From Gracilariopsis chorda (lineage: Eukaryota > Rhodophyta > Florideophyceae > Gracilariales > Gracilariaceae): DNA of 64,000 nt. The stretch covers positions 62,001 to 126,000 of the forward strand of contig NBIV01000223.1 of assembly GCA_003194525.1 (NCBI GenBank). Reading direction: 5' to 3'. Position numbers and translations under genes: made by a program. Shown here in pieces: positions 1 to 64,000 of this stretch. The notes beneath the pieces are model-generated. The model saw only the letters and a program-made list of their open reading frames with translations. It was not told the DNA's origin and did not search any database. The stretch's first letter is position 1. Each line of letters starts with the position of its first letter.

Positions 1-1
1 G

Positions 2-733
2 GTGACAGCGGTGAAAAAATTGTGTTGTGGTAGCAAGGGCAACAGGCAGGAAGTTTTGTTTTCGGAGCGACTGTCTGCTGGGATTCCTACGCTGTATGAG
101 GTGCTGAAGGGATTTGTTGAACTACCGGAAGGGGTGAGCGAAGACGTTCGGACGCTGAGAAACAAGGGGATGGAGTGCACAAAGCGGCACTTGAGGAACA
201 TGGAGGGGCAGGAAGTGTTTTCGTGTGCGACGTTGCTGGATCCGCGATACAAGGGGCGGTATTTTTCGTGCAAGGAGGTGCTGGAACAGGCGGAAAGGAC
301 GATTATAGAGGCGTGCGAAGAGGAGCGGCGCAAGGGTGAGGCTCAGAAGAACAGCAAGGCGCATATGGATGGTGTGGTGGTGAACGGGTGTGTGGGTCAG
401 TCTAACAGTCTGGAACAGTACATGAGTTCGATTCTTCCGGAGCAACAGCAGCATGAGATGTCGGGAGCGGCTTCGTTGGCGCAGTACGTTGAAGAGGGGA
501 TGGAAATGAACTGGCAGCGTAGTGAGGAGTATTGGGCTCGAAACCAAAGCCGATGGCCGATGTTGGCTCGGGTAGCCGGGCGGTATTGCCTCGGTGGAGG
601 AGTTTGTGCGTCGGAGGAGGTGCGGAGGGAGGTTGAGAGGGAGAGAAATGTGAAGCTGGACGGAGACACGAAAAAGGCGGACTGGTCTGAGAAGTTGGGA
701 ATGGAGTTCCTTCGGAAGAACTACCTGCCGTGA
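2..733 (+). CDS. hAT-family transposase, C-terminal part (cut by window edge)
   Basis: The frame is open from the window edge, so the start is missing and the first GTG is not a real start. The protein resembles the last third of hAT (Ac/Tam3-like) transposases. It has an ATLLDPRYKGRYF block (the family's 'LDPRyK' motif in the RNase H-like fold). This is followed by an acidic linker and a C-terminal region beginning YWARNQSRWPMLARVAGRY and ending FLRKNYLP, which matches the layout of the hAT dimerisation domain. The usual central SVPSERVFS-like stretch is poorly kept here (only ASEEV), so this copy may be diverged or slightly frameshifted. No terminal inverted repeat was found downstream. The enzyme would cut and paste its own element in the nucleus. 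Confidence 0.7.
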   Translation: MTAVKKLCCGSKGNRQEVLFSERLSAGIPTLYEVLKGFVELPEGVSEDVRTLRNKGMECTKRHLRNMEGQEVFSCATLLDPRYKGRYFSCKEVLEQAERTIIEACEEERRKGEAQKNSKAHMDGVVVNGCVGQSNSLEQYMSSILPEQQQHEMSGAASLAQYVEEGMEMNWQRSEEYWARNQSRWPMLARVAGRYCLGGGVCASEEVRREVERERNVKLDGDTKKADWSEKLGMEFLRKNYLP

Positions 734-1992
734 GCAAAAGAGGTTATGAAAGTGGCGGCGGGAGGGGAGAGGTGGGATGTGTATATAATGTTTGTTTTTT
801 TATTGATTATACGGTAGTGGTATCACAAATGTACATGATTATTGTTGTTGATAAGTTTTGTACGAGGCGCTTTTGTGAGGATAAGCTAATATCGTTATGG
901 AAAGAGATCCACGGCAAGAGGTTAAAATTGTTGACGCTGGTATTGTTTGATATATAGATATGGTGTGGTAACGCGGCTGTTGCGGTGAAGGTGCGAAGAG
1001 ACGGGCGCAATAACGTAAAGCGATTACGGTATTATTTTGATTTTTTCTTTGTTGATGTATTATTTTGTGTTTGGGGGGGGGGGGGGGGTGTACCGCGTTG
1101 GTGGGTGATGTATATATCCGTGCGGCCGTACGGAGTGGTGGAGAGCTATTATCGCGAGGTGATGTGTCGTACGATATGACATTGTAGGTGTGAACTAGGT
1201 AATGGTTGGGGGGTAAGCGTCGGTTTGGCGCTTTGGGGGAAGGGAAGGGGAACGAGTGGTTTAGATTATAATTATTGTGTTTTCGCCTTTTTGGGGGCTG
1301 TGTGGTGGGGGGGGGGGTGTGAATGTGTATGTTTGTTGTTTGCTTTTTGTGCGGTACTGCGGTGTAAGCTGGGGGTATTTGGTGGAGTGCGGCGGCGCAA
1401 TGGATGGCTGCGAGCATGTTTGTGCACTTGGAGCGGCTGCGTTCGGCGCGTTGCTTGGGTGGCTGCTGGCAGCGCGCTGCGGAGGAGGAGGAGGAGGTAC
1501 GAACTGGCTGGCTGCTTCATTCATTCGTTTGGCAGAATGCGCGCCGCGTTGCATTTGCGCGCCGCCGCCGCCGCCGCACTGGTGCCGCGCGGCGCGCGTT
1601 GGGGGCGGAAGGGCGTTGCGTTTTGATTGGCGCGTGGCGCGGCGGCGGCGGGCGCGCGAGTGGAAGGGGCGCTGCCGCGCGCGGAAGTGTGAACACGCCA
1701 TATCGACAAGTGTCGCCCGCGCGCTTCCGCGTGAGAAGGGGGGGGTATCGATCATGCGCGCGCCGCGCGATCACAATGACGCGTCGCCACTGGTGCCGTG
1801 CGCCTGGAAGCCGCAGGCGCTCAACTGCGGCCACGACCACGCGCGCGCATGCGCCGCCTCCATGCGCCGCATGCTTTCTAGATCCTAGATCCGATTTCGC
1901 TCGCGTTGACTCTGCTTCCCAGCGCAACCGCCCGTGCGCGTCCATGCTTGAGCGCGGCGCGAAAAAGGCGCGCGCGCGTTTATGTGTAGCGC
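734..1992. other. Intergenic, G-runs and GC-rich low complexity
   Basis: No gene is recognised. The stretch has a run of 16 G at 1073-1088 and 11 G at 1307-1317, then a strongly GC-rich part (about 1430-1990) full of GCG/CGC words. Long open frames there (for example 1404-2327, +) come from composition: they are Arg/Ala-rich and resemble no family. It separates the hAT fragment from the 3' end of the anion channel gene. Confidence 0.6.
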
Positions 1993-3129
1993 TCACACGT
2001 GTTCCAGCTGCGCGCCGCCGCGCTGCCCGTAGTAGCGCTTGTAGTAGCCGTCGAGCGCGGCTGCGTTACGTGGCACGCGCCCGCTCACAAGCGCCCACAC
2101 AGTGCAGCAGAACACCACCACCATGGCCGCGCTGGCGATTACGCCCAGCACCGCAGATAACACGCCCCAGAACAGCCCGCCCTCCCCGCTGTATCGACAT
2201 ATCACCATCCCCGCCGCCGCGCTCAACGGGAATATGTACGCCCACCACGAGATCGCAAACTTGTTTCGCCAAAACGTCGGCAGCAGCCGCACCATTAGCA
2301 GGTACAGAAACAGGTCTAGGTAGCTGAACGCCCGCGCTAATGGCGGCCAGCGCCACTGCGACGGAAAGCCCACCAGCTCGGATCCGTCGCCGTTTGCGCC
2401 TTCGCCCAGCGTGAGAAGCACCGCGGAAAGCGCCGCCTGAGCTGGCGGCGCGATGAACAGAAAGAACGTTGGTTGCGGCCTTTCGCGCGTTTTGTCCAGC
2501 GCGGGCGTTATGTGCTGAAAGTTGGTCATGAACACCAGCAGCCAGAATACACACCCTACAGAGAACATGGCAAACGCCTCTTCGTTTAGGTGCGCAGATG
2601 CCCCAATGTTGGCCACCAGGAAGAACCCAATCGTTTGCATGAACACTAGCGGGTGGATGAACGACGGCGGGTGCGCGCTGAACAACCACTCGCCGTATAG
2701 GTACAGCGTCAGCGCCAGTTGGTAGCACGACAGTACATAAAACGATACCTTAAACTGCGCCACTGTCCGCACCCAGGGGGGCGTCGTCAGCATCAACAGC
2801 GCCCCGATCATCACCGGCATGTAGAAGAAATTCACCAGACGCGGGTGTCGAAAGTCTTCCACGTACGCCGACGGGTATAACACGGCACGTATTGCGAAGA
2901 TGATCAGCGCCACACACAGTAGCACGCAAGATATAATGTACAGAATGAACCAGATTGTTGCGGGAAGCGCCACCATGTTGAAATGAGTACATGCCGTCTG
3001 CCACATGGATGTGAACGCGAAGAAAGCAAGGCAGATTGAATTGTGCGAAATATCGAACTGCACTATCCACCTTCGCCATGCAGGAATAGCGAGGTACTCC
3101 GCACTGTCACGTATCGGAGGCTCGACCAT
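1993..3129 (-). CDS. SLAC1/TehA-type anion channel or dicarboxylate transporter
   Basis: This is a polytopic membrane protein of 378 residues, with about ten hydrophobic segments and short loops. That fits the tellurite-resistance/dicarboxylate transporter (TDT) superfamily, which includes plant guard-cell SLAC1 anion channels, bacterial TehA and yeast malate permease Mae1. Supporting blocks are FFLFIAPPAQAAL (family pattern of aromatics followed by PP or AP and small residues, lining the pore), ISWWAYIFPLSAAAG (family 'WWxYxFP' motif) and the final cytosolic tail RYYGQRGG. The start is taken at the first ATG (3127-3129); the frame is open 33 bases further up but with no other ATG. Role: passive anion or malate flux across plasma membrane or an organelle membrane; the ion cannot be told from sequence. 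It is intronless. Confidence 0.75.
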   Translation of the reverse strand: MVEPPIRDSAEYLAIPAWRRWIVQFDISHNSICLAFFAFTSMWQTACTHFNMVALPATIWFILYIISCVLLCVALIIFAIRAVLYPSAYVEDFRHPRLVNFFYMPVMIGALLMLTTPPWVRTVAQFKVSFYVLSCYQLALTLYLYGEWLFSAHPPSFIHPLVFMQTIGFFLVANIGASAHLNEEAFAMFSVGCVFWLLVFMTNFQHITPALDKTRERPQPTFFLFIAPPAQAALSAVLLTLGEGANGDGSELVGFPSQWRWPPLARAFSYLDLFLYLLMVRLLPTFWRNKFAISWWAYIFPLSAAAGMVICRYSGEGGLFWGVLSAVLGVIASAAMVVVFCCTVWALVSGRVPRNAAALDGYYKRYYGQRGGAQLEHV

Positions 3130-4554
3130 GGACGCTGTGCACTGACTGGCAGCACTCAACACAGATATCGCTACACTTTGACACCTTCACCGATATGTTA
3201 CATAAATGTACATGCACAGCGCACCTCTTGGCACCTTTGTACTGTTCGCAACTCGACGAGAGCACTTGGAGTGTGAGACGACTGCTTTTTGAGTACGGTT
3301 GCGTCGTATCGCTCTTTGCAACAGCGGACGACCTTTTAACAGTACTCTCTAAATGGTACAACCGTAGCTGGCGGTGGAGGAATCAGCAACATCAAAAGTG
3401 ATACTGTATGCTGTGGTACTTTTGCTACAACGCAGGGTAAGCTATCACAACAGTTGCCGTTAGCAGAAACCCCTTTCAATAATTATCTGTCCATGAGTTT
3501 GGTGTTACAAAGTACTGTTGTTACAGTATTCTGTAGCCGCAAGGTCATATCTACAAAGACATTCGCGCGACAATAGTTGCCGAATTGGCACGCCACGCTT
3601 CTGGAAAGGGTCTTGCGGGTCAACCTGATAGGATTGAAATGTAAAAATGGTGCAACGCAGCCACCCTCAGAGGAGGTTGCGAATCGCCTACCTACACGAA
3701 GTGCACGGGCAACTGTCGAACGTGCCTTCGCCACGTGCTGTAAGTTTTGTGGCTTGCGTAGAAAAGCATGTACCTCTACCGAGCGCCGTCGAAACTTGGC
3801 TCGCCCTCCATAAGGGTTAGCACGCAAACAAAGCCTATCAAGTCTACAAACCTGTGCTGTATTTGGCAATGATGAAATAACAATCTCAGCAAAGATAATA
3901 CAGGAGTTACCCGAGGCAAAAGCGCCCGTTACAATGTACCAACTGGTAACTTAAGTTAGATTAAAAGGGTCAAGCGCGTAGATACTGTATCTAGACGGGT
4001 AACAAGGTTACGCTTTGCTTTGAGCAGGTTTAACTGTATAAACGCAGACAGCCGTTGGAAGTGGTAAATGGTAGGAGCAAAGAGGGAACGGTGGCACCGT
4101 TCTCGTTGACGTGCTCTGTTTGTAGCGCTTGCTTCCATTGGACGTATGCCGAAGTGATGGCGTTCCGCCACCCACAACGCAGTGCGCCAATCACAAGGCG
4201 AGATTCCACGTCTCTTTGTGCATGTGCGAGATGCAAACGCGCCCCCCGTTGCAGCAACACGCTGCGGCCCGCACAACAGAACACACAAGTGCAGCACATC
4301 ATCATCATCCGTCCCACATCTCTCAGTAACTTGAGAGTATACCATGGTAGCATGTATTTGTTATGGGCCAATAAGGCTATTACATGTGCTACTAATTGCT
4401 GTCCAGCTGTATCACTTTTGTCTCGGACCGACAACTTCTGACCAGCCGCTGCGTCTGTGGCCATGCGCTTGCTGCGTCGATTTGCAGTCGCTCGTTACAT
4501 CTTCGTCTCCAGCCGCCGTCTCTCCGCCCGATCCGACTTTAAGCGCTTCTCATC
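3130..4554. other. Intergenic between divergent genes
   Basis: This 1.4 kb separates the anion channel (-) from the small membrane protein gene (+), so it should hold both promoters. Open frames here (for example 3483-3869 -, 4030-4464 -) resemble nothing I know. No RNA gene was recognised. Confidence 0.5.
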
Positions 4555-5164
4555 ATGGCTACGATGGTATGTTTCGCGCCTCCTACCTTTGCAAGTGCGC
4601 GTGCGCCTGAAATGAAGCGGTAGCGAACATCACAAGTGACACTGTCGCGATTCGCCACATCTGTCTTCTGCAACTAGTCAAGCTTTCTAACTCGTCGTAT
4701 CACCACTCGACCGTGTTCGCGTTTCGCACCTAATACCGATGCATAGTTGCAAGCTTCCGCCAGGCAACTATCCCGCGTCGGTACTCGCGCATTCCGAGCC
4801 ACCCCGGCCGCTCAGGGCGTACGTGCATCCCCTCCTAATCTCCCCATGCCGCATACTCCGCGCGGGACCACGCTCTAATCTAACATGAATCACGCGTAAC
4901 ATGCTGGCAGGCGGGCGGCTATGACTACCTTCATGCGCCGTATATGTATCAACTCAGATTCAAGCCGGCGCCCAAGTTCCTCACCGCCGTGCTCATTGGT
5001 AAGTTTTGAGCAGTTGATGCCCTGTTGTATACGAGCGCTCTTGAATTCATGTGCTGACCCCGTTGTTGCGGTCTGGGCATTGTACAGGAGGCGGTGTGGC
5101 TACTGGCGCGGGTATCCCCCTGTTCGCCGTGTGGTTTGGCCAGAAGAAGGCCGGTATCATTTGA
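4555..5164 (+). CDS. Small single-pass membrane protein, three exons (cytochrome c oxidase small-subunit-like)
   Basis: The gene is built from exons 4555-4566, 4911-4998 and 5088-5164. Intron 1 (344 bp) starts GTATGT, has CTAAC about 30 bases before its end and closes with CAG. Intron 2 (89 bp) starts GTAAGT and closes with ACAG. Joining keeps one frame and gives 58 residues starting MATMAGGYDY and ending GQKKAGII. The N-terminal half is hydrophilic (YMYQLRFKPAPKF). Then comes one transmembrane helix containing GGGVATGAGIPLF and a basic tail. This size and layout, with a helix that ends in a G-x-PLF/PFF-type turn, recall the small nuclear-encoded subunits of mitochondrial complex IV (COX7C/COX8 type). 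That identity is inference from shape, not from a firm signature. Two well-formed introns in so small a gene make chance unlikely. Confidence 0.7.
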
Positions 5165-5416
5165 TTCCATGCTTGTCATGGCACTCGAGGATTTGAGCTA
5201 TATCGCAGCGGTTACGAACACGCTTGGTGCCATCTCTCAGTAAATGTTACGCATGTCGGTCGAAGTGTTTCATCCAGAATGTAGGTGTACCGTCGTTGCG
5301 TCGTCTTCCGCTGCAACTCCTCTTACACCATCACGACATCGCCGCTTCTGCAGTTTCTGCGTAGAAACTAGGCTATACAGGCAGTACAAACCGCAACTCA
5401 GCTGTAGGTAGTCTAT

Positions 5417-5872
5417 TTAATAGCTTGCACCCGCTTCATCCTTTAACACGCTTTGCCATTGCTCCTGGCGTAGTAAGGCTTGTTCCACTTCTGCTGCAAT
5501 GTCCAAACGGAAGTGCTTGGCACGATGTAAACGCTCCTCGCGAGTGACGCCAGAACATGGGCCGTATGTGGTGTCTTGATCAAAGCGTTTTAGGACTCTC
5601 TGATGACGTTGTTGACAACTTTGCTTCTGTATGCGTGCCTGGTTGATTTCGAGTGGAGTCGCAGGGATGCATTTGCACGCGCTGGCATTGCGAAACGTTT
5701 CGCTCGCAACGGCGTTTGCATTCAGTGCATTTTGCATGTGCTCATTCGCTTCAAGTAGCACCTGCTCCTTCTGCACGTGCTCACGCAGTTCATGGTGTGA
5801 TGCGTCCGGGCTGTGAGTGAGGCTCGTGCGGGTGTCCAAGCTGGACTCAACGTGCGAGGGATTATAATCCAT
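5417..5872 (-). CDS. POLD4: DNA polymerase delta subunit 4 (p12/Cdm1)
   Basis: The C-terminal half carries the diagnostic p12 block FDQDTTYGPCSGVTREERL (about residues 97-115), then RAKHF and a helix with EVEQALL. In the family this segment (YGPC-x-G-x-x-R) binds the catalytic subunit and PCNA. The protein is the smallest subunit of replicative DNA polymerase delta and stabilises the holoenzyme in the nucleus. The 151-residue length is longer than the human protein (about 107) because of an N-terminal extension rich in Glu, His and Asn without a clear domain. The start is uncertain: I use the first in-frame ATG (5870-5872). An acceptor-like site with upstream CTAAT lies just ahead (about 5894-5915), so a short 5' exon, perhaps holding the usual N-terminal PCNA-interacting motif, is possible. 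Confidence 0.85.
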   Translation of the reverse strand: MDYNPSHVESSLDTRTSLTHSPDASHHELREHVQKEQVLLEANEHMQNALNANAVASETFRNASACKCIPATPLEINQARIQKQSCQQRHQRVLKRFDQDTTYGPCSGVTREERLHRAKHFRLDIAAEVEQALLRQEQWQSVLKDEAGASY

Positions 5873-6089
5873 TTGGAGCACAGCGTTCGGATGCAGACTG
5901 TATGATTAGGGATATCATCAAGAGCTGGATTGAAGAACGTGTCGGTATCCAGCGGAAGCGCAGGCAATATGTGTTTTGTGGAACTGAGAACAGCGGGGCA
6001 TGGAAACATTTCCGGCCTACATGACATCGAATCGAAAACGTTTATTGCAACCAAACGAAACGTTTTGGCTTTTGCCAAGGGTAACTGTT

Positions 6090-6118
6090 GGAGGGTTAGC
6101 AGTTAGCGCTAACCCTCC
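6090..6118. repeat. 11 bp perfect inverted repeat (hairpin)
   Basis: Arms GGAGGGTTAGC (6090-6100) and GCTAACCCTCC (6108-6118) are exact inverses with a 7-base loop. The loop side also contains the palindrome TTAGCGCTAA (6103-6112), so two alternative foldings exist. It lies upstream of POLD4 and could be a terminator-like or protein-binding structure; its function is unknown. Confidence 0.6.
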
Positions 6119-6528
6119 CTCCACAAGAGCACTGCTGTGATTGCCTTTCCTCAAGACGTGTCCGGGAACAGCGAGCAACTCAAGCAATAGCCGTGAGTTC
6201 GCTACGAGAGAAACCCCGAGCCTGAGCGGATGGATAGGATAAAACTCGGAGTGCAGCCTTCCGTTGGCATATGCTTTGAAAGCGTGCAACTGCACTCTCC
6301 AGACGTGAATCTGACTCTGCTACAAGTGCGCAGCCAGGAAAACACATGTCCTGTCGATAACCCTTACCTCTTGTCATTGAGCACAATGCTCAGTTGACGA
6401 CATGCCTTACCGTTTACGAAAAGGGCGATACCAAGCGTAAGGCTAACTCTTCACCCCTTGCGTACTTTTTTTTTTTGTTGAGCCCGACGATTTGTCGCGC
6501 GTGTCCGCAGGACTCCTGCACTGTCTTG

Positions 6529-6561
6529 AAGACACCTGCCAGGACTCCTGGCAGGTGTCTT
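6529..6561. repeat. 33 bp near-continuous palindrome
   Basis: The 16-base arms AAGACACCTGCCAGGA (6529-6544) and TCCTGGCAGGTGTCTT (6546-6561) are perfect inverses around a single C. The word CAGGACTCCTG also occurs a little upstream (6509-6519), so part of the palindrome is duplicated. No neighbouring gene explains it. Confidence 0.8.
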
Positions 6562-7574
6562 GAGCAGGTGACCAAAAGCTCTACAAAGGGACAGGGTTAC
6601 CGACGGTTGCCTTCCCCTGGTAGCCCCATGACGCACACTTCCGCTCACATGAAAACTCTTGAAACCTGCATTTGCAAACTGCGCACAGAGAACGAACTTT
6701 CACTCCGTAATGTTACGCGTTTCGTAGCGTTTCGTACAATGAGAACAACTACTATCTAGCTAGGCGCCAACCTATAAGATACATTGGCACGATGTGGTGA
6801 GCGCTGCGAAGCTGGCACTGTCCATCATGACAGACAGCCAAACTGCAATGCTTGATGAGCCCACACGCTGGCCGACCATCGGTAGAGAGGCAGAAAAGCG
6901 CTCATATACAACCACTTTGGCATCGTTTATGTCCGTATAGCACTTCAAGCGTAATTCTGTTTCGTGTGGTTGTGGCCAAGTATGGCCTTGTAACCACACC
7001 GGATGGTATCCGCTCCGCAACAACGGTGCCCATGTTCAAGGCAGCTTCTCCGTAACTAAAAAGATACACTCGTTCCTGTTCCTCCACGTGAAGATTCAAC
7101 TGCAGACGTTTTTGTTCTTTCAAGTGTCAAGTACTTTGGCTGTTGGTGTTCTTCTTCTATCACGTGCTGGAGACAGCGAAAGTGATACGCTTCTCAACAG
7201 CGTAGAAAAGGCGAAATTCCACTCACACAGAGTACTCTGACAACTTCGCGGACCACACCACCACAAGTGTACGTGCGTTTGGCACAACTTTGGACGTCAA
7301 CAAGCCAAGCGTTTCTGCTCTAAAATCCGCATCATTCGTTTAGCATTCCATTGGTGTTCCGAGTTTCTCCATTGACAACCACTCCGAAACTGTGCCAGAG
7401 TGATTTGTTAGAACGTTTCTTCCACAAGAACGACACTGGACGGCCCCCAACTTCATCTCACTGTATACCAGCGAGGTCTTCATCAAGGGCACAATTCCTT
7501 GCACCCAACTGTTATCTTTCCAAAGGATATCACTCTGGGCGACTGCAGCTTCCAGCACCGATGTGAGCCATGTA

Positions 7575-9125
7575 CTAGCTTTGCTTACGCTGTCCCTGAA
7601 AGCTCACACTTTCTAAACGAAGCGTTTCTTTCCACATGTGAGCTTGGCTGAGAATCTCATCCACGTCACTGATATTCCATCCTTCCGTTGGTAGGCGTTG
7701 AAGAAGAAGAATGGCTTCTTCGAAATCCATATTTTGAAGCTGTTCGCTGAAACGAACTATCAACGCCGCACATAGATAGACATGTAGATCTGAAATGCCA
7801 TCCTCTTCACCCAAAAGCGCGTCCCAAACACGAATAACAAGTTGAAACGGAAGTTCACGCATAAGCAGGCAGTTCAGCCATCTGTACGCAAACTGCAAAA
7901 ACTCTACCCCGATATCTAACAGATACGCTGCTAGGGCGGGGTCAACTTTCCGCACAATTTGCTCCAGACGTGATATCCGTCTCAATATCCCCGGCTGATC
8001 TGAGATGAAGTTATCTTCAACTAAGGAGACTATACGCGTAAATGCCCAAAATGCATCTGCTTCTGCATCTTCAAGATGCTCGGTGCCGATACAATCGTGT
8101 ACGCTGTGCATCATTAGAAAGTCTTCAATGCTTATCTCTCTTGTGACTACCATTTGATCGTTGACAAAAACCACTACTAACGGCGTCAATATCTCGTTCA
8201 TGCCTTGCATATAGCTTTTCCCAGGGTTCAAGATGCTATAGAGAAAAAGAATTCGCCGCATAATGTTTCTTATTTCAGCTACGTGGAAGATGGGAGTATC
8301 AGGATGAGTCCTCGGCAAATCAAGTTCTATCTGACGAAGAATCTTGGTCCATGTACGTGAGCGTTTCGCCCATCCCTCCGCATCGTTAGAATCTAACGAA
8401 GATATGTTCACAGGCCCTTGATCCGGGGTGGCAAGTAATTCGTCCCGAAGATGCACTCCACTGCTGTTCTCTTCAGCTTGGTTTTGTGCGCTCCAATGCG
8501 GAGTAAAATCGCTCAAGAGCTTCATGTGCTCTCGATACTCTGTTCGCCGTGCTTTCAAAGCTGATGTCCGAATCTCATAGTCAAGCGGCTCGATGTCTAA
8601 GAGCATCCGCCACACCTGGGCCCTATTTTTCGAACAGCATCCGTTCCAAACAGTTCGCCTTAGTATGTCACGATTTGGGTACTCGTCGAGGAGCAGCAGG
8701 TCCATTTTCAGGGCTTGAGACGTAACATTTGGTATTCTAGAACGTAATAATTTCCGGGGAGTCTTCAAAGTAGTATGTCCGTTGTTTGGAGAGTTATTGA
8801 ATACTGCTGATTCCGGTGCACCATTCTCGGTGAGATAAAGCTGCTTCACTCCACGTACTTCTGTTTTCTCATCGGATTCTGAAGCTCTTCTCTTTGGAAA
8901 AAGGTGTTCTCGAGCGGGGCTTACAATGTAGTTGGCCCAAAAAGCACTGAAAAAGTTGGGGGCAAACTTTTGAGGTTTTGTTTCAGAAGAGCATCTCTCA
9001 ACATTAGTGCTAGGTATGGGTTTTAAACTCATATGCTCTCTGGCATTCCCGATCGCTCTTCCATGTAGCTGCTTGGGCAGTGGGTCGTAGATAAGTTCAG
9101 CATCCACATAGCCTGTTGTGGTCAT
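7575..9125 (-). CDS. TBC-domain Rab GTPase-activating protein, Gyp1/TBC1D22 type
   Basis: The protein has 516 residues. The TBC domain spans about residues 155-490 after a Ser/Pro-rich, probably disordered N-terminus. Both catalytic fingers are present: the arginine finger in IELDLPR (I266, D269, R272) and the glutamine finger in YMQG (Q307). Later blocks QFAYRWLNCLLMRELPF and RVWDALLGEEDG closely follow the Gyp1/TBC1D22 subgroup rather than other TBC classes. Role: it speeds GTP hydrolysis on Golgi Rab proteins (Ypt1/Rab1 or Rab33 in relatives), limiting vesicle traffic. The gene is intronless, with ATG at 9123-9125. A GTAAGC donor-like word lies just before the stop, but the end fits the family length, so I keep the simple model. 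Confidence 0.95.
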   Translation of the reverse strand: MTTTGYVDAELIYDPLPKQLHGRAIGNAREHMSLKPIPSTNVERCSSETKPQKFAPNFFSAFWANYIVSPAREHLFPKRRASESDEKTEVRGVKQLYLTENGAPESAVFNNSPNNGHTTLKTPRKLLRSRIPNVTSQALKMDLLLLDEYPNRDILRRTVWNGCCSKNRAQVWRMLLDIEPLDYEIRTSALKARRTEYREHMKLLSDFTPHWSAQNQAEENSSGVHLRDELLATPDQGPVNISSLDSNDAEGWAKRSRTWTKILRQIELDLPRTHPDTPIFHVAEIRNIMRRILFLYSILNPGKSYMQGMNEILTPLVVVFVNDQMVVTREISIEDFLMMHSVHDCIGTEHLEDAEADAFWAFTRIVSLVEDNFISDQPGILRRISRLEQIVRKVDPALAAYLLDIGVEFLQFAYRWLNCLLMRELPFQLVIRVWDALLGEEDGISDLHVYLCAALIVRFSEQLQNMDFEEAILLLQRLPTEGWNISDVDEILSQAHMWKETLRLESVSFQGQRKQS

Positions 9126-9490
9126 TTAAAGTGCTGAAGATAGCGTGGCCATATCCCGATAACAAGTTGCGTTAGATTGTTGAACTTTTGAAAGCTGTCC
9201 AGAAACAAAGCTAAAGAGGCCGCGTCGCCCGCAACCCCTATCCAGCACCATAGCCTCTTCGCTTGTGTGCTTCATGTGGAATAACAGATCGCGAGAGAAG
9301 AAAACAGTTCAGAAATATAAATGCACAAGCGTTTGAAACATGGCGAATCCAAAATGAGTTGCAAGAGCGAAATTGAACTTATGCTTGAGCATAGTCCTTC
9401 GGCAATAGGCGGACGAGAGCACCTGAAACGGAACCAGGCACAAGGGGACGCAGCACTGTAATTGCTCTGAAGACAAATGCACAAGAGTAC
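9126..9490. other. Spacer between two same-strand genes
   Basis: About 365 bp lie between the Nudix gene's stop and the TBC gene's ATG, both on the minus strand. It should contain the Nudix 3' end signal and the TBC promoter. No motif stands out. Confidence 0.4.
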
Positions 9491-10600
9491 TCATTCGTAG
9501 CTGCCCTTCATACTTCGTTGTTCCAGCCATGCCGAAATCAGTCTGCGAGCCACGCTCGTACGTCCAGGGATAGATATGCCACCATCAACATCAAGCCATT
9601 CCTGTAGCCACTTTCGTTTAAACCACTTTGCGCTTTCCAGTTCGGCGGTATCGACCTTTATTTGAGCGTTAGTCTCTCCGTAAACATTTGCACAAAAAGC
9701 AGCCATGAGGCTTGCATGAGGCAGGCTGGGCCACGGCTGACTGGAGTGATATGTGATGGATGTTTCATCAACGATTACCCCGGTCTCCTCTAGCACTTCT
9801 CGCGCCACAGCGTGTTCCAGGCTTTCAAATATCTCCGCGTAACCTGCAAGCACTGAGTATCGGTCTTTTGCCCAAGAAGCCTTCCTACCCAAGAGTATTT
9901 CATCCGTTTCCGGACGAATTACGAGTACGAGAACAGAAGGCATTACACGAGGGTAGATGTTGCGAGTGGCACATTCGGAGTTTCTGCATACTCGTGCAGT
10001 TGCTCCATGAATGACTTCGGTTAAGCCACCACATGCTGAACAGAACTTCGTTGAGGAATGCCAGTTCAACAGAGCTCTTGCGTGTGAAATCAGTGTTGCA
10101 TCAGTTTCTGAGAGGAATGAAATCGCAGCTCGCATGGGAATGATCTTCTCCCCCACCGACAAAGGCGGGGGATCAGCTCGCGAGACATCGACCGCCACAA
10201 AATTCGCTAGTGGGCTATCCGTATCGCAGAGACGTGCAACCAGGGGAAGTTCGCTTTGTGAGAATCTTGAAGTATTCACGAATTCTCGGAGTTGAAGTGG
10301 TGACCAAAACACAACTCTTTCTTTAGCAACAAATGGGCAACCGTTCCAGATGGGAAGAAAGAAGTAGGTCTCATCTGCTACCTCTATTAAGCTGTCGTAA
10401 TCACTTGGAAGGTTGCGGTAGTCTGGTCGGTTCAGTTTTGTGTTCAGGAAAAAGTTCTTGGGAGGTGCTGAGGCACGAGAGGATGATAGTATGTGCGGCA
10501 GAGGTCCTTGATTACAACATGTTGTGACGTACTGTGGCACAAGAATCTTGCGCCGTCGCCCTCCACGGGAAGCAATACATGGAACAAACGTTGCCAGCAT
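9491..10600 (-). CDS. NADH pyrophosphatase / NAD-cap hydrolase (NudC/NUDT12/13-type Nudix)
   Basis: The protein has 369 residues. From the N-terminus it has a basic, Ser-rich leader (CIASRGGRRRKILV) that looks like an organelle-targeting peptide. A NudC N-terminal domain follows, then a zinc ribbon with C187-x2-C190 and C205-x4-C210. The Nudix box (about residues 253-275) is complete: GYAEIFE then REVLEETGV. The NADH-pyrophosphatase signature SQPWP follows at about 287. These three features together define the NudC subfamily, which splits NAD(H) into NMN(H) and AMP and removes NAD caps from RNA. The start is the first in-frame ATG (10598-10600); the frame is open 72 bases further up without ATG. 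The C-terminus lacks a peroxisomal SKL-type signal, so mitochondrion or plastid is more likely (inference). Confidence 0.94.
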   Translation of the reverse strand: MLATFVPCIASRGGRRRKILVPQYVTTCCNQGPLPHILSSSRASAPPKNFFLNTKLNRPDYRNLPSDYDSLIEVADETYFFLPIWNGCPFVAKERVVFWSPLQLREFVNTSRFSQSELPLVARLCDTDSPLANFVAVDVSRADPPPLSVGEKIIPMRAAISFLSETDATLISHARALLNWHSSTKFCSACGGLTEVIHGATARVCRNSECATRNIYPRVMPSVLVLVIRPETDEILLGRKASWAKDRYSVLAGYAEIFESLEHAVAREVLEETGVIVDETSITYHSSQPWPSLPHASLMAAFCANVYGETNAQIKVDTAELESAKWFKRKWLQEWLDVDGGISIPGRTSVARRLISAWLEQRSMKGSYE

Positions 10601-11259
10601 ATTCGGTGGGTAAAGCGGTTCAGCGGAGAAACGCGGGAGGCCTCTGGAATATCGAACATCAAACCCTATCAAACAAACAAAAAATGCGATCCTTCAGTCT
10701 TAAAGATGCACGGGAAACTAGGTATGAAGCTACTCAGAAAAGGACAGTCTTACTAGGTTTTCGACACCAATGCCTAAATCTCACGCTCTGAATACTGGAA
10801 AGAGCAAGTTGGCACATCATGTCTCTGTCGATTGTAATCTGAAGTAACGTTATACCCGTCGTACCTTTGTACCGTTCTAGTAGACACTACAGTAGGATTG
10901 CTACTCAAAGTCGTAATTGAAATTGGTATTTCCGTGGAAGAAGATTTATCGGAGCGGAGCGGTCAAAATGGATCTGAAAATCAGTTTGGGAGCCATTGTG
11001 AGCACGGAACAAGCATATACAGTACGTCCGCCAGCGTCGTCTCCGTGCTTGCAAACGGCTGCGACAAGCTTCGGTTCGCTCCGCGTCTCTGGAAATCGAT
11101 ACGGCTGCTTTATTCCCACTCCTACCACCCTTGGGCGACAGCTACGCCTTGGTAAGGCGCGCTGACCGCAGAATGCAGGTGCATTTTGCGGAGAACGTAG
11201 TGGTGCTACGTTCAAAGCCGTTATCCTAAAATGAAATATGTGTGTTGGTCCGCTACGCG
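10601..11259. other. Intergenic, nothing recognised
   Basis: This is the upstream region of the Nudix gene. Two overlapping plus-strand frames (10898-11165) are open but match no family and have no supporting splice sites or motifs. Confidence 0.4.
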
Positions 11260-11682
11260 TCACCGAAAAGTGTACATTTGGAGTTTCCGAAATTGAGCGA
11301 GACGGACAAGTCTAGAGATTTGCATGCACCATGCCCAGTCCAGCGGCGCTGCTTCCTTCGTGCACACTTCCAGTGCTTTCTCATAGCACTCTATCGCATT
11401 CTCCACATTCCGGCTCCGATCACCTCCAATACGATCTGTAAATGCGGTCCCCAGGTTCATTTGCACCCTTGCCCAGTCCAGCGGCGCTACTTCCTTCGTC
11501 CGCACTTCCAGTGCTTTCTCATAGCACTCTATCGCATTCTCCACACTCCGGCCCCGATCATCTCCAATGCGACTTTGCAATGCGCTAACCAGATTCATTT
11601 GTACCCCTGCCCATGAATTGAAAGATTTCATACCTTTGGTATTTGCCGTGCTATTCCGAGGTGAAATGTTGAGGTCCGCCAC
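11260..11682 (-). pseudogene. Fragment of a TPR protein with 46-residue units
   Basis: Two and a part tetratricopeptide units are visible, of the long 46-residue type common in cyanobacterial and algal CHAT/NB-ARC-associated TPR proteins. Each unit reads like VQMNLGTAFTDRIGGDRS then NVENAIECYEKALEV, TKE and PLDWA. The units repeat exactly every 138 bp (starts at 11609, 11471, 11333 on the minus strand) and are very alike, showing recent tandem duplication. The third unit breaks off after PLDWA into unrelated sequence, and upstream there is no ATG or first helix, so both ends are missing. It is either a relic or an inner exon of a gene I cannot assemble. Such repeats normally bind partner proteins. 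Confidence 0.75.
11333..11620. repeat. 138 bp tandem repeat (TPR units)
   Basis: The word GCCCAGTCCAGCGGCGCT starts at 11333 and again at 11471. A third related start (GCCCATG) lies at 11609, giving an exact 138 bp (46-codon) period. Sequence between copies differs at only a few sites. It codes for the TPR units on the minus strand. Confidence 0.85.
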
Positions 11683-13546
11683 AAACCGAGTCTATCTACA
11701 AGGCTAGCCTGCTAGCCTTGCACCGGTGGTGCATTGTTTGTACCGAAATCGTTCCGCCCACCTCTGCACTGGCGACGATCTTGTAGCAGATTCGAAATAC
11801 ACAGAACTGCGAGATTGGAGTCTCGTTCAAGTGAAAGATATCCAATTGCGTGGAAGAGATGTGATCGAGAAAGCAGATATCCTTTCAGGTGGACAAGAAA
11901 CCTACGAGGCCAGTTTTACGAATCGGCCTCGGCCATGGATGCAAGGCAGTCCAACGACCTTTCGACTTGCGCGAGAAGTACATGCAGAAAGCTTAGCTAG
12001 CCTTACTGCATTGGGTTCTCTGGGCGAAGGATTCTCTACTTCACCCTCGTTGAAATGATCATGTTCTTGTCGTCTTCCCTAATCAGTGCTCGCGTAAGCC
12101 TGTGTACGAGTCTATGGCTGAAACCCCGTCAAGTATTCTTTCTCTTTCTTAAGTTTGCTTCTGAAGTTGTCAGCTTCCGTAGGGGACCTCTGCGCGAACT
12201 CAAATATCTTCCCCTCGCTGTGAGTGAGAAAAGCCAGGCATATCCCGAGAAAGCGAGCAGCATGTGTTCGTAAATGTGTAACTACGGGGCTGCAAGAAGG
12301 ATTGTTACTCGAAGAAAGTTTCTCTCCGGAAAATGCAGACGAAGCAGTCTCATTACACGAATGATAACCTTACGAAAGTTCCAAACGTTGATGTAGGTGG
12401 ATAAGAGATATGGCGGAAGGGAAAAACCAATCCAGACTCTAGAATAGTGAAGTTTGCTTGTATACCACAGAAGTATGAGCTGCAACGGCAGCAGTCTTGC
12501 CAATTGTGGATCGTCTTATTGGAATCTTGATAATCTCCACGGATTCGCAAGGCCTGGGAACGGCCCTACAGACATCAGCGCGTCAGCTTTGCGCAGACTC
12601 ACATTACCTTTGCAGGCTGCCGTGTGACTTGTTGTCGCGGCTTCGCGTGCAAAGTGTCTGAATTCCGGCGCACGCTGGGCTACCACGAAAATAGCGAGTG
12701 GACGAAGTTGGAGAAATGAAGACTACAGATACCATCGTGGTACCAGATTAGAGTCCCAATCGATTTTACAAGCGTGGAAGGGATGCTGAAGATGTCAGAC
12801 AAGGCTACCCCTATGTTGACCCAGTGGCCGGATTTTGTGACATCAAAGCAAGACGCTACAAAGGCGGAAGTGCTTTTGTCCCAGTTCTCTACCGGACATA
12901 TTTCGGAACTAGATCCCTTAGCATCGTATATTGGTCTAGACTCAGCAGTTTGTAAGTGCATAGGAAGAGTGGAGAACAGGACGGAACACTTCGGGCTGCG
13001 ATGTCTCAAAACGAGGCGCCCTCGCTGCCAGGACTTACCTTCGATAGCGGAAAAGAACCGGAAAGAGCATATTCAGTGTCGTTAGACAGCGCCAAAGAAG
13101 TTGTTGGCGTTCCTTATGAAAGAGAGTTACTTCTCTCGATGTAGTTCTACCTTGACATCGGAATAAGGTGCTCGGAACCCACAAATTATAATAGAACAAT
13201 ACATCCTTACGAAGACCGGCTCGCTGAAGTCAACGCAAATCGATGTGTGACATCGATTCCAGAATCTTCCGTGGATTCTCTTGTAAACATAGTCACAGCA
13301 CGGAACTGATCACCATGGCATTATACTGAAGCACGATGCGCCCGAATGATAGATATAGGACTTGATTACGAGTCGACAAGGCAGGAAGGAAACCGTTCAG
13401 CATAAACTCAGAAAGATGAGCTGGGCGTCTTAGCTCACGCTGACCCGGTTGATGCTGAGCTCTCAGAGTTCTACTGAGACACATAACAGATACACAAAAC
13501 TACCGTACAGGGCAAAGCAGAAGCGTTTCAGCACACGCTTAGAACA
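11683..13546. other. Long intergenic stretch without recognised gene
   Basis: Open frames of 60-110 codons occur on both strands (11726-12058 +, 12680-13009 -, 12774-13085 +). None shows a known motif, repeats, or splice sites that link it to another frame. An intron-containing gene of unknown family cannot be excluded. Confidence 0.35.
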
Positions 13547-15327
13547 CTAGTTTATCCCAGCAAAATGACACTTTCCTCTGCTGGACCCAAATCGAGGATG
13601 CCAAGTTCTCAGACTTTTGCTCCAGTGCTCTCCTTGAATTTGATCTAATATCGTGGGGTTTGGGTTCTTCTTCCTGATGACAGGCCTATGTATTGTAAAG
13701 CCAAGTCCTGTGTCACACCGAACTGCAGATTTTCCCGTTCTATCATTGGTGAAGGCATAGCATTCCTTCCCACGCCCTTTAAGCTCTGGTCTTTTACCAG
13801 ACATAATGTGTTTGGTCAGTTCAATTGAGGAGTTGTCCTTCACCAAGAAGTTAAGCCAAGAAAAGAACATGTACCCAGAGTGGCGATTAACACTATCAAG
13901 AGTTCGCGAGGCGTCCTGCTGTACAAATTTTGCACCTTTAGAGGAAGGCGTGTTGGCAATGAACTCGTCCAAATCGTAACTCACAGCCCACTACATATTA
14001 ATACATGTCAGAGCGCCTGAGAGGATGACTGAAGTACGGAAGGATGAAGCTGATTCACATGACTTACCTTGTAAAATGGAGATAGCATTGCGTAGGAGAA
14101 AAATGTAGCGTGATACTGCCCATACCGATGTGAAGACCGGCATGCATCGCTAGCCTCGGTTCCATTCGCGTCACTACCAAGACGACAAAACGGGAGCAAG
14201 ATCAAGTTGCTCCATAGTTTTCGTTCGACTCGCAGCTCCTCGAAAACTTGTTCAACAACTCGACGGACATCTTCCAGGAGCTGAGAGTTCTTTTCTTGCA
14301 TAATCGCATGACAATTACGGTCGCTTCCACAGGCAAGCTCCCGATCAGAGTAGGAATTGTTCACAACAATTGACATAGCAACGTTCTGGAAGCGCAGAGG
14401 GCCGTTGAGAGCTCGTGCGGCAAAGTGTGCCACTTCCGAATAGTACTCTGGATTAACCTTTTTCTTCCCATAAAGAGCACTTCCCGAGAACAAGATTGCA
14501 CCTTTACTTTTCCTTGCCCCGGAGTGACAAACAGGTTCTTTGTTTAGTAGAGGAATTTTTGGATAGCTAGAACTTAACTCCCATCCTGTGGCACATCCAA
14601 GATCAAACGATGGACTGAATCGTTCCGTGACTCCATCAAACCGCTTGAGAGGCAGAACAAGGGATAACTCTCCTCTGGATTCTTGTGAGAGAGTTCTGAT
14701 CTGCCGTAGAAACTCGCGTTGATGAAGATTGGAATTATCCCCTGTAGGTCTGATAGATACCGCGACCTGCCATTCGCTTATCTGATGCCCGCGTTTTGTT
14801 TTCTTCCCAGGCTTGTACGGACCAAGCATAAGGAAAGGGTCAACACGCACCACGTAGTCGACATGGGCACGAAGAGAAGGTGACGGGGCGCCTTGAACAA
14901 GCATTTGAGCCACAGCACCACGACGGGTTAGACTCAATGAGAGATGAACAGACACGTAAAGTATGATTCTTAAGTACGGTGCATTAGGATGCACGGTTCG
15001 AAACTGTTCTTTTGATAGGTATCGGTGATCAATTACGGCGTCCCTTATCACTGCAGAAGGAAAGGATGGCTCCGCAAATGACGCTGGAGCAGATGCAAAC
15101 TTTCCTGTGCATCGGACAGTGGGTGACCAAATTGTAACAGATGCATTCCCAGAAAATCGCCCGACTGTTTCCGGTTCGACGAAATCGAATCGATTTGATG
15201 TTGTTACCTTCGACAAGAACAGAAGCGATGTCGCAGCAAGAAGAACAGATACGGGAAGAGCCTTCTTGGGGACTCCTCTTGACTTGCTCTTGAGGAGTTT
15301 AAAGAGGTGAAATGAGTTTTTGACCAT
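13547..15327 (-). CDS. Type II membrane protein of unknown family, two exons
   Basis: Two open stretches join cleanly across one 77 bp intron (13991-14067). The donor is AAG|GTAAGT, the acceptor is TATGTAG, and the phase is 0 on both sides. The product has 567 residues (420 + 147), reading SPFYK|WAVSYDL at the junction. A basic N-terminus is followed by one hydrophobic anchor (about residues 23-39, ALPVSVLLAATSLLFLS), with a long lumenal or extracellular part after it. That part has possible N-glycosylation sites (SGNASV, NNSYS, NGTEAS) and several cysteines (for example LACGSDRNCHA). The layout is that of Golgi glycosyltransferases or sulfotransferases, but I recognise no family motif, so only the topology is claimed. 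The start is the first ATG (15325-15327). Confidence 0.75.
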
Positions 15328-16676
15328 ATCCACGCATCCGGGCGAACCTTGGCGAAATCAAATGATACTTGCAGAAACTGTCTGTTGCCTTTGGTAGAAG
15401 GCTCTGTATGATAGTTACGGAGAACTACTTCAGCTAAGAGGTGACTACTGTCTCGACACTGATAAAATCCTCAACACACGGAGCGAAATGCGGTCTTGGT
15501 TTTGATTCTACTGTGCAGATCCATTAATGGCAAAGAGCCAGACGCACTCCGTGACTCTAAGCTAGAAGGCTGAAAGACGACATCACAGAGGTTTAAGGAG
15601 CCTAACACCAGCGTGATATCCCTGCTGTCTACATGGAATATGCTTCCTCCACAGGGCCCGTGCAAGACTCAAGTCTACTTGGCCAACCTATAGGCCGGAT
15701 CACGGATTGTGGTTAGAAGGCTGGCAATTACATCGGCTTTATGAAATGGGTTAATTTGAGATTAATGGTTTGCCAAAAAGATGGCTGTAGAGCAAAACCT
15801 GTTTCTCGTTTTTGTAATCAGCCAATTTTGGAAGTGCCAAAATCGGCAAAAATGTAGTTTCAATACAAGTTCTGCAAGCTTGAAAGTGAAGTGTATTACT
15901 CAATGTAGAGGCTTGTGCGTTCTCTGTTCAGAAGCAAGAAAATCGGTTACGCTGTACAAAGAAGCATTTTAGTTGTCGTTAACGTGAATTGTGTCTTTAT
16001 TGGCTCTATTTTCCAATACGTGGACAAAACAGCTCTATCCTTGCATTGAGCTAAGAAAGCAATAATGTCCGTTATCTTAACATGTCCGCAACTTCTATAA
16101 GTAATTTGTACAATACTTTGCTCTATTGCGCTCCAAATTAACAACAGTCATCACCACTATGAAAAAAATTAACGCATGTTTTAAGAGAAAATTAACAGTC
16201 CAAGCTTCAGTTTTGTCTCAAACTAACACGTTGCGTATCTAAAATCAATGCGGGAACATACTAAAACTCTATGCAAGCCTTTAAATTTTTTATGTTTACT
16301 ACATTAAGCCGTTAACATTTTGCTAATATTAATCTTTTACTTGCTGGCTTACTTCCCAGTTTTAGGTTTTGCTTTTTTTATTTTTTGTGCTCATCTAGAA
16401 GTGTGGAAAGATGAAAACGAGTTCGTTAGTTTTTCTTCCCTCTGAGCCCTTACCCTTCGTATTGGCTGTTAACAATTGGCACTCCACACGAGCACTTCTG
16501 ATTAAATAAAAAATTCAATGCAGAGTCTGTATGCACTGCATGAGATTAGAACAAATGAAGTTAAGCAGATTTTCGTCTAAAGGTTGGCGAATAAATCTCA
16601 ATTTCATGTAGTACTAAAGAAGCTAGACTTCTAACCTTTACTGCCTGCATCCACAATGAGCTTCTAAAGGTTGCCT
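15328..16676. other. AT-rich intergenic up to the retrotransposon
   Basis: No gene is recognised. The stretch becomes AT-rich from about 15700, with several T-runs. Small open frames have no motif. It ends at the target-site duplication of element I. Confidence 0.45.
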
Positions 16677-16681
16677 TTGGT

Positions 16682-17475
16682 TGGAATGCAATGCCCTCAT
16701 GGAATCATTCTTGGTATTTGGATGATTTCCAGAATGTTTCAGTAATGTAGTCATTGCATGAACTACGACCACTAATAGTGAATTGGACACATTTGAAACA
16801 GAAGATTCAATTAGCAGTTGGCCACAGTAGTGCGCATGAACCATCCAATTGGATTAATTTAGTTAATTATATTTATTATTTTTCACACCAATTTCTGGGA
16901 GTGTTAGTACTTGGTGCACCGTCGAGTTACCGTCACACCAGTAAACCTTTCTCAACAAGAGATCCAAGCCTGTGGAATTGGCTCTAGACCTCACCGCCTT
17001 CGCGTGTTCTCTACTCCTCTTTGGAGGGAAGCACAGTGGTGCGGGAAGCCCAACCGCCTTCCTTATCAAAAGGACCCAAGTATTCGGATTGTTATTGCAA
17101 CTGTCTTGGTTTTCGCCTTGTATAAGGTTTATTTACCGGCACTGCCGTTAGTCTTCGTCATGACACTCGTGACTCAGCTCTCTCTTGTTTTTCCCTTTAC
17201 AGGGTGGCTTTCCCGCTACCCACGGCTCGTGTTCGCGCGTGCCCCTAACGTGGAAACCTCACCTATGTGGACGACGACTTCTTCCATACACCGCTCCTGC
17301 GGATACACAATTCTTGCCTCAACCTCCCTGCCCAAGTCATGACGGGTGGCCTCGGCCTTACAACCTGACATTTTCGTGCCACTCCTGGTAGGGCTCTACC
17401 CAACTGGGCTCACCTCTAACAATAAAAGATCCCAGACGTCTTTCGGTGCACTCCTGCTCCAGGCATTGCACTAAA
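16682..17475 (+). repeat. 5' LTR of element I (LTR A)
   Basis: This is 794 bp, starting TGGAATGCAATGCCC and ending GGCATTGCACTAAA. It aligns along its whole length with LTR B, C, D and E. It is richer in A/T than B and C, many differences being G-to-A or C-to-T. A TTGTATAAGGTTTATTTA segment in the middle may hold the core promoter. Confidence 0.88.
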
Positions 17476-17478
17476 AAG

Positions 17479-17490
17479 TGGTCTCCTGAC
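17479..17490 (+). promoter_or_regulatory. Primer-binding site of element I
   Basis: TGGTCTCCTGAC begins 3 bases after the 5' LTR. Element II has TGGTCTCCCGAC at the same place. The complement ends in GGAGACCA, as in the 3' end of some tRNA-Tyr (yeast type), so tRNA-Tyr is a plausible primer (inference). Confidence 0.65.
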
Positions 17491-17593
17491 GTACAATCGG
17501 GAATTTTTTGTTTGGTTCCCTCTTTCGAGGTTTTGTTTCTTTTGTTCATTTTCCGGGAGTTGCGTTGTTTCCCTGTCGTTACGGTTGGCCCTC

Positions 17594-19591
17594 ATGTCGA
17601 GGACGCTTTTCTCTGCGGAGCCTGTGACAACGCGCAGCCGCTCCTACAATGATGGAGATAATGCCGAAGTTCGGCTCGTTTCTCGGATCCTGACTTGGGC
17701 TAAATCCAGCCATGCTGGGGGTGCCTCTTCTAGGACTTCAAAACCACCCCGGGAACCCCGGAAATCCACGTCGACCCCGGTATCGAATGCTGTGGATGGT
17801 GCTCGTCCGGTTCCGGCCGTGGCCGCCGCTGCACCTGAACCCCGTCTGACGGGCGATATCACCCCCAGTGGAATTCCCTGGAATCTCAGTTTCACGCTTA
17901 GTGGACCGCCCACGACACCCTTTTGTGGGGATTACAAACCCTCCGTGAGGTGGTGATGGACATCCCCACAAAGGTGGTTGCAGAGGATCTCCGTATCTTA
18001 CGGTCCGATTTCAACTCTATGTTAGAGAGTTTGGGGCAACCCGCCACCTTCATAGAAGGAGTTGACTCTCGATTCGATCGAGTTCGTGCCCGTCTGGAGA
18101 CGTTAGAGCAGTTTATCCTCATGGATAAAACCGTCCCCGGATGATCCGGCACCAGCTGCGTCACACCACGACCAGCGTGCTGGAAGAAAGAAGCGCCACT
18201 ATAAGCGGAAACACAAACGAGATCACTCGGATTCTGATTCTACGACGTCATCGGATTCATCCCGAAACGGGTCAGATGGTTCTAGTTCGTCGCACTCTGA
18301 TTCGGAGGACGAGAAACGAGGCCGTTCTTCCCATTCTAAGCGGTCATCCGCCACCCAAGGTGGGATTCGGACCCGCAGCAAGGGGAGAAGACACCCTGGC
18401 CTCAGGGAATTAAAACAGACCAACCCGTTGTACCGAAAACTATTGTCATACTGGTAGTATCGGCTCGAAGATTCCTCTTTAGGACGTAAACCCCGTGTCA
18501 TGGGGAAGGTGAAAGAGTGCATAAAACGTATGCAACTCTCACTGCGTAACCATTATTTAACGGGAGAAGACCCAATTATGGTGTTGGACTTTCTTTCTCG
18601 CTTTGTAGCGGAAGCGGATATCCTCGGAATGAATGAGGGACAAGCCTATTTTTGATTACCATATTTCTTACGGGGAGTGGCTCAGGACCAGTACACCTCT
18701 GTCAGAGGATCATCTGATAAACCTGCTGGCCGGAGGCTGTGCAATATTTATTGCGCTCCAATGCCACCAATACCGCCATTCAGGGGGCAATCCTGGCTTT
18801 GCGAGATATTCGTTAGCGCTCGGGCGAGACTGAAACCGATTACTCGGTGCGCCTTAAAAGGACCTTCCACCTTTGTGGGAATGTATAATCTGCAAGGGAA
18901 CGTTTGTACCATGTTCATCGATGGCCTTGACATGGCAATCCGGGGTCTTGTCACTCGTTACCGCGAGGATGATCGGAGAATTACCTACGTCGAGCTTGTT
19001 CAGCACGCTCGAGCGGAAGGGGAAGCACTTCGTGCAAGAACTCCGAATCTTCGGTCTAAGCCCGCCAAGGCGTTGGTGCTGGAGAGTTACTTCTCATCGC
19101 CCTCCAATTTAGCCGATAGAACCCCCCAGAAGGGATACGACACCGTGAATTTAGCACAGAGAGATGGTTTGTCTAGACCAACCACGTACTTACCGTCAAC
19201 GACGGAGGACACGGTCGAAACGGCGCAAGACAACCCCGTATGGTACGTGGCGAACAATCGCTTTCAGCGACCACGAGTCCCGTTTATGAACGGTTAATCC
19301 CACTATCAACGGCCTGGATGGAATTACACCCGCCCTGCGGTACACTTCCCCGATGCCCGGTATATTAACTGGCGCGTCGCCGTGTTAGCTCTCATTTGCC
19401 ATGTTTGCTACACCCATGGCCATACATCCCCTCAGTGTCGTTGCTCACTGAAGGATATGGCCGAGGTGGTGGCAAATTACGAGGACCTCACTCCAGAGGA
19501 GAAACGTTCCGTTCCAACGGCGTACTACTTCCGTGCTAAAACGGACTTCTCGCATGCCTTGCCACATATCCCGCGTGCGCGGCTAGCTTAA
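17594..19591 (+). pseudogene. gag of element I (broken)
   Basis: The frames starting at ATG 17594 contain a Pro/Ala-rich head, then a coiled-coil-like segment (VAEDLRILRSDFNSML, RLETLEQFILMD) and a Lys/Arg/Ser-rich stretch with many SDSD-type runs. The conserved capsid core follows (LRELKQTNPLYRKLLS, GEDPIMVLDFLSRFVAEADI). A zinc knuckle CHVCYTHGHTSPQC (C-x2-C-x4-H-x4-C, about 19400) lies near the end. Element II has the same blocks in the same order. At least four frameshifts or stops break it. Intact, it would form the virus-like particle and bind the RNA. Confidence 0.85.
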
Positions 19592-19750
19592 ATTAACCCC
19601 AATCGGGAAGTCCCTCAAAACTTCCGACGCAACCACCGCTTATGCAGATAAAAACCCCAGCCCCCGGAGCGAAACTCTCATGGTTGAGGTTCCTGGACTA
19701 CCGCCTACGACGGGAACCTCCCAGGAGCACTAAATGAGGAAGTCTCCCCT

Positions 19751-20503
19751 TTGGGAGAGGCGTTCTCAGAGATGAGGCTGTTGACGCCCGAGGTGTCGCC
19801 GCCTCGCTCCCCGGTGAAAATCCTTTCAAGGAAGGACACCGCAGACGCGGACTCTGCACACCTTTCTGTGCTGCATCGCCCGTGGATACGGAGTAAAAAC
19901 CCCTGGATCCCGGATAGAGTCTTGGTCATGGCCAAGCGCAACTACAAGGTTTACGTCGACCTTGGCCTTGAAACCCATTTTATGGTGAGATTTCTAACAG
20001 CCCTGGACACAGGTGCAGGCCCCAACTTCATCGTGGAATCATTGCTACCCCCGCAGATGCGGTCTCGTATCCGTTCCGAAACGGTTACCGACGTCGCAGA
20101 TGCAAACAACAACCCGTTAAAAATGGTGGGCACCGTCAACTTAGTCGTGCGGTTGGGCACCTCCGTGGTGAAGCTCGACTTTATTGTTTGTCGGTCACAG
20201 GCCGCTCCAGTCATGCTGGGATGTGATTACTGCGACAGATTTGGCGACGCAATCAGGCCCGGCCTTAGGAGTGTGGAACTCGACGACGAATCGCCAGTCC
20301 CGATCGTCCGTCGCCCGCTGAAGGGTGCTTCGCAGAAGCAAGTCCCACTACCTGCTGCACATGAACCACCGCCCGCGTCTCGCGAGTCCATCAAACTTGG
20401 AGTAGCAGCCTCTGGTTCTATACCGCCTGAGTCCCAAGTCTGGGTGCAAGTCAATTGCTGTCAACACGGTCTTTGGGTTATTCAACCTCTGTACTCGTCA
20501 TAA
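19751..20503 (+). pseudogene. Retroviral-type aspartic protease of element I
   Basis: The catalytic motif is intact: ALDTGAGPNFIVESL (D-T-G-A), followed by a flap-like region and by APVMLGCDYCDRFG, the usual 'ILGxDFL'-like second motif. It would cut Gag-Pol into mature parts. The frame ends at 20503 and pol resumes in another frame. The start of the domain is not defined because gag and pro were probably made by read-through or frameshift. Confidence 0.85.
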
Positions 20504-20650
20504 GAGAAATACCAGCTCGCGCTGGCGAACGGAATTGTTCACGTTACCCCGGATGCCCCTTTCCGGATACGCGTTGCCAATTTTGACCAACGCCCCCAGT
20601 ATCTGGTAAAGAACCAAGTAATTGGAAGCGTCATTCCACACCCCCTTGGG

Positions 20651-22365
20651 ATGCTCCCAACGAAGATGACGACGGCCGATGTTCTCGGATTGGCCGCCTC
20701 TTTTGAGGAAGCCAACCCCACCACTGACGAACTATCGTCAAAGGAGGGAGAGGATACCGTTGTTTTAGCGTCGAACACCCCGAATAACTCGGAACCGATG
20801 GCCACACCTGTATCACAGGACCATGTTACAGCGTGTTCTGACCGATTGAACCCCATAAAGGCACTGGAAGCTATAGACCTCGGCCATGTACCAGAGTCAC
20901 ACCGCCACAAACTCCGTGCAATGCTACGGGAATTTACCACGATGTGGGATGGCTCGCTTGTTGAGATTAATGCTACGGAACACCGGATAGATTTATTACT
21001 GGGAGCATGTCCGATGGCACAATCCACTTATAGGGCAGGACCGAAAGCTCAGGAAGAGGAGCAGCCCCAAGTAGACAAAATGCTCCGTGCAGGTGTTATA
21101 GAGTTCGCTCAATCACCATGGGCATCCCCATTTCTACTAGCTTTAAAGGCCAACGGAACCTGGAGGTTCTCTCTCGACTACCGCGGGCTCAATTTCGTTA
21201 CTCTTAGGGACACATATCCCATCCCTCGTATGGACAAGTGCATCCACTCCCTTGGAGACGCTATCATGTTCACGGCTTTGGACGCCAATTGGGGTTATTG
21301 GCAGGTCTCTGTTAGACAGGAGGATGGCGATAGGACAGCGTTCACCTGCCAGGCAGGATCGTATCGCTTCAAACGGATGCCGTTGGGTTTCACGAACGCT
21401 CCCGCTACCTTTCAGCGTGCAATACATATTCTATTGAACCGCTTCAAGTGGCGGAGCTGCCTGGTTTATCTGGATGATATTATCATCTCCTCCAATAATT
21501 TGAACGACCATCTCACCCATGTCAGGGACGTTCTGACCGTGCTCCACGATGCGGGAATTACCCTCAAGTTGAGGAAATGCGAGTTTTTCAAAGATACTGT
21601 CAAGTACCTGGGACACATCATCCGTCCAGGACGGTTAATGATCGAGAAGGCTCGAGTCAAGTCCCTCGTTGAGGCTAAGGGACCCCGCACTCAAACGGAA
21701 CTCCGCTTCTTCTTAGGGCTGGTCAACGTCTACCGACGGTTTATCCTGAACTTTTCGGATATCGCGGCACCTTTGATCGCGTTGTTACGCAAAGGAAATC
21801 CACCAAAATTGGGGCCATTCACGCCCAAGCAATCGGAAGCGTTTAACTCCTTAAAGGAAGCTGTGACGTCAGCACCTATATTATCTTTATCCAAAATTGG
21901 ACTCCCGTACTCCGTGGACACGGACTCGAGCGACTACCAAGTTCGTTGTGCTCTTTTCCAAACCAACCCAGAAAGGCACCGAAGGCCAATTGGTTATTGG
22001 TCACGCTCGCTCAATGTCCACAAGCGGAACTACTCTGTGTCGGAGAAAGAGTGTCTCGCCGTCGTTTGGCCACTTTCCACCCTACACCCCTAGCTTATAG
22101 GAGTTCATTTTACCTTATACACGGATCATTCCTCGTTGAGTTGGTTAATGAACATATCCGTCCCTCGGACCGCCTTATGCGCTGGAGACTCCGCCTTGTG
22201 GAATATGACTTCCAAGTCATATATATAAGGGGTGCGCTCAACACCCAGGCCAACGCTTTGTCGCGTTTACCCACAAATGGGGAACCATTCCCAACGGAAG
22301 ATGACGACATTCCATGCTTCATGGCTGAAGAACCGAATGACTCGGAGTGGAAGTTCGAGGAATGA
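20651..22365 (+). pseudogene. Reverse transcriptase and RNase H of element I
   Basis: The RT core is recognisable from the WRFSLDYRGLNFVT block through MPLGFTNAPATFQR to the catalytic LVYLDDIIISS (YLDD). The connection domain (KYLGHIIRPGRL) and the RNase H (LPYSVDTDSSDYQVRCALF, then SEKECLAVVW) follow. The frame stops at 22093 inside RNase H. The domain goes on in another frame to 22365 (RLMRWRLRLVEYDFQVIYI, then TQANALSRL). The order and motif spelling are of the Ty3/gypsy type. The enzyme copies element RNA into DNA in the particle. Confidence 0.92.
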
Positions 22366-22470
22366 CCAGAAGACTGGAATGAAGATGCTGACTTTACCAA
22401 CTTACTTGAATCCCGCGAGACCCCTGAGAACCCCATACTGGAACGTTTTGTACCGGTTTCACTGGAGGAA

Positions 22471-23632
22471 TTGATCCGAGAACAATTCGGTGACCCCTTC
22501 TGTATGAGTATTCGTGCCCGTTTAAACGCTGGTGAAGACCTCCCTTTCGAGGTGAACGATAAGGGCTACCTTGTTCGGTTGGACGAAGCTCGCCCACAGA
22601 TTGTGGTACCTTATCCTTGCAGTCCCACGTGTTACTTCTCTCGCACTATGCGACGCTCAGTGGCCACGTACGTGGGAAGAAGCTCTACCTTACCCTGCGA
22701 AGGACTTTTTACTGGCCCTACATGGCATTTGATTGCTACGCTACTGTGAGTTTTTGTACCGAATGCTCGAAGAACTGGGTGAAGCTACACCGGAACTCGA
22801 AGAAAATGAAGTTATTCCCTGCTAGGGCGCCACTCCAGTTTATCGCAATCGATATTCTCGGACCTCTCTTCACTAAAAAGAGAGGCAACAAGTTCTTGCT
22901 TGTGATCATTGATCGCTTTTCAAAGCTTTTTGGGACTGTCCTTCTTCGAAGGTAACCGCTTTCACGGTGGCCAAGGCTCTCGTAACGCACTAGATATTTG
23001 TCTACAGTCCTCCTGTGGAGGGGCTCTCTGATAACGGACGGCAGTTAGCGTCCACGTTCTTCCAGGATGTCTCTCGCATCCTGGACGTGAAAAACTTGTT
23101 TACGACTACCTACCATCCCCAGTGTAATGGGCAAGTGGAACGGTTCAACCGGACTTTGTTCGCCTCTCTCTGTTCCTGCGTTGCTGATCACCCCAACACT
23201 TGGGACTTGTATTTGGATGCCTGAACATTAGCATACACTACGCAAGCTCACCGGATTACCGGAGTGTCACCGTTTGACTTGGTTCTATCTCGTTTACCCC
23301 CGCCTGTGATGTTAGAATCCCAAGCCACCTTGGACAATTTTCCATCTGTGGGTCGCTACCGCCAGGAATGGAAGCAATGGTTTACTATACTGCTCCCCGC
23401 AGCGCAAAAGTCTATGGAAGGCGCACACGCCCCGTACCAGCAGGATTTTGACGCTCGTGTACAAGATAATGCTCCCCGCATACGGGCTAATATCTACGTC
23501 TTCGTAAGTAAGGAATATTATAACCCGGAATGGGAGAAGCATCACAAGCGTTCGACTGTGGCGGCTGGACCACTTAAAGTGGTGTCCGTTAAGTCCAACA
23601 CATTCCTATTGGAAATGGGCAAGGCACACTAG
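22471..23632 (+). pseudogene. Integrase of element I
   Basis: In order there is a zinc-binding HHCC head (SHYATLSGHVRGKK with CTEC), the first catalytic Asp in FIAIDILGP, the second in LSDNGRQL and the Glu in YHPQCNGQVERFNR. The chromovirus C-terminal region follows, with HRITGVSPFDLVLSRLPPP. Frames shift near 22740, 22960 and 23225. All three catalytic residues are still readable. The intact enzyme inserts the new DNA copy, making the 5 bp duplications seen here. Confidence 0.9.
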
Positions 23633-23639
23633 CGGATTT

Positions 23640-25100
23640 GTCGCGATCGTATTGTACCTCCCCTTCTTCCTCGTCTGAGTTAGTCCTGGAAACAGGGAAA
23701 CCGTTCTCTACGAACTCAGCAACGCCGGAAACCCCAGAAATAAATAGAACGACTACTCTACCACATCCTAACGCGGGCCTCTCAGATTTATCGACTTTGT
23801 CGGAACCCCCAGCTTGACCGGATCGTTCATTTCCAAACATACCTTTGTGTACTCCTAACACCACGGCCCCTTCGGCGCGCTTCTACACCCTCCATGCTGG
23901 ATATCCTACTACCACCCCCCTTGCTCCGTCTAAGGAGAGGGAGGGGACCTATCACAACGCTGGAAATTTGTTACCGTCGCAACAAGATTTGAGCCATGGA
24001 ACACGGAAGGTCGATGAAGCCTCGCAATCCACCACACAGGCTTCCAGAACGACCCAGTTACAACGTATGATACGAAAGAGTGGACGGACATCGCAGTCTG
24101 CCTCCCTGCACCAGGGCAATTCCCGGAATCAGGATAGCGATATCGTTTCGCAGACCCCTCACCAGGGCGTAGTTGCAGAGCCGTCGTTGACAGAATTTCC
24201 CGCCAAAACGGATTCCCCAGCACCATTCACACCGCTGATAGCCGGCAGCAACGCACGCGTTGGAAAACCAGCAACGCTGGAAAGTTAAGAGACCCTCTTG
24301 AGGGAGGAAAGCAGGAATGCACCTCTGGCAACTCAAGTCCATGGCTCTGCAGCCCCGGACTTGAGAACCATTCAGAACGGGAATATTGTCCGTATTTTGG
24401 AGATAGAAGTGCCGAAGTCTCCGCGCAATCGCGGTAATATACCGAGCGTCTCTGAAAAATTCGGCGTCGTCACCAGGGTTAAACCGGTCGTCCCGGATGA
24501 TGCATCTCCTGAGGAACACGTCACACCTCAATTGGTGGCAAAGTGCCCGAACAGAGCGTCCACGCCACCAGCTGTCCAAGCCCCATCAGGGAGTTTGAGG
24601 CAACACACTGGAGCACCTGAAGTACCCACCGGATACCGGATGCCAAGACAGTAGTGCACGGCTCAGCCGGACATTGTAAGGCCCAAGCCAATGGAGGCGG
24701 AACGCAAGGAGGTGGTTCAGAACCACATGCCGTGGGAGTCACATGAACGCACGGAGATTGTGCGCCCCGCACCAATCACCGCACGACGCGGAAAGCCCCA
24801 CCAGAGAATGACCTCCAGAACTCAGCCAAAGCGGCAAGAGGCTCGGAAGCCCGCGGTTCGACCGTACTACCGTCAACATGGGACGGAGGACCCCGGCAAA
24901 CTAGCGGTACGACCCAATTACCGCAGTACGCGGCAACCGTTCCACGAAGACACCCTTTTGAGGGATATTATTCCGCACTCTGCGCCGCATCCTCCAAGCG
25001 AAGCCAGCACATTGCATCCTGACGCACTCCTGAGGGGAAGTATGCTGTCCAATGGGCAGCCCTTGACAAGCGAAGCCACCAGACATGGCAAGCCCGGCAA
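23640..25100 (+). other. Linker region between integrase and chromodomain, element I
   Basis: Open frames such as 23845-24288 and 24691-25122 are rich in Thr, Pro, Ser and Gln and have no fold I recognise. Element II has a similar proline-rich stretch at the same place (41300-42200, -). It probably encoded a flexible tail of Pol. Confidence 0.55.
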
Positions 25101-25313
25101 GTATACCAACAAGAATTTGTGATTGACCGAATCGTCGGGCACACCTGGAATCAGGAAGGTATTATAAGATACAGCGTCCGCTGTTACGGATATGACGCAA
25201 GCTGGAACACCATGGAGCCCATCGAACACCTCCCTCGCTCGAAGGGGGTTCAATATCACCGCAGCGCGGGTACCGCAAATCCAGCTACGCTGTGCAACGC
25301 CCAAGTGAGATAA
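25101..25313 (+). pseudogene. Chromodomain of element I
   Basis: The frame reads EFVIDRIVGHTW, then RYSVRCYGYD and MEPIEHLPRSKGVQYH. This fits the chromodomain pattern of a first aromatic strand, Y-x-V-x-W/C-x-GY, a WEPI-like turn and a final helix; the Trp of 'TWEP' is Met here. Chromodomains at the Pol C-terminus steer integration to marked chromatin. Element II keeps the same domain (EFVIDTIVNHEF, RVGWYGYPPE, LEPIEPLPRSK). The frame is open to 25313. Confidence 0.8.
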
Positions 25314-25605
25314 ACACCCTGCGAAGCCGGGGAAGGTAGGAAAGAAGGTGTAAACCCTCTTTTTTATGGACTCCGTCAAGGACAGGAATGAAAGAGAAAA
25401 CGCCGTTCTAAACGGGAAAGTTTACTCAGGAGCCTCGCGCTCCTGTGTGATGCTAAGCTACATTACTGGCTTAGCCATGAAAAGAGACCAGGATACTGGA
25501 TTAAAGGTTCGACCCCTCCTCATCGTCCGGGGCGTGACCACTCGCAAGGCGGTAAGCCAAGGCATCCGCCATCGCGGTGACGTCACCCGAAACCTCGGCA
25601 GCGCG

Positions 25606-27524
25606 TCAACCCGCTCCGCGGAGGAAGTGGGCAATGACATCGCTTTCACTTACTGTACCCCCGCTTGGGAGTGAATGCCCAGCGCTCGCCGTTAGACAAC
25701 AGAGAACCGGAAGCACACCCTCGGAAGATTCGTCTACGATCATGTCGGCAACATCTAGTTCAATGTCCCCCGGCTCTTTGGGTTCGTTATCGACCATGAG
25801 GTAATCCCCGCTATACGCGCGGTAGTAATCGTCGGAATCGACGTACTCAATCGGGTGGTCGTCCGGCACGTGCCGCGGTGCGTCGCAGCGTTACCTCGCC
25901 TCTTCGGAGGAAATCTCCCGGAACTCCCAGGGATCGAAGTAGATCAAGTCCACCTAAAGAGCAGTGTTTCTATCAAGACCCGGACTACCGGTACCACTAC
26001 CGCCACCGCCAAGCCGACCGCTCTGCTCCAGTGGGACCTCGCTCAGTCAATACTGTCGATCAAACCAAGTATCTGGAATACTTCATCATTGTTGGCAATG
26101 CCCCCAAATGGGGACATTGAGGTCCAAATTTCGAATAGCGGCCCGCACACGTGGTTGAATGAACCACAGTCGATACTGGTCATTAACCTCAGCGAGGATA
26201 TACGCTGCAGTGCGGGCAGCCCACTCGGTTACGACTACTGACCAAAGCCCCGACCGGGGATCCTGAATCAAAAAGGAACCGAGGTACGTGAGTGCTGGCG
26301 GGAGCTCAACGTAGCAACCCCGGCAGGCTTCAAGGAACCTCCACCACTCGGGGAGTGCGACATACCGACCGTGTCGGTGAGGCGGAGCAATCCGCTCAAT
26401 CGCCACGTTTTGATACGGGACAAAGTACCCGAATCGGGATCGCCAGTGCCGTTCATAATGGATGACGTTTTGGAGGACGTTGGACCGGGACTGCTGGGAA
26501 AGGTACCGGAGTTCAGCCCAAAGTATCGGTCGTTCCCAACACAGGGCTTCTTGCCGCGCAGCGTGAAAGTTCCTTTATTCCATAGTCTCGACGCTGGCCA
26601 GGCGTTCGCCGTAACCGATTTCATCGCGCGTGCTTAATAGGCTGAGGTCAAAGCCAAAGCCGATAGGCACCGGGAATTCGAAAGGCCCCCGGCTCTGCCG
26701 TTGAAATGCAATCTGCACCAGTGCCGCATGAGCTGCAATCGCGGATTCTCAATATTTTCTTCGGATATGGTGCACCAGGATGGCGATTCGATTCTGCCAG
26801 ACTCTCGACGAGGTGAAGAGGCTGGGTAGATCCCCGGACAAAGAACCGGAACCATCCGCGTAGGCCGTAACCAAATCCTCGTTGAGGGCAGCGATGGGAT
26901 GGAACCACGGCGCAAGCCGGAGCCGAGAGGCATGACTGCGATTCATTGGATCCAACCCTAGAAGGGCGTTATAAGAAGGCCAAGTCGCCGCCGGGATCAA
27001 TCCGGAAGGAGCCACCGCTGGTGGAAATTGGAACCCATGCTAGGACGCTGTGTCGGAGTTTGTCTCCCTTGTGGCAAGGGTACCGACCGGAAATCGGTTG
27101 TGAAATTCCCGACTGGAGTCGGTCTTAGAGGCTGGTTGTTGTTCATATTCCCCTTCGAAAGGGTGTGATATGATTGAGTTGAGCAGGAAGAAGATGAGCG
27201 TGCACTTGTGGAAGGCTGGTTCGCTGCTTTTGTAGGAGGTTGTTTCTCTGAGGCAGAGGCTTGACCCGGTGACTCGGAGAGGTTTGGACTTTTATCACCC
27301 AATTTCCGCTGGCATTCGCCCGCGTCCGCGGTTGCTTTCCCGACTAGGGAGGGGGTTATGAAGTGCAATGCCCTCAGGGAGAGATTCTTGGTACTTGGTT
27401 CATTTCCCGAATGCTTCGGTAATGTATTAATTGCATGAACTACGACCACTAATAGTGGATTGGACACGTGGGACACGGAAGTGTCAATTGGCGGTTGGCC
27501 ACAGTAGTGGGCATGAATCACCAA
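25606..27524 (-). pseudogene. Antisense reading frame of element I (unknown conserved protein)
   Basis: On the strand opposite to gag-pol, one frame running from 27015 to 25606 codes for blocks also found antisense in element II. These are APWFHP (about 26905), WAELRYL (about 26515), CRGCYVELPPALTYL (about 26310), DQYRLWF (about 26150), a YFDPWEF block and VPDDHPIEY (about 25865). Stops interrupt it at 26749, 26575, 26086, 26083, 26047, 25954 and 25891. An upstream frame (27524-26997), Ser/Pro/Gln-rich, starts inside the 3' LTR and leads into it. There is no signal peptide or known fold; composition is rich in Trp and other aromatics. No function is claimed. Confidence 0.7.
27346..27355 (+). 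promoter_or_regulatory. Polypurine tract of element I
   Basis: AGGGAGGGGG lies 3 bases before the 3' LTR start at 27359. It is the expected plus-strand primer. Confidence 0.7.
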
Positions 27525-28151
27525 AGTGGAGTAATTTAGTTAATTCTATTTATTATTTTTACACCCATTTCTGGGATGGTTAGTACTTAGTGCGCCGGCG
27601 GGTTGCTGTCGCACCAGTAAACTTTCCCCAACCAGGGACCCCAACCTGGGGAATTGGCTCCAGACCTCACCGCCTTCGCGTCTTCTCTACTCCTCTTTGG
27701 AGAAAAGCACCGTCGCATACGGGAAGTCTAACCCCCTTGCCTATCTAAAGGACCAGAGTATTCGGATTGTTATTCCAGCTCTCTTGGTGTTCGCCTTGTA
27801 TAAGGTTTATTTACTGGCGCTGCCGTTAGTTTTCGTCACGACACTCGTGACTCAACTCTCTCTTGTTTATCCCTTTACAGGGTGGCTTTCCCGCTACCCA
27901 CGGCTCGTGTTCGCGCGTGCCACTAACGTGGAACCCTCACCTATTTAGAGGACGACCTCTTCCATACACCACTCTTACGGATACCCGATTCTTGCCTCAA
28001 CCTTCCTGCGCAAGTCTTTACGGGTGGCCTTGGCCTTACAACCCATTTTCGTGCCAGTCATGGGAGGGCTCTACCCAACTGGGCTCACCTTTAACGAGGA
28101 AAGATCCCGAACGTCTTTCGGCGCACCCCCACTTCCGGGCATTGCACTACA
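27359..28151 (+). repeat. 3' LTR of element I (LTR B)
   Basis: This is 793 bp, from TGAAGTGCAATGCCC to GGGCATTGCACTACA. The ends form a 15 bp inverted repeat with one mismatch. It is closer to solo LTR C than to the 5' LTR A. Confidence 0.9.
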
Positions 28152-28853
28152 TTGTTTGCACAAGAATTTAAGCTCAAGTGACCTGGTTGTCTGGTATGAT
28201 GAGGAGACTGGCGGTAAAGTTAGCACAAGCGAATTGGACTTTCATTGCACGAGGATGTCAGTTGTTTTATGCACTTGGGCCAGTCATCATACCAAGGTCA
28301 ACCTCTGAGCGACACCTGTCCATGAAATAGAAGGATGTTTATCTGCATCTTTCCCCCCCTCCTCCATGATCAGGCGGACCCACTTGTTCCATTCCCTACG
28401 GTGATCTGGATGACTTGACGCGCTTTCCGAGTACGTCGAATTTGCAAACGCAGCAGGACCGCATTACTGTTTGTTCCTCAACAGAAGTGAGTTTCTGCGA
28501 ACAGTCTCTCTTGCTAACCATGAGCGCATAGAGTGTGCGAAACTTAAGCACACCCAGCCACAACCGTTTATTGTGTAGTTATGCATACAATCTCAGTATG
28601 ATGCTGTGATTGAAAGTTGTAGATCATTTAATTGAACAAAGCTGTAGACAGGTTTTGTCATAGATAACAACTACGGTTCTGCAATCATAAAAACATATTG
28701 CAAAATTCTTATAAACACATGAAACGCCATATGACACATGTCACAAAAAAAAAGTCGCAACTTTCTTCCAATTCAAATTCCTTGCCTTGTATTACATAAT
28801 ACCATTCACTGCAAACACCCTGCTCATTGCATTCCTCAATTCCAACCTCCAAA
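28152..28853. other. Spacer between element I and Tc1-like relic
   Basis: No gene is recognised. It holds an inverted repeat TGGTATGATGA (28192-28202) and TCATCATACCA (28284-28294), which could be ends of a very small non-autonomous transposon. It also holds the 5' flank of the Tc1-like relic, where no clear terminal repeat was found. Confidence 0.5.
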
Positions 28854-29866
28854 ATGGCGAGAGGAAAGCAATTGTCCCAGTTCGAAAAAGGACAAATATC
28901 CGCACTCCGCCACGAAGGACTCTCTCTACGACAAATAGCGGAGCACGTACAGCGCTCAGTTGGAGCTGTCAGAAGCGGTTTAAGTTCGAAACCGAAACGA
29001 ACTCCACAAACTTTCCCCAAAAAAATCTGCAAACTTCCCCCCAGCAACACTGCGCTTTGTTACGTGAAGCACGGAAGGGTAATTCTAGTGCCTCCGATCT
29101 GAAAAAAGGTCTAAATATCAACATACCTGTTCGTCGATTACAGCAGCTATTGAAAGAAGATGATACACTCAAGTACTGAAAGATGATGCAAGGCCCAAAG
29201 ATGACTGAGAATCATATGGTTGGACGTCTTCAATGAGCCCGACGAAACATATCAAAAGGAGATTTTTTTTGGAACAAAATTGTGTTCTCGGATGAGAAGA
29301 AGTTCAACCTTGATGGTCCAGATGGTCTTTCGTATTATTGGCATGAGTTGCAAACGGAGCCCCGGGGCTTGTCATCCCGTGTTGGAGGGGGTAATTCGGT
29401 CATGGTATGGGGTGCGATATCATTGTATGGTGTCAGTGATTTGATATTTTTGACTGGCACTCAGCATTCTAAGAAGTACCGTGATACATTAGAGCTGGGT
29501 ATACTGCCTTGGACTGCGGAGTTTCTGGACCTGTTACCATCTGGATTTTTCAACAGGACGGTGCGTCAATTCATCGCTCAGACTATACTAGAAATTGGCT
29601 ATTTGGACATCAGATTCGCCTTTTATCTTGGCCTGCTAAGTTCCCAGACCTAAGTACAATTGAAAATGTCTAGCGGACGAATGGTTAGGAAGGTCTATGC
29701 CAATGGAAAGCAGTTTGAGACGGTCGAAGAGCTCCAGGATTCTATCCTAAATGTAGGGCGCAGTTTGAATGCAGACTACATGCAAAAAATGTATCGATTC
29801 ATTCTTAGACGTTTGGTTGGCTCTGATAGACAAGCGTGGTGGTGCTACAAAGTACTAAAACAATAA
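28854..29866 (+). pseudogene. Tc1/mariner transposase relic (DD34E)
   Basis: From ATG 28854 the protein begins with a helix-turn-helix (QFEKGQISALRHEGLSLRQI). A second DNA-binding segment and the catalytic core follow in shifted frames. The first Asp is in VFSDEKKFNLDG, the second in WIFQQDGAS and the Glu in DLSTIENV. There are 34 residues between the second Asp and the Glu, the Tc1 spacing. GGGNSVMVWGAIS is also typical. At least three frameshifts and a stop directly after IENV (Trp codon changed to TAG) kill it. The intact enzyme would move its element into TA sites. Confidence 0.88.
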
Positions 29867-30119
29867 TGATGTACAGTTTTACTATATTTGTCATTACGTA
29901 CTTCGCGTGCTTAAAACGGTTTTGCTGTATGATTTATACATGTACTTTGTATGAAACGGGAATTGGTATGAATGCCTACAGCAATCAATTTTGGCACCCT
30001 TCTTCTCTTTTGCAAGCGTGATTAGTGCCATACTTGCACACTTGAAACTCTTTCATGGACAGTGGGTGCGTGTGCTTGAGGGAGTTGCGCGCACTCTATG
30101 CAAGTTGCTTAGAGGAAGT

Positions 30120-30929
30120 TGTAGTGCAATCCGTCTTGGATATTCGGGGTATCTTTGTAGATGAACCAGGAATATGGGTGGTATCACACTACTGTATTGG
30201 TGCCCTGGGGGAAGGGTTTGTTCTGGTTTTGTGAGTGGTGCTGGTTGCCAGCTATGCTGGAGGAGCGCATATGATACGTGTATGGACCCTGCAAGGTGAT
30301 CTAGTAGATAGTTCTCGTATATAAGTTGTGGCACTTTCGGCCACCACCCGAACCTAGTAAAGGAAATCGAGTTACACTCTTCTTCGAGTTCTTTTCGTAG
30401 AAGGAGCGTTAGGTGCCTAATCAGTATCCTTCGCGAGTATTCCCCTCCTCAACGGAGTCGTACCGCGTACGCTGGTCTATGGTTATCCACTCGGAAGCCC
30501 AGGAGCTTCTTTTTGTTACACTTAAAATGTGATTCTTCTGTTGTTATATCTGTAAAAAGGTTAGAACTCCACCCGAGTATTGGGTTCGTTACCGACTCTG
30601 TTGTTCTCTCTTTTGTCCGCCGTGTGGCGTCCCTATTTCCACTTTATGTCACCCCTTCCCCCGGGTCTGTTTCTGCTTTACGCACGACCTGCCGGGTTCT
30701 TTTTCCCTTTTCTACTCCCCACTTTCTCCGGATTCAACCTTGGACACAGTACTATTTTACATTCTTCACCGGATACCGATTCTTTTAACCTCCGTGTTAC
30801 GTCCATAATCTTGACGGATTTACGCCCGTCAATAGGGATATGATGGCTCTTCCCAGCTGGGCCATCCCCTGAACAAGGCAATGTTCTGAGCTGCCTTGAG
30901 TGGTTTCCCGTTTTGGGTTTTGCAGTACA
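30120..30929 (+). repeat. Solo LTR Y1, inserted in the copia 3' LTR
   Basis: This is 810 bp, TGTAGTGCAATCC to TTTTGCAGTACA. It is similar to Y2 and Y3 (shared words around CCGGGTCTGTTT and CCAGCTGGGCC). It splits the copia LTR: sequence matching the copy at 53.6 kb lies on both sides. Flanks GAAGT and GATTT match at 3 of 5 bases, a worn target duplication. Confidence 0.7.
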
Positions 30930-31362
30930 GATTTGTGGGGCCCGCCGAAATCACAGACTGGGCAACTGGCCGCCCCTTTATAGACGCTATTTTCTAATTA
31001 TTTAACCATAGTTGAAGGAGAGTACCGAATGCAATCTCAACTCGGAGCTGCACTGTAATTGAGAGAATTGCAGTGCAACTCTCTCTAATTCTACGTCTCA
31101 CACCATCCTTCACGAACAACTCTAAATGTTTTGCTTTGGAAACAGAGAATACAAGATCATAACTATGCTAAAGTTTTGCAGCTTAACGGATACCGTTAAA
31201 AACCTTTTGCACCAGTAAAAAACTAGTAGAAAGAAATAAGCGTACAATACGAAAAGGTATAGCCTTTGCTTAGTTTGATTTTTCCAAGGTCATTTTCCAA
31301 AATTTCTGCAAAAATTCACACCAAAAAGGAATAATGTAGGTTAGACATATCCTAGAAAGAAA

Positions 31363-33037
31363 TTATCGCAAACCGCAAGGAGTAGAAAGCCTATATAAAT
31401 GGTCTTTGGAAACAGCTTTCGACATGATGTGCGCTGTTTGAACTTTGCTTTGAATATGCGAGATACTTAGGACCCCAGACTTCACAAGTTCTGTAACTTG
31501 ATTGAACTTCAGTGCAATGTGTTTGTTACTTTCAGAAGTCTTGCACGCATTCACAATAGAATTTGCAGTGGAGCTGTCTGTACGAATACGAATTGGGTAT
31601 ATGTCATTCGGATTATCTTCAAGAATGGTACCATTTAGAAGCTCCCAAACCAGTCTTTGTAACCACGTTAGCAGCTTCCCACAATACCAGAGAGCAATTT
31701 ATTCACCTTCTACAGAAGACAAAGCAATGATTGTCTGCTTCTTCGTCGTCCATAACACGGGTCCATCATTCACCTTCACTAGTAGGCCAGTTGTAGACTT
31801 CTAGTTTTGCGAAAACCAGCCCAGTCCGCTTTACAGAATGCTCCCATCGGAGCACGACTTCCTAACTGGAAGTAGAGACAAAGGTTCTTTGTTCCTTTGA
31901 AGTATCTTAAGATGCGTTTCTTTGCTGCAAGGTGCCTGTGACAAGGATTTTGTACCTGTTTCGCCAACATTGATGCCCCGAGTATAATATCAGGCTTCGA
32001 TGCCACCGCCAATTACATCAGGTGACCAACCAATTTACGGTGTTTTGCGTGAAATAATGGTGGAAGAATTTTTTCAATATGAACTCTCACTGAAACAGTA
32101 CAAGGTGACGTGAATGGAGTCTTTGCCTGGTTCGCATTGCAGAGAATGTATTCCCGAAGTAGTTTTTCCACATACCTCTCCTGGCTTGCACGAGTGCCGT
32201 TCTTATCTCTTTGTAGTTCTAGATCAATGAAAGAATTGGCCTCACCAAGAAGTTTTACTTGAAACAGTTTCTTCATTTTGGCCTTAAAGTCTTCCAGGAG
32301 AGACTTTGAATCGGACATAGTCACAATGTCGTGTACAAAGACGACAATAATTATTGTGCCACTTCCTGACCTGTAATTGTACAGCCTACTGTCCGTCTTC
32401 CACTGCTTGAATCCCAGTCGAACTACCTCTGTGTGCAAGGGAGATCCCCAAATTTGTCCCGCTTGCTTTGCACCGTAAATGGATTTCAACAGTAAGCAAA
32501 CTTTACCAGGAATATAAGGGGAGCCAGAGACATTCTGGGGTTACTCCATTATCAACGGTTCTTCTGGATCACCGTAAAGGTAAGCGTTGCTTATGTTTAT
32601 GGTCTCCAAAAGCAGTTTCTGTGCGGCTGTCTTGGCTAAAGCTAGTCGGAATGTTTTGAGCCAAGCCACAGGTGCGTACAGATTGTCAGGATCGTAGTCC
32701 AAATCTGGTCTTTGCATGTCGCCTCTTACGACACATCAAGCTTTGAGGAGAATTTCTGGAGGACTTATACTTATATATTTCCAGTTAAAAGTTCACAGGA
32801 ATGGAAGGCGTTTCATTCCTGCCTTACTTTCAATGAATCTCCAAGTTTTTCTTTCAACGACAGCATCGTATTCCCTGTTGATTACTTCTGCCCATTCGGG
32901 AATATTTCTTGCTTCCTCAAAGCTATTCTGTACCTTAAACGAGTCGTTTCCATCTTTCGAGTGAAAGTGTGCAACTAAGCAGTGCACAAGAGTGGCGTCA
33001 TGGTACTCCTCTTCTTATTCATCGAGTCGCTTCTCTG
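31363..33037 (-). pseudogene. Copia reverse transcriptase and RNase H (broken)
   Basis: In minus-strand order the pieces are the RT entry SFEEARNIPEWAEVINRE with ERKTW (about 32930-32850), then KSIYGAKQAGQIWG (about 32480). FVHDIV follows, where the family has YVDD, so the catalytic pair is damaged. Then come QRDKNGTRASQERYVEKLL, KRILRYFKGTKNLCLYF and the RNase H end HIALKFNQVTELVKSG with HIMSKAVSKDH. Several frameshifts and stops separate them. The order and spelling are those of copia-type polymerase. Confidence 0.85.
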
Positions 33038-33950
33038 TGTAGTGCAATACGTTCCCGCGTACGGGCGATGGTGAAACTCATATCTGAGGTGTACTCGGTG
33101 CGAGCGATGAAGCGGGATGCATGAATTTTAGCCCCCGTTTACCGGGCTAATTAGCGGTCGGGTTACCCAGGGTGGTTATGGGAACATTCATATTTTGCGG
33201 TACTTGCCTGGCAAGGGTGGTGGACACGTGGCTACAGCCCCGGCCAGGAGGCCCAAAACGGCTACTTATTTTAGTGTAGTTTAGGGGTTAATTTTACTTA
33301 GTCTAGTGCACTACCTACTGTACTGCACTGAGCTAGTACTTGAGCGTCGGCCGCACGACGGCAAGCTCACCAAGAAAAGGAACAAGAGTTCGGCTCTGAC
33401 TCTATTCGCCATGCGAAGTGTCTAACTCCTCGCGGAGGTACACCGCTTGCCCGATAGTTTCACCCGACTCGCACCACCGAGGAGACCGTGCTCGTCGTAC
33501 CCAGTGGGTTGTGACCACTCGTGGTATTCATTGTTGTCGTGTGACCGCCCGTACAGGCCCTATCTCCGCCCCAGTTTTGGGTATTGATATTACCGACGTG
33601 TGTCGTGAGACCGTGAGACCATCTCTTCCCCTCATATCCCCTAACCGCCGCGCGGTGCGTGTTCGTGTGTGTGTATCGGCACCCCCCTCCGGGGTCTGTT
33701 CCCGCTTTCCACACGCCCCCGTCGGGTGGTCCCTTTCCCTCTTTTGTTCCCTTGTTCGCAGGCTACTTCCGGACCAGCCGTGGTTCCGACCCGTTCTAAC
33801 CCCTAAACCTCCGAGGTACATCCAGGCTCCCGACGGAGTTACACCCGTCATACGGGACACGGAGGGCTCTACCCAGCTGGGCCTACCTCTCCAAGAGAGC
33901 AAGGCTTCGAGCTGCCTTGGGTGCCTTTCCCACACCGGGATTGCACCACA
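33038..33950 (+). repeat. Solo LTR Y2 inside copia integrase
   Basis: This is 913 bp, starting TGTAGTGCAATACG and ending GGGATTGCACCACA. Ends are inverse copies but for one base. It is flanked by a perfect duplication CTCTG (33033-33037 and 33951-33955). It is on the opposite strand to the copia element it interrupts. Confidence 0.92.
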
Positions 33951-33955
33951 CTCTG

Positions 33956-36152
33956 CTTTTCTCCGGCTCAAGGAAGAGAAGTCAAGTAGCGTGTTTATGG
34001 ATGGTAGATAGTCGTTTGATACCTTGAAACCTTTTTGCCTGACAATGATCACCTTCTCGATGGAAGGAATGTAAACTCTGTATATCGTTTGAGTGCTTTG
34101 CATTCCAACGAAGTGTCCCTTCAAAGATCGAGGTAGTAATTTCTCGTTCGGTGCAGTATCAGAACGATCAATATACGCATGAACTTTTTGTCCGAACCTA
34201 AATAGAGCGGAGAACTCGGGCTTTTTACCAAATAATTCCGTGTAAGGGACCTTCATGCCGATTCTGGAGTTAAGTAGGCGGTTGCGTATCCACTTTTCAT
34301 GGGATATGGCTTCTTCCCAAAGCTGTAGTGGTAGTTTGGATGCGTTGAGAAATGTTCGAGTGGTCTGCCACAAATCCTGGATGATTTTCTCAGCTGCACC
34401 GTTCGACTCGTGTGCATAAGGTGGTGTGTATTCAAGGATTATTCCATAGTTCAATACATAAATGAAGAACTCGTTCGCTTCATTCTCACCCGCTCCCTCA
34501 AGGCAATGGCGGTATAGATTGCTCCTTGGCTGTTCATTTTCAGCGAGATCCTTCTACCACTTTATGGAGAAGAAGAACTGTGATTCAGTCGATAGGTAGT
34601 TAATCGACGATGCTATTGTGTGGTCATCAAGGAGTACCTGCATGTACTTTGATCCTTGTGATGACGGTGGGGTGATGGAAACAGTTAGGTCTGTAGGCGT
34701 GAGCTCCAGTGGGGAAGCTGTTAAAGGTGAAGATCGTTGTAGTGGGGCTCGTCTCGATCCTGCTTCTAGTCATGGTGTGCAGTAGATGTTTTGAACATCG
34801 GATTGGGATAGATCGGGTACACCGTTGGACTGGTGGACGGTAAAGAGTAGTCGAGTTTTTCCCGGATGTCTTTGTTTTTCGAGCCAGTCTTTTGCTGTGT
34901 CTCCAGGTGCTGTAAAATTGGTCTTGGAACGGAGCGGAGGGATTGGGTTTGGTAGTGGATAAAGTCCCTTCTTCGCTGCGCATTGGTGGAGCAGTGCTTG
35001 GATTCAAGAATCCTTTATGATAAAACCGGGAAAGGTATTATCACTACTGAATATGACAGTAGCATAATCTGCAAGTACTGATAGAGAGACGAGATTGGAA
35101 TCAAATGACAGATTGTGTTTTGCAAGTAAAGAGATTCCATCTCCTAAAGGCATCATGACCGTTCCTTTCCTTGGTATCCAGACTTTCTGTCGCATGTACG
35201 CACTGATTGATTCTCCACGGCTTAATAATCCCGGGAAAGGGCTCTATCGTTCACGAAAACATGACTTACGCCACAGTCCAATCATGTAACTGCCTCATGT
35301 TCGTGAACAGATAGTTTTGACTGTGTTATAGCAACAAACCCACGAGGTTCGGTGTTCTGTGTATCGGGGTTGGGCTTGCTGGAATTTCTTCCGCTGGAGT
35401 CCCATTCCTTCGATCTGAAGTTACTATTACGCATTCGGTTTGAAGATCGTTTCCGGTTGTCCTCGTTTGGTTTGGATTGTTTTCTCCAACGATACTGGGA
35501 TCGAATAGGGCCTAGTCTTCCACAATTACTGCATCGAACCGTTGTGGATCTTCTACACTGCTTTAAGATTGCGGTTTTGGACTTCCAAGCGGCTATATGG
35601 GGGTATTGGGAACCACTTTGTATACCAATGGTTTTGATGGTACTAGTGGACTCACGATGTTTGCGGCGATCCATTTCAGAACTTATCAACGAGACCATCT
35701 GGTCATGTTCCATGTTATTGGCATCTGCGAGTAATGTTATTGCCATTAATGAGCCTGGTAAGGTTCGCAATAAACAAGCTGTGCTCCGTATCGGTTAATG
35801 GATCTCCGAGACAAGCAACCCCAATGAATATTGTTTCCATATCGTGGAGATGTTCGAAAAAGTTCCCGTCTTCATTGAACACAAGACTGTTGAGACGTTG
35901 TCGAAGAATATTCGTTTGAATGTTGTCTTTTTTGTAAGTAGTCTCAAGCTTGGTCCAAAAGTCTAATGCAGAACACTGCAGTCTTTCAAGAAGCTCTGAC
36001 ACGGCAAAAGTTGGCTGAGTACCAAGAATCTGCACAATAAGTGATCGTGCTTTTCTATCTGCGTCGTCCGATCGGTGGCGAGCTTGGGCAGAGCTCTCAC
36101 TTTCTAAGGGGTGGGCATCCGTTAATACAAAGAGAACTTGGTCAGCGTTCAT
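33956..36152 (-). pseudogene. Copia gag, protease and integrase (broken)
   Basis: Gag starts MNADQVLFVLTDAHPLES at 36152 and holds a UBN2-type block (FWTKLETTYKKDNIQ, LRQRLNSLVF, FFEHLHDMETI). A zinc-knuckle remnant CSNCGRLG has lost its His and last Cys. The protease site is readable as LDCGVSHVFVND (family 'DSGASxH'). NLVSLSVLADY is the pre-integrase block. The integrase end keeps the catalytic Glu in YAHESNGAAEKI and GKKPEFSALFRFGQKVHAYI. It breaks at solo LTR Y2. Confidence 0.85.
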
Positions 36153-36874
36153 TGTAGTGCAAAAACCGAAGGTTGGGTATCACACTCAAGGTGTCTAGGG
36201 CCTTGCTCCCTGTAAAGGCAGACCCAGTGACAGAACCCTCTATATACCTGTAATACGGGCGTACCTCCATAGCCATTTCCGAATGACCACAGAGGTGGAT
36301 AAAGCAAGATGAACCGGAGCCAGAAAGAGGGTAAAGCCAGAGACCGGTATGCCACGCCATATGGCGGTTTAGAATATACCCGGTGAAGGCTGCCTTCTGA
36401 GGACGGACAAAAACCACCCGACGGGTCGTGCGGAAAGCGGAAACAGACCCCACGGAGGTTGCACATGCGCGGGATGTAACGGAAAAAATACCCAAGACAG
36501 GGGCGATACCAGTACCACACGCTAGAATAATGCCACACGACAATTATAACACAGCGTATCTGTATGCTTACTGGGCGGTTGAACTGAACGAACAGAATGC
36601 AGTGACCCTACGCGAGGATTTGTACACGGCGCAACGTCCTCACAATCCAGAACCGGATACCTCAGGTTACACCGAACAGCTTTGAATGACCCAAGTTTCG
36701 GGTTAGCTTTACTTAGTGCTCGCGACGACGAGGTAGCGCTCACCTAAGTAGGTACACAACCAAATAAATTATAATAATTGAATAAAATAGTGCACACCTA
36801 CTCAGGTCCACACACGTGGCCAGGCCAGTGTCAGGCATCTTGAGGGGTCAACACAAGTAAAACACAACACTACA
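36153..36874 (-). repeat. LTR Y3 next to copia gag
   Basis: This is 722 bp on the minus strand, TGTAGTGTTG to TTTTTGCACTACA, with 7 bp inverse ends. It is related to Y1 and Y2. It abuts the gag start codon without a primer-binding site, so it is more likely an insertion than the copia's own 5' LTR. No clean target duplication (flanks CATGC and ATGAA on the minus strand). Confidence 0.65.
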
Positions 36875-37304
36875 GCATGGTGCTGTCGCACACGCGCACA
36901 CGCGTCCACTCATCCTGCAATCCATTCTAGATTCCTGCCTTCCTAGGTGAAACGTCACACAGTAAATCATACTATTGGCATCAAGTCGTACGGGTCCAAG
37001 TTGTATATGTTAGAGCCGTCATGGTAACCGCGTCGCACTCCTATGGGTAGCATCCTCGCGATTTCCACGGCTTTCGCGTTGCCCCACATTCATTATGTCT
37101 CGAACATATATTCTCCATGTGCAATAGTCCGTGGATCCCTTAAGGCATGGGATTAATCTCTTGCCATCTTCTCTACTTTCATTCATGTTTTTGGGTTAAG
37201 AGTGAAAGGAGGGTGATGACATCTGGTTAGCGAGGTTCTTTTTGATAGTTTGCTTGACCTCTAGCTAGCGAGGTTCCTTTTTGGAGTCTTCTTTTGTTCG
37301 TGTG
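36875..37304. other. Spacer, no gene
   Basis: Nothing coding is recognised. A short direct repeat, TAGCGAGGTTC plus a T-run, occurs at about 37228 and 37266. Confidence 0.4.
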
Positions 37305-37902
37305 GTACAGCCAGGGGTGAGCACAACGTCCGTAAACTAAGACTTTTAGATTTGGCCGAACAGATTGTAATGCAATGGGTACTATGCATGCTTCTATGGA
37401 TGGGCTGTTACAGAAGATTCCTAACGGAGTACTTGTATTTTCTAACTAGTCCCACGTAGCACACCACTCGAGAGAAATAGTTCCAGCGGACTGTAATTCT
37501 AGTAGATATAATAACCTAACTTAGATTTTTATAGGGTACAGTACATAGTTTCCGTAGAGGTCAGCTCGTGGCTCTGTACATAGTGCCCCACTGGAAGCTA
37601 CACCTCCGGGGAAGTAAACAAAGCACCCTCGAAGCTTGTTGTAGTTCATCTAATTCAATCTCGTGATACTCACCTTCAGGTACACTATTACGTCATCCCC
37701 TATGTGTGGTTTCTAAGCCACTGATATCCAGCGCGTCTCATAGCAGCGCATATAGAATTATCGTCCGACCACTCAACCCGCTCTCTGCTTTGTGCTTGCG
37801 GATCTACTTTCAAGATTCTCCCGGTCGCCACTGCTATATTAGGGACACCAATACCTATTGGAATTCATCTGTTAGGCCGAATCTTAAAGTCCCTTTTTAC
37901 TC
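37305..37902 (-). repeat. Repeat X, left copy
   Basis: The reverse complement of about 37510-37870 matches 49640-49996, and 37430-37520 matches the sequence after solo LTR C (50789-50985). Words such as GGAAACTATGTACTGTACCC and GCTTAGAAACCACACATAG are shared. X copies therefore flank element II in inverted orientation. The left copy shows the empty site into which LTR C jumped in the right copy. Confidence 0.75.
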
Positions 37903-38732
37903 TGATGCCAAACCGTGAGTTAACGGAGGAAACCCGTTACCACGGACGGGAAACCTCGAGGTGTTCAGCCTTGCTCCCCTGTATGAGTTAACTCAGCCGT
38001 AGATCCCTCCGAGTAGTCGGTGCGTGCCGGGCGTAATTCCGGGCAACTACGTCCAGCCTTAGAGACGAAGGTGTGTAGGATGGCTTAAAACCGGGGATCC
38101 GGATGCACCGGGCCACGGCTATCTCCAGGGACCAGAATGGGCAAACAACGACGAGCCGCACTGCGGAGCACTGAATCGTGATAACGATAAATGATCCCGA
38201 GGCTTCGGGGCAAACCTGGACACAGGGCGGAGTAGAATGAGCCGTGACACGCGTAAGTAGACCAAATAAAGAAACAAATAAAGAAACCAGTACCGTCACT
38301 AACGGGTGGTCACTCCTCGGTGAGACGAGGGGGATAACTAGACCAGAAGCGGTGAGGGGACCCTCCAAGAGTGAAGTTGTACCCGTGCACCGACCGTGAA
38401 GTTAGAGCCAAGTCCCTCGTTGGGGTTTTACTTTAGGGAGGAGTGACGGCGGCCGCTCCCTTAAATACTATACCTGAAAACATTCAGTAAAATTCACTAA
38501 GTATTCCGGCACAGCCGGACCCACGTGTGCTACTTGGTCCGTGGGCACGGAGCACCCCGCTAGTCGGGCGCATTACGTCCCAAGTGTACTATTATTACCC
38601 TCTATACAGAGGTACCCCCTAATGGGGCTGTCAGGTGACGGATACTCATATACAACCTATCCACCCCGGGGATACCGGCATCCTGTTATGAAGAACGGTT
38701 TGATCCCCTCGTCCTGAGAGCATATTGCACCA
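37903..38732 (-). repeat. 3' LTR of element II
   Basis: This is 830 bp. In element orientation it starts TGGTGCAATATGC and ends GGCATCA, next to a strong polypurine tract. It aligns over its full length with 48795-49624. Confidence 0.92.
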
Positions 38733-40665
38733 CCCCTCCCCCTCCTTGGGCTTGAACACCTCACCGCACCGCGGGCGATTCCATCAACGATCGGCGTAAG
38801 TACTCAAGACAACTCGAGCAAGATGACTGAAATATCGGAAGGGCAATGCGAACTCGCGCTTGTGTCCTACGAAACTTCTGCAAGGCATCAAGTCCCCTTT
38901 GCAATGAGGGACTACAACCATCTTCTGACCAACCCTTCTGCAGGGCCTTCGTCTCTGCGCATTCCGCGATATCTGCGGCGTACTCTGGCTGCCCGGCTTT
39001 TTGTGACCACGCAACCACCGTTTAGCTCAGTGCCGTTGCCCGCTCCGCTGTCGACTCCTCCACCGTCCTTGGCTCCTGTTGAGAATGTTTCCGCAGCTGC
39101 GGGAGCAACCGCATTTCCGGGATTGGAGTGAGGCAGCTGGCGCTTCACCGGTGGCGCCTAGCAGACAGTGGCTGTCGTACGGGTGTCTCCAAATTCGGAC
39201 TCTTTCCATCCACTGTGAGTGGTTTGCCATGGCTCCATGGTTCGTCCCCGATGCTGTTCAGGACACTCAGCTGATCGGCTCGTACGCAGTTGATGGCATC
39301 CGTCCCGGCGGGTTGCCGTTATCCGTTGTCCGGTCATGGGACTGGCGCGCACACATTGCGCTTCCCACTTCGCTGTTGTAGTGGGCTCCGCATGAGTCGG
39401 AGCGACGCGCTTGAGACGAGATGGCCCGACTTGGGTATCGCCGAGTCCATGGGTTGGCCAACGAGGTGCCAGCTCCCCCACATTACGGGTTTGATGTTGC
39501 GTATTACCGAACATACGGAGAAGGGTCCTATGGAGACCGTTTGTACGGGGTCTTTCCCGAGCTGGACCAATACGCGGAAAGCATGCAGCCGTAACAGGAC
39601 CTGATCCTGTGGACCCGTCTGATTGTTTGGGCAGAATACCGGTATCTCCGGAAACGCTGGTCCGGTGAGTTATTCGAATGGATTCGCTTCGAGTGGAAGC
39701 AACGTGCCAGACGGGGTCTTCCGGTTCCATACCAGCAAATTGATATCGAACGCCTCGATTGGAGGGCTTGGGATCGCTATGTCCCGCTGCCGGCGTTCTG
39801 GACGGTGGTAGAGGTCTCAAGAGGGTGTAACGTGGAGTTACCTCCGTGTCTCACCTATTTGTACTCACGGTTCCTGAATAACCCGCCTGGTGGTCTTTGG
39901 AGTCTTCTCTTCACTGAGTGGATGGTCCAGGTTGCGGCTTTCCTCCTGTGGGAGGTGTACGACAAGTACCGGCTTTGGTTCTTGCCGAAGCTGCTCCATC
40001 AGTCCATTCGCGTCGTTGATATCTCCGAGGTACTCGGTTACGAGCGTAACCCGGGTGAAGCCACCAGTTTGGTGGACATCATTGACGAAGTCGATTGGGA
40101 CATCGTTCCCGCCACGCAAGCGTCGGAGCAAATTCGCCGCCGTTGGGACAAGACTCCCGGGCGGAATGTCGCAGCTGGCGACTTCCTGTTCTTCTACCCA
40201 TGGGAATGGGAGTTCATCAACGCCGCAGAAGCAGGTCAACGCCGCTAAGCCGAGCGGGTGATTCCGGACGGGCATCCATGGGGCTTCGTCTTCGTCGAAG
40301 AAAACAACGCCGAGGGAGCCGCCGAAACGGATGAGCCCATGGTGGATGGGAGCGAGGGGGTCGCGGAGATCGATATTACCGACGACGTCGTGGCATCTGG
40401 TGGAGCGGGTGGTTTCCAAGTGGGAGGAACCATGACTCCAGTGGCTTCGCCCTTGGTGGGAGCTTCGGGCAGCAGTGCCGACCCGCAAGTTGCGGTAGTA
40501 CGCCAGTTCCTTACTGGGCTTCGAGTGCCCGTCCCACCGACGGTGACTTCCCTTGCAAAGTTGCAGGCACTGGACTCCGAGTACCTGCAGGGAGGTGGTG
40601 GTGGCATTAGCCACGGCGGTTACTCCTCTGGTATGGGAGGGTCGTCCCCTGATATGGGTAATTAG
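38721..40665 (+). pseudogene. Antisense reading frame of element II (unknown conserved protein)
   Basis: Opposite to gag-pol, a frame is open from the LTR edge through the polypurine tract to 39131, Pro/Ser-rich near its end (SSVPLPAPLSTPPPSL). The next frame takes over at about 39079 and runs to 40665, with stops at 39379, 39412, 39592 and 40246. Blocks shared with the antisense frame of element I, in the same order, are APWFVP, HYGFDVAYY/YGDRL, WAEYRYL, IERLDW, RYVPLP, SRGCNVELPPCLTYL, GLWSLLFTEW, DKYRLWF, FFYPWEWEF and VIPDGHPWGF, then an acidic and Gly-rich tail. Length without stops is about 600 codons. No known fold is recognised. Confidence 0.75.
38733..38747 (-). promoter_or_regulatory. 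Polypurine tract of element II
   Basis: In element orientation it reads AAGGAGGGGGAGGGG directly before the 3' LTR. Confidence 0.9.
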
Positions 40666-40871
40666 GTAGTGGGGGTCCCATGACAATGCGGTAACCACCT
40701 AGTAATAGGCTGTAAAAGAATTCTCCCGGCGAAGGCGGTTGGCGTAAGTCTTTTCCTTTCTTTTCCTTGTCCCTTCTTCTTAGGCTTCTTTTCCGCAATG
40801 CAGCGGTGCTTTCCGCCGTAGGATGGTGGTTTTTCTGCAGTTAGCGGTCGTACTCACGAGATTGTGGGTGG

Positions 40872-41735
40872 TCAGCCGACCTGGGCATGACCCATTGTAG
40901 CTGGGATTGACGTCCGCGTCCTGTGGTGGTACTGTAGTACCTTTGAACGAGGGAGAGGCTCGATGGGCTCGAGAGTTTCCCTTTCAGGGGGGTACCCGTA
41001 CCAACCGACTCGGTATAGTAGCTCCCCGTCGCGGTTGAACTCGTGATTCACGATAGTGTCGATGACAAATTCCTTGTCGTAGACTTCTTGCGATTTATGT
41101 GGCGCGGCTTGTCCCTTGGTCGTGGAGTCCTGTCCGCTAGGGATGCGGTTCCCAACGGTGTTGGAGTTCCGTGTCAACGGTAACGCGTCCCGGATGCCAG
41201 GTTTTTCTCCTTTCTTATGCCAGGAGGAACCTGGGAGGTTGACGATCCGTTCTTCGGGTGGCTCTACGTTTCTCGTCGTGTTCTGCAGGCGAGCGTGAGT
41301 CACTTCCAGATGCAAGTCATCCCGGGTAGCCAACTTCCTTGGCCTAGGTGTGAGGTCCCGTGTTGATGGTGTAGCTCCCGCTTCGTGCTCGCTCAGCGTT
41401 CGGAGTGCGGTCACCTGCCGTGGCGCCGTTTCGCCATCAGGTGTGTGGGTGCCAGTGCCAACCGTCGTGTTGTGCGCGGGTGTGCCGTTAATTTCGGAAG
41501 TTTCGAATTTCGGCTCTGACCGATGCAATACGGGGTCACGCTCAACGCGTGTGGAACGGTGCCGCAGTGGAAGTTCTGCCTCCACGGCGTGTGGTGCTCC
41601 CCCTTTATGGGGCTTTTCCTTCAAGTCAGCTGAGCTCCTTCTGGGCTCAAGGTGCATGCGCTCTCCGTTATTTCGGCACTCTTCCGTCGGCTGCACAGTG
41701 TCTTCTGTGCCTCCCATTACCGGGTCTGCAGTCAC
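40872..41735 (-). pseudogene. Chromodomain and end of Pol, element II
   Basis: The frame is open for 287 codons and ends at 40872. The first 200 residues are charged and Thr/Pro/Arg-rich linker. The chromodomain lies at the end: EVYDKEFVIDTIVNHEF, RVGWYGYPPE, LEPIEPLPRSKVLQYH. Compared with element I, the Trp in GWYGY is retained, giving a more canonical cage residue. Confidence 0.82.
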
Positions 41736-41791
41736 TGGGGGTCCTCGGGTTTTCCGCGTATAGGCCTTAGGAGCCCGCTAAGGTGCTTCTT

Positions 41792-43150
41792 CTACATCCT
41801 TAGGCAGCGCGCCGCCATCGGTGGGGCTTTCACTCGCATCTTGTGCTCTAGCGGTGCCGGTACGGACTGCAAGCGAGCAGGATCCCCCTCCCCCTCCTTG
41901 GGCGGAGAGGTGGGACTCGAAACGAGGATCCCTGTATCTGGGGCGATGCGCATATGCCCTCGCGTGCGAGGCGACGAGGTCTGGTGGTTCCCCAATTCCG
42001 TTGGCAGGTCGGCGAGGCCCCGTGCTGGGTGGGGCAGGAATGGGAGACGGGTTATCTCCCTCTTGATGCGGGGCCATGAGTCCGATGGGCGCTCTCCCGT
42101 GGCTTCGGGCGATTCTCTTGCCATCGGAGACGGTTGGGGAGCGCGAATCACGCGTTCATGCGAAATAAACTCGTGTCGCCCATTAATATCAAGGAAAACC
42201 ATGTCAGCGGTGGTAGAGACAACCCTGTTGGGTCCATCTGCGATCAGAGACAGTTTATGTCGCCGTTCGTTTTCGGGGTTGTAATACTACTTACGGAGGA
42301 ACACGAACTCGTGGGCACCGATGTTCGGAACGCGATCTACCTTTGCGTCGAAGTTCCGCTTGTAAGCAGATTGTGCCTTGGAAATGGCTTTCCGTAGGAC
42401 GTCTGGTATGTTGGTTAACCAAGCTTTCCAGGTGTCCCTGTGCTGCCGGTGTGACGGGAGCTTATCCCACGTGGGTTGGAGCTCGATAGCCACTGGCGGT
42501 GGAACTCTAGAGAGTACCAATTCAAATGGAGAGATTCCGGTGACCTGGTGGACCTGCGCATGGTAGGCGTAGATCACCGCGTCGGTTTAAAGGTCCCATT
42601 CAGTGGGGTGATCCACAACGAACGTCCGTAGGGCGTTCAACATGGTGCGGTTGAATCTCTCCACCTGCTCGTTTGCCTGCGGGTGATAGGTGGTGGTAAA
42701 CCAGTTCTTGATGTCAAGAATACGACACACGTCCTGGAAGAATTTCGCAGCGATTTGCAAGCCATTATCCTATAACAATTCAATTGGGGGACCGTATGTG
42801 AACACCCAATGGGTGACGAAAGCCTTCCCGACGGAGGTAGCTGAAATCTTTGAAAGGGGAACAGTCCGCACAAGCTTCAAGAACCAGTCAGTGATTACCA
42901 GCAAGTAGTGGTTACCCCGAGGTGTTTGGACAAATTCCCTGAGGATTTCGATAGTGACAAACTCCAGGGGGGCCCGTGCCGGGAAAAGAACCAACTTCTT
43001 GGCATATTTATGCAGCTTAAAGTTGTTCCTTGCGCAGTGTGAACATCTACGAACTGTTGTGACATAGGCGTCCACCGCCATGGAAGACCAATAAAAGTCC
43101 TTTCTCAAGGTTTAATACAGCTTCCGTCCGCCTGGATGGGAGGATAACTT
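41792..43150 (-). pseudogene. Integrase of element II and proline-rich linker
   Basis: The integrase pieces run from RKDFYWSSMAVDAYV and CSHC, through FVTIEILREF and DNGLQIAAKFF, to YHPQANEQVERFNR and GISPFELVLSRVPPP. The first catalytic Asp is Glu here (TIEIL against AIDIL in element I), the other two catalytic residues remain. Stops separate three pieces. The linker (42202-41792) begins VFLDINGRHEFISHERV and is then Pro/Arg/Ser-rich. Confidence 0.85.
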
Positions 43151-43333
43151 TGCATGATGCGATAGATTCAAGACTTGGCACTGTAGGGAGTGTGGGACCA
43201 CTATCTTTGGGCGCTCCTGAACAGTACGGATGAGATATAACTGATCCTTTGTAGTGAAGGGAAGCGAAGCTCCCCCGTTTAGACGGGCACGTAGAGGCGT
43301 GCATAGCGGTTCGGAGTACTGCTCCCGGATGAT

Positions 43334-44760
43334 CTATTCCGTTGTGATCGTTACGAGGGTACAGGGAGTAGCCTCCGCGTCCGACGCAGCAAGGATTGCA
43401 TCAATGATACCATCTTCCGAGTTCGAATCGGTGTCATCCTGCTCGTTTTCCAACAGGAAACAAGGTATGTCCAGGTCTTCCACCGGTTCAGCTTCTCCGC
43501 TGGTGGGCAGGCAGGAGAGCGTGTCAGCCTGGGTGTTCAGGAGCCCCTGCTTGTACTGTACCTCCAAGTCAAATTCCGACAATCGGAGCCTCCACCGCAT
43601 CAAGCGGCCAGACGGCTCTGCGATGGAGAGTAACCATCGTAACGCCGAATGGCCGGTGTGTAAAGTGAAGCGGGTTCCCATTAAATATCAGCGGAGGGTC
43701 TGCAGAGCCCAGAAAACAGCCAGGCACTCCTTCTTGGACAACGAGTAGTTCCTATCATGTACGTTGAGGCTTCGTGACCAATATCCAATTGGGTGTCGCT
43801 CTCCACTCTCTGTGGTTTGGAGCAGGACACATCCGATCTGGACGTTGCTCACATACGTGTCAATGGCCTATGGTAGCCCGAGTTTTGGTACTGACAGAAC
43901 CGGGGGTGATGTCACTGCATATATAAGGGATGAGAAGGCCATTGCCTCAAGGTCATCGAATGGTTCCAGATTGACTGGTTGTCCCTTGCGGAGGAGATTG
44001 GTGATGGGTGCGGCAATATTCGCGAAGCGCGGGATGTAGCGACAGTAGACTGTCGACGGGTGCTTTGCCTCCTTGAGGGACTTAACCCACACCTCATCAA
44101 TTGACAACCGTCGAGAACGGATTATGTGACCGACGTATTTCACTGTGTCCGTAAAGAACTCACATTTTTTGAGCTTAAGTGTGATACATGCATCTCATAG
44201 GACCCACATGATATCCCTGACGTGGTTCAAGTGTTCATGCAGGTTACTGGAAAACACAGTGATGTCGTCCAGGTAAACCAAGCAGGTGTTCTACTTAAAG
44301 TGGTCTAAAAAATGTCCACAGTTCGCTGGAAGGTGGCGGGCGCACTTGTAAACCCAAATGGCATCCGTTTGAAACGGTACAGGCCTTAGTGACAGATAAA
44401 CGCCGTCTTATCACGTTACTTCTCCCTAACTGGAACTTGCCAGTATCCCCAATTCGCGTCAAGGGTAGTGAAAACCTTCGCACTTCCAAGCGAGTCAATT
44501 CATTCATCCATCCCGGGGATGGGATATACGTCTTTGACGGTAACCGCATTAAGTTTGCGGTAGTCGATACAAAAGCGCCATGTCTCATCAGCTTTGGGAG
44601 CTAGCACTACCAGCGAGGCCCAAGGGGACTGAGCCGGCTCGATGACGCCTGCACGAAACATCTTCTCACCCTGAGATTTCTCTTCCTCCAGAGCTGTCGG
44701 TCCAGCCCTGTAAGGGTGTTGCGAGATTGGCCGTGAATTCGGGAGTAAGTCAATCCGGTG
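43334..44760 (-). pseudogene. Reverse transcriptase and RNase H of element II (broken)
   Basis: RT begins in the frame shared with the protease (WRFCIDYRKLNAVTVKD, about 44560). The catalytic LVYLDDIT can be read at about 44260-44280. KYVGHIIRSRRLS and the connection follow. The RNase H tail ends with SGRLMRWRLRLSEFDLEV and NTQADTLSCLPT, closing at 43334. Several frameshifts lie between 43680 and 44500. Confidence 0.85.
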
Positions 44761-45879
44761 TTCGGTGATCCCAATTTTGCCGAGGGAACCATCCCACATG
44801 GTGGTGAATTCGTGCAACATATCCCGTGGTTGTTCACGGGGAGACTCTGCCACATGGCTGAGATCCAAAGATTCGAGCTCCTCGATTGGGTTCCTGTTTT
44901 CACTTTCCTGTGACCTGGGTCTCTCGTTCGCCAAGGGTGGAGTGTCCGCCTTGGTGAGAGCGGTGAGAGTTTCCGATTTCCTTGGCTCTTGCGATTGGGA
45001 ACCAGATTGGGAACCAGATCCGCAAGCCTCCCCCTCCTTAGGTTCCAAAATAACGAGAACATCGGCTGCAGAGACCTTGGTAGGTATTATTGCCGGAGGG
45101 TGCGGGGAAACGGAGTCTATGACCTGGGTTTTAACCAAAAACTGTTGGTTAGTACCGAAGTTTGCCAAGAGCACCCTGAAGGGTTGTTCGGGCTCTACGA
45201 CCACAACTCCTTTTGCTACGGCGAGGCTGCGGTTCTCGTATAACGAGGGGAGCGCCTGGGTTGTCGTTAGAGCGTGTTTCGCGGAAGAAACAGACATCCA
45301 GGCTTTTGAAGCCGGCGGGATAGAGACCGATCGAGCAACTCGGAGTTTCATTGACGGGCGATTCGTTTCTAGTGGTTGTTGGGCTGCTGGCAGCGGGACC
45401 TGTTTCTTGAATGCCTGCTGCAGGGGTTTCCGAACAATCGGTATTGTCGTTCCGTCCGTCAGCTCAATGGTCTTATCGCGGGGTCTGATTGATTCCACGA
45501 AGCGATCACAGAAGTCGCAGCCGAGAATAATTGGGGCTGCTAACGCCTTACAAACAAGGAATTGAAGCTGCGCAAGGCAGCGTCCTAGCTTCACAACGAG
45601 GTCCATCGAGCCGATCGAAGAAAGTGGCTTGTTGTTCACGTCTGCGATGTCCATCGGTGGTGGTGGGCGAACCCGAGCACGTAGATTCTGGGATAGCAGG
45701 TACAGCACCAAGAAATTGGCGCGGCACACGTATCGAGTACGGATAATTGGCGAACCATATACTGACTGCAAAACCCTCAGGTCGGCGTAGAATTTATAAT
45801 ATCGTTTCGCCATGACCATGACTCTATCTGGAATACGGAGATTTTTGGACCGTACCAACGGGTCACGAAGAACAGCCAA
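44761..45879 (-). pseudogene. Protease region of element II, active site lost
   Basis: This aligns with element I from RSKNLRIPDRVMVMAKRYYK through APIILGCDFCDRF. At the catalytic site the main frame reads IIRTRYVCRANF. VLDT can be found only in a neighbouring frame at about 45725. A small indel has therefore removed the D-T-G motif. The domain is followed by about 200 residues of pol spacer before RT. Confidence 0.8.
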
Positions 45880-46179
45880 GTGATCCTAGTCCACGCCTGT
45901 GGAGGCCATTTCCTTTGTCAGGATTTTGACCGGGGAGGGAGGCTTTTCAGCCTCTGGTGCCTCCGACCTCGACGCCGAGGGCTCCTCTCCTTGATAGAAG
46001 GCTCCCGTGCTCAGGTTTTCTGAACTACTTTGCCGCTATTCTGCTGGTCTTCGGGGACCACAGGGACTGCGACATTACCACTCGCTGGTGGTACTGATGC
46101 CATGCCTTGAGATGGGAAAGCTGCGAGAGAGCGGGGAAAATCCGACTTTGTCCTCAAGTAAGAGGTCGCAGGAACCCTC

Positions 46180-48649
46180 TCTCTTTCCGCCGGGGTTCAC
46201 GCCTCGTAGTGTGCGATTACCTTTGCCATCTTCTTAAGAGTAAGGAAGCAATTGGTCGACACATGTCCTGGGCGATAACACAAGTGACAGAAAATCGAGC
46301 GGAGCTGCTCCACCGTGTGGGGCCTCCTGTCTTGCCGTTGCGGGTAGGGGTCTCACCAGCCTGGAAGTTGGTGGTTTTTCGCGCCGGAGTATGGAACCCG
46401 CAATGCCGGAATATGGTTCCCGGCGTACAATGCGGGGTCTGTCTCTTCCGTAGGAGCCTCCGTCATCGATGGTAGAGCCGCGGTCGGGAGGGACTGGACC
46501 TCACTCTGGGCGATGTGTAGGTTGTCGTACTCATCACGAGGGTTAGCCCACGTTAATGAGAGTGACGGGGAAGATTCCTCCAAATGGAAGACTTTTCGGG
46601 AACGCGGTTTGAAGCCCTGACGCGCACGCAGCGAATCACCCTCGGCCTGGGCGAGTTGTACGAGCTCCAGGTACGTGACCTTCCGTCTGTCCTCCCGATG
46701 ACGGGCCACCAGAGTCCTAATTGTAGGGTTGAGGCCATCGAAGAGCATAGTACACCGCTCTTGTGCAGAGTAAACACTACTACATCTGTGGAAGGCTTTG
46801 TTCAGCCGCGTGGAGTAGGCTGTCTCCGATTCATCCCGTTTCCGCTTGGCGTCCCTGAACGCAAGGATTGCAGATTGTATTGCATTCTATGTGGCATAGA
46901 AGCGCAGCAAATATTGCACCGCCTCTGGCCAACAGGAGGCACCTCCTTAAGAGGCCGTCAATGAGCCACGTACCGAGTTGAACTGGTCCTCGGCCATTCC
47001 TTTGAGGAAATAGGGCAACGCAACGTAGGTCTGGGACTCAATCATTCCGATTATATCGGCTTCCACTACAAAGAGGGCTAGGAAGTCCAGGATAAGAATT
47101 GGATCCTCCCCAGAGAATTCCTTTTCGTGCATTGTTAACTGCAAACGAAGAACGCAGTCCTTCACAAGACTAGTCCCCTGTTAAGAACAGAGGTGCAGTG
47201 GTTGAATTGGTTGGAGATCGATGGTGATGATTCGAGTTAGAAGTTTGGAACATCCATCGCGGTTTATATAGAGTTTATAGTCTGGTTCTATCAGTACCAC
47301 TAGTCGATGAGAATTCGTCCAAGATAAACGGTATGATGCTTGGTGGTCGTGCTGGCCTCCGTACGCTTACCGGGTTCAGTGCCAGATCTAGTCGTTTGAT
47401 GACTTGGCAAATGTCATCAATGCTGATGACTTGTCATCATACAAGGTCTTGATGATCTGGCATGAACCCAGGGTGCCAGTGATGACTTGGCACGACTCCC
47501 TCGTGAGTCTTCCATGACAGTTCGATACCTGTTGTACTGTGTGAAGTGTCTGTCAACGTTGTGAGTAGTAGGAAAAGTGTACTCTAGAGCCAATATGTCC
47601 ACGTGGTCAAACAATACTTCTTTGAAATGAACATGTAGTCATGTCTTATTGACAGGGTGTCACGAAGATGTGAACTCGGCTTTGAGGCCAGTTTGGTGTG
47701 GCAATTGGGTAACCAATATCTTCAGCAGATCGAGTAGAATAACACTAGCTGGTTTGTGCACGTTAGAACTGACGCTAGAGCCAACTATACTCAAAGAAAG
47801 GTAAATAATAACTAATTCTGGCATCCTCTTTGGGCTGCGATCCATGTTGGAGTCCTCCAGCCAATAGTATCGGTACGAGAGTAGCTTCCGGTATAGTAAG
47901 TTTGTCGGCTTCAGTTCCCTGAGACCAAGGTGCTTCCTGCCTTTTACCCGGCCACGGACGGCTCCTTGAGTTGCTTTCGTCACCTTTGAACGCGTAGCGC
48001 AGGAGCGGTGGTATGCTCGCTCGCTCTCTGAGGAGCCGGAGGACGATGTGGAAATAAGATCCCTCTCGACTGCCTTCTTCCGCCCATTTCAGGGTTTGGC
48101 ACGGTGCGACTTCCGGGATTCTTCCTCAGATTCGAGGATAGCGGCGGGAGCCGCGGCGTCCATAACAATGGTCTGTTCCACCATCTGGAGACGGGCTATC
48201 ATACAATTAATCTGTTCAGCCGCCTCCTGGTGGAGGGTCTCCGGAACCTTTCAGTTGTCCAACAGTTTGTTGACCTCAGACCTCAAGGCACGAAAGTCGT
48301 TGGTTACGTCCCGCACGTCGAAGGTATCAAACCGGACACGCAGGGCGGTTAAATCCGGGAGTAGAGCCACTTGCGAGGATTTTAAAATCCTCAGCTGTGC
48401 CTCCAACTCCCAGAGGCTGTACTGATTGGACGTCAACGACGGTGCTGCTGCCGCGTTGGGCGCAGGATCAGCCAGTCCTCGAGCAGGGGGGGCCCCGTTA
48501 TCAGAACGGGCTCCCAGGGAAGCTGGGCCTTGGTAATCACCTCCCGGCACTTCCAGAACGTCCCGCGGAAGCGGAGGAAGAGTCTGGGGTAGACCGTAAG
48601 AGCCGGGCACCGATGCGGATCTGGACCGAGCCTTCCGTGGACGAGACAT
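46180..48649 (-). pseudogene. gag of element II (broken, with an insertion)
   Basis: Gag starts MSRPRKARSRSASVPG at 48649. It keeps the coiled-coil-like part (DFRALRSEVNKLL), LGLRELKPTNLLYRKLLS (about 47900), GEDPILILDFLALFVVEADI (about 47100) and KVTYLELVQLAQAEGDSLRA. The zinc knuckle is CHLCYRPGHVSTNC (about 46280). Between the second and third block about 0.63 kb of foreign sequence interrupts it (47174-47813). Other stops are present. Confidence 0.83.
47174..47813. repeat. Insertion of about 0.63 kb in element II gag
   Basis: Alignment with element I gag shows that SPKRM (about 47815) should be followed almost directly by VKDCVLRLQL (about 47165). The intervening sequence has no gene. 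It includes GGTATGATG (47330-47338) and TCATCATAC (47434-47442), resembling the inverted repeat at 28192-28294. No terminal repeats or target duplication could be fixed. Confidence 0.6.
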
Positions 48650-48777
48650 CTCCTGCCGATACAGATCGAATCAAGACAGACCACAACACAACTTCCGATT
48701 ATTCGGACAAGATTAAAGAAAACCGTAAGCACGGGGTGGAATACAATTTCCAGAATCCGGGAACAATCCGATTCTAG

Positions 48778-48789
48778 GTCGGGAGACCA
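48778..48789 (-). promoter_or_regulatory. Primer-binding site of element II
   Basis: In element orientation TGGTCTCCCGAC starts 5 bases after the 5' LTR. It is the same site as in element I but for one base. Confidence 0.65.
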
Positions 48790-48794
48790 GTTTG

Positions 48795-49624
48795 TGGTGC
48801 CAAACGGTGAGTTAATGGAGGAAACCCCCTACCGTGGATGGGACACCTCAAGGTGTTCAGCCTTGCTCCCCTGTATGGGGTACCTCAGCCGTATAGCCCT
48901 TCGAGTAGTCGGCGTGTGCTGGGCGTAACTCCGGGCGACTACGTCCTGCTTTACAGACGGAGGTGTGTAGGATGGCTTAAAACTGGGGATCTGGTTGCGC
49001 CGGGCCACGGCTATCTCCAGGGAACAGAATGGGCGGACAACGACGAGCCGCACTGCGGAGCACTGACTCGTGATAACGATAAATGATCCCGAGACTTCGG
49101 GGCAAACCTGGATACAGGGCGGAGTAGAATGAGCCGTGACACGGGTAAGTAGACCAAATAAAGAAACAAATAAAGAAACCAGTACCGTCACTAACGGGTG
49201 GTCACTCCTCGGTGAGACGAGGGGGATAAATAGACCGGAAGTGGTGAGGGGACCCTTCAAGAGTGGAGTTGTACCCGTACGCCGACGGTAAAGTTAGAGC
49301 CAAGTCCCTCGTTGGGGTTTTAATTTGGGGAGGAGTGGCGGCGGCCGCTCCCTTAAATACCATACCTGAAAACATTCAGTAAAATTCACTAAGTAATCCG
49401 GCACAGCCGGACCCACGTGTGCTACTTGGTCCGTGGGCACGGAGCACCCCGCTAGTCGGGCGCATCACGTCCCACGTGTACTATTATTACCTTCTATACA
49501 GAGGTACCCCCTAATGGGGTCGTCAGGTGACGGATACTCATATACACCTTATCCACCCCGGGGATACCGGCATCCCGTTATGAAAAACGGTTTGATCCCC
49601 TCATCCCGAGGGCATATTGCACCC
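48795..49624 (-). repeat. 5' LTR of element II
   Basis: This is 830 bp and aligns with the left LTR over its whole length. In element orientation it ends TTTGGCACCA. On the plus strand a frame within it (49433-49624) stays open to the LTR edge, continuous in register with the antisense frame. Confidence 0.92.
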
Positions 49625-50987
49625 CATTTACAGACATTGTGCTCACCACTGGCTGTACCACACAGATGGGTTCCAATACGTGGTGATCTCCTATAGGAGT
49701 GGCGACCGGGGGAATTCCGAAAGGAGATCCGCAAGCACCAGGCGGAGAGCGCGTTCACTGGGCGGACAATAATCCTACAGGCGCTGCTATGGGACGCACT
49801 GGGTATCGGCGGCTTAGAAACCACACATAGAGGATGTCGTAATAGTCTACCTAAAGGTGAATATCACGAGTTTGAACCAGACGAACTAGAACAAGCCTCG
49901 AGGGTGCTTGTTTCACTTCCCCGGAGGTGGAGATTCCAGTGGCGCACTATATACAGTGCCGCCAGCTGACCTCGACGGAAACTATCTACTGTACCCTGAA
50001 GTTCAATGCCCTCAGAGAGGGATTCTGCGTACTTGGTTGATTTCCCGAATGTTTCGGTAATGTAGTCATTGCATGAACTACGACCAATAATAGTGGATTT
50101 GACACGTGGGGCACGGAAGAGTCAATTGGCGGTTGGCCAGAGTAGTGGGCATGAACCACCAAAGTGGAGTAGTTTAGTTAATTCTATTTATTATTTTTAC
50201 ACCCATTTCTGGGATGGTTAGTACTTAGTGCGCCGGCGGGTTGCCGTCGCACCAGTAAACCATCCCCAACCAGGGACCCCAACCTGTGGAATTGGCTCTA
50301 GACCTCACCGCCTTCGCGTGTTCTGTACTGCTCTTTGGAGGGAAGCACCGTCGCATACGGGAAGTCTAACCCCTTGCCTATCTAAAGAACCCGAGTATTC
50401 GGATTGTTATTCCAGCTGTCATGGTGTCCGCCTTGTATAAGGTTTATTTACTGGCACTGCCGTTAGTCTTCGTCACGACACTCGTGACTCCGCTCCCCCT
50501 TATTTTTCCCTTTACAGGGTGGCTTTCCCGCTACCCACGGCTCGTGTTCGCGCGTGCCACTAACGTGGAACCCACACCTATTTAGAGGACGACCTCTTCC
50601 ATACACCACTCTTACAGATACCCGATTCTTGCCTCAACCTTCCTGCGCAAGTCGCTACGGGTGGCCTTGGCCTTACAACCCATTTTCGTGCCAGTCCTGT
50701 GAGGGCTCTACCCAACTGGGCTCACCTCTAACGAGGAAAGATCCCGAACGTCTTTCGGTGCGCTCCCGCTTCCGGGCATTGCACTACATACCGTATAAAA
50801 ATCTAAGTTAGGTTATTCTATATACTATAGTTACAGTCCGCTGGAACGATTCTTCTGGAGTGGTGAGCTACGTGGCACAAGTTACAAATTACGAGTACTC
50901 CGATAAGAGTTTTTCGTAACAGCCCATCCTTAGGAGCATATATAGTACTCACTGTACTACAGTTCGGGCGCACTGACAGAAGAAACT
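49625..50987 (+). repeat. Repeat X, right copy, split by solo LTR C
   Basis: Bases 49640-49996 and 50789-50985 together match the reverse complement of the left X copy (37430-37870). The left copy lacks the LTR, so it shows the pre-insertion site. Family and function are unknown; it could be another LTR. Confidence 0.72.
49997..50788 (+). repeat. Solo LTR C (element I family)
   Basis: This is 792 bp, TGAAGTTCAATGCCC to GGGCATTGCACTACA. It is flanked by TACCC (49992-49996) and TACCG (50789-50793). The left X copy has a single TACCC followed by TATAAAAAT at this place, confirming both ends. It is very like LTR B. Confidence 0.92.
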
Positions 50988-52601
50988 TGAAGTGGAACGC
51001 ACTCTGCGGGTACTTATTCGCTGTTCCGGATGTTTCGGGCTATTGCTCACTTATGAATAGTGGTTGTGCTTGTGCTGACGGATTGGATTGCGCACGTGGT
51101 GCATGGGTTGGCCGGATGTGCCGTGGCAACAGGTAGTACCCGTGTCGCACGGATGCTCTACAGTAGTGGATAGGGGATAGCTATTTATTTATTTATTTTT
51201 GTAGTTATTACAGTGGGACAGATACTGTACTTAGGGCGGCGGCACTCAACCGTCGCACCAGTAAACTTCCCTGTGGTGCAATGCCCCAAAGGGGAAAAAC
51301 ACCGAAAGACGTTGGGGATCTTCCTCTCAAGAGGTGAACCCAGTTGGGTAGAGCCCTCCCAGAGGTGTCACGGCGAAGCCGGTTTGTAAGACCAGGGACA
51401 CCTGTCGCGACTCGCGCAGGGAGGTGAAGGCGAAGAATCGGTATCCGCGTGAGCGGGGTGTGATCCTCAGTAGAGGTATGTTTCCACGTAAGTGGGGGTG
51501 TGTGAGCGGATGCGCACACAAGGGCCGCGGGTAGCGGGAGGTACTACCCTAAAAAGGGGAAAAAGGAAGGGCGAAGAGGAGGAAGAGGAGGACGAAGTGG
51601 GTCGCGAGAGCGACGAACAGATACGGCAATGCCGGTGGACAGGACTCCCTATACAGGGCGAAACACCAATATGATTGGAACAATTATACTCCCAAGGATG
51701 GGCTTCTTTAGATGTGCAAGGGGGTTAGATGTCCCGTGGTTTACGGCGTTTCTCTCCAAGGAGGAGTAGAGCACGCGGGCAAGCGGCAACAACTAGAGCC
51801 AATTCCCCAGGTTGGGGTCCCTTGTTGGGGAAGGTTTACTGGTGCGACGGCAGTGCGCCGTCGCACTAAGTACTAGCTTCCCAGAAATGGGTGTGAAAAT
51901 AATAAATAATATTAACTAAAATACTCCACATTTCGTGGCAACATCCACTAGTGTGGCCAACCGCCAATTGACCCAAAACCGTGTCCCACGTGTCCATACC
52001 CACTATTGTGGGGGGTAGTTCACATACACACTACACAACCGATAATATCGGGAAAACGATCAAGTACCAAGAATCCCTCCTTGAGGGCGTTGCAATACAT
52101 TGCCCAACAAGGGTGGTCTATCCAAGAAATTGGCGGTGAGTGCTCGCGCATTCCGCGGTATCAAGCTCCTGTTGGAGTAATACCCCGTAGCACACGGCTT
52201 GCTCATCCAACTTGCTCGCCTGAACGAACCCATCGCTTGAACATAATTCACCCAGTGTTGCGGAACGGCCCTGTATAGGGAATCCTCTGGCCTTGGTGCT
52301 ATTTATCCGAGTCACTCGTGTACTCGCCCCTTCTATTCTCTCTGGGTAGCTCTCGCTATCCGCGGCTCGTCCCACTCACCGACGGGTTGTGCCACAAACG
52401 TGGACAGACTCCTCCGGTAGGGGAGATAACCTGCTAGACGGCTTCTTTCTATTTTCCTGTGCTAGTAGAGAAGGATGCCCTGTGCTTGCAACCAACTTTG
52501 TCGTGTCATCTCTGGAAGGGTTCCTACACTGGGTTAACCTCCTTAGAGGAAGATCCCTAACGTATTCGGAGTGTACTTTGGCTTGCGGTTATTGCACTAC
52601 A
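50988..52601 (+). repeat. Solo LTR E, split by LTR D
   Basis: This is about 780 bp without the insertion. It starts TGAAGTGGAACGC and ends TTATTGCACTACA. It has a perfect 5 bp duplication AAACT at 50983-50987 and 52602-52606. It is a diverged relative of LTR A-C. The two parts are 50988-51271 and 52105-52601. Confidence 0.88.
51272..52099 (-). repeat. Solo LTR D inside LTR E
   Basis: This is 828 bp on the minus strand. In LTR orientation it runs TGTATTGCAACGCCC to GGGCATTGCACCACA. Flanks TTCCC and TTGCC (4 of 5 bases) mark its target. On both sides the sequence of LTR E continues (TAAACTTCC then CCAACAAGGG). Confidence 0.88.
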
Positions 52602-53549
52602 AAACTATCTCGGCTACCCTAGAGATTTGACCTCTGGACCCGGGTTACTCTCTCCCGGTAATTCACGACTTTTGGCAGCCTGCCAAGCTCAACGTGAACT
52701 AGAGCGAGGTGCGTTTAGTCTCTACTGAACTTCCAAGGTATGTTAATAACTGAAGATAAGTTTTCACCAGTTGACCGCTTCTAGTTCCTTGCAAGACTGC
52801 TCGGGTTTGTTGGTTAGTAAAGAAAAAGGAATTTTGAAGAGATCGCGCCGAACAACGGCACATTGTGTCACCATAAGAAGACAGAACACACTCCACCTGA
52901 GCCGGTCATCATGTATGATATAAAATCCTCAGGACTACTTCAAGTGCCCTATCCATTCCATACCCGGTACTCGGCTTGCGAGCTGTTCGGCCTTAGGTTG
53001 ATACAACAAAAAAGGAGGTTAAACGTCCAAAGTAAATGAATAAGTTGAAATTGTGGGGGTTGCAGAGAAAAGCGTCTTTGAAAAAAATTAATTTCCCTGC
53101 AGTAGGGTGTGAAAGTTGAGTAATGGTTGATTCGCTACCTTTTTGTCCATTGCTTTGGTGCAGTGTGGGACTTCAATGTCGATTAAAGTCTTGTCCGTTG
53201 TAAGTAGAAAGAAACAGCCAAAAGTGAGTTGATGGAACAGAATATAGGACAAGATCGTTCACAGTTAATAAATTTGTCCCAAGAAGAGAAAGTGAATCCT
53301 TTATGCTGTTTCTGTAAAGTTGTAGTGACGACCAAGTAGAACCTGTAGATGTAGGATCCAAAAATGACTTTCAAGGTCTTCGAAAGGGTCGTGGTAAATG
53401 AGAGGTGAAGCTACGATGAGGGGAGGAATACGTGTTTGATGTTGGGAGGGAAAGATTTGGAGTGGAGTTTGCGAGGTGTGGGGTTGACATAGAAATAGGG
53501 ATGGTTTGGGGTTACGGTTGAAGGATGGGTTAGCGATGCGACCATGAGA
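52602..53549. other. Spacer after LTR E, no gene
   Basis: Nothing recognised. Minus-strand frames at 53173-53374 may be remnants following the copia-type LTR, but they show no motif. Confidence 0.4.
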
Positions 53550-53725
53550 GAAAGTGTGTGACCAGCAGAAAGCACAGACTGCTCCGCTGGATGCCTCTTT
53601 ATAGAAGCTATTTTCTAATTATTTGTAAGCCTAATTGAAGGAGAGTACTGAACGCAATCTCAATTCTGAGTTGCATTGTAATTGAGAGAATTGCAATGCA
53701 ACTCTCTCTAATTCTACCTCTCACA
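53550..53725 (-). repeat. Copia-type LTR fragment
   Basis: On the minus strand it begins TGTGAGAGGTAGAATTAGAG at 53725. It matches the start of the copia 3' LTR at 31102, including ATAATTAGAAAATAGC and the TATA-like CTATAAAG. Its other end is not defined. Confidence 0.65.
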
Positions 53726-54257
53726 GCTGCTGTGTCTTTTAAAAGCCGGTTTTTCCAAAACCGGTTACAAAAACTTCTCTTGAAAAGTTCACCAAAACAG
53801 TGCAGTGTGGCAGGACAAGACTCGTCTTGTGACAAAAGTGACTACTGGTGCTGTAGTGTTACCAAAAGTTACCCTTCGGTACAAAAATGTGAAGGACTGT
53901 ATCCAACGTGGCGATGCATCCTACTTCGGCTCTCCAACAGCATACCACCAATGGCGGCGCTGCTAGCGGCGTTGCAACTGACGCTGATCTGATTCCGCCG
54001 TCGTCCTCTGATACACGCGAGTAGACCACGATAAACCGTACCGGCACGTAACGGTACCAAAAGGTAAGCATATCGTCGCAAGAGAGAGACCAGGTGTTTT
54101 TGTCTTGCCCGAAACTTGTCTCAAACTCTACTTCACGCGCCACCACCGAGGACTATTGAACCCTAATAACAACAAACAAGCTAGCGCCTTATTTTCCGTG
54201 AGTGGCAACTTGTGTTTAAGAACTTCATTTCGTCCTTCATCGTCTTCTATCGTACTC
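53726..54257. other. Upstream region of eIF6
   Basis: This holds the promoter and 5' leader. The eIF6 frame is open back to 54105 but that part is Ser/Asn-rich and lacks family similarity, so it is taken as untranslated. Confidence 0.45.
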
Positions 54258-54995
54258 ATGGCTGTTCGTTGTCAATTCGAAAACAGCAATGAAGTTGGAG
54301 TGTTCTCGGCACTAACCAATTCATACTGCCTGGTTGCAGTTGGGGCCTCAGAAAACTTCTATTCCGTTTTTGAGGCCGAGCTTGCCGACCATATTCCTGT
54401 TGTTCATGCGTCTATAGCGGGCACGCGAATTATTGGACGCCTATGTGTGGGGAATGACAAAGGACTGCTACTGCCCAACACTACGACAGATCAAGAGATG
54501 CAACACATAAAGAATTCACTTCCGGACAAAGTAGTTGTTCAACGATGCGAAGAACGTCTTTCAGCACTCGGAAATTGCATAGCGACAAATGATTATGTGT
54601 CACTAGTTCACACAGACTTGGATAGGGAAACTGAAGAGATTGTGGCTGATGTCCTGGGAACCGAAGTATTTCGACAGTCTATCGCAGGGGAGGTCTTGGT
54701 GGGCTCGTATTGCTCATTTACAAACCAAGGAGGATTGTTACATCCAATGACGTCCATTGAAGATCAAGACGAATTATCAAGCTTGCTGCAGATACCTCTA
54801 GTTGCTGGGACGGTGAACAGAGGCAGCGAAGTTGTCGGCTCTGGCCTTATGGTAAACGATTGGGCTGCTTTCTGTGGAATGGACACAACTTCAACCGAAC
54901 TCCAAGTTATCGAGACAATATTTAAGTTGAAAGACGCTCAACCGTCAAACTTGGTTGCCAAGATCAAAGGAGCCCTTATCGACAATCTTTCGTAG
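54258..54995 (+). CDS. EIF6: Translation initiation factor 6 (60S anti-association factor)
   Basis: The product has 245 residues, the usual length of eIF6/Tif6. It starts with the near-universal [17 protein letters not shown] and keeps the fivefold pseudo-symmetric repeat blocks ([75 protein letters not shown]). It binds the new 60S ribosomal subunit in nucleolus and cytoplasm and stops early joining with 40S. This start is chosen because it is the family's exact N-terminus; the upstream open part is unrelated. The gene is intronless. It converges with the remodeller gene, with 93 bp between the stop codons, so their 3' ends may overlap. Confidence 0.98.
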
Positions 54996-55088
54996 CAGGA
55001 CCAACGTTTCTTATGCTGGTTTGTTCCGGATTATGTACAGCATGAGACACTAAAAATATAGGTTTCTTTACAATATCTGTTCAGTCCT

Positions 55089-58000
55089 TCAATCCCTTCC
55101 TGACTCACCTGAACGCTCCGGTATCTTTTTGGTCGCACCCGAACTAGACTTGATGCTCGAAGACTTTGTTGGACCGCTACTCCTACTTCCGTCCAACTGA
55201 GAGCCATTCCTATTCCCTAAAGGTGCTCCGGATCTCGGTATTGAGACCCGTACGGCTTGTTGTGCTTCAGCCCGCGACGAAGCTGGAGCTGTTCGTGCTT
55301 CCGATCCATCCCCCTTCGTTGACATCCCTCCGGCCGGAACGAGTTGGATAGTCGTAGGGGCTGGCGCTTGTCTCAGAACGGAGGCCCCTCTGCTTCGAGG
55401 GACCACGGTTCCCCTTGCAACAGCGAAATCCCGGGGTGCTACTGTCGCCCTTCCAACCGGGACGCTTCTTGAAAGTATTACTCCTCTGCCTGTCGTATTT
55501 CCCCTGGCAAGTCCAACCCCCCTCGCAACGCCTTCACCTCTTGCGACGGTCCCTCTCGCAACCGCCGCTCCTCTTCCAGTACCGACGAGTTTTGCACCTA
55601 TAACAGAACGGGACGCCACATTGCCACGTCCTAAACCAACAGCCCTTCCGATAGCTATACCCCTGCTAACCGGTTTCGAAATGGTAACTCGAGCTACTCC
55701 TCTCGATACGCCCCTCGACGCCCCTCTTGATGGACCTCTAGATGCGCCTCTTGACGCACCTCTGATCGTTGCAGCATTCCCAGCTCTAATGCCTCTCGTG
55801 CCATGCACGGTACCACGATTCACTGTCATGCTATTGTTTCCTTTTGATGAGCCATCTCGTCCCTGACTAGTCCTGCCTGTGCCGGCACTGGGACCTACTG
55901 GGGCTCCGCTGGTGCTGGCAGTTCCCCGAGAACGCGCCAGTGGATTACCCCTGCCGGTCCCAGGTTGAAGCGATGACGACACATACGAAGAATGGAGAGC
56001 TTTAGAATGGTTGTCACCTCCTCTGTAAGGTAATACCTGTCCTATACGGGATTGAGAACCAGTCAAGAGCGCGGGAGTCCCCACAGAATAAACCCGCGCA
56101 TCTCCGTTCTGGGGCACGGAGCTGGTGGCCATTGATTGTACCACGCCTTGAGATCCGGCAACCTTTCCAGAAGCTGCGTTCGAAGTGCTCCCCGCGTTAG
56201 AGGGAGGCATTCCCCCGGACTTGGGAAGACCAGCTGTAGAACGTGTATACTTTGCTGCATTCTGCAGATCTGAGGTAGCTACACGAGTCATCACAACAGC
56301 GTGTTTGACGGAGCCTGTCTGGGTTTGGCCATCTTTCCTCTTTGACACTGAAACGCTTTGTCCACTAGTTCCCAGGTTCACATGGTGGTAACCAGAAGAC
56401 TTTGTAGTTGAAGGGTTCGATTCTCTACGAGATACGCTATGAGGCGGCGGAACTTTTCCAGCCTGTTGGAGACGATGGGAAATCGACTGATTCTTCGTTT
56501 TCAAATCAACTGTCTTCATCTTCGGTGTAGAACCTCGAGAGCCGGCAGCATTGCGAGTCTGACCGTTAGGACGCGACGATGCTCCAAGACTCATGTTGCG
56601 AGCTCCTCTGCCCGGCCCCTTTTGGAAGAGATTTGGGTCTCCACTCTTTATTGCTGGTTGATCTTGATAAGAAGCACCAACAGCGGTTGAAAGCCCACCC
56701 GTACGCGCTAAGAGTCGGATATCATCTCTAGGAGGAAACATGAAAGGCCGTCGACGCTTGTAAACAGCCTGAGGCCCTGTTTCGGTCGTTTTCATTCCGG
56801 GCTTATGGTGCTCAGGAATATTGAAGCACTTAAGAACTGCGGTCAGGGGTGGCAAAAGCTCCGGCCTCACCATCCCCTTCATCTTTGATGTCGCTTCAGA
56901 CATTAACTTCTGGTGGGATGAATGCAACTCAAGTCCAGTCTGTCCGCTATTTGACACAGTCTTTGTACGTAAAGCACTGACGGCACGTTGCAACGCGGAA
57001 TGATGCTTCTGCACAATTTCCCGATCGCTTATAATTGCCCTCGGAACCGGTGGACCGCTCTTGATATCCTTTCCAAGAACATTGAGAAGCCTATCTACAC
57101 AATGCCGGACTGGCCTGAATCGACGAACTCCCATTCGTACGAGTGGGTCCGAAGACAGAAGGTCAGCCACGAGAAACATATTGTTGTTACACGCAGAGGC
57201 AGCAGCGATCAAGGCCTCATCCTCCTCCTTGGTCCAGCCATCGTTTACTCCGTTAGGTTCGTTAGATATGCTGCTTCCATAGTTCGCAATTGAAGACTTA
57301 ATTCCAGGAATCGTAAACCGTTTCGTGTTCTTCTTTGGCTTGTTCTTGAATAGACCCATACTCGAATGATGTGGATCAGATCCTGAACCTGCACTAGCTA
57401 CACTCATTGCGTTCTTCGACCTAGAAGAAGAATCCGCTCTGCTCTTCTTCGAAGCTGATTGGATTGAGATGGATAGTAGCTCGGGTTTTCCTTTTGTTGT
57501 CCTTGCACGATCCGCGGCACCTGATCCCTTAAGCTGCTCATCCCTGGAGGAATCCACAGAAGATGCAGCGGGGCTGCTCGTTTGGTTAGGAGCAGAACAT
57601 GCTGCTTCCAACTTGCGTCTTCTCTCAATTTCAGCCTTCCTCTTCCGCAGGTTCTCAAGACCCTTCTCTTTCTGCCTTCTTGTTGCATGCATTGTCCGGC
57701 TCATTCTGTTGTAAGCGTGCGGGAAGAAAGCTGCATCTTCCGCACATTCTAAACCTGCCGCTGCGGTGCCATGTACTACCGACGAAAATTTAAGCTCTTC
57801 CGGACCACCGTCGCGTAGCGGCAGGTACATATTAATGTCCGCGTCGGCGTCCGTCAGCGCTTTTAAATAGCTTGCATGTCCATCATCAGTAATATCCACT
57901 TCATACAGTAGAGTCTCCGTATCATCTTCTCCAGTGCTCTCGATTTCAGAAGCATTTGCATCATCTGGACGAGAGCACTCTCCAAGTACAGAATCGAATC

Positions 58001-61000
58001 CAGGAGTAGCCCAATTTGCACCCATGCTGTTGCCATGCGAGGGCTCAGGAAGAGATTCTGCCCCACTCATACGTTCAAGAACACGAAGTGCGTATCTCTG
58101 AATACGGGTAAGAGAGTTCACGACCTTCGCAAACTCATTAGTTCGACTGCTTTGGTTGTCGGCCCTCGTCGCATCAATATGATGATCTTCCGGGGTGTCC
58201 TTAAACTCAGCTTCTAGGTCATGTTTTTCTTTCTCGGCAGCTTTGAGGGCTAGTTCTTCACGCTCATCTTCCCTGGCTAGAAGCTTGGAGGTTAATTCTT
58301 GGTACTCATCAGAGCCATCCCCAACGTCCTGAATCACTGCCTCACTGCTTGCCTTTGCCATACCATTCTCCATTTTGCTCTTATTTGCTGCTCTGAATCC
58401 TGTAAACTCCCCGTAGGAGCACTGGACACCAGTACTCTCGGCACTCCGCAATGATTCGGAAGAAACTGGCCGGCTCCTACCGTTTTCTGGTGGGTCCTGC
58501 AGTAGTATAGATTTCGGAGTCGGTGAGCTGCTTCGTATTCCGTTCTTGGGAGCTCCAAGTCTTTCATTATGAACAGCAGGGAGTGAGGTCTGGCTTTCTC
58601 CGGTATTCTGTGGAGACTTTACCATTTTGGAGGAATCTCGATATCTCTGAATTCCATCCGTGGTGAAACCAGCATGTGAAATTATTTGCTGCTCCAGTGA
58701 ACGCTTCCCCATTGCCCTCTTCAGAATGTTTTCCTCTACAGTTTGTTCCGAAATCAGGCGGTACACATGTACAGGCTTCGTTTGCCCAATACGATGTGCA
58801 CGGTCTTGGGCTTGATTATCAATCGCAGGGTTGTAATCAGAGTCATAGAAAATCACCGTGTCGGCACCAGTTAAGTTAATCCCAACGCCTCCTGCACGAG
58901 TGGTTAGTATCATACAGAGAATTCTTGAATCAGAGTTAAACCGTTCCACCACTCTTTGTCTTTCGTCAGTCTTTGTTGTACCATCCAAACGAAGGTATCG
59001 ACAGCAATGGAGATTCAGAAATGATTCCAGAATGTCAAGCATTCTCGTCATCTGTGTGAAGATTAACGCACGCGACTTCCGAACCTTAAGCTCACGTAAT
59101 AAGTGATCTAGAGTTTGTAGCTTACCACAGTCCCATTGCACAAGTCTAGTGTCTGGAATCGTCACCTGACTACGAACTTCAAATTCACGAAAAAGAGCAC
59201 GTAGTCCCGATGACGCCCGGGTGAACTCTCGAAAACTGTCTCGCTCACGAAAGCGTGACATATCATCCCCATAGAAACGAAGCTCAACAGTGGGCGCGAT
59301 TACTTTGGTAATGCAGCACACAAAACGATTAGCTATTGGTTTAGCCTGTTCCACTACCTGTTCGATGGAACGAACCAATGAAGGTCGAGGGGTATCCCAC
59401 AAAAAATCTGAAGGGGAATCTTTCTGAAGCTCATGAAACAAGGACGAAACCGTCATCGAATATATACCACGTAAATCCTGTCCTAGAAGCGCCCGTTGTC
59501 TGATCCTTAGTGCATGTACCAAAACTTGGTGGTGCAGAGTAGCATAGCGAGATGCGGTTCTTCGATGTTGGGCACGTTGACTACCTGTTCGAAAGTCCAA
59601 GCTCTCTTGGGACTCATGCAGAGATCCTAAACACTTAGGACTATCCATTCCGTCTCGCATTACCTTTACGGCCGATATACGTTCCAGTTCGTCTTCATAC
59701 CATTTGCCAGGCGAGTTGTGCTCCCCGTACTGAAAATCTAAACCCATAAGATGCAGTGTTACATAATGTCTTGGATCATCTTCAATCGCTCGTGCCACTA
59801 TCGTAGGCACGGGGTAGAAAATGGCATTACTAGAAAATGGCGATAAAATTGGACGCCCTTCGAAAAGGTCAGGGTGGTTGCAGACTTTTCGTAGCTGAAG
59901 CAGAACATTCATAACTCCAAGCATATCTTTTGACTTCAATGTTTCTCGTGTGTCACCTCGAGCCATGAAATCTTCATAGAGCTGCCGTTGCCGTTTGCTC
60001 AGACGACATAATATTATGTGTTCTGACTTGGGCGGTAACCCTTTCTCAACATCTTTCTTCAACCGACGAAGCAAGAAAGGGCGAAGAATGTCGTGTAGAG
60101 TGCAGACTGTTTCAGACTTACCATGGTTCAGGTCTTTTTCTGCTTCTGCGACTTCAATAAGAGGCTTCCAAAAAGTATCCTTGAACCATGAATGGCTTTC
60201 GAACAGTTTGGGCATCAAGAAATGCATTAAAGACCAAAGCTCCATAACAGAATTTTGCAGAGGAGTACCTGTTAGCAACAGACGATGTCTCGATGAGAAG
60301 GTTAGTAGTGTTTGCCACCTCTGAGATTCAAAGTTCTTGATGTTATGGGCCTCATCCAAGATCAAGTAGTACCACTTCTTCCGACGTAATATAATGGAAT
60401 CTTGCACCGCCAGGGTGTAGGAAGTGATACACACATGAAACATATCAGGCCTTGTCCAACCGCGGCGTTTCGCTTTTCGTTCCTTGACAGAGCCAAAATA
60501 CGTCAAAACCTTGAATCCTGGCAGCCATTTCTTGAATTCTACTTCCCAGTTCACCATAACCGAGGTCGGAACAACAATGAGGTGTGGGCCCCACACCCCT
60601 TTCTCAACAGCCAACCATGCCAAGAGAGCAATAGTCTGAATGGTCTTTCCAAGTCCCATGTCATCCGCTAGTATTCCATTGAGGTTTTTGCGCCAAAGCG
60701 TCAGTAGCCATTCCAAACCTCTTCTTTGATAATCTCGAAGGTTTCCACGAAATAGCTTACTTGGTAAATGAGTACTCGAATCATGCTTTCGAACGACATG
60801 AACAGGAAGTGCTTTACCGTTCTCGACAGCTCTTGAGGATTCCTCGACCTGCCCTTTTCCCTGACCGGATGCTGAGTGGTTAGAGTTGCCATTAGTTTGT
60901 GGTTCGGACAAACATGGCGATTCTCTGGAAGGATGCGTACGATCCTCTTCGTTAATCTTTGTAGACTGTCCATTCATTGAAGAGTACTTCTCTACCGTGC

Positions 61001-62672
61001 CAGCATTCGTGTTACGGTCTTTGATTACATGTTCAATATTCACAGATGACATGTTACACCTTTCCTGACCCATTGCCCTTCCTGCATCATCTTCCTTAAC
61101 CCCATTCTCTACCGGAGAGAGAAGTGTGGATTTCGGATCATTGTTCGCATCCGTAGACAGAGTGGAAACTTTTGATCCACTCTGTGGTTTCAAGTATACC
61201 GTCTGATCTGCTCTATACACATCAGGGTCTATTCCTTGGGCTCTCAAAATCTCTTCAATGCTGGCTGCTGCCTCGTCGGCCAGCCTTTGACCCTCGTGTA
61301 CATCCGGCACGTCTTCAGCCTCCGCAGCTCTTATTGTCTCTTCATCATCAACAACTTCATCCCAGGATGTAGGCTCACTCACGTCTGAATCGTCGACGTC
61401 TTTCTCCAACGCTGTGTTTGAGTTCTTTTCCGAAAAATACTTCTGCGGATCAATACCCTGAGAACGAAGTAAGTCCTCTAGTGGCAAATCAGCCTGAGTT
61501 TGTAATGTACGCAACTCATTTGGATCCCTTTCTTCTTCTGCTTCTGCAATGGCCATAGTGGTTTCATCATCGAAGCCATCAGTGTGCCCTTCGGCAGAGT
61601 TACTGGCAGGACTCGAAAACTCAGAGTCACAATCCTCTTGTTTGCTGTTACCAGGACTCGGAACATAGCCTGTGACGCGGACAATGGTTGAAGACTGTTC
61701 TCGTAAACTACTCTCATCAGGACTACCTTCTGGAAGAAGAGCACCTTCTGCCCTATCCCCGGCATGGCTCTCAACGCTTCCGCCACCAAAGGATACATGC
61801 TTTACCACATTGCAGGCGTCGTTATGATGATTAGCTGAAGGAGGGACTCGGAGCGTAGATGCAAGCTCTGATGAGAGCGCTTCTGTTTTCTCAAGAAGGT
61901 CCTTGAGTTTAGATCGCCTTTCCTTGTCCTGCTGGGCCTTAGTCTTTAAAGCGGCTTTGTAATCAGCAATCTCCCCAATTTGCCTCCAAAACTTCGAGAC
62001 ATCCTTTGCCATAGAAGTTGCAAGTTTTCGAATTCGTTGCAATTCTTCTACTTGAGCTTTAGCTTGACGACGTCTCCGCTGATTGTGGTACTGTACAACC
62101 ATCTTTGCAATCTTTCTCGCCATTTGCATTTTCCACTTGCGCTCTCCGATGAAATCGGTAGCCAACCATACTGCTTCGTCCAGAAAATAATCGTGGAGCG
62201 CTTTACTTCGCATGGGTTCTGGCTGCTTCGGAAGGCGTTCGCGGGCTAGTTCGGAATTCTTTCGATTAATGGCTTGAGCACGGGCTATTATTGATTTCTC
62301 GCGAAGGACTTTCTCCGGATGTTCGCATTCAAGAAGCAACACAAGAGGGGAAGATGGAACACGAGGAACATCTTTGGAGGGTTCGGTGACTGCATCGGGC
62401 CGGACTGTTTCAAGAACAGGGGTTTCTTCATCTACGGTCGGGCTAGTGGATACTCTTGCGGCCACTCTGGATGCCGTTTCTTGCACAGCTACCCGCTCAT
62501 CGATATCAGCGATACATTTCAAGAGATCCTGGCGCACAGTGGCACACCGTGAGTGAATTGCATCTAAACGCTCCACGAGTGAACTGGCAGCCGTTGTCCA
62601 TTTTGTAGGGTATATATCTGTACTTGGCAGGGAGGTTCGCTGGCGCTTTCTCGGTCTCGAGGATGGCTTCAT
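55089..62672 (-). CDS. SWR1/EP400/PIE1-type chromatin-remodelling ATPase
   Basis: This is a single-exon gene for 2527 residues. Domains in order are an HSA domain (about 146-210, KWKMQMARKIAKMVVQYHNQ) that binds actin-related proteins, then acidic linkers. The Snf2 ATPase lobe 1 has Walker A DDMGLGKT (about 670) and DEAH (about 770). A long insertion between the lobes marks the INO80/SWR1 group. Lobe 2 has QAQDRAHRIGQTKP (about 1290). A SANT/Myb-like segment (DGWTKEEDEALIAAA, about 1810) follows, then a basic Ser-rich tail with a run of SRG and ARG units (about 2290-2430). HSA plus split ATPase plus C-terminal SANT is the EP400 and plant PIE1 layout: the motor of the complex that exchanges H2A for H2A.Z in nucleosomes. 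ATG is at 62670-62672. Confidence 0.96.
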   Translation of the reverse strand: MKPSSRPRKRQRTSLPSTDIYPTKWTTAASSLVERLDAIHSRCATVRQDLLKCIADIDERVAVQETASRVAARVSTSPTVDEETPVLETVRPDAVTEPSKDVPRVPSSPLVLLLECEHPEKVLREKSIIARAQAINRKNSELARERLPKQPEPMRSKALHDYFLDEAVWLATDFIGERKWKMQMARKIAKMVVQYHNQRRRRQAKAQVEELQRIRKLATSMAKDVSKFWRQIGEIADYKAALKTKAQQDKERRSKLKDLLEKTEALSSELASTLRVPPSANHHNDACNVVKHVSFGGGSVESHAGDRAEGALLPEGSPDESSLREQSSTIVRVTGYVPSPGNSKQEDCDSEFSSPASNSAEGHTDGFDDETTMAIAEAEEERDPNELRTLQTQADLPLEDLLRSQGIDPQKYFSEKNSNTALEKDVDDSDVSEPTSWDEVVDDEETIRAAEAEDVPDVHEGQRLADEAAASIEEILRAQGIDPDVYRADQTVYLKPQSGSKVSTLSTDANNDPKSTLLSPVENGVKEDDAGRAMGQERCNMSSVNIEHVIKDRNTNAGTVEKYSSMNGQSTKINEEDRTHPSRESPCLSEPQTNGNSNHSASGQGKGQVEESSRAVENGKALPVHVVRKHDSSTHLPSKLFRGNLRDYQRRGLEWLLTLWRKNLNGILADDMGLGKTIQTIALLAWLAVEKGVWGPHLIVVPTSVMVNWEVEFKKWLPGFKVLTYFGSVKERKAKRRGWTRPDMFHVCITSYTLAVQDSIILRRKKWYYLILDEAHNIKNFESQRWQTLLTFSSRHRLLLTGTPLQNSVMELWSLMHFLMPKLFESHSWFKDTFWKPLIEVAEAEKDLNHGKSETVCTLHDILRPFLLRRLKKDVEKGLPPKSEHIILCRLSKRQRQLYEDFMARGDTRETLKSKDMLGVMNVLLQLRKVCNHPDLFEGRPILSPFSSNAIFYPVPTIVARAIEDDPRHYVTLHLMGLDFQYGEHNSPGKWYEDELERISAVKVMRDGMDSPKCLGSLHESQESLDFRTGSQRAQHRRTASRYATLHHQVLVHALRIRQRALLGQDLRGIYSMTVSSLFHELQKDSPSDFLWDTPRPSLVRSIEQVVEQAKPIANRFVCCITKVIAPTVELRFYGDDMSRFRERDSFREFTRASSGLRALFREFEVRSQVTIPDTRLVQWDCGKLQTLDHLLRELKVRKSRALIFTQMTRMLDILESFLNLHCCRYLRLDGTTKTDERQRVVERFNSDSRILCMILTTRAGGVGINLTGADTVIFYDSDYNPAIDNQAQDRAHRIGQTKPVHVYRLISEQTVEENILKRAMGKRSLEQQIISHAGFTTDGIQRYRDSSKMVKSPQNTGESQTSLPAVHNERLGAPKNGIRSSSPTPKSILLQDPPENGRSRPVSSESLRSAESTGVQCSYGEFTGFRAANKSKMENGMAKASSEAVIQDVGDGSDEYQELTSKLLAREDEREELALKAAEKEKHDLEAEFKDTPEDHHIDATRADNQSSRTNEFAKVVNSLTRIQRYALRVLERMSGAESLPEPSHGNSMGANWATPGFDSVLGECSRPDDANASEIESTGEDDTETLLYEVDITDDGHASYLKALTDADADINMYLPLRDGGPEELKFSSVVHGTAAAGLECAEDAAFFPHAYNRMSRTMHATRRQKEKGLENLRKRKAEIERRRKLEAACSAPNQTSSPAASSVDSSRDEQLKGSGAADRARTTKGKPELLSISIQSASKKSRADSSSRSKNAMSVASAGSGSDPHHSSMGLFKNKPKKNTKRFTIPGIKSSIANYGSSISNEPNGVNDGWTKEEDEALIAAASACNNNMFLVADLLSSDPLVRMGVRRFRPVRHCVDRLLNVLGKDIKSGPPVPRAIISDREIVQKHHSALQRAVSALRTKTVSNSGQTGLELHSSHQKLMSEATSKMKGMVRPELLPPLTAVLKCFNIPEHHKPGMKTTETGPQAVYKRRRPFMFPPRDDIRLLARTGGLSTAVGASYQDQPAIKSGDPNLFQKGPGRGARNMSLGASSRPNGQTRNAAGSRGSTPKMKTVDLKTKNQSISHRLQQAGKVPPPHSVSRRESNPSTTKSSGYHHVNLGTSGQSVSVSKRKDGQTQTGSVKHAVVMTRVATSDLQNAAKYTRSTAGLPKSGGMPPSNAGSTSNAASGKVAGSQGVVQSMATSSVPQNGDARVYSVGTPALLTGSQSRIGQVLPYRGGDNHSKALHSSYVSSSLQPGTGRGNPLARSRGTASTSGAPVGPSAGTGRTSQGRDGSSKGNNSMTVNRGTVHGTRGIRAGNAATIRGASRGASRGPSRGASRGVSRGVARVTISKPVSRGIAIGRAVGLGRGNVASRSVIGAKLVGTGRGAAVARGTVARGEGVARGVGLARGNTTGRGVILSRSVPVGRATVAPRDFAVARGTVVPRSRGASVLRQAPAPTTIQLVPAGGMSTKGDGSEARTAPASSRAEAQQAVRVSIPRSGAPLGNRNGSQLDGSRSSGPTKSSSIKSSSGATKKIPERSGESGRD

Positions 62673-64000
62673 TACTTCTTCTAAAGCCCCGCGTCACTGC
62701 AGGTGATAATAACAGATTAAGCTGTTGATGTTGAAATTTTGCGTTCACGTTGCCAGGAGAAACAGTGAAGATGCGATGCGCGTTGCACGAATGTTGGCCA
62801 TGAAATGAAACGCATTGGAATGTTCGCAAAAGAGGTAGGTGAGAAGCATAAAGGTTAGTAATACTGGGGTGGTAAAATCAAATTCCAAAAGCAGAGATCT
62901 CTTGTTTCTGGATCTGCTTCAGGATATCATTAATGCAGCAACAAAAACAAGACCTCTGACTTAGTAGGTGTTCAACTCACACTAAAAGTCGGACTAAGCT
63001 GTTTCAAGCTTGCTTTGAAGAGACCAAGCCGTAGACAGCTGGCGCCATCGAGGGCCGTCCTCAAAGATGCGGCGTAACCCTACGCGAAGGTCAGCGCCTG
63101 GTACTGTAAGCCGCGCTTTGTCGCTCTCAACTAAGAGCACGACAGCTTGCAGTTTTGCTTCGCGACCGCGAAATGAGTTCCACTTGAGCAATGTATGGCG
63201 GCGTTGAAAAGAGAAGCTATGTTCCTGGGACTTGAAAATTTTTTTTGCTTCGCCAAAAGCGCCTCTCAATACGGTGAAAGAAATGTAGCGATTCTCGTTG
63301 GAAAAACTCCACTCTCAGAACTGCGCTTGGCTGTACCCGAAGAGCCTGCGGATATAGATATTATGGAAGAAGACGGTGTTCAAATACCACAGCCGTCACC
63401 TCCGACAAGAAATACGCAGGCGTCGAGCACTACGATCGCATTTGATTTTGGCAAGATTGACTTAGCGCCAGTACCCGCGACCTGCGGCGCTTGGAAAGGT
63501 GGAGGGTAGCGCGCCAACCACGCCGCCGCCGACAATTTCGAATTAAGACGTTTGGTGCCCACCTATCCGAAAACCGCATTTGATTCGCTCATTCCAAACA
63601 TTCCTCTTCTTCCACGTGTCCTTAGGGAACACAGGTGGTATAATACCCACAATTATTCTGATATGGGGCGTCGTCACAGAGGCTACCCAAAGTACTTCAG
63701 GCTTCAAGGTTACTGGTGTCCACATTGACGGTCATCAACGATCTTCCTCTCTCTCTGCGAAGGTTTCGTGACCAGAAGGTCGAGAAATCTTTCACGGACA
63801 GTTCGCAGTTCGATTCCCACTTGCTCGTGACGGCAAAGGCCTTCACTCCAGTTGTAGCTCTCCATAACGAAATACAAGTCCCTCAGTATGTTATTTAAAG
63901 CTCAAAAAGCACGTTGTTACAACGCGTCCATTTCCGACACTTGTTGAACGCAGAAGTGAACCCTTAGGATCCTTTGCATCGCGAATTGAACGATGACGCA
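62673..64000. other. Right end of window, no recognised gene
   Basis: This contains the remodeller's promoter. A plus-strand frame with ATG at 63195 (104 residues, acidic middle DIDIMEEDGVQIPQPSPP) and an overlapping minus-strand frame (62994-63269) cannot both be real. Neither resembles a family I know. Either could be an exon of a gene running off the window. Confidence 0.4.

Follow-up and report, generated by a model that had tools for sequence, protein, structure and literature searches.

Some plant and fungal retrotransposons carry additional genes on the strand opposite to gag-pol, as set out in the consulted sections of a review (PMC7264820). The plant aORF-3R genes, namely gene23 of maize Grande, RIRE2 of rice, ORF4 of Silene Retand and PvRetro13 of bean, lie between pol and the 3' LTR and are conserved like the proteins of the element itself; Grande has its own antisense promoter and transcript. 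Retand is described, in the excerpted text of a more specific study, as a non-chromovirus lineage, nearly all clusters with antisense ORFs carrying the TRP28 domain (PMC11963269). In fungi, brtn of Boty / BcGypsy1 from Botrytis cinerea is an additional antisense gene of a gypsy element (PMC7264820, in part), and HBZ of HTLV-1 and other retroviral antisense genes lie close to the 3' LTR (sections of PMC7264820 and PMC11963269). Among the open-licence PMC papers listed in our searches, neither a title nor the beginning of an abstract dealt with an antisense gene in red algal retrotransposons. Here, we describe such a gene in chromoviruses of the red alga Gracilariopsis chorda. In place and orientation it is like the plant and fungal antisense additional ORFs, as far as these are presented in the sections consulted (PMC7264820, PMC11963269, PMC8365987), and it shares with aORF-3R the site between pol and the 3' LTR, the strand opposite to gag-pol and a conservation like that of the element's proteins. 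Grande, RIRE2 and PvRetro13 are likened to it by description, the protein-level comparison having covered Retand's TRP28 domain only; brtn, whose host is a fungus, is also likened by description and not by sequence.

The window analysed, a stretch of 64,000 nucleotides, contains two elements with this gene. Element I (about 16682-28149, + strand) is bounded by LTRs that are 86% alike, the 5' LTR at 16682-17473, which starts with TG, and the 3' LTR at 27359-28149 (blastn, 16687-17473 with 27364-28149; the inner end of the 5' LTR and the outer end of the 3' LTR are approximate). The same strand carries the RT / RNase H part of pol at 20651-22093 (Pfam RVT_1, 7.9e-32; RT_RNaseH_2, 2.1e-23), the integrase part at 22614-23722 (tblastn with the pol of locus L042 as query) and the chromodomain at the pol C-terminus at 25080-25307 (tblastn with the L042 pol C-terminus). 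A decayed copy of the antisense gene occupies 25501-27146 on the minus strand, about 550 codons from an ATG at 27146-27144 to a TAA stop at 25503-25501, and the L042 antisense protein matches it at 27018-25546 with 49.5% identity (tblastn). Thus, the chromodomain piece ends at 25307, the antisense gene follows, and the 3' LTR begins at 27359; about 210 nt separate this LTR from the coding start further in, a polypurine tract (27346-27355, +, read from the sequence) falling between the two. The original prediction had recognised the gene at this place, but its bounds of 27015-25606 were too narrow at both ends.

Element II has its 5' LTR at 48795-49623 and its 3' LTR at 37903-38731 (both -, 92.5% alike), the integrase part of pol at 41834-43210 (-, tblastn) and the chromodomain at the pol C-terminus at 40875-41141 (-, tblastn; Pfam Chromo, 1.7e-06, within 40872-41735). 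Its decayed antisense copy lies at 39106-40470 (+; C223:101106-102470) and is 69% identical in amino acids to that of locus L034. In both elements the frame is opposite to pol, with the chromodomain on one side and the 3' LTR on the other. Pfam named Chromo in element II and in L034, and the order of RT, RNase H, integrase and C-terminal chromodomain is that of chromoviruses (Ty3/gypsy), a class assigned here by the domain content and order of pol; the chromodomain also sets these elements apart from Retand. What we take, from familiar motif patterns, to be a zinc-knuckle and a protease-like motif are present besides the antisense gene.

The LTRs of elements I and II gave no blastn match to each other, in keeping with the divergence first noted between them. 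Nevertheless, as had been claimed, the motif pairs APWFHP/APWFVP, WAELRYL/WAEYRYL, CRGCYVELPPALTYL/SRGCNVELPPCLTYL and DQYRLWF/DKYRLWF occur in the same order in I and II, and the frames can be aligned over more than 400 codons: 421 codons align, with differences of 0.513/0.425/0.715 at codon positions 1/2/3 (pN 0.462, pS 0.807). A tblastx comparison of the antisense region with the window returned antisense/antisense matches (E 4.5e-37).

Other features of the window were recorded as well. Two stretches outside elements I and II resemble the element I LTR (49997-50789, 93.6% similar; 51272-52100, inverted, 71.8%) and are solo LTRs or parts of a further element. Copia-type pol pieces (RVT_2 and a retroviral SH3-like domain) lie between elements I and II at 32013-34454 (-). 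An uninterrupted frame of 2527 residues at 55089-62672 (-), with HSA, SNF2, helicase C and a weak Myb match, is read as a large chromatin remodeller; further host genes are eIF6 (54105-54995, +), RabGAP-TBC (7575-9125, -), NUDIX (9491-10672, -) and a SLAC1-type channel (1993-3162, -). A 138-base tandem duplication, 87% alike, is found at 11329-11604.

Both window copies of the antisense gene are broken. Over the 590 codons that can be compared with locus L045, the element I copy is interrupted by 7 stops (a single-frame read shows 8 X), and its frame shifts somewhere in the range of about 27070-27040; the element II copy has 4 stops. In the genome searched (91.3 Mb, 1081 contigs), many copies elsewhere have open antisense frames of 540-682 codons. 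When the element I region was used as a DNA query, 40 of 562 candidate matches were scored, all but that of the window itself at 84-90% identity, so that the family of element I (family I) has at least 40 copies of the antisense region, copy numbers here being lower bounds. With the L034 antisense protein as query, 50 of the 76 matches listed from 1538 candidates (75 scored) combined an open frame 540 residues long or longer with a match free of stops; with protein P0002 this was so for 60 of the 82 listed from 1742 candidates (71 scored), the 11 second-piece matches not being taken as passing. These open-frame matches include many near-identical copies of few families and are not independent. 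L039 and L040, counted as young by their mutual likeness, are both open and differ by 0-0.6% per codon position.

The relation to pol was assessed at 39 loci (L009-L047). Twenty of them are family I copies; 8, including that of the window itself, belong to the element II group, and the remaining 11 fall outside both. L001-L008 did not enter the set, being the window's own element or lying inside fetched loci. All 39 were chosen by the antisense gene, so the share of chromovirus copies without it cannot be read off. In each of the 37 loci with a pol match, some of which retain only a C-terminal piece because the locus is short, pol is on the strand opposite to the antisense gene; tblastn with pol gave no match in L021 and L031, and L040 has one additional small same-strand pol piece at its edge. 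The two genes are arranged tail-to-tail, their stops being 191-407 nt apart in 10 of 11 open loci measured, with L047 as the exception (1448 nt). In 8 of the 11 loci the antisense open frame has, no more than about 120 nt from its 5' end, a purine tract that includes at least five consecutive G; L040, L041 and L042 have only weaker candidates there.

In order to assess selection on the frame, we aligned the codons of eight open frames from different families over the core (336-343 codons). Same-family doubles were dropped (L034 of L036, L040 and L044 of L039, L043 of L042), and the frames were picked as open, hence the absence of antisense stops is by choice. In the antisense frame all 28 pairs had a pN/pS below 1, averaging 0.47 and ranging from 0.23 to 0.61, and in each of them the differences followed the order third > first > second codon position, the third-position excess expected from the original prediction. 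The integrase, used as a positive control, gave the same order in 15 of 15 pairs.

Within family I the pattern is different. Among 21 copies (20 loci and the window copy) the differences amount to 0.085/0.074/0.098 by codon position, a slight third-position excess, and singletons number 299/263/291, while the fixed differences between family I and its sister family L045 are 0.13/0.108/0.36. Since copies decay near-evenly after insertion, selection must have acted before insertion, as had been proposed for this gene. By segment, the fixed differences are 0.093/0.061/0.348 in the core and 0.045/0.068/0.409 in the C-terminal piece, with a weaker excess in the N-terminus (0.209/0.233/0.43) and the linker (0.141/0.154/0.321), and no excess after the antisense stop (0.305/0.283/0.288). 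Before the proposed start they are 0.306/0.188/0.347, at about 49 sites each, so this stretch is near the non-coding level, if not perfectly flat. This profile fixes the end of the gene well and its start fairly; related frames share similar MN.. starts, which supports the ATG at 27146.

These profiles bear on the possibility that the antisense transcript itself is the product, forming dsRNA with the genomic RNA and so tuning silencing, a role that the consulted part of the review proposes for antisense ORF regions of plant elements (PMC7264820). A function at the RNA level does not predict a third-position excess confined to the limits of the frame, nor a pN/pS below 1 in every one of the 28 pairs, and we regard it as quite improbable in place of a protein, although a transcript function can hold alongside one.

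The antisense gene diverges alongside the integrase, and over deep distances its conservation is the weaker of the two. Identities of the two proteins correlate with r=0.91 over 15 pairs from six families, which are not independent of one another; family I, represented for the integrase by L016 in place of the mosaic L028, is 83% identical to L045 in the integrase and 80% in the antisense protein. At deep distances the antisense core retains 43-62% identity against 65-79% for the integrase, i.e., it evolves faster. In 400-base bins compared with L045, the two antisense core bins are at 76-82% and the integrase bins at 75-83% (the latter without L028, as a mosaic, L021, which has no pol, and L019, in which these bins lacked a counterpart); identity in the stretch that links integrase to chromodomain is 50-60%.

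Two side observations were made in this comparison. L028 (G000:C165) is 97-99% identical to L045 over two 400-base integrase bins and 80% or less elsewhere, which suggests recombination between families, or an assembly join. The integrase-chromodomain linker, several hundred residues rich in Ser/Thr/Pro/Arg (L037, L039, L042, L044 and L045; about 23723-25079 in element I of the window), evolves very fast, both of its flanking ends being conserved.

The joint history also speaks to the origin of the gene. A gene of the host or of another transposon, captured once and carried passively, would fit the finding that Pfam and protein-set searches revealed no known relative from which the origin could be told. 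However, passive carriage is at odds with the co-divergence with integrase over families, with pN/pS values of 0.23-0.61 and with the orientation facing pol in 37 loci with pol (loci chosen by the antisense gene), and it appears highly improbable. Capture may still be the ultimate origin of the antisense gene.

The open antisense frames encode about 520-690 residues. A variable N-terminus precedes a core of ~340 residues, which an acidic linker joins to a short, conserved piece at the C-terminus. The core is arginine-rich, with many invariant aromatic and arginine residues. Lysine is scarce: eight antisense proteins of 519-669 residues have 1-6 lysines each, and K/(K+R) is 0.02-0.09 in all eight, in comparison to 0.29-0.36 in five pol proteins encoded by these elements and 0.18-0.43 in five host proteins of the window. 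Shuffling of bases within codon positions predicted 5-7 lysines per core, and 0-4 were observed (0-1 in six of the eight cores; the 4 of L041 and L036 are not clearly below the prediction). P0004 and P0008, two distant homologues, contain 15 and 20 lysines. Lysine-desert proteins of the ubiquitin system have long conserved stretches without lysine, according to the excerpts consulted (PMC10169902, PMC10665810); the likeness of the antisense protein to them is one of composition only.

In hmmscan searches against Pfam-A, ten members of A2 (E<=1) and eleven of A3 (E<=10) matched no family, TRP28 / Transposase_28 (PF04195) included, and the PDB search gave no convincing relative. HBZ is a smaller bZIP protein, whereas the seaweed antisense protein matched neither bZIP nor any other Pfam family in these searches. 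Two structure models reached mean pLDDT values of 46.8 and 44.2, too poor for a fold to back any biochemical role. In a set of 5.8 billion proteins, with ~7,990 candidates scored per search, 11 homologues were found: BWQ96_03215 and BWQ96_10156 of Gracilariopsis chorda, FGB62_50g12 of Gracilaria domingensis, one from source lgn and seven from ENA. The initial remark that the protein has no recognisable relative thus stands for the characterised families searched and fails for unannotated proteins. Residues 1-491 of BWQ96_03215 match the genome at 100%; this gene model is without the stretch after residue 491 that related frames have, and its matches come in two pieces.

The properties of the protein also bear on whether it could be envelope-like, or a protein of the particle surface, encoded in reverse orientation. 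Its position is that of env-like genes in other elements, yet such genes lie in the sense orientation in the review, as far as the sections consulted go (PMC7264820), and a membrane-spanning segment would be expected. In segments tested from seven antisense proteins, no 19-residue window exceeded a Kyte-Doolittle value of 1.30. The usual membrane threshold is about 1.6. Neither the sense orientation nor the membrane-spanning segment of env-like genes is therefore found, and we consider an envelope role to have very little probability.

The six-frame comparison of the eight cores settles the remaining question of the coding strand. The five other frames contain 2-22 stops per core, and mean pN/pS is above 1 in two antisense-strand and two sense-strand frames. 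The similarity could be the shadow of a sense-strand gene sharing third codon positions, as sense frame 1 does with pN/pS below 1 in 28 of 28 pairs, but this is next to impossible, given that this frame has 6-18 stops in each of the eight cores and a higher mean pN/pS (0.605), that it would need its second position to evolve faster than its first (antisense position 1 exceeds 2 in 28 of 28 pairs) and that no sense gene was seen whose codon evidence across this stretch equals that of the antisense frame. A chance or shadow frame is thus ruled out by pN/pS in six frames, stops and codon-position order; of the six frames compared in the eight families, it is the antisense one alone that shows coding behaviour. 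The original prediction had named two results that would speak against the gene, namely a third-position excess in a sense frame and none in the antisense frame, and the lack of an intact antisense frame in any younger copy. Both were examined, and neither refuted it.

We conclude, with a probability of about 0.9, that the gene is real, belongs to a chromovirus clade and codes for a protein that was under purifying selection at the amino-acid level during the active life of the elements; its 3' end is turned towards that of pol, in the interval from chromodomain to 3' LTR. As judged from sequence, it is best read as a putative accessory protein gene placed like the antisense additional ORFs of other elements; a relation to TRP28 of Retand was not detected. 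Its transcript would start on the side of the 3' LTR, with the promoter placed there as a guess only. The chances are about even that the product is a trans-acting accessory factor. Such a factor would aid the element's own cycle by binding the nucleic acid or the Gag/integrase particle of that element, or it might act by countering the host. Lysine scarcity could help the protein to escape ubiquitin tagging, a link to ubiquitin that we consider unlikely. Lentiviral accessory proteins work at host ubiquitin ligases. Slightly less likely still is the more specific possibility that the gene encodes a family of unseen fold, fixed in a red algal chromovirus clade and lysine-poor by selection, which would act at host ubiquitin ligases against restriction.

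Three public 'hypothetical proteins' of seaweeds are explained by this work as homologues of a transposon gene. The presence of such a gene in a red alga, in several diverged families, with many open copies and codon-level evidence of selection on the protein, points either to repeated origins of antisense accessory genes or to their great age. The protein family offers many natural variants and, in its very low lysine content, a testable clue.
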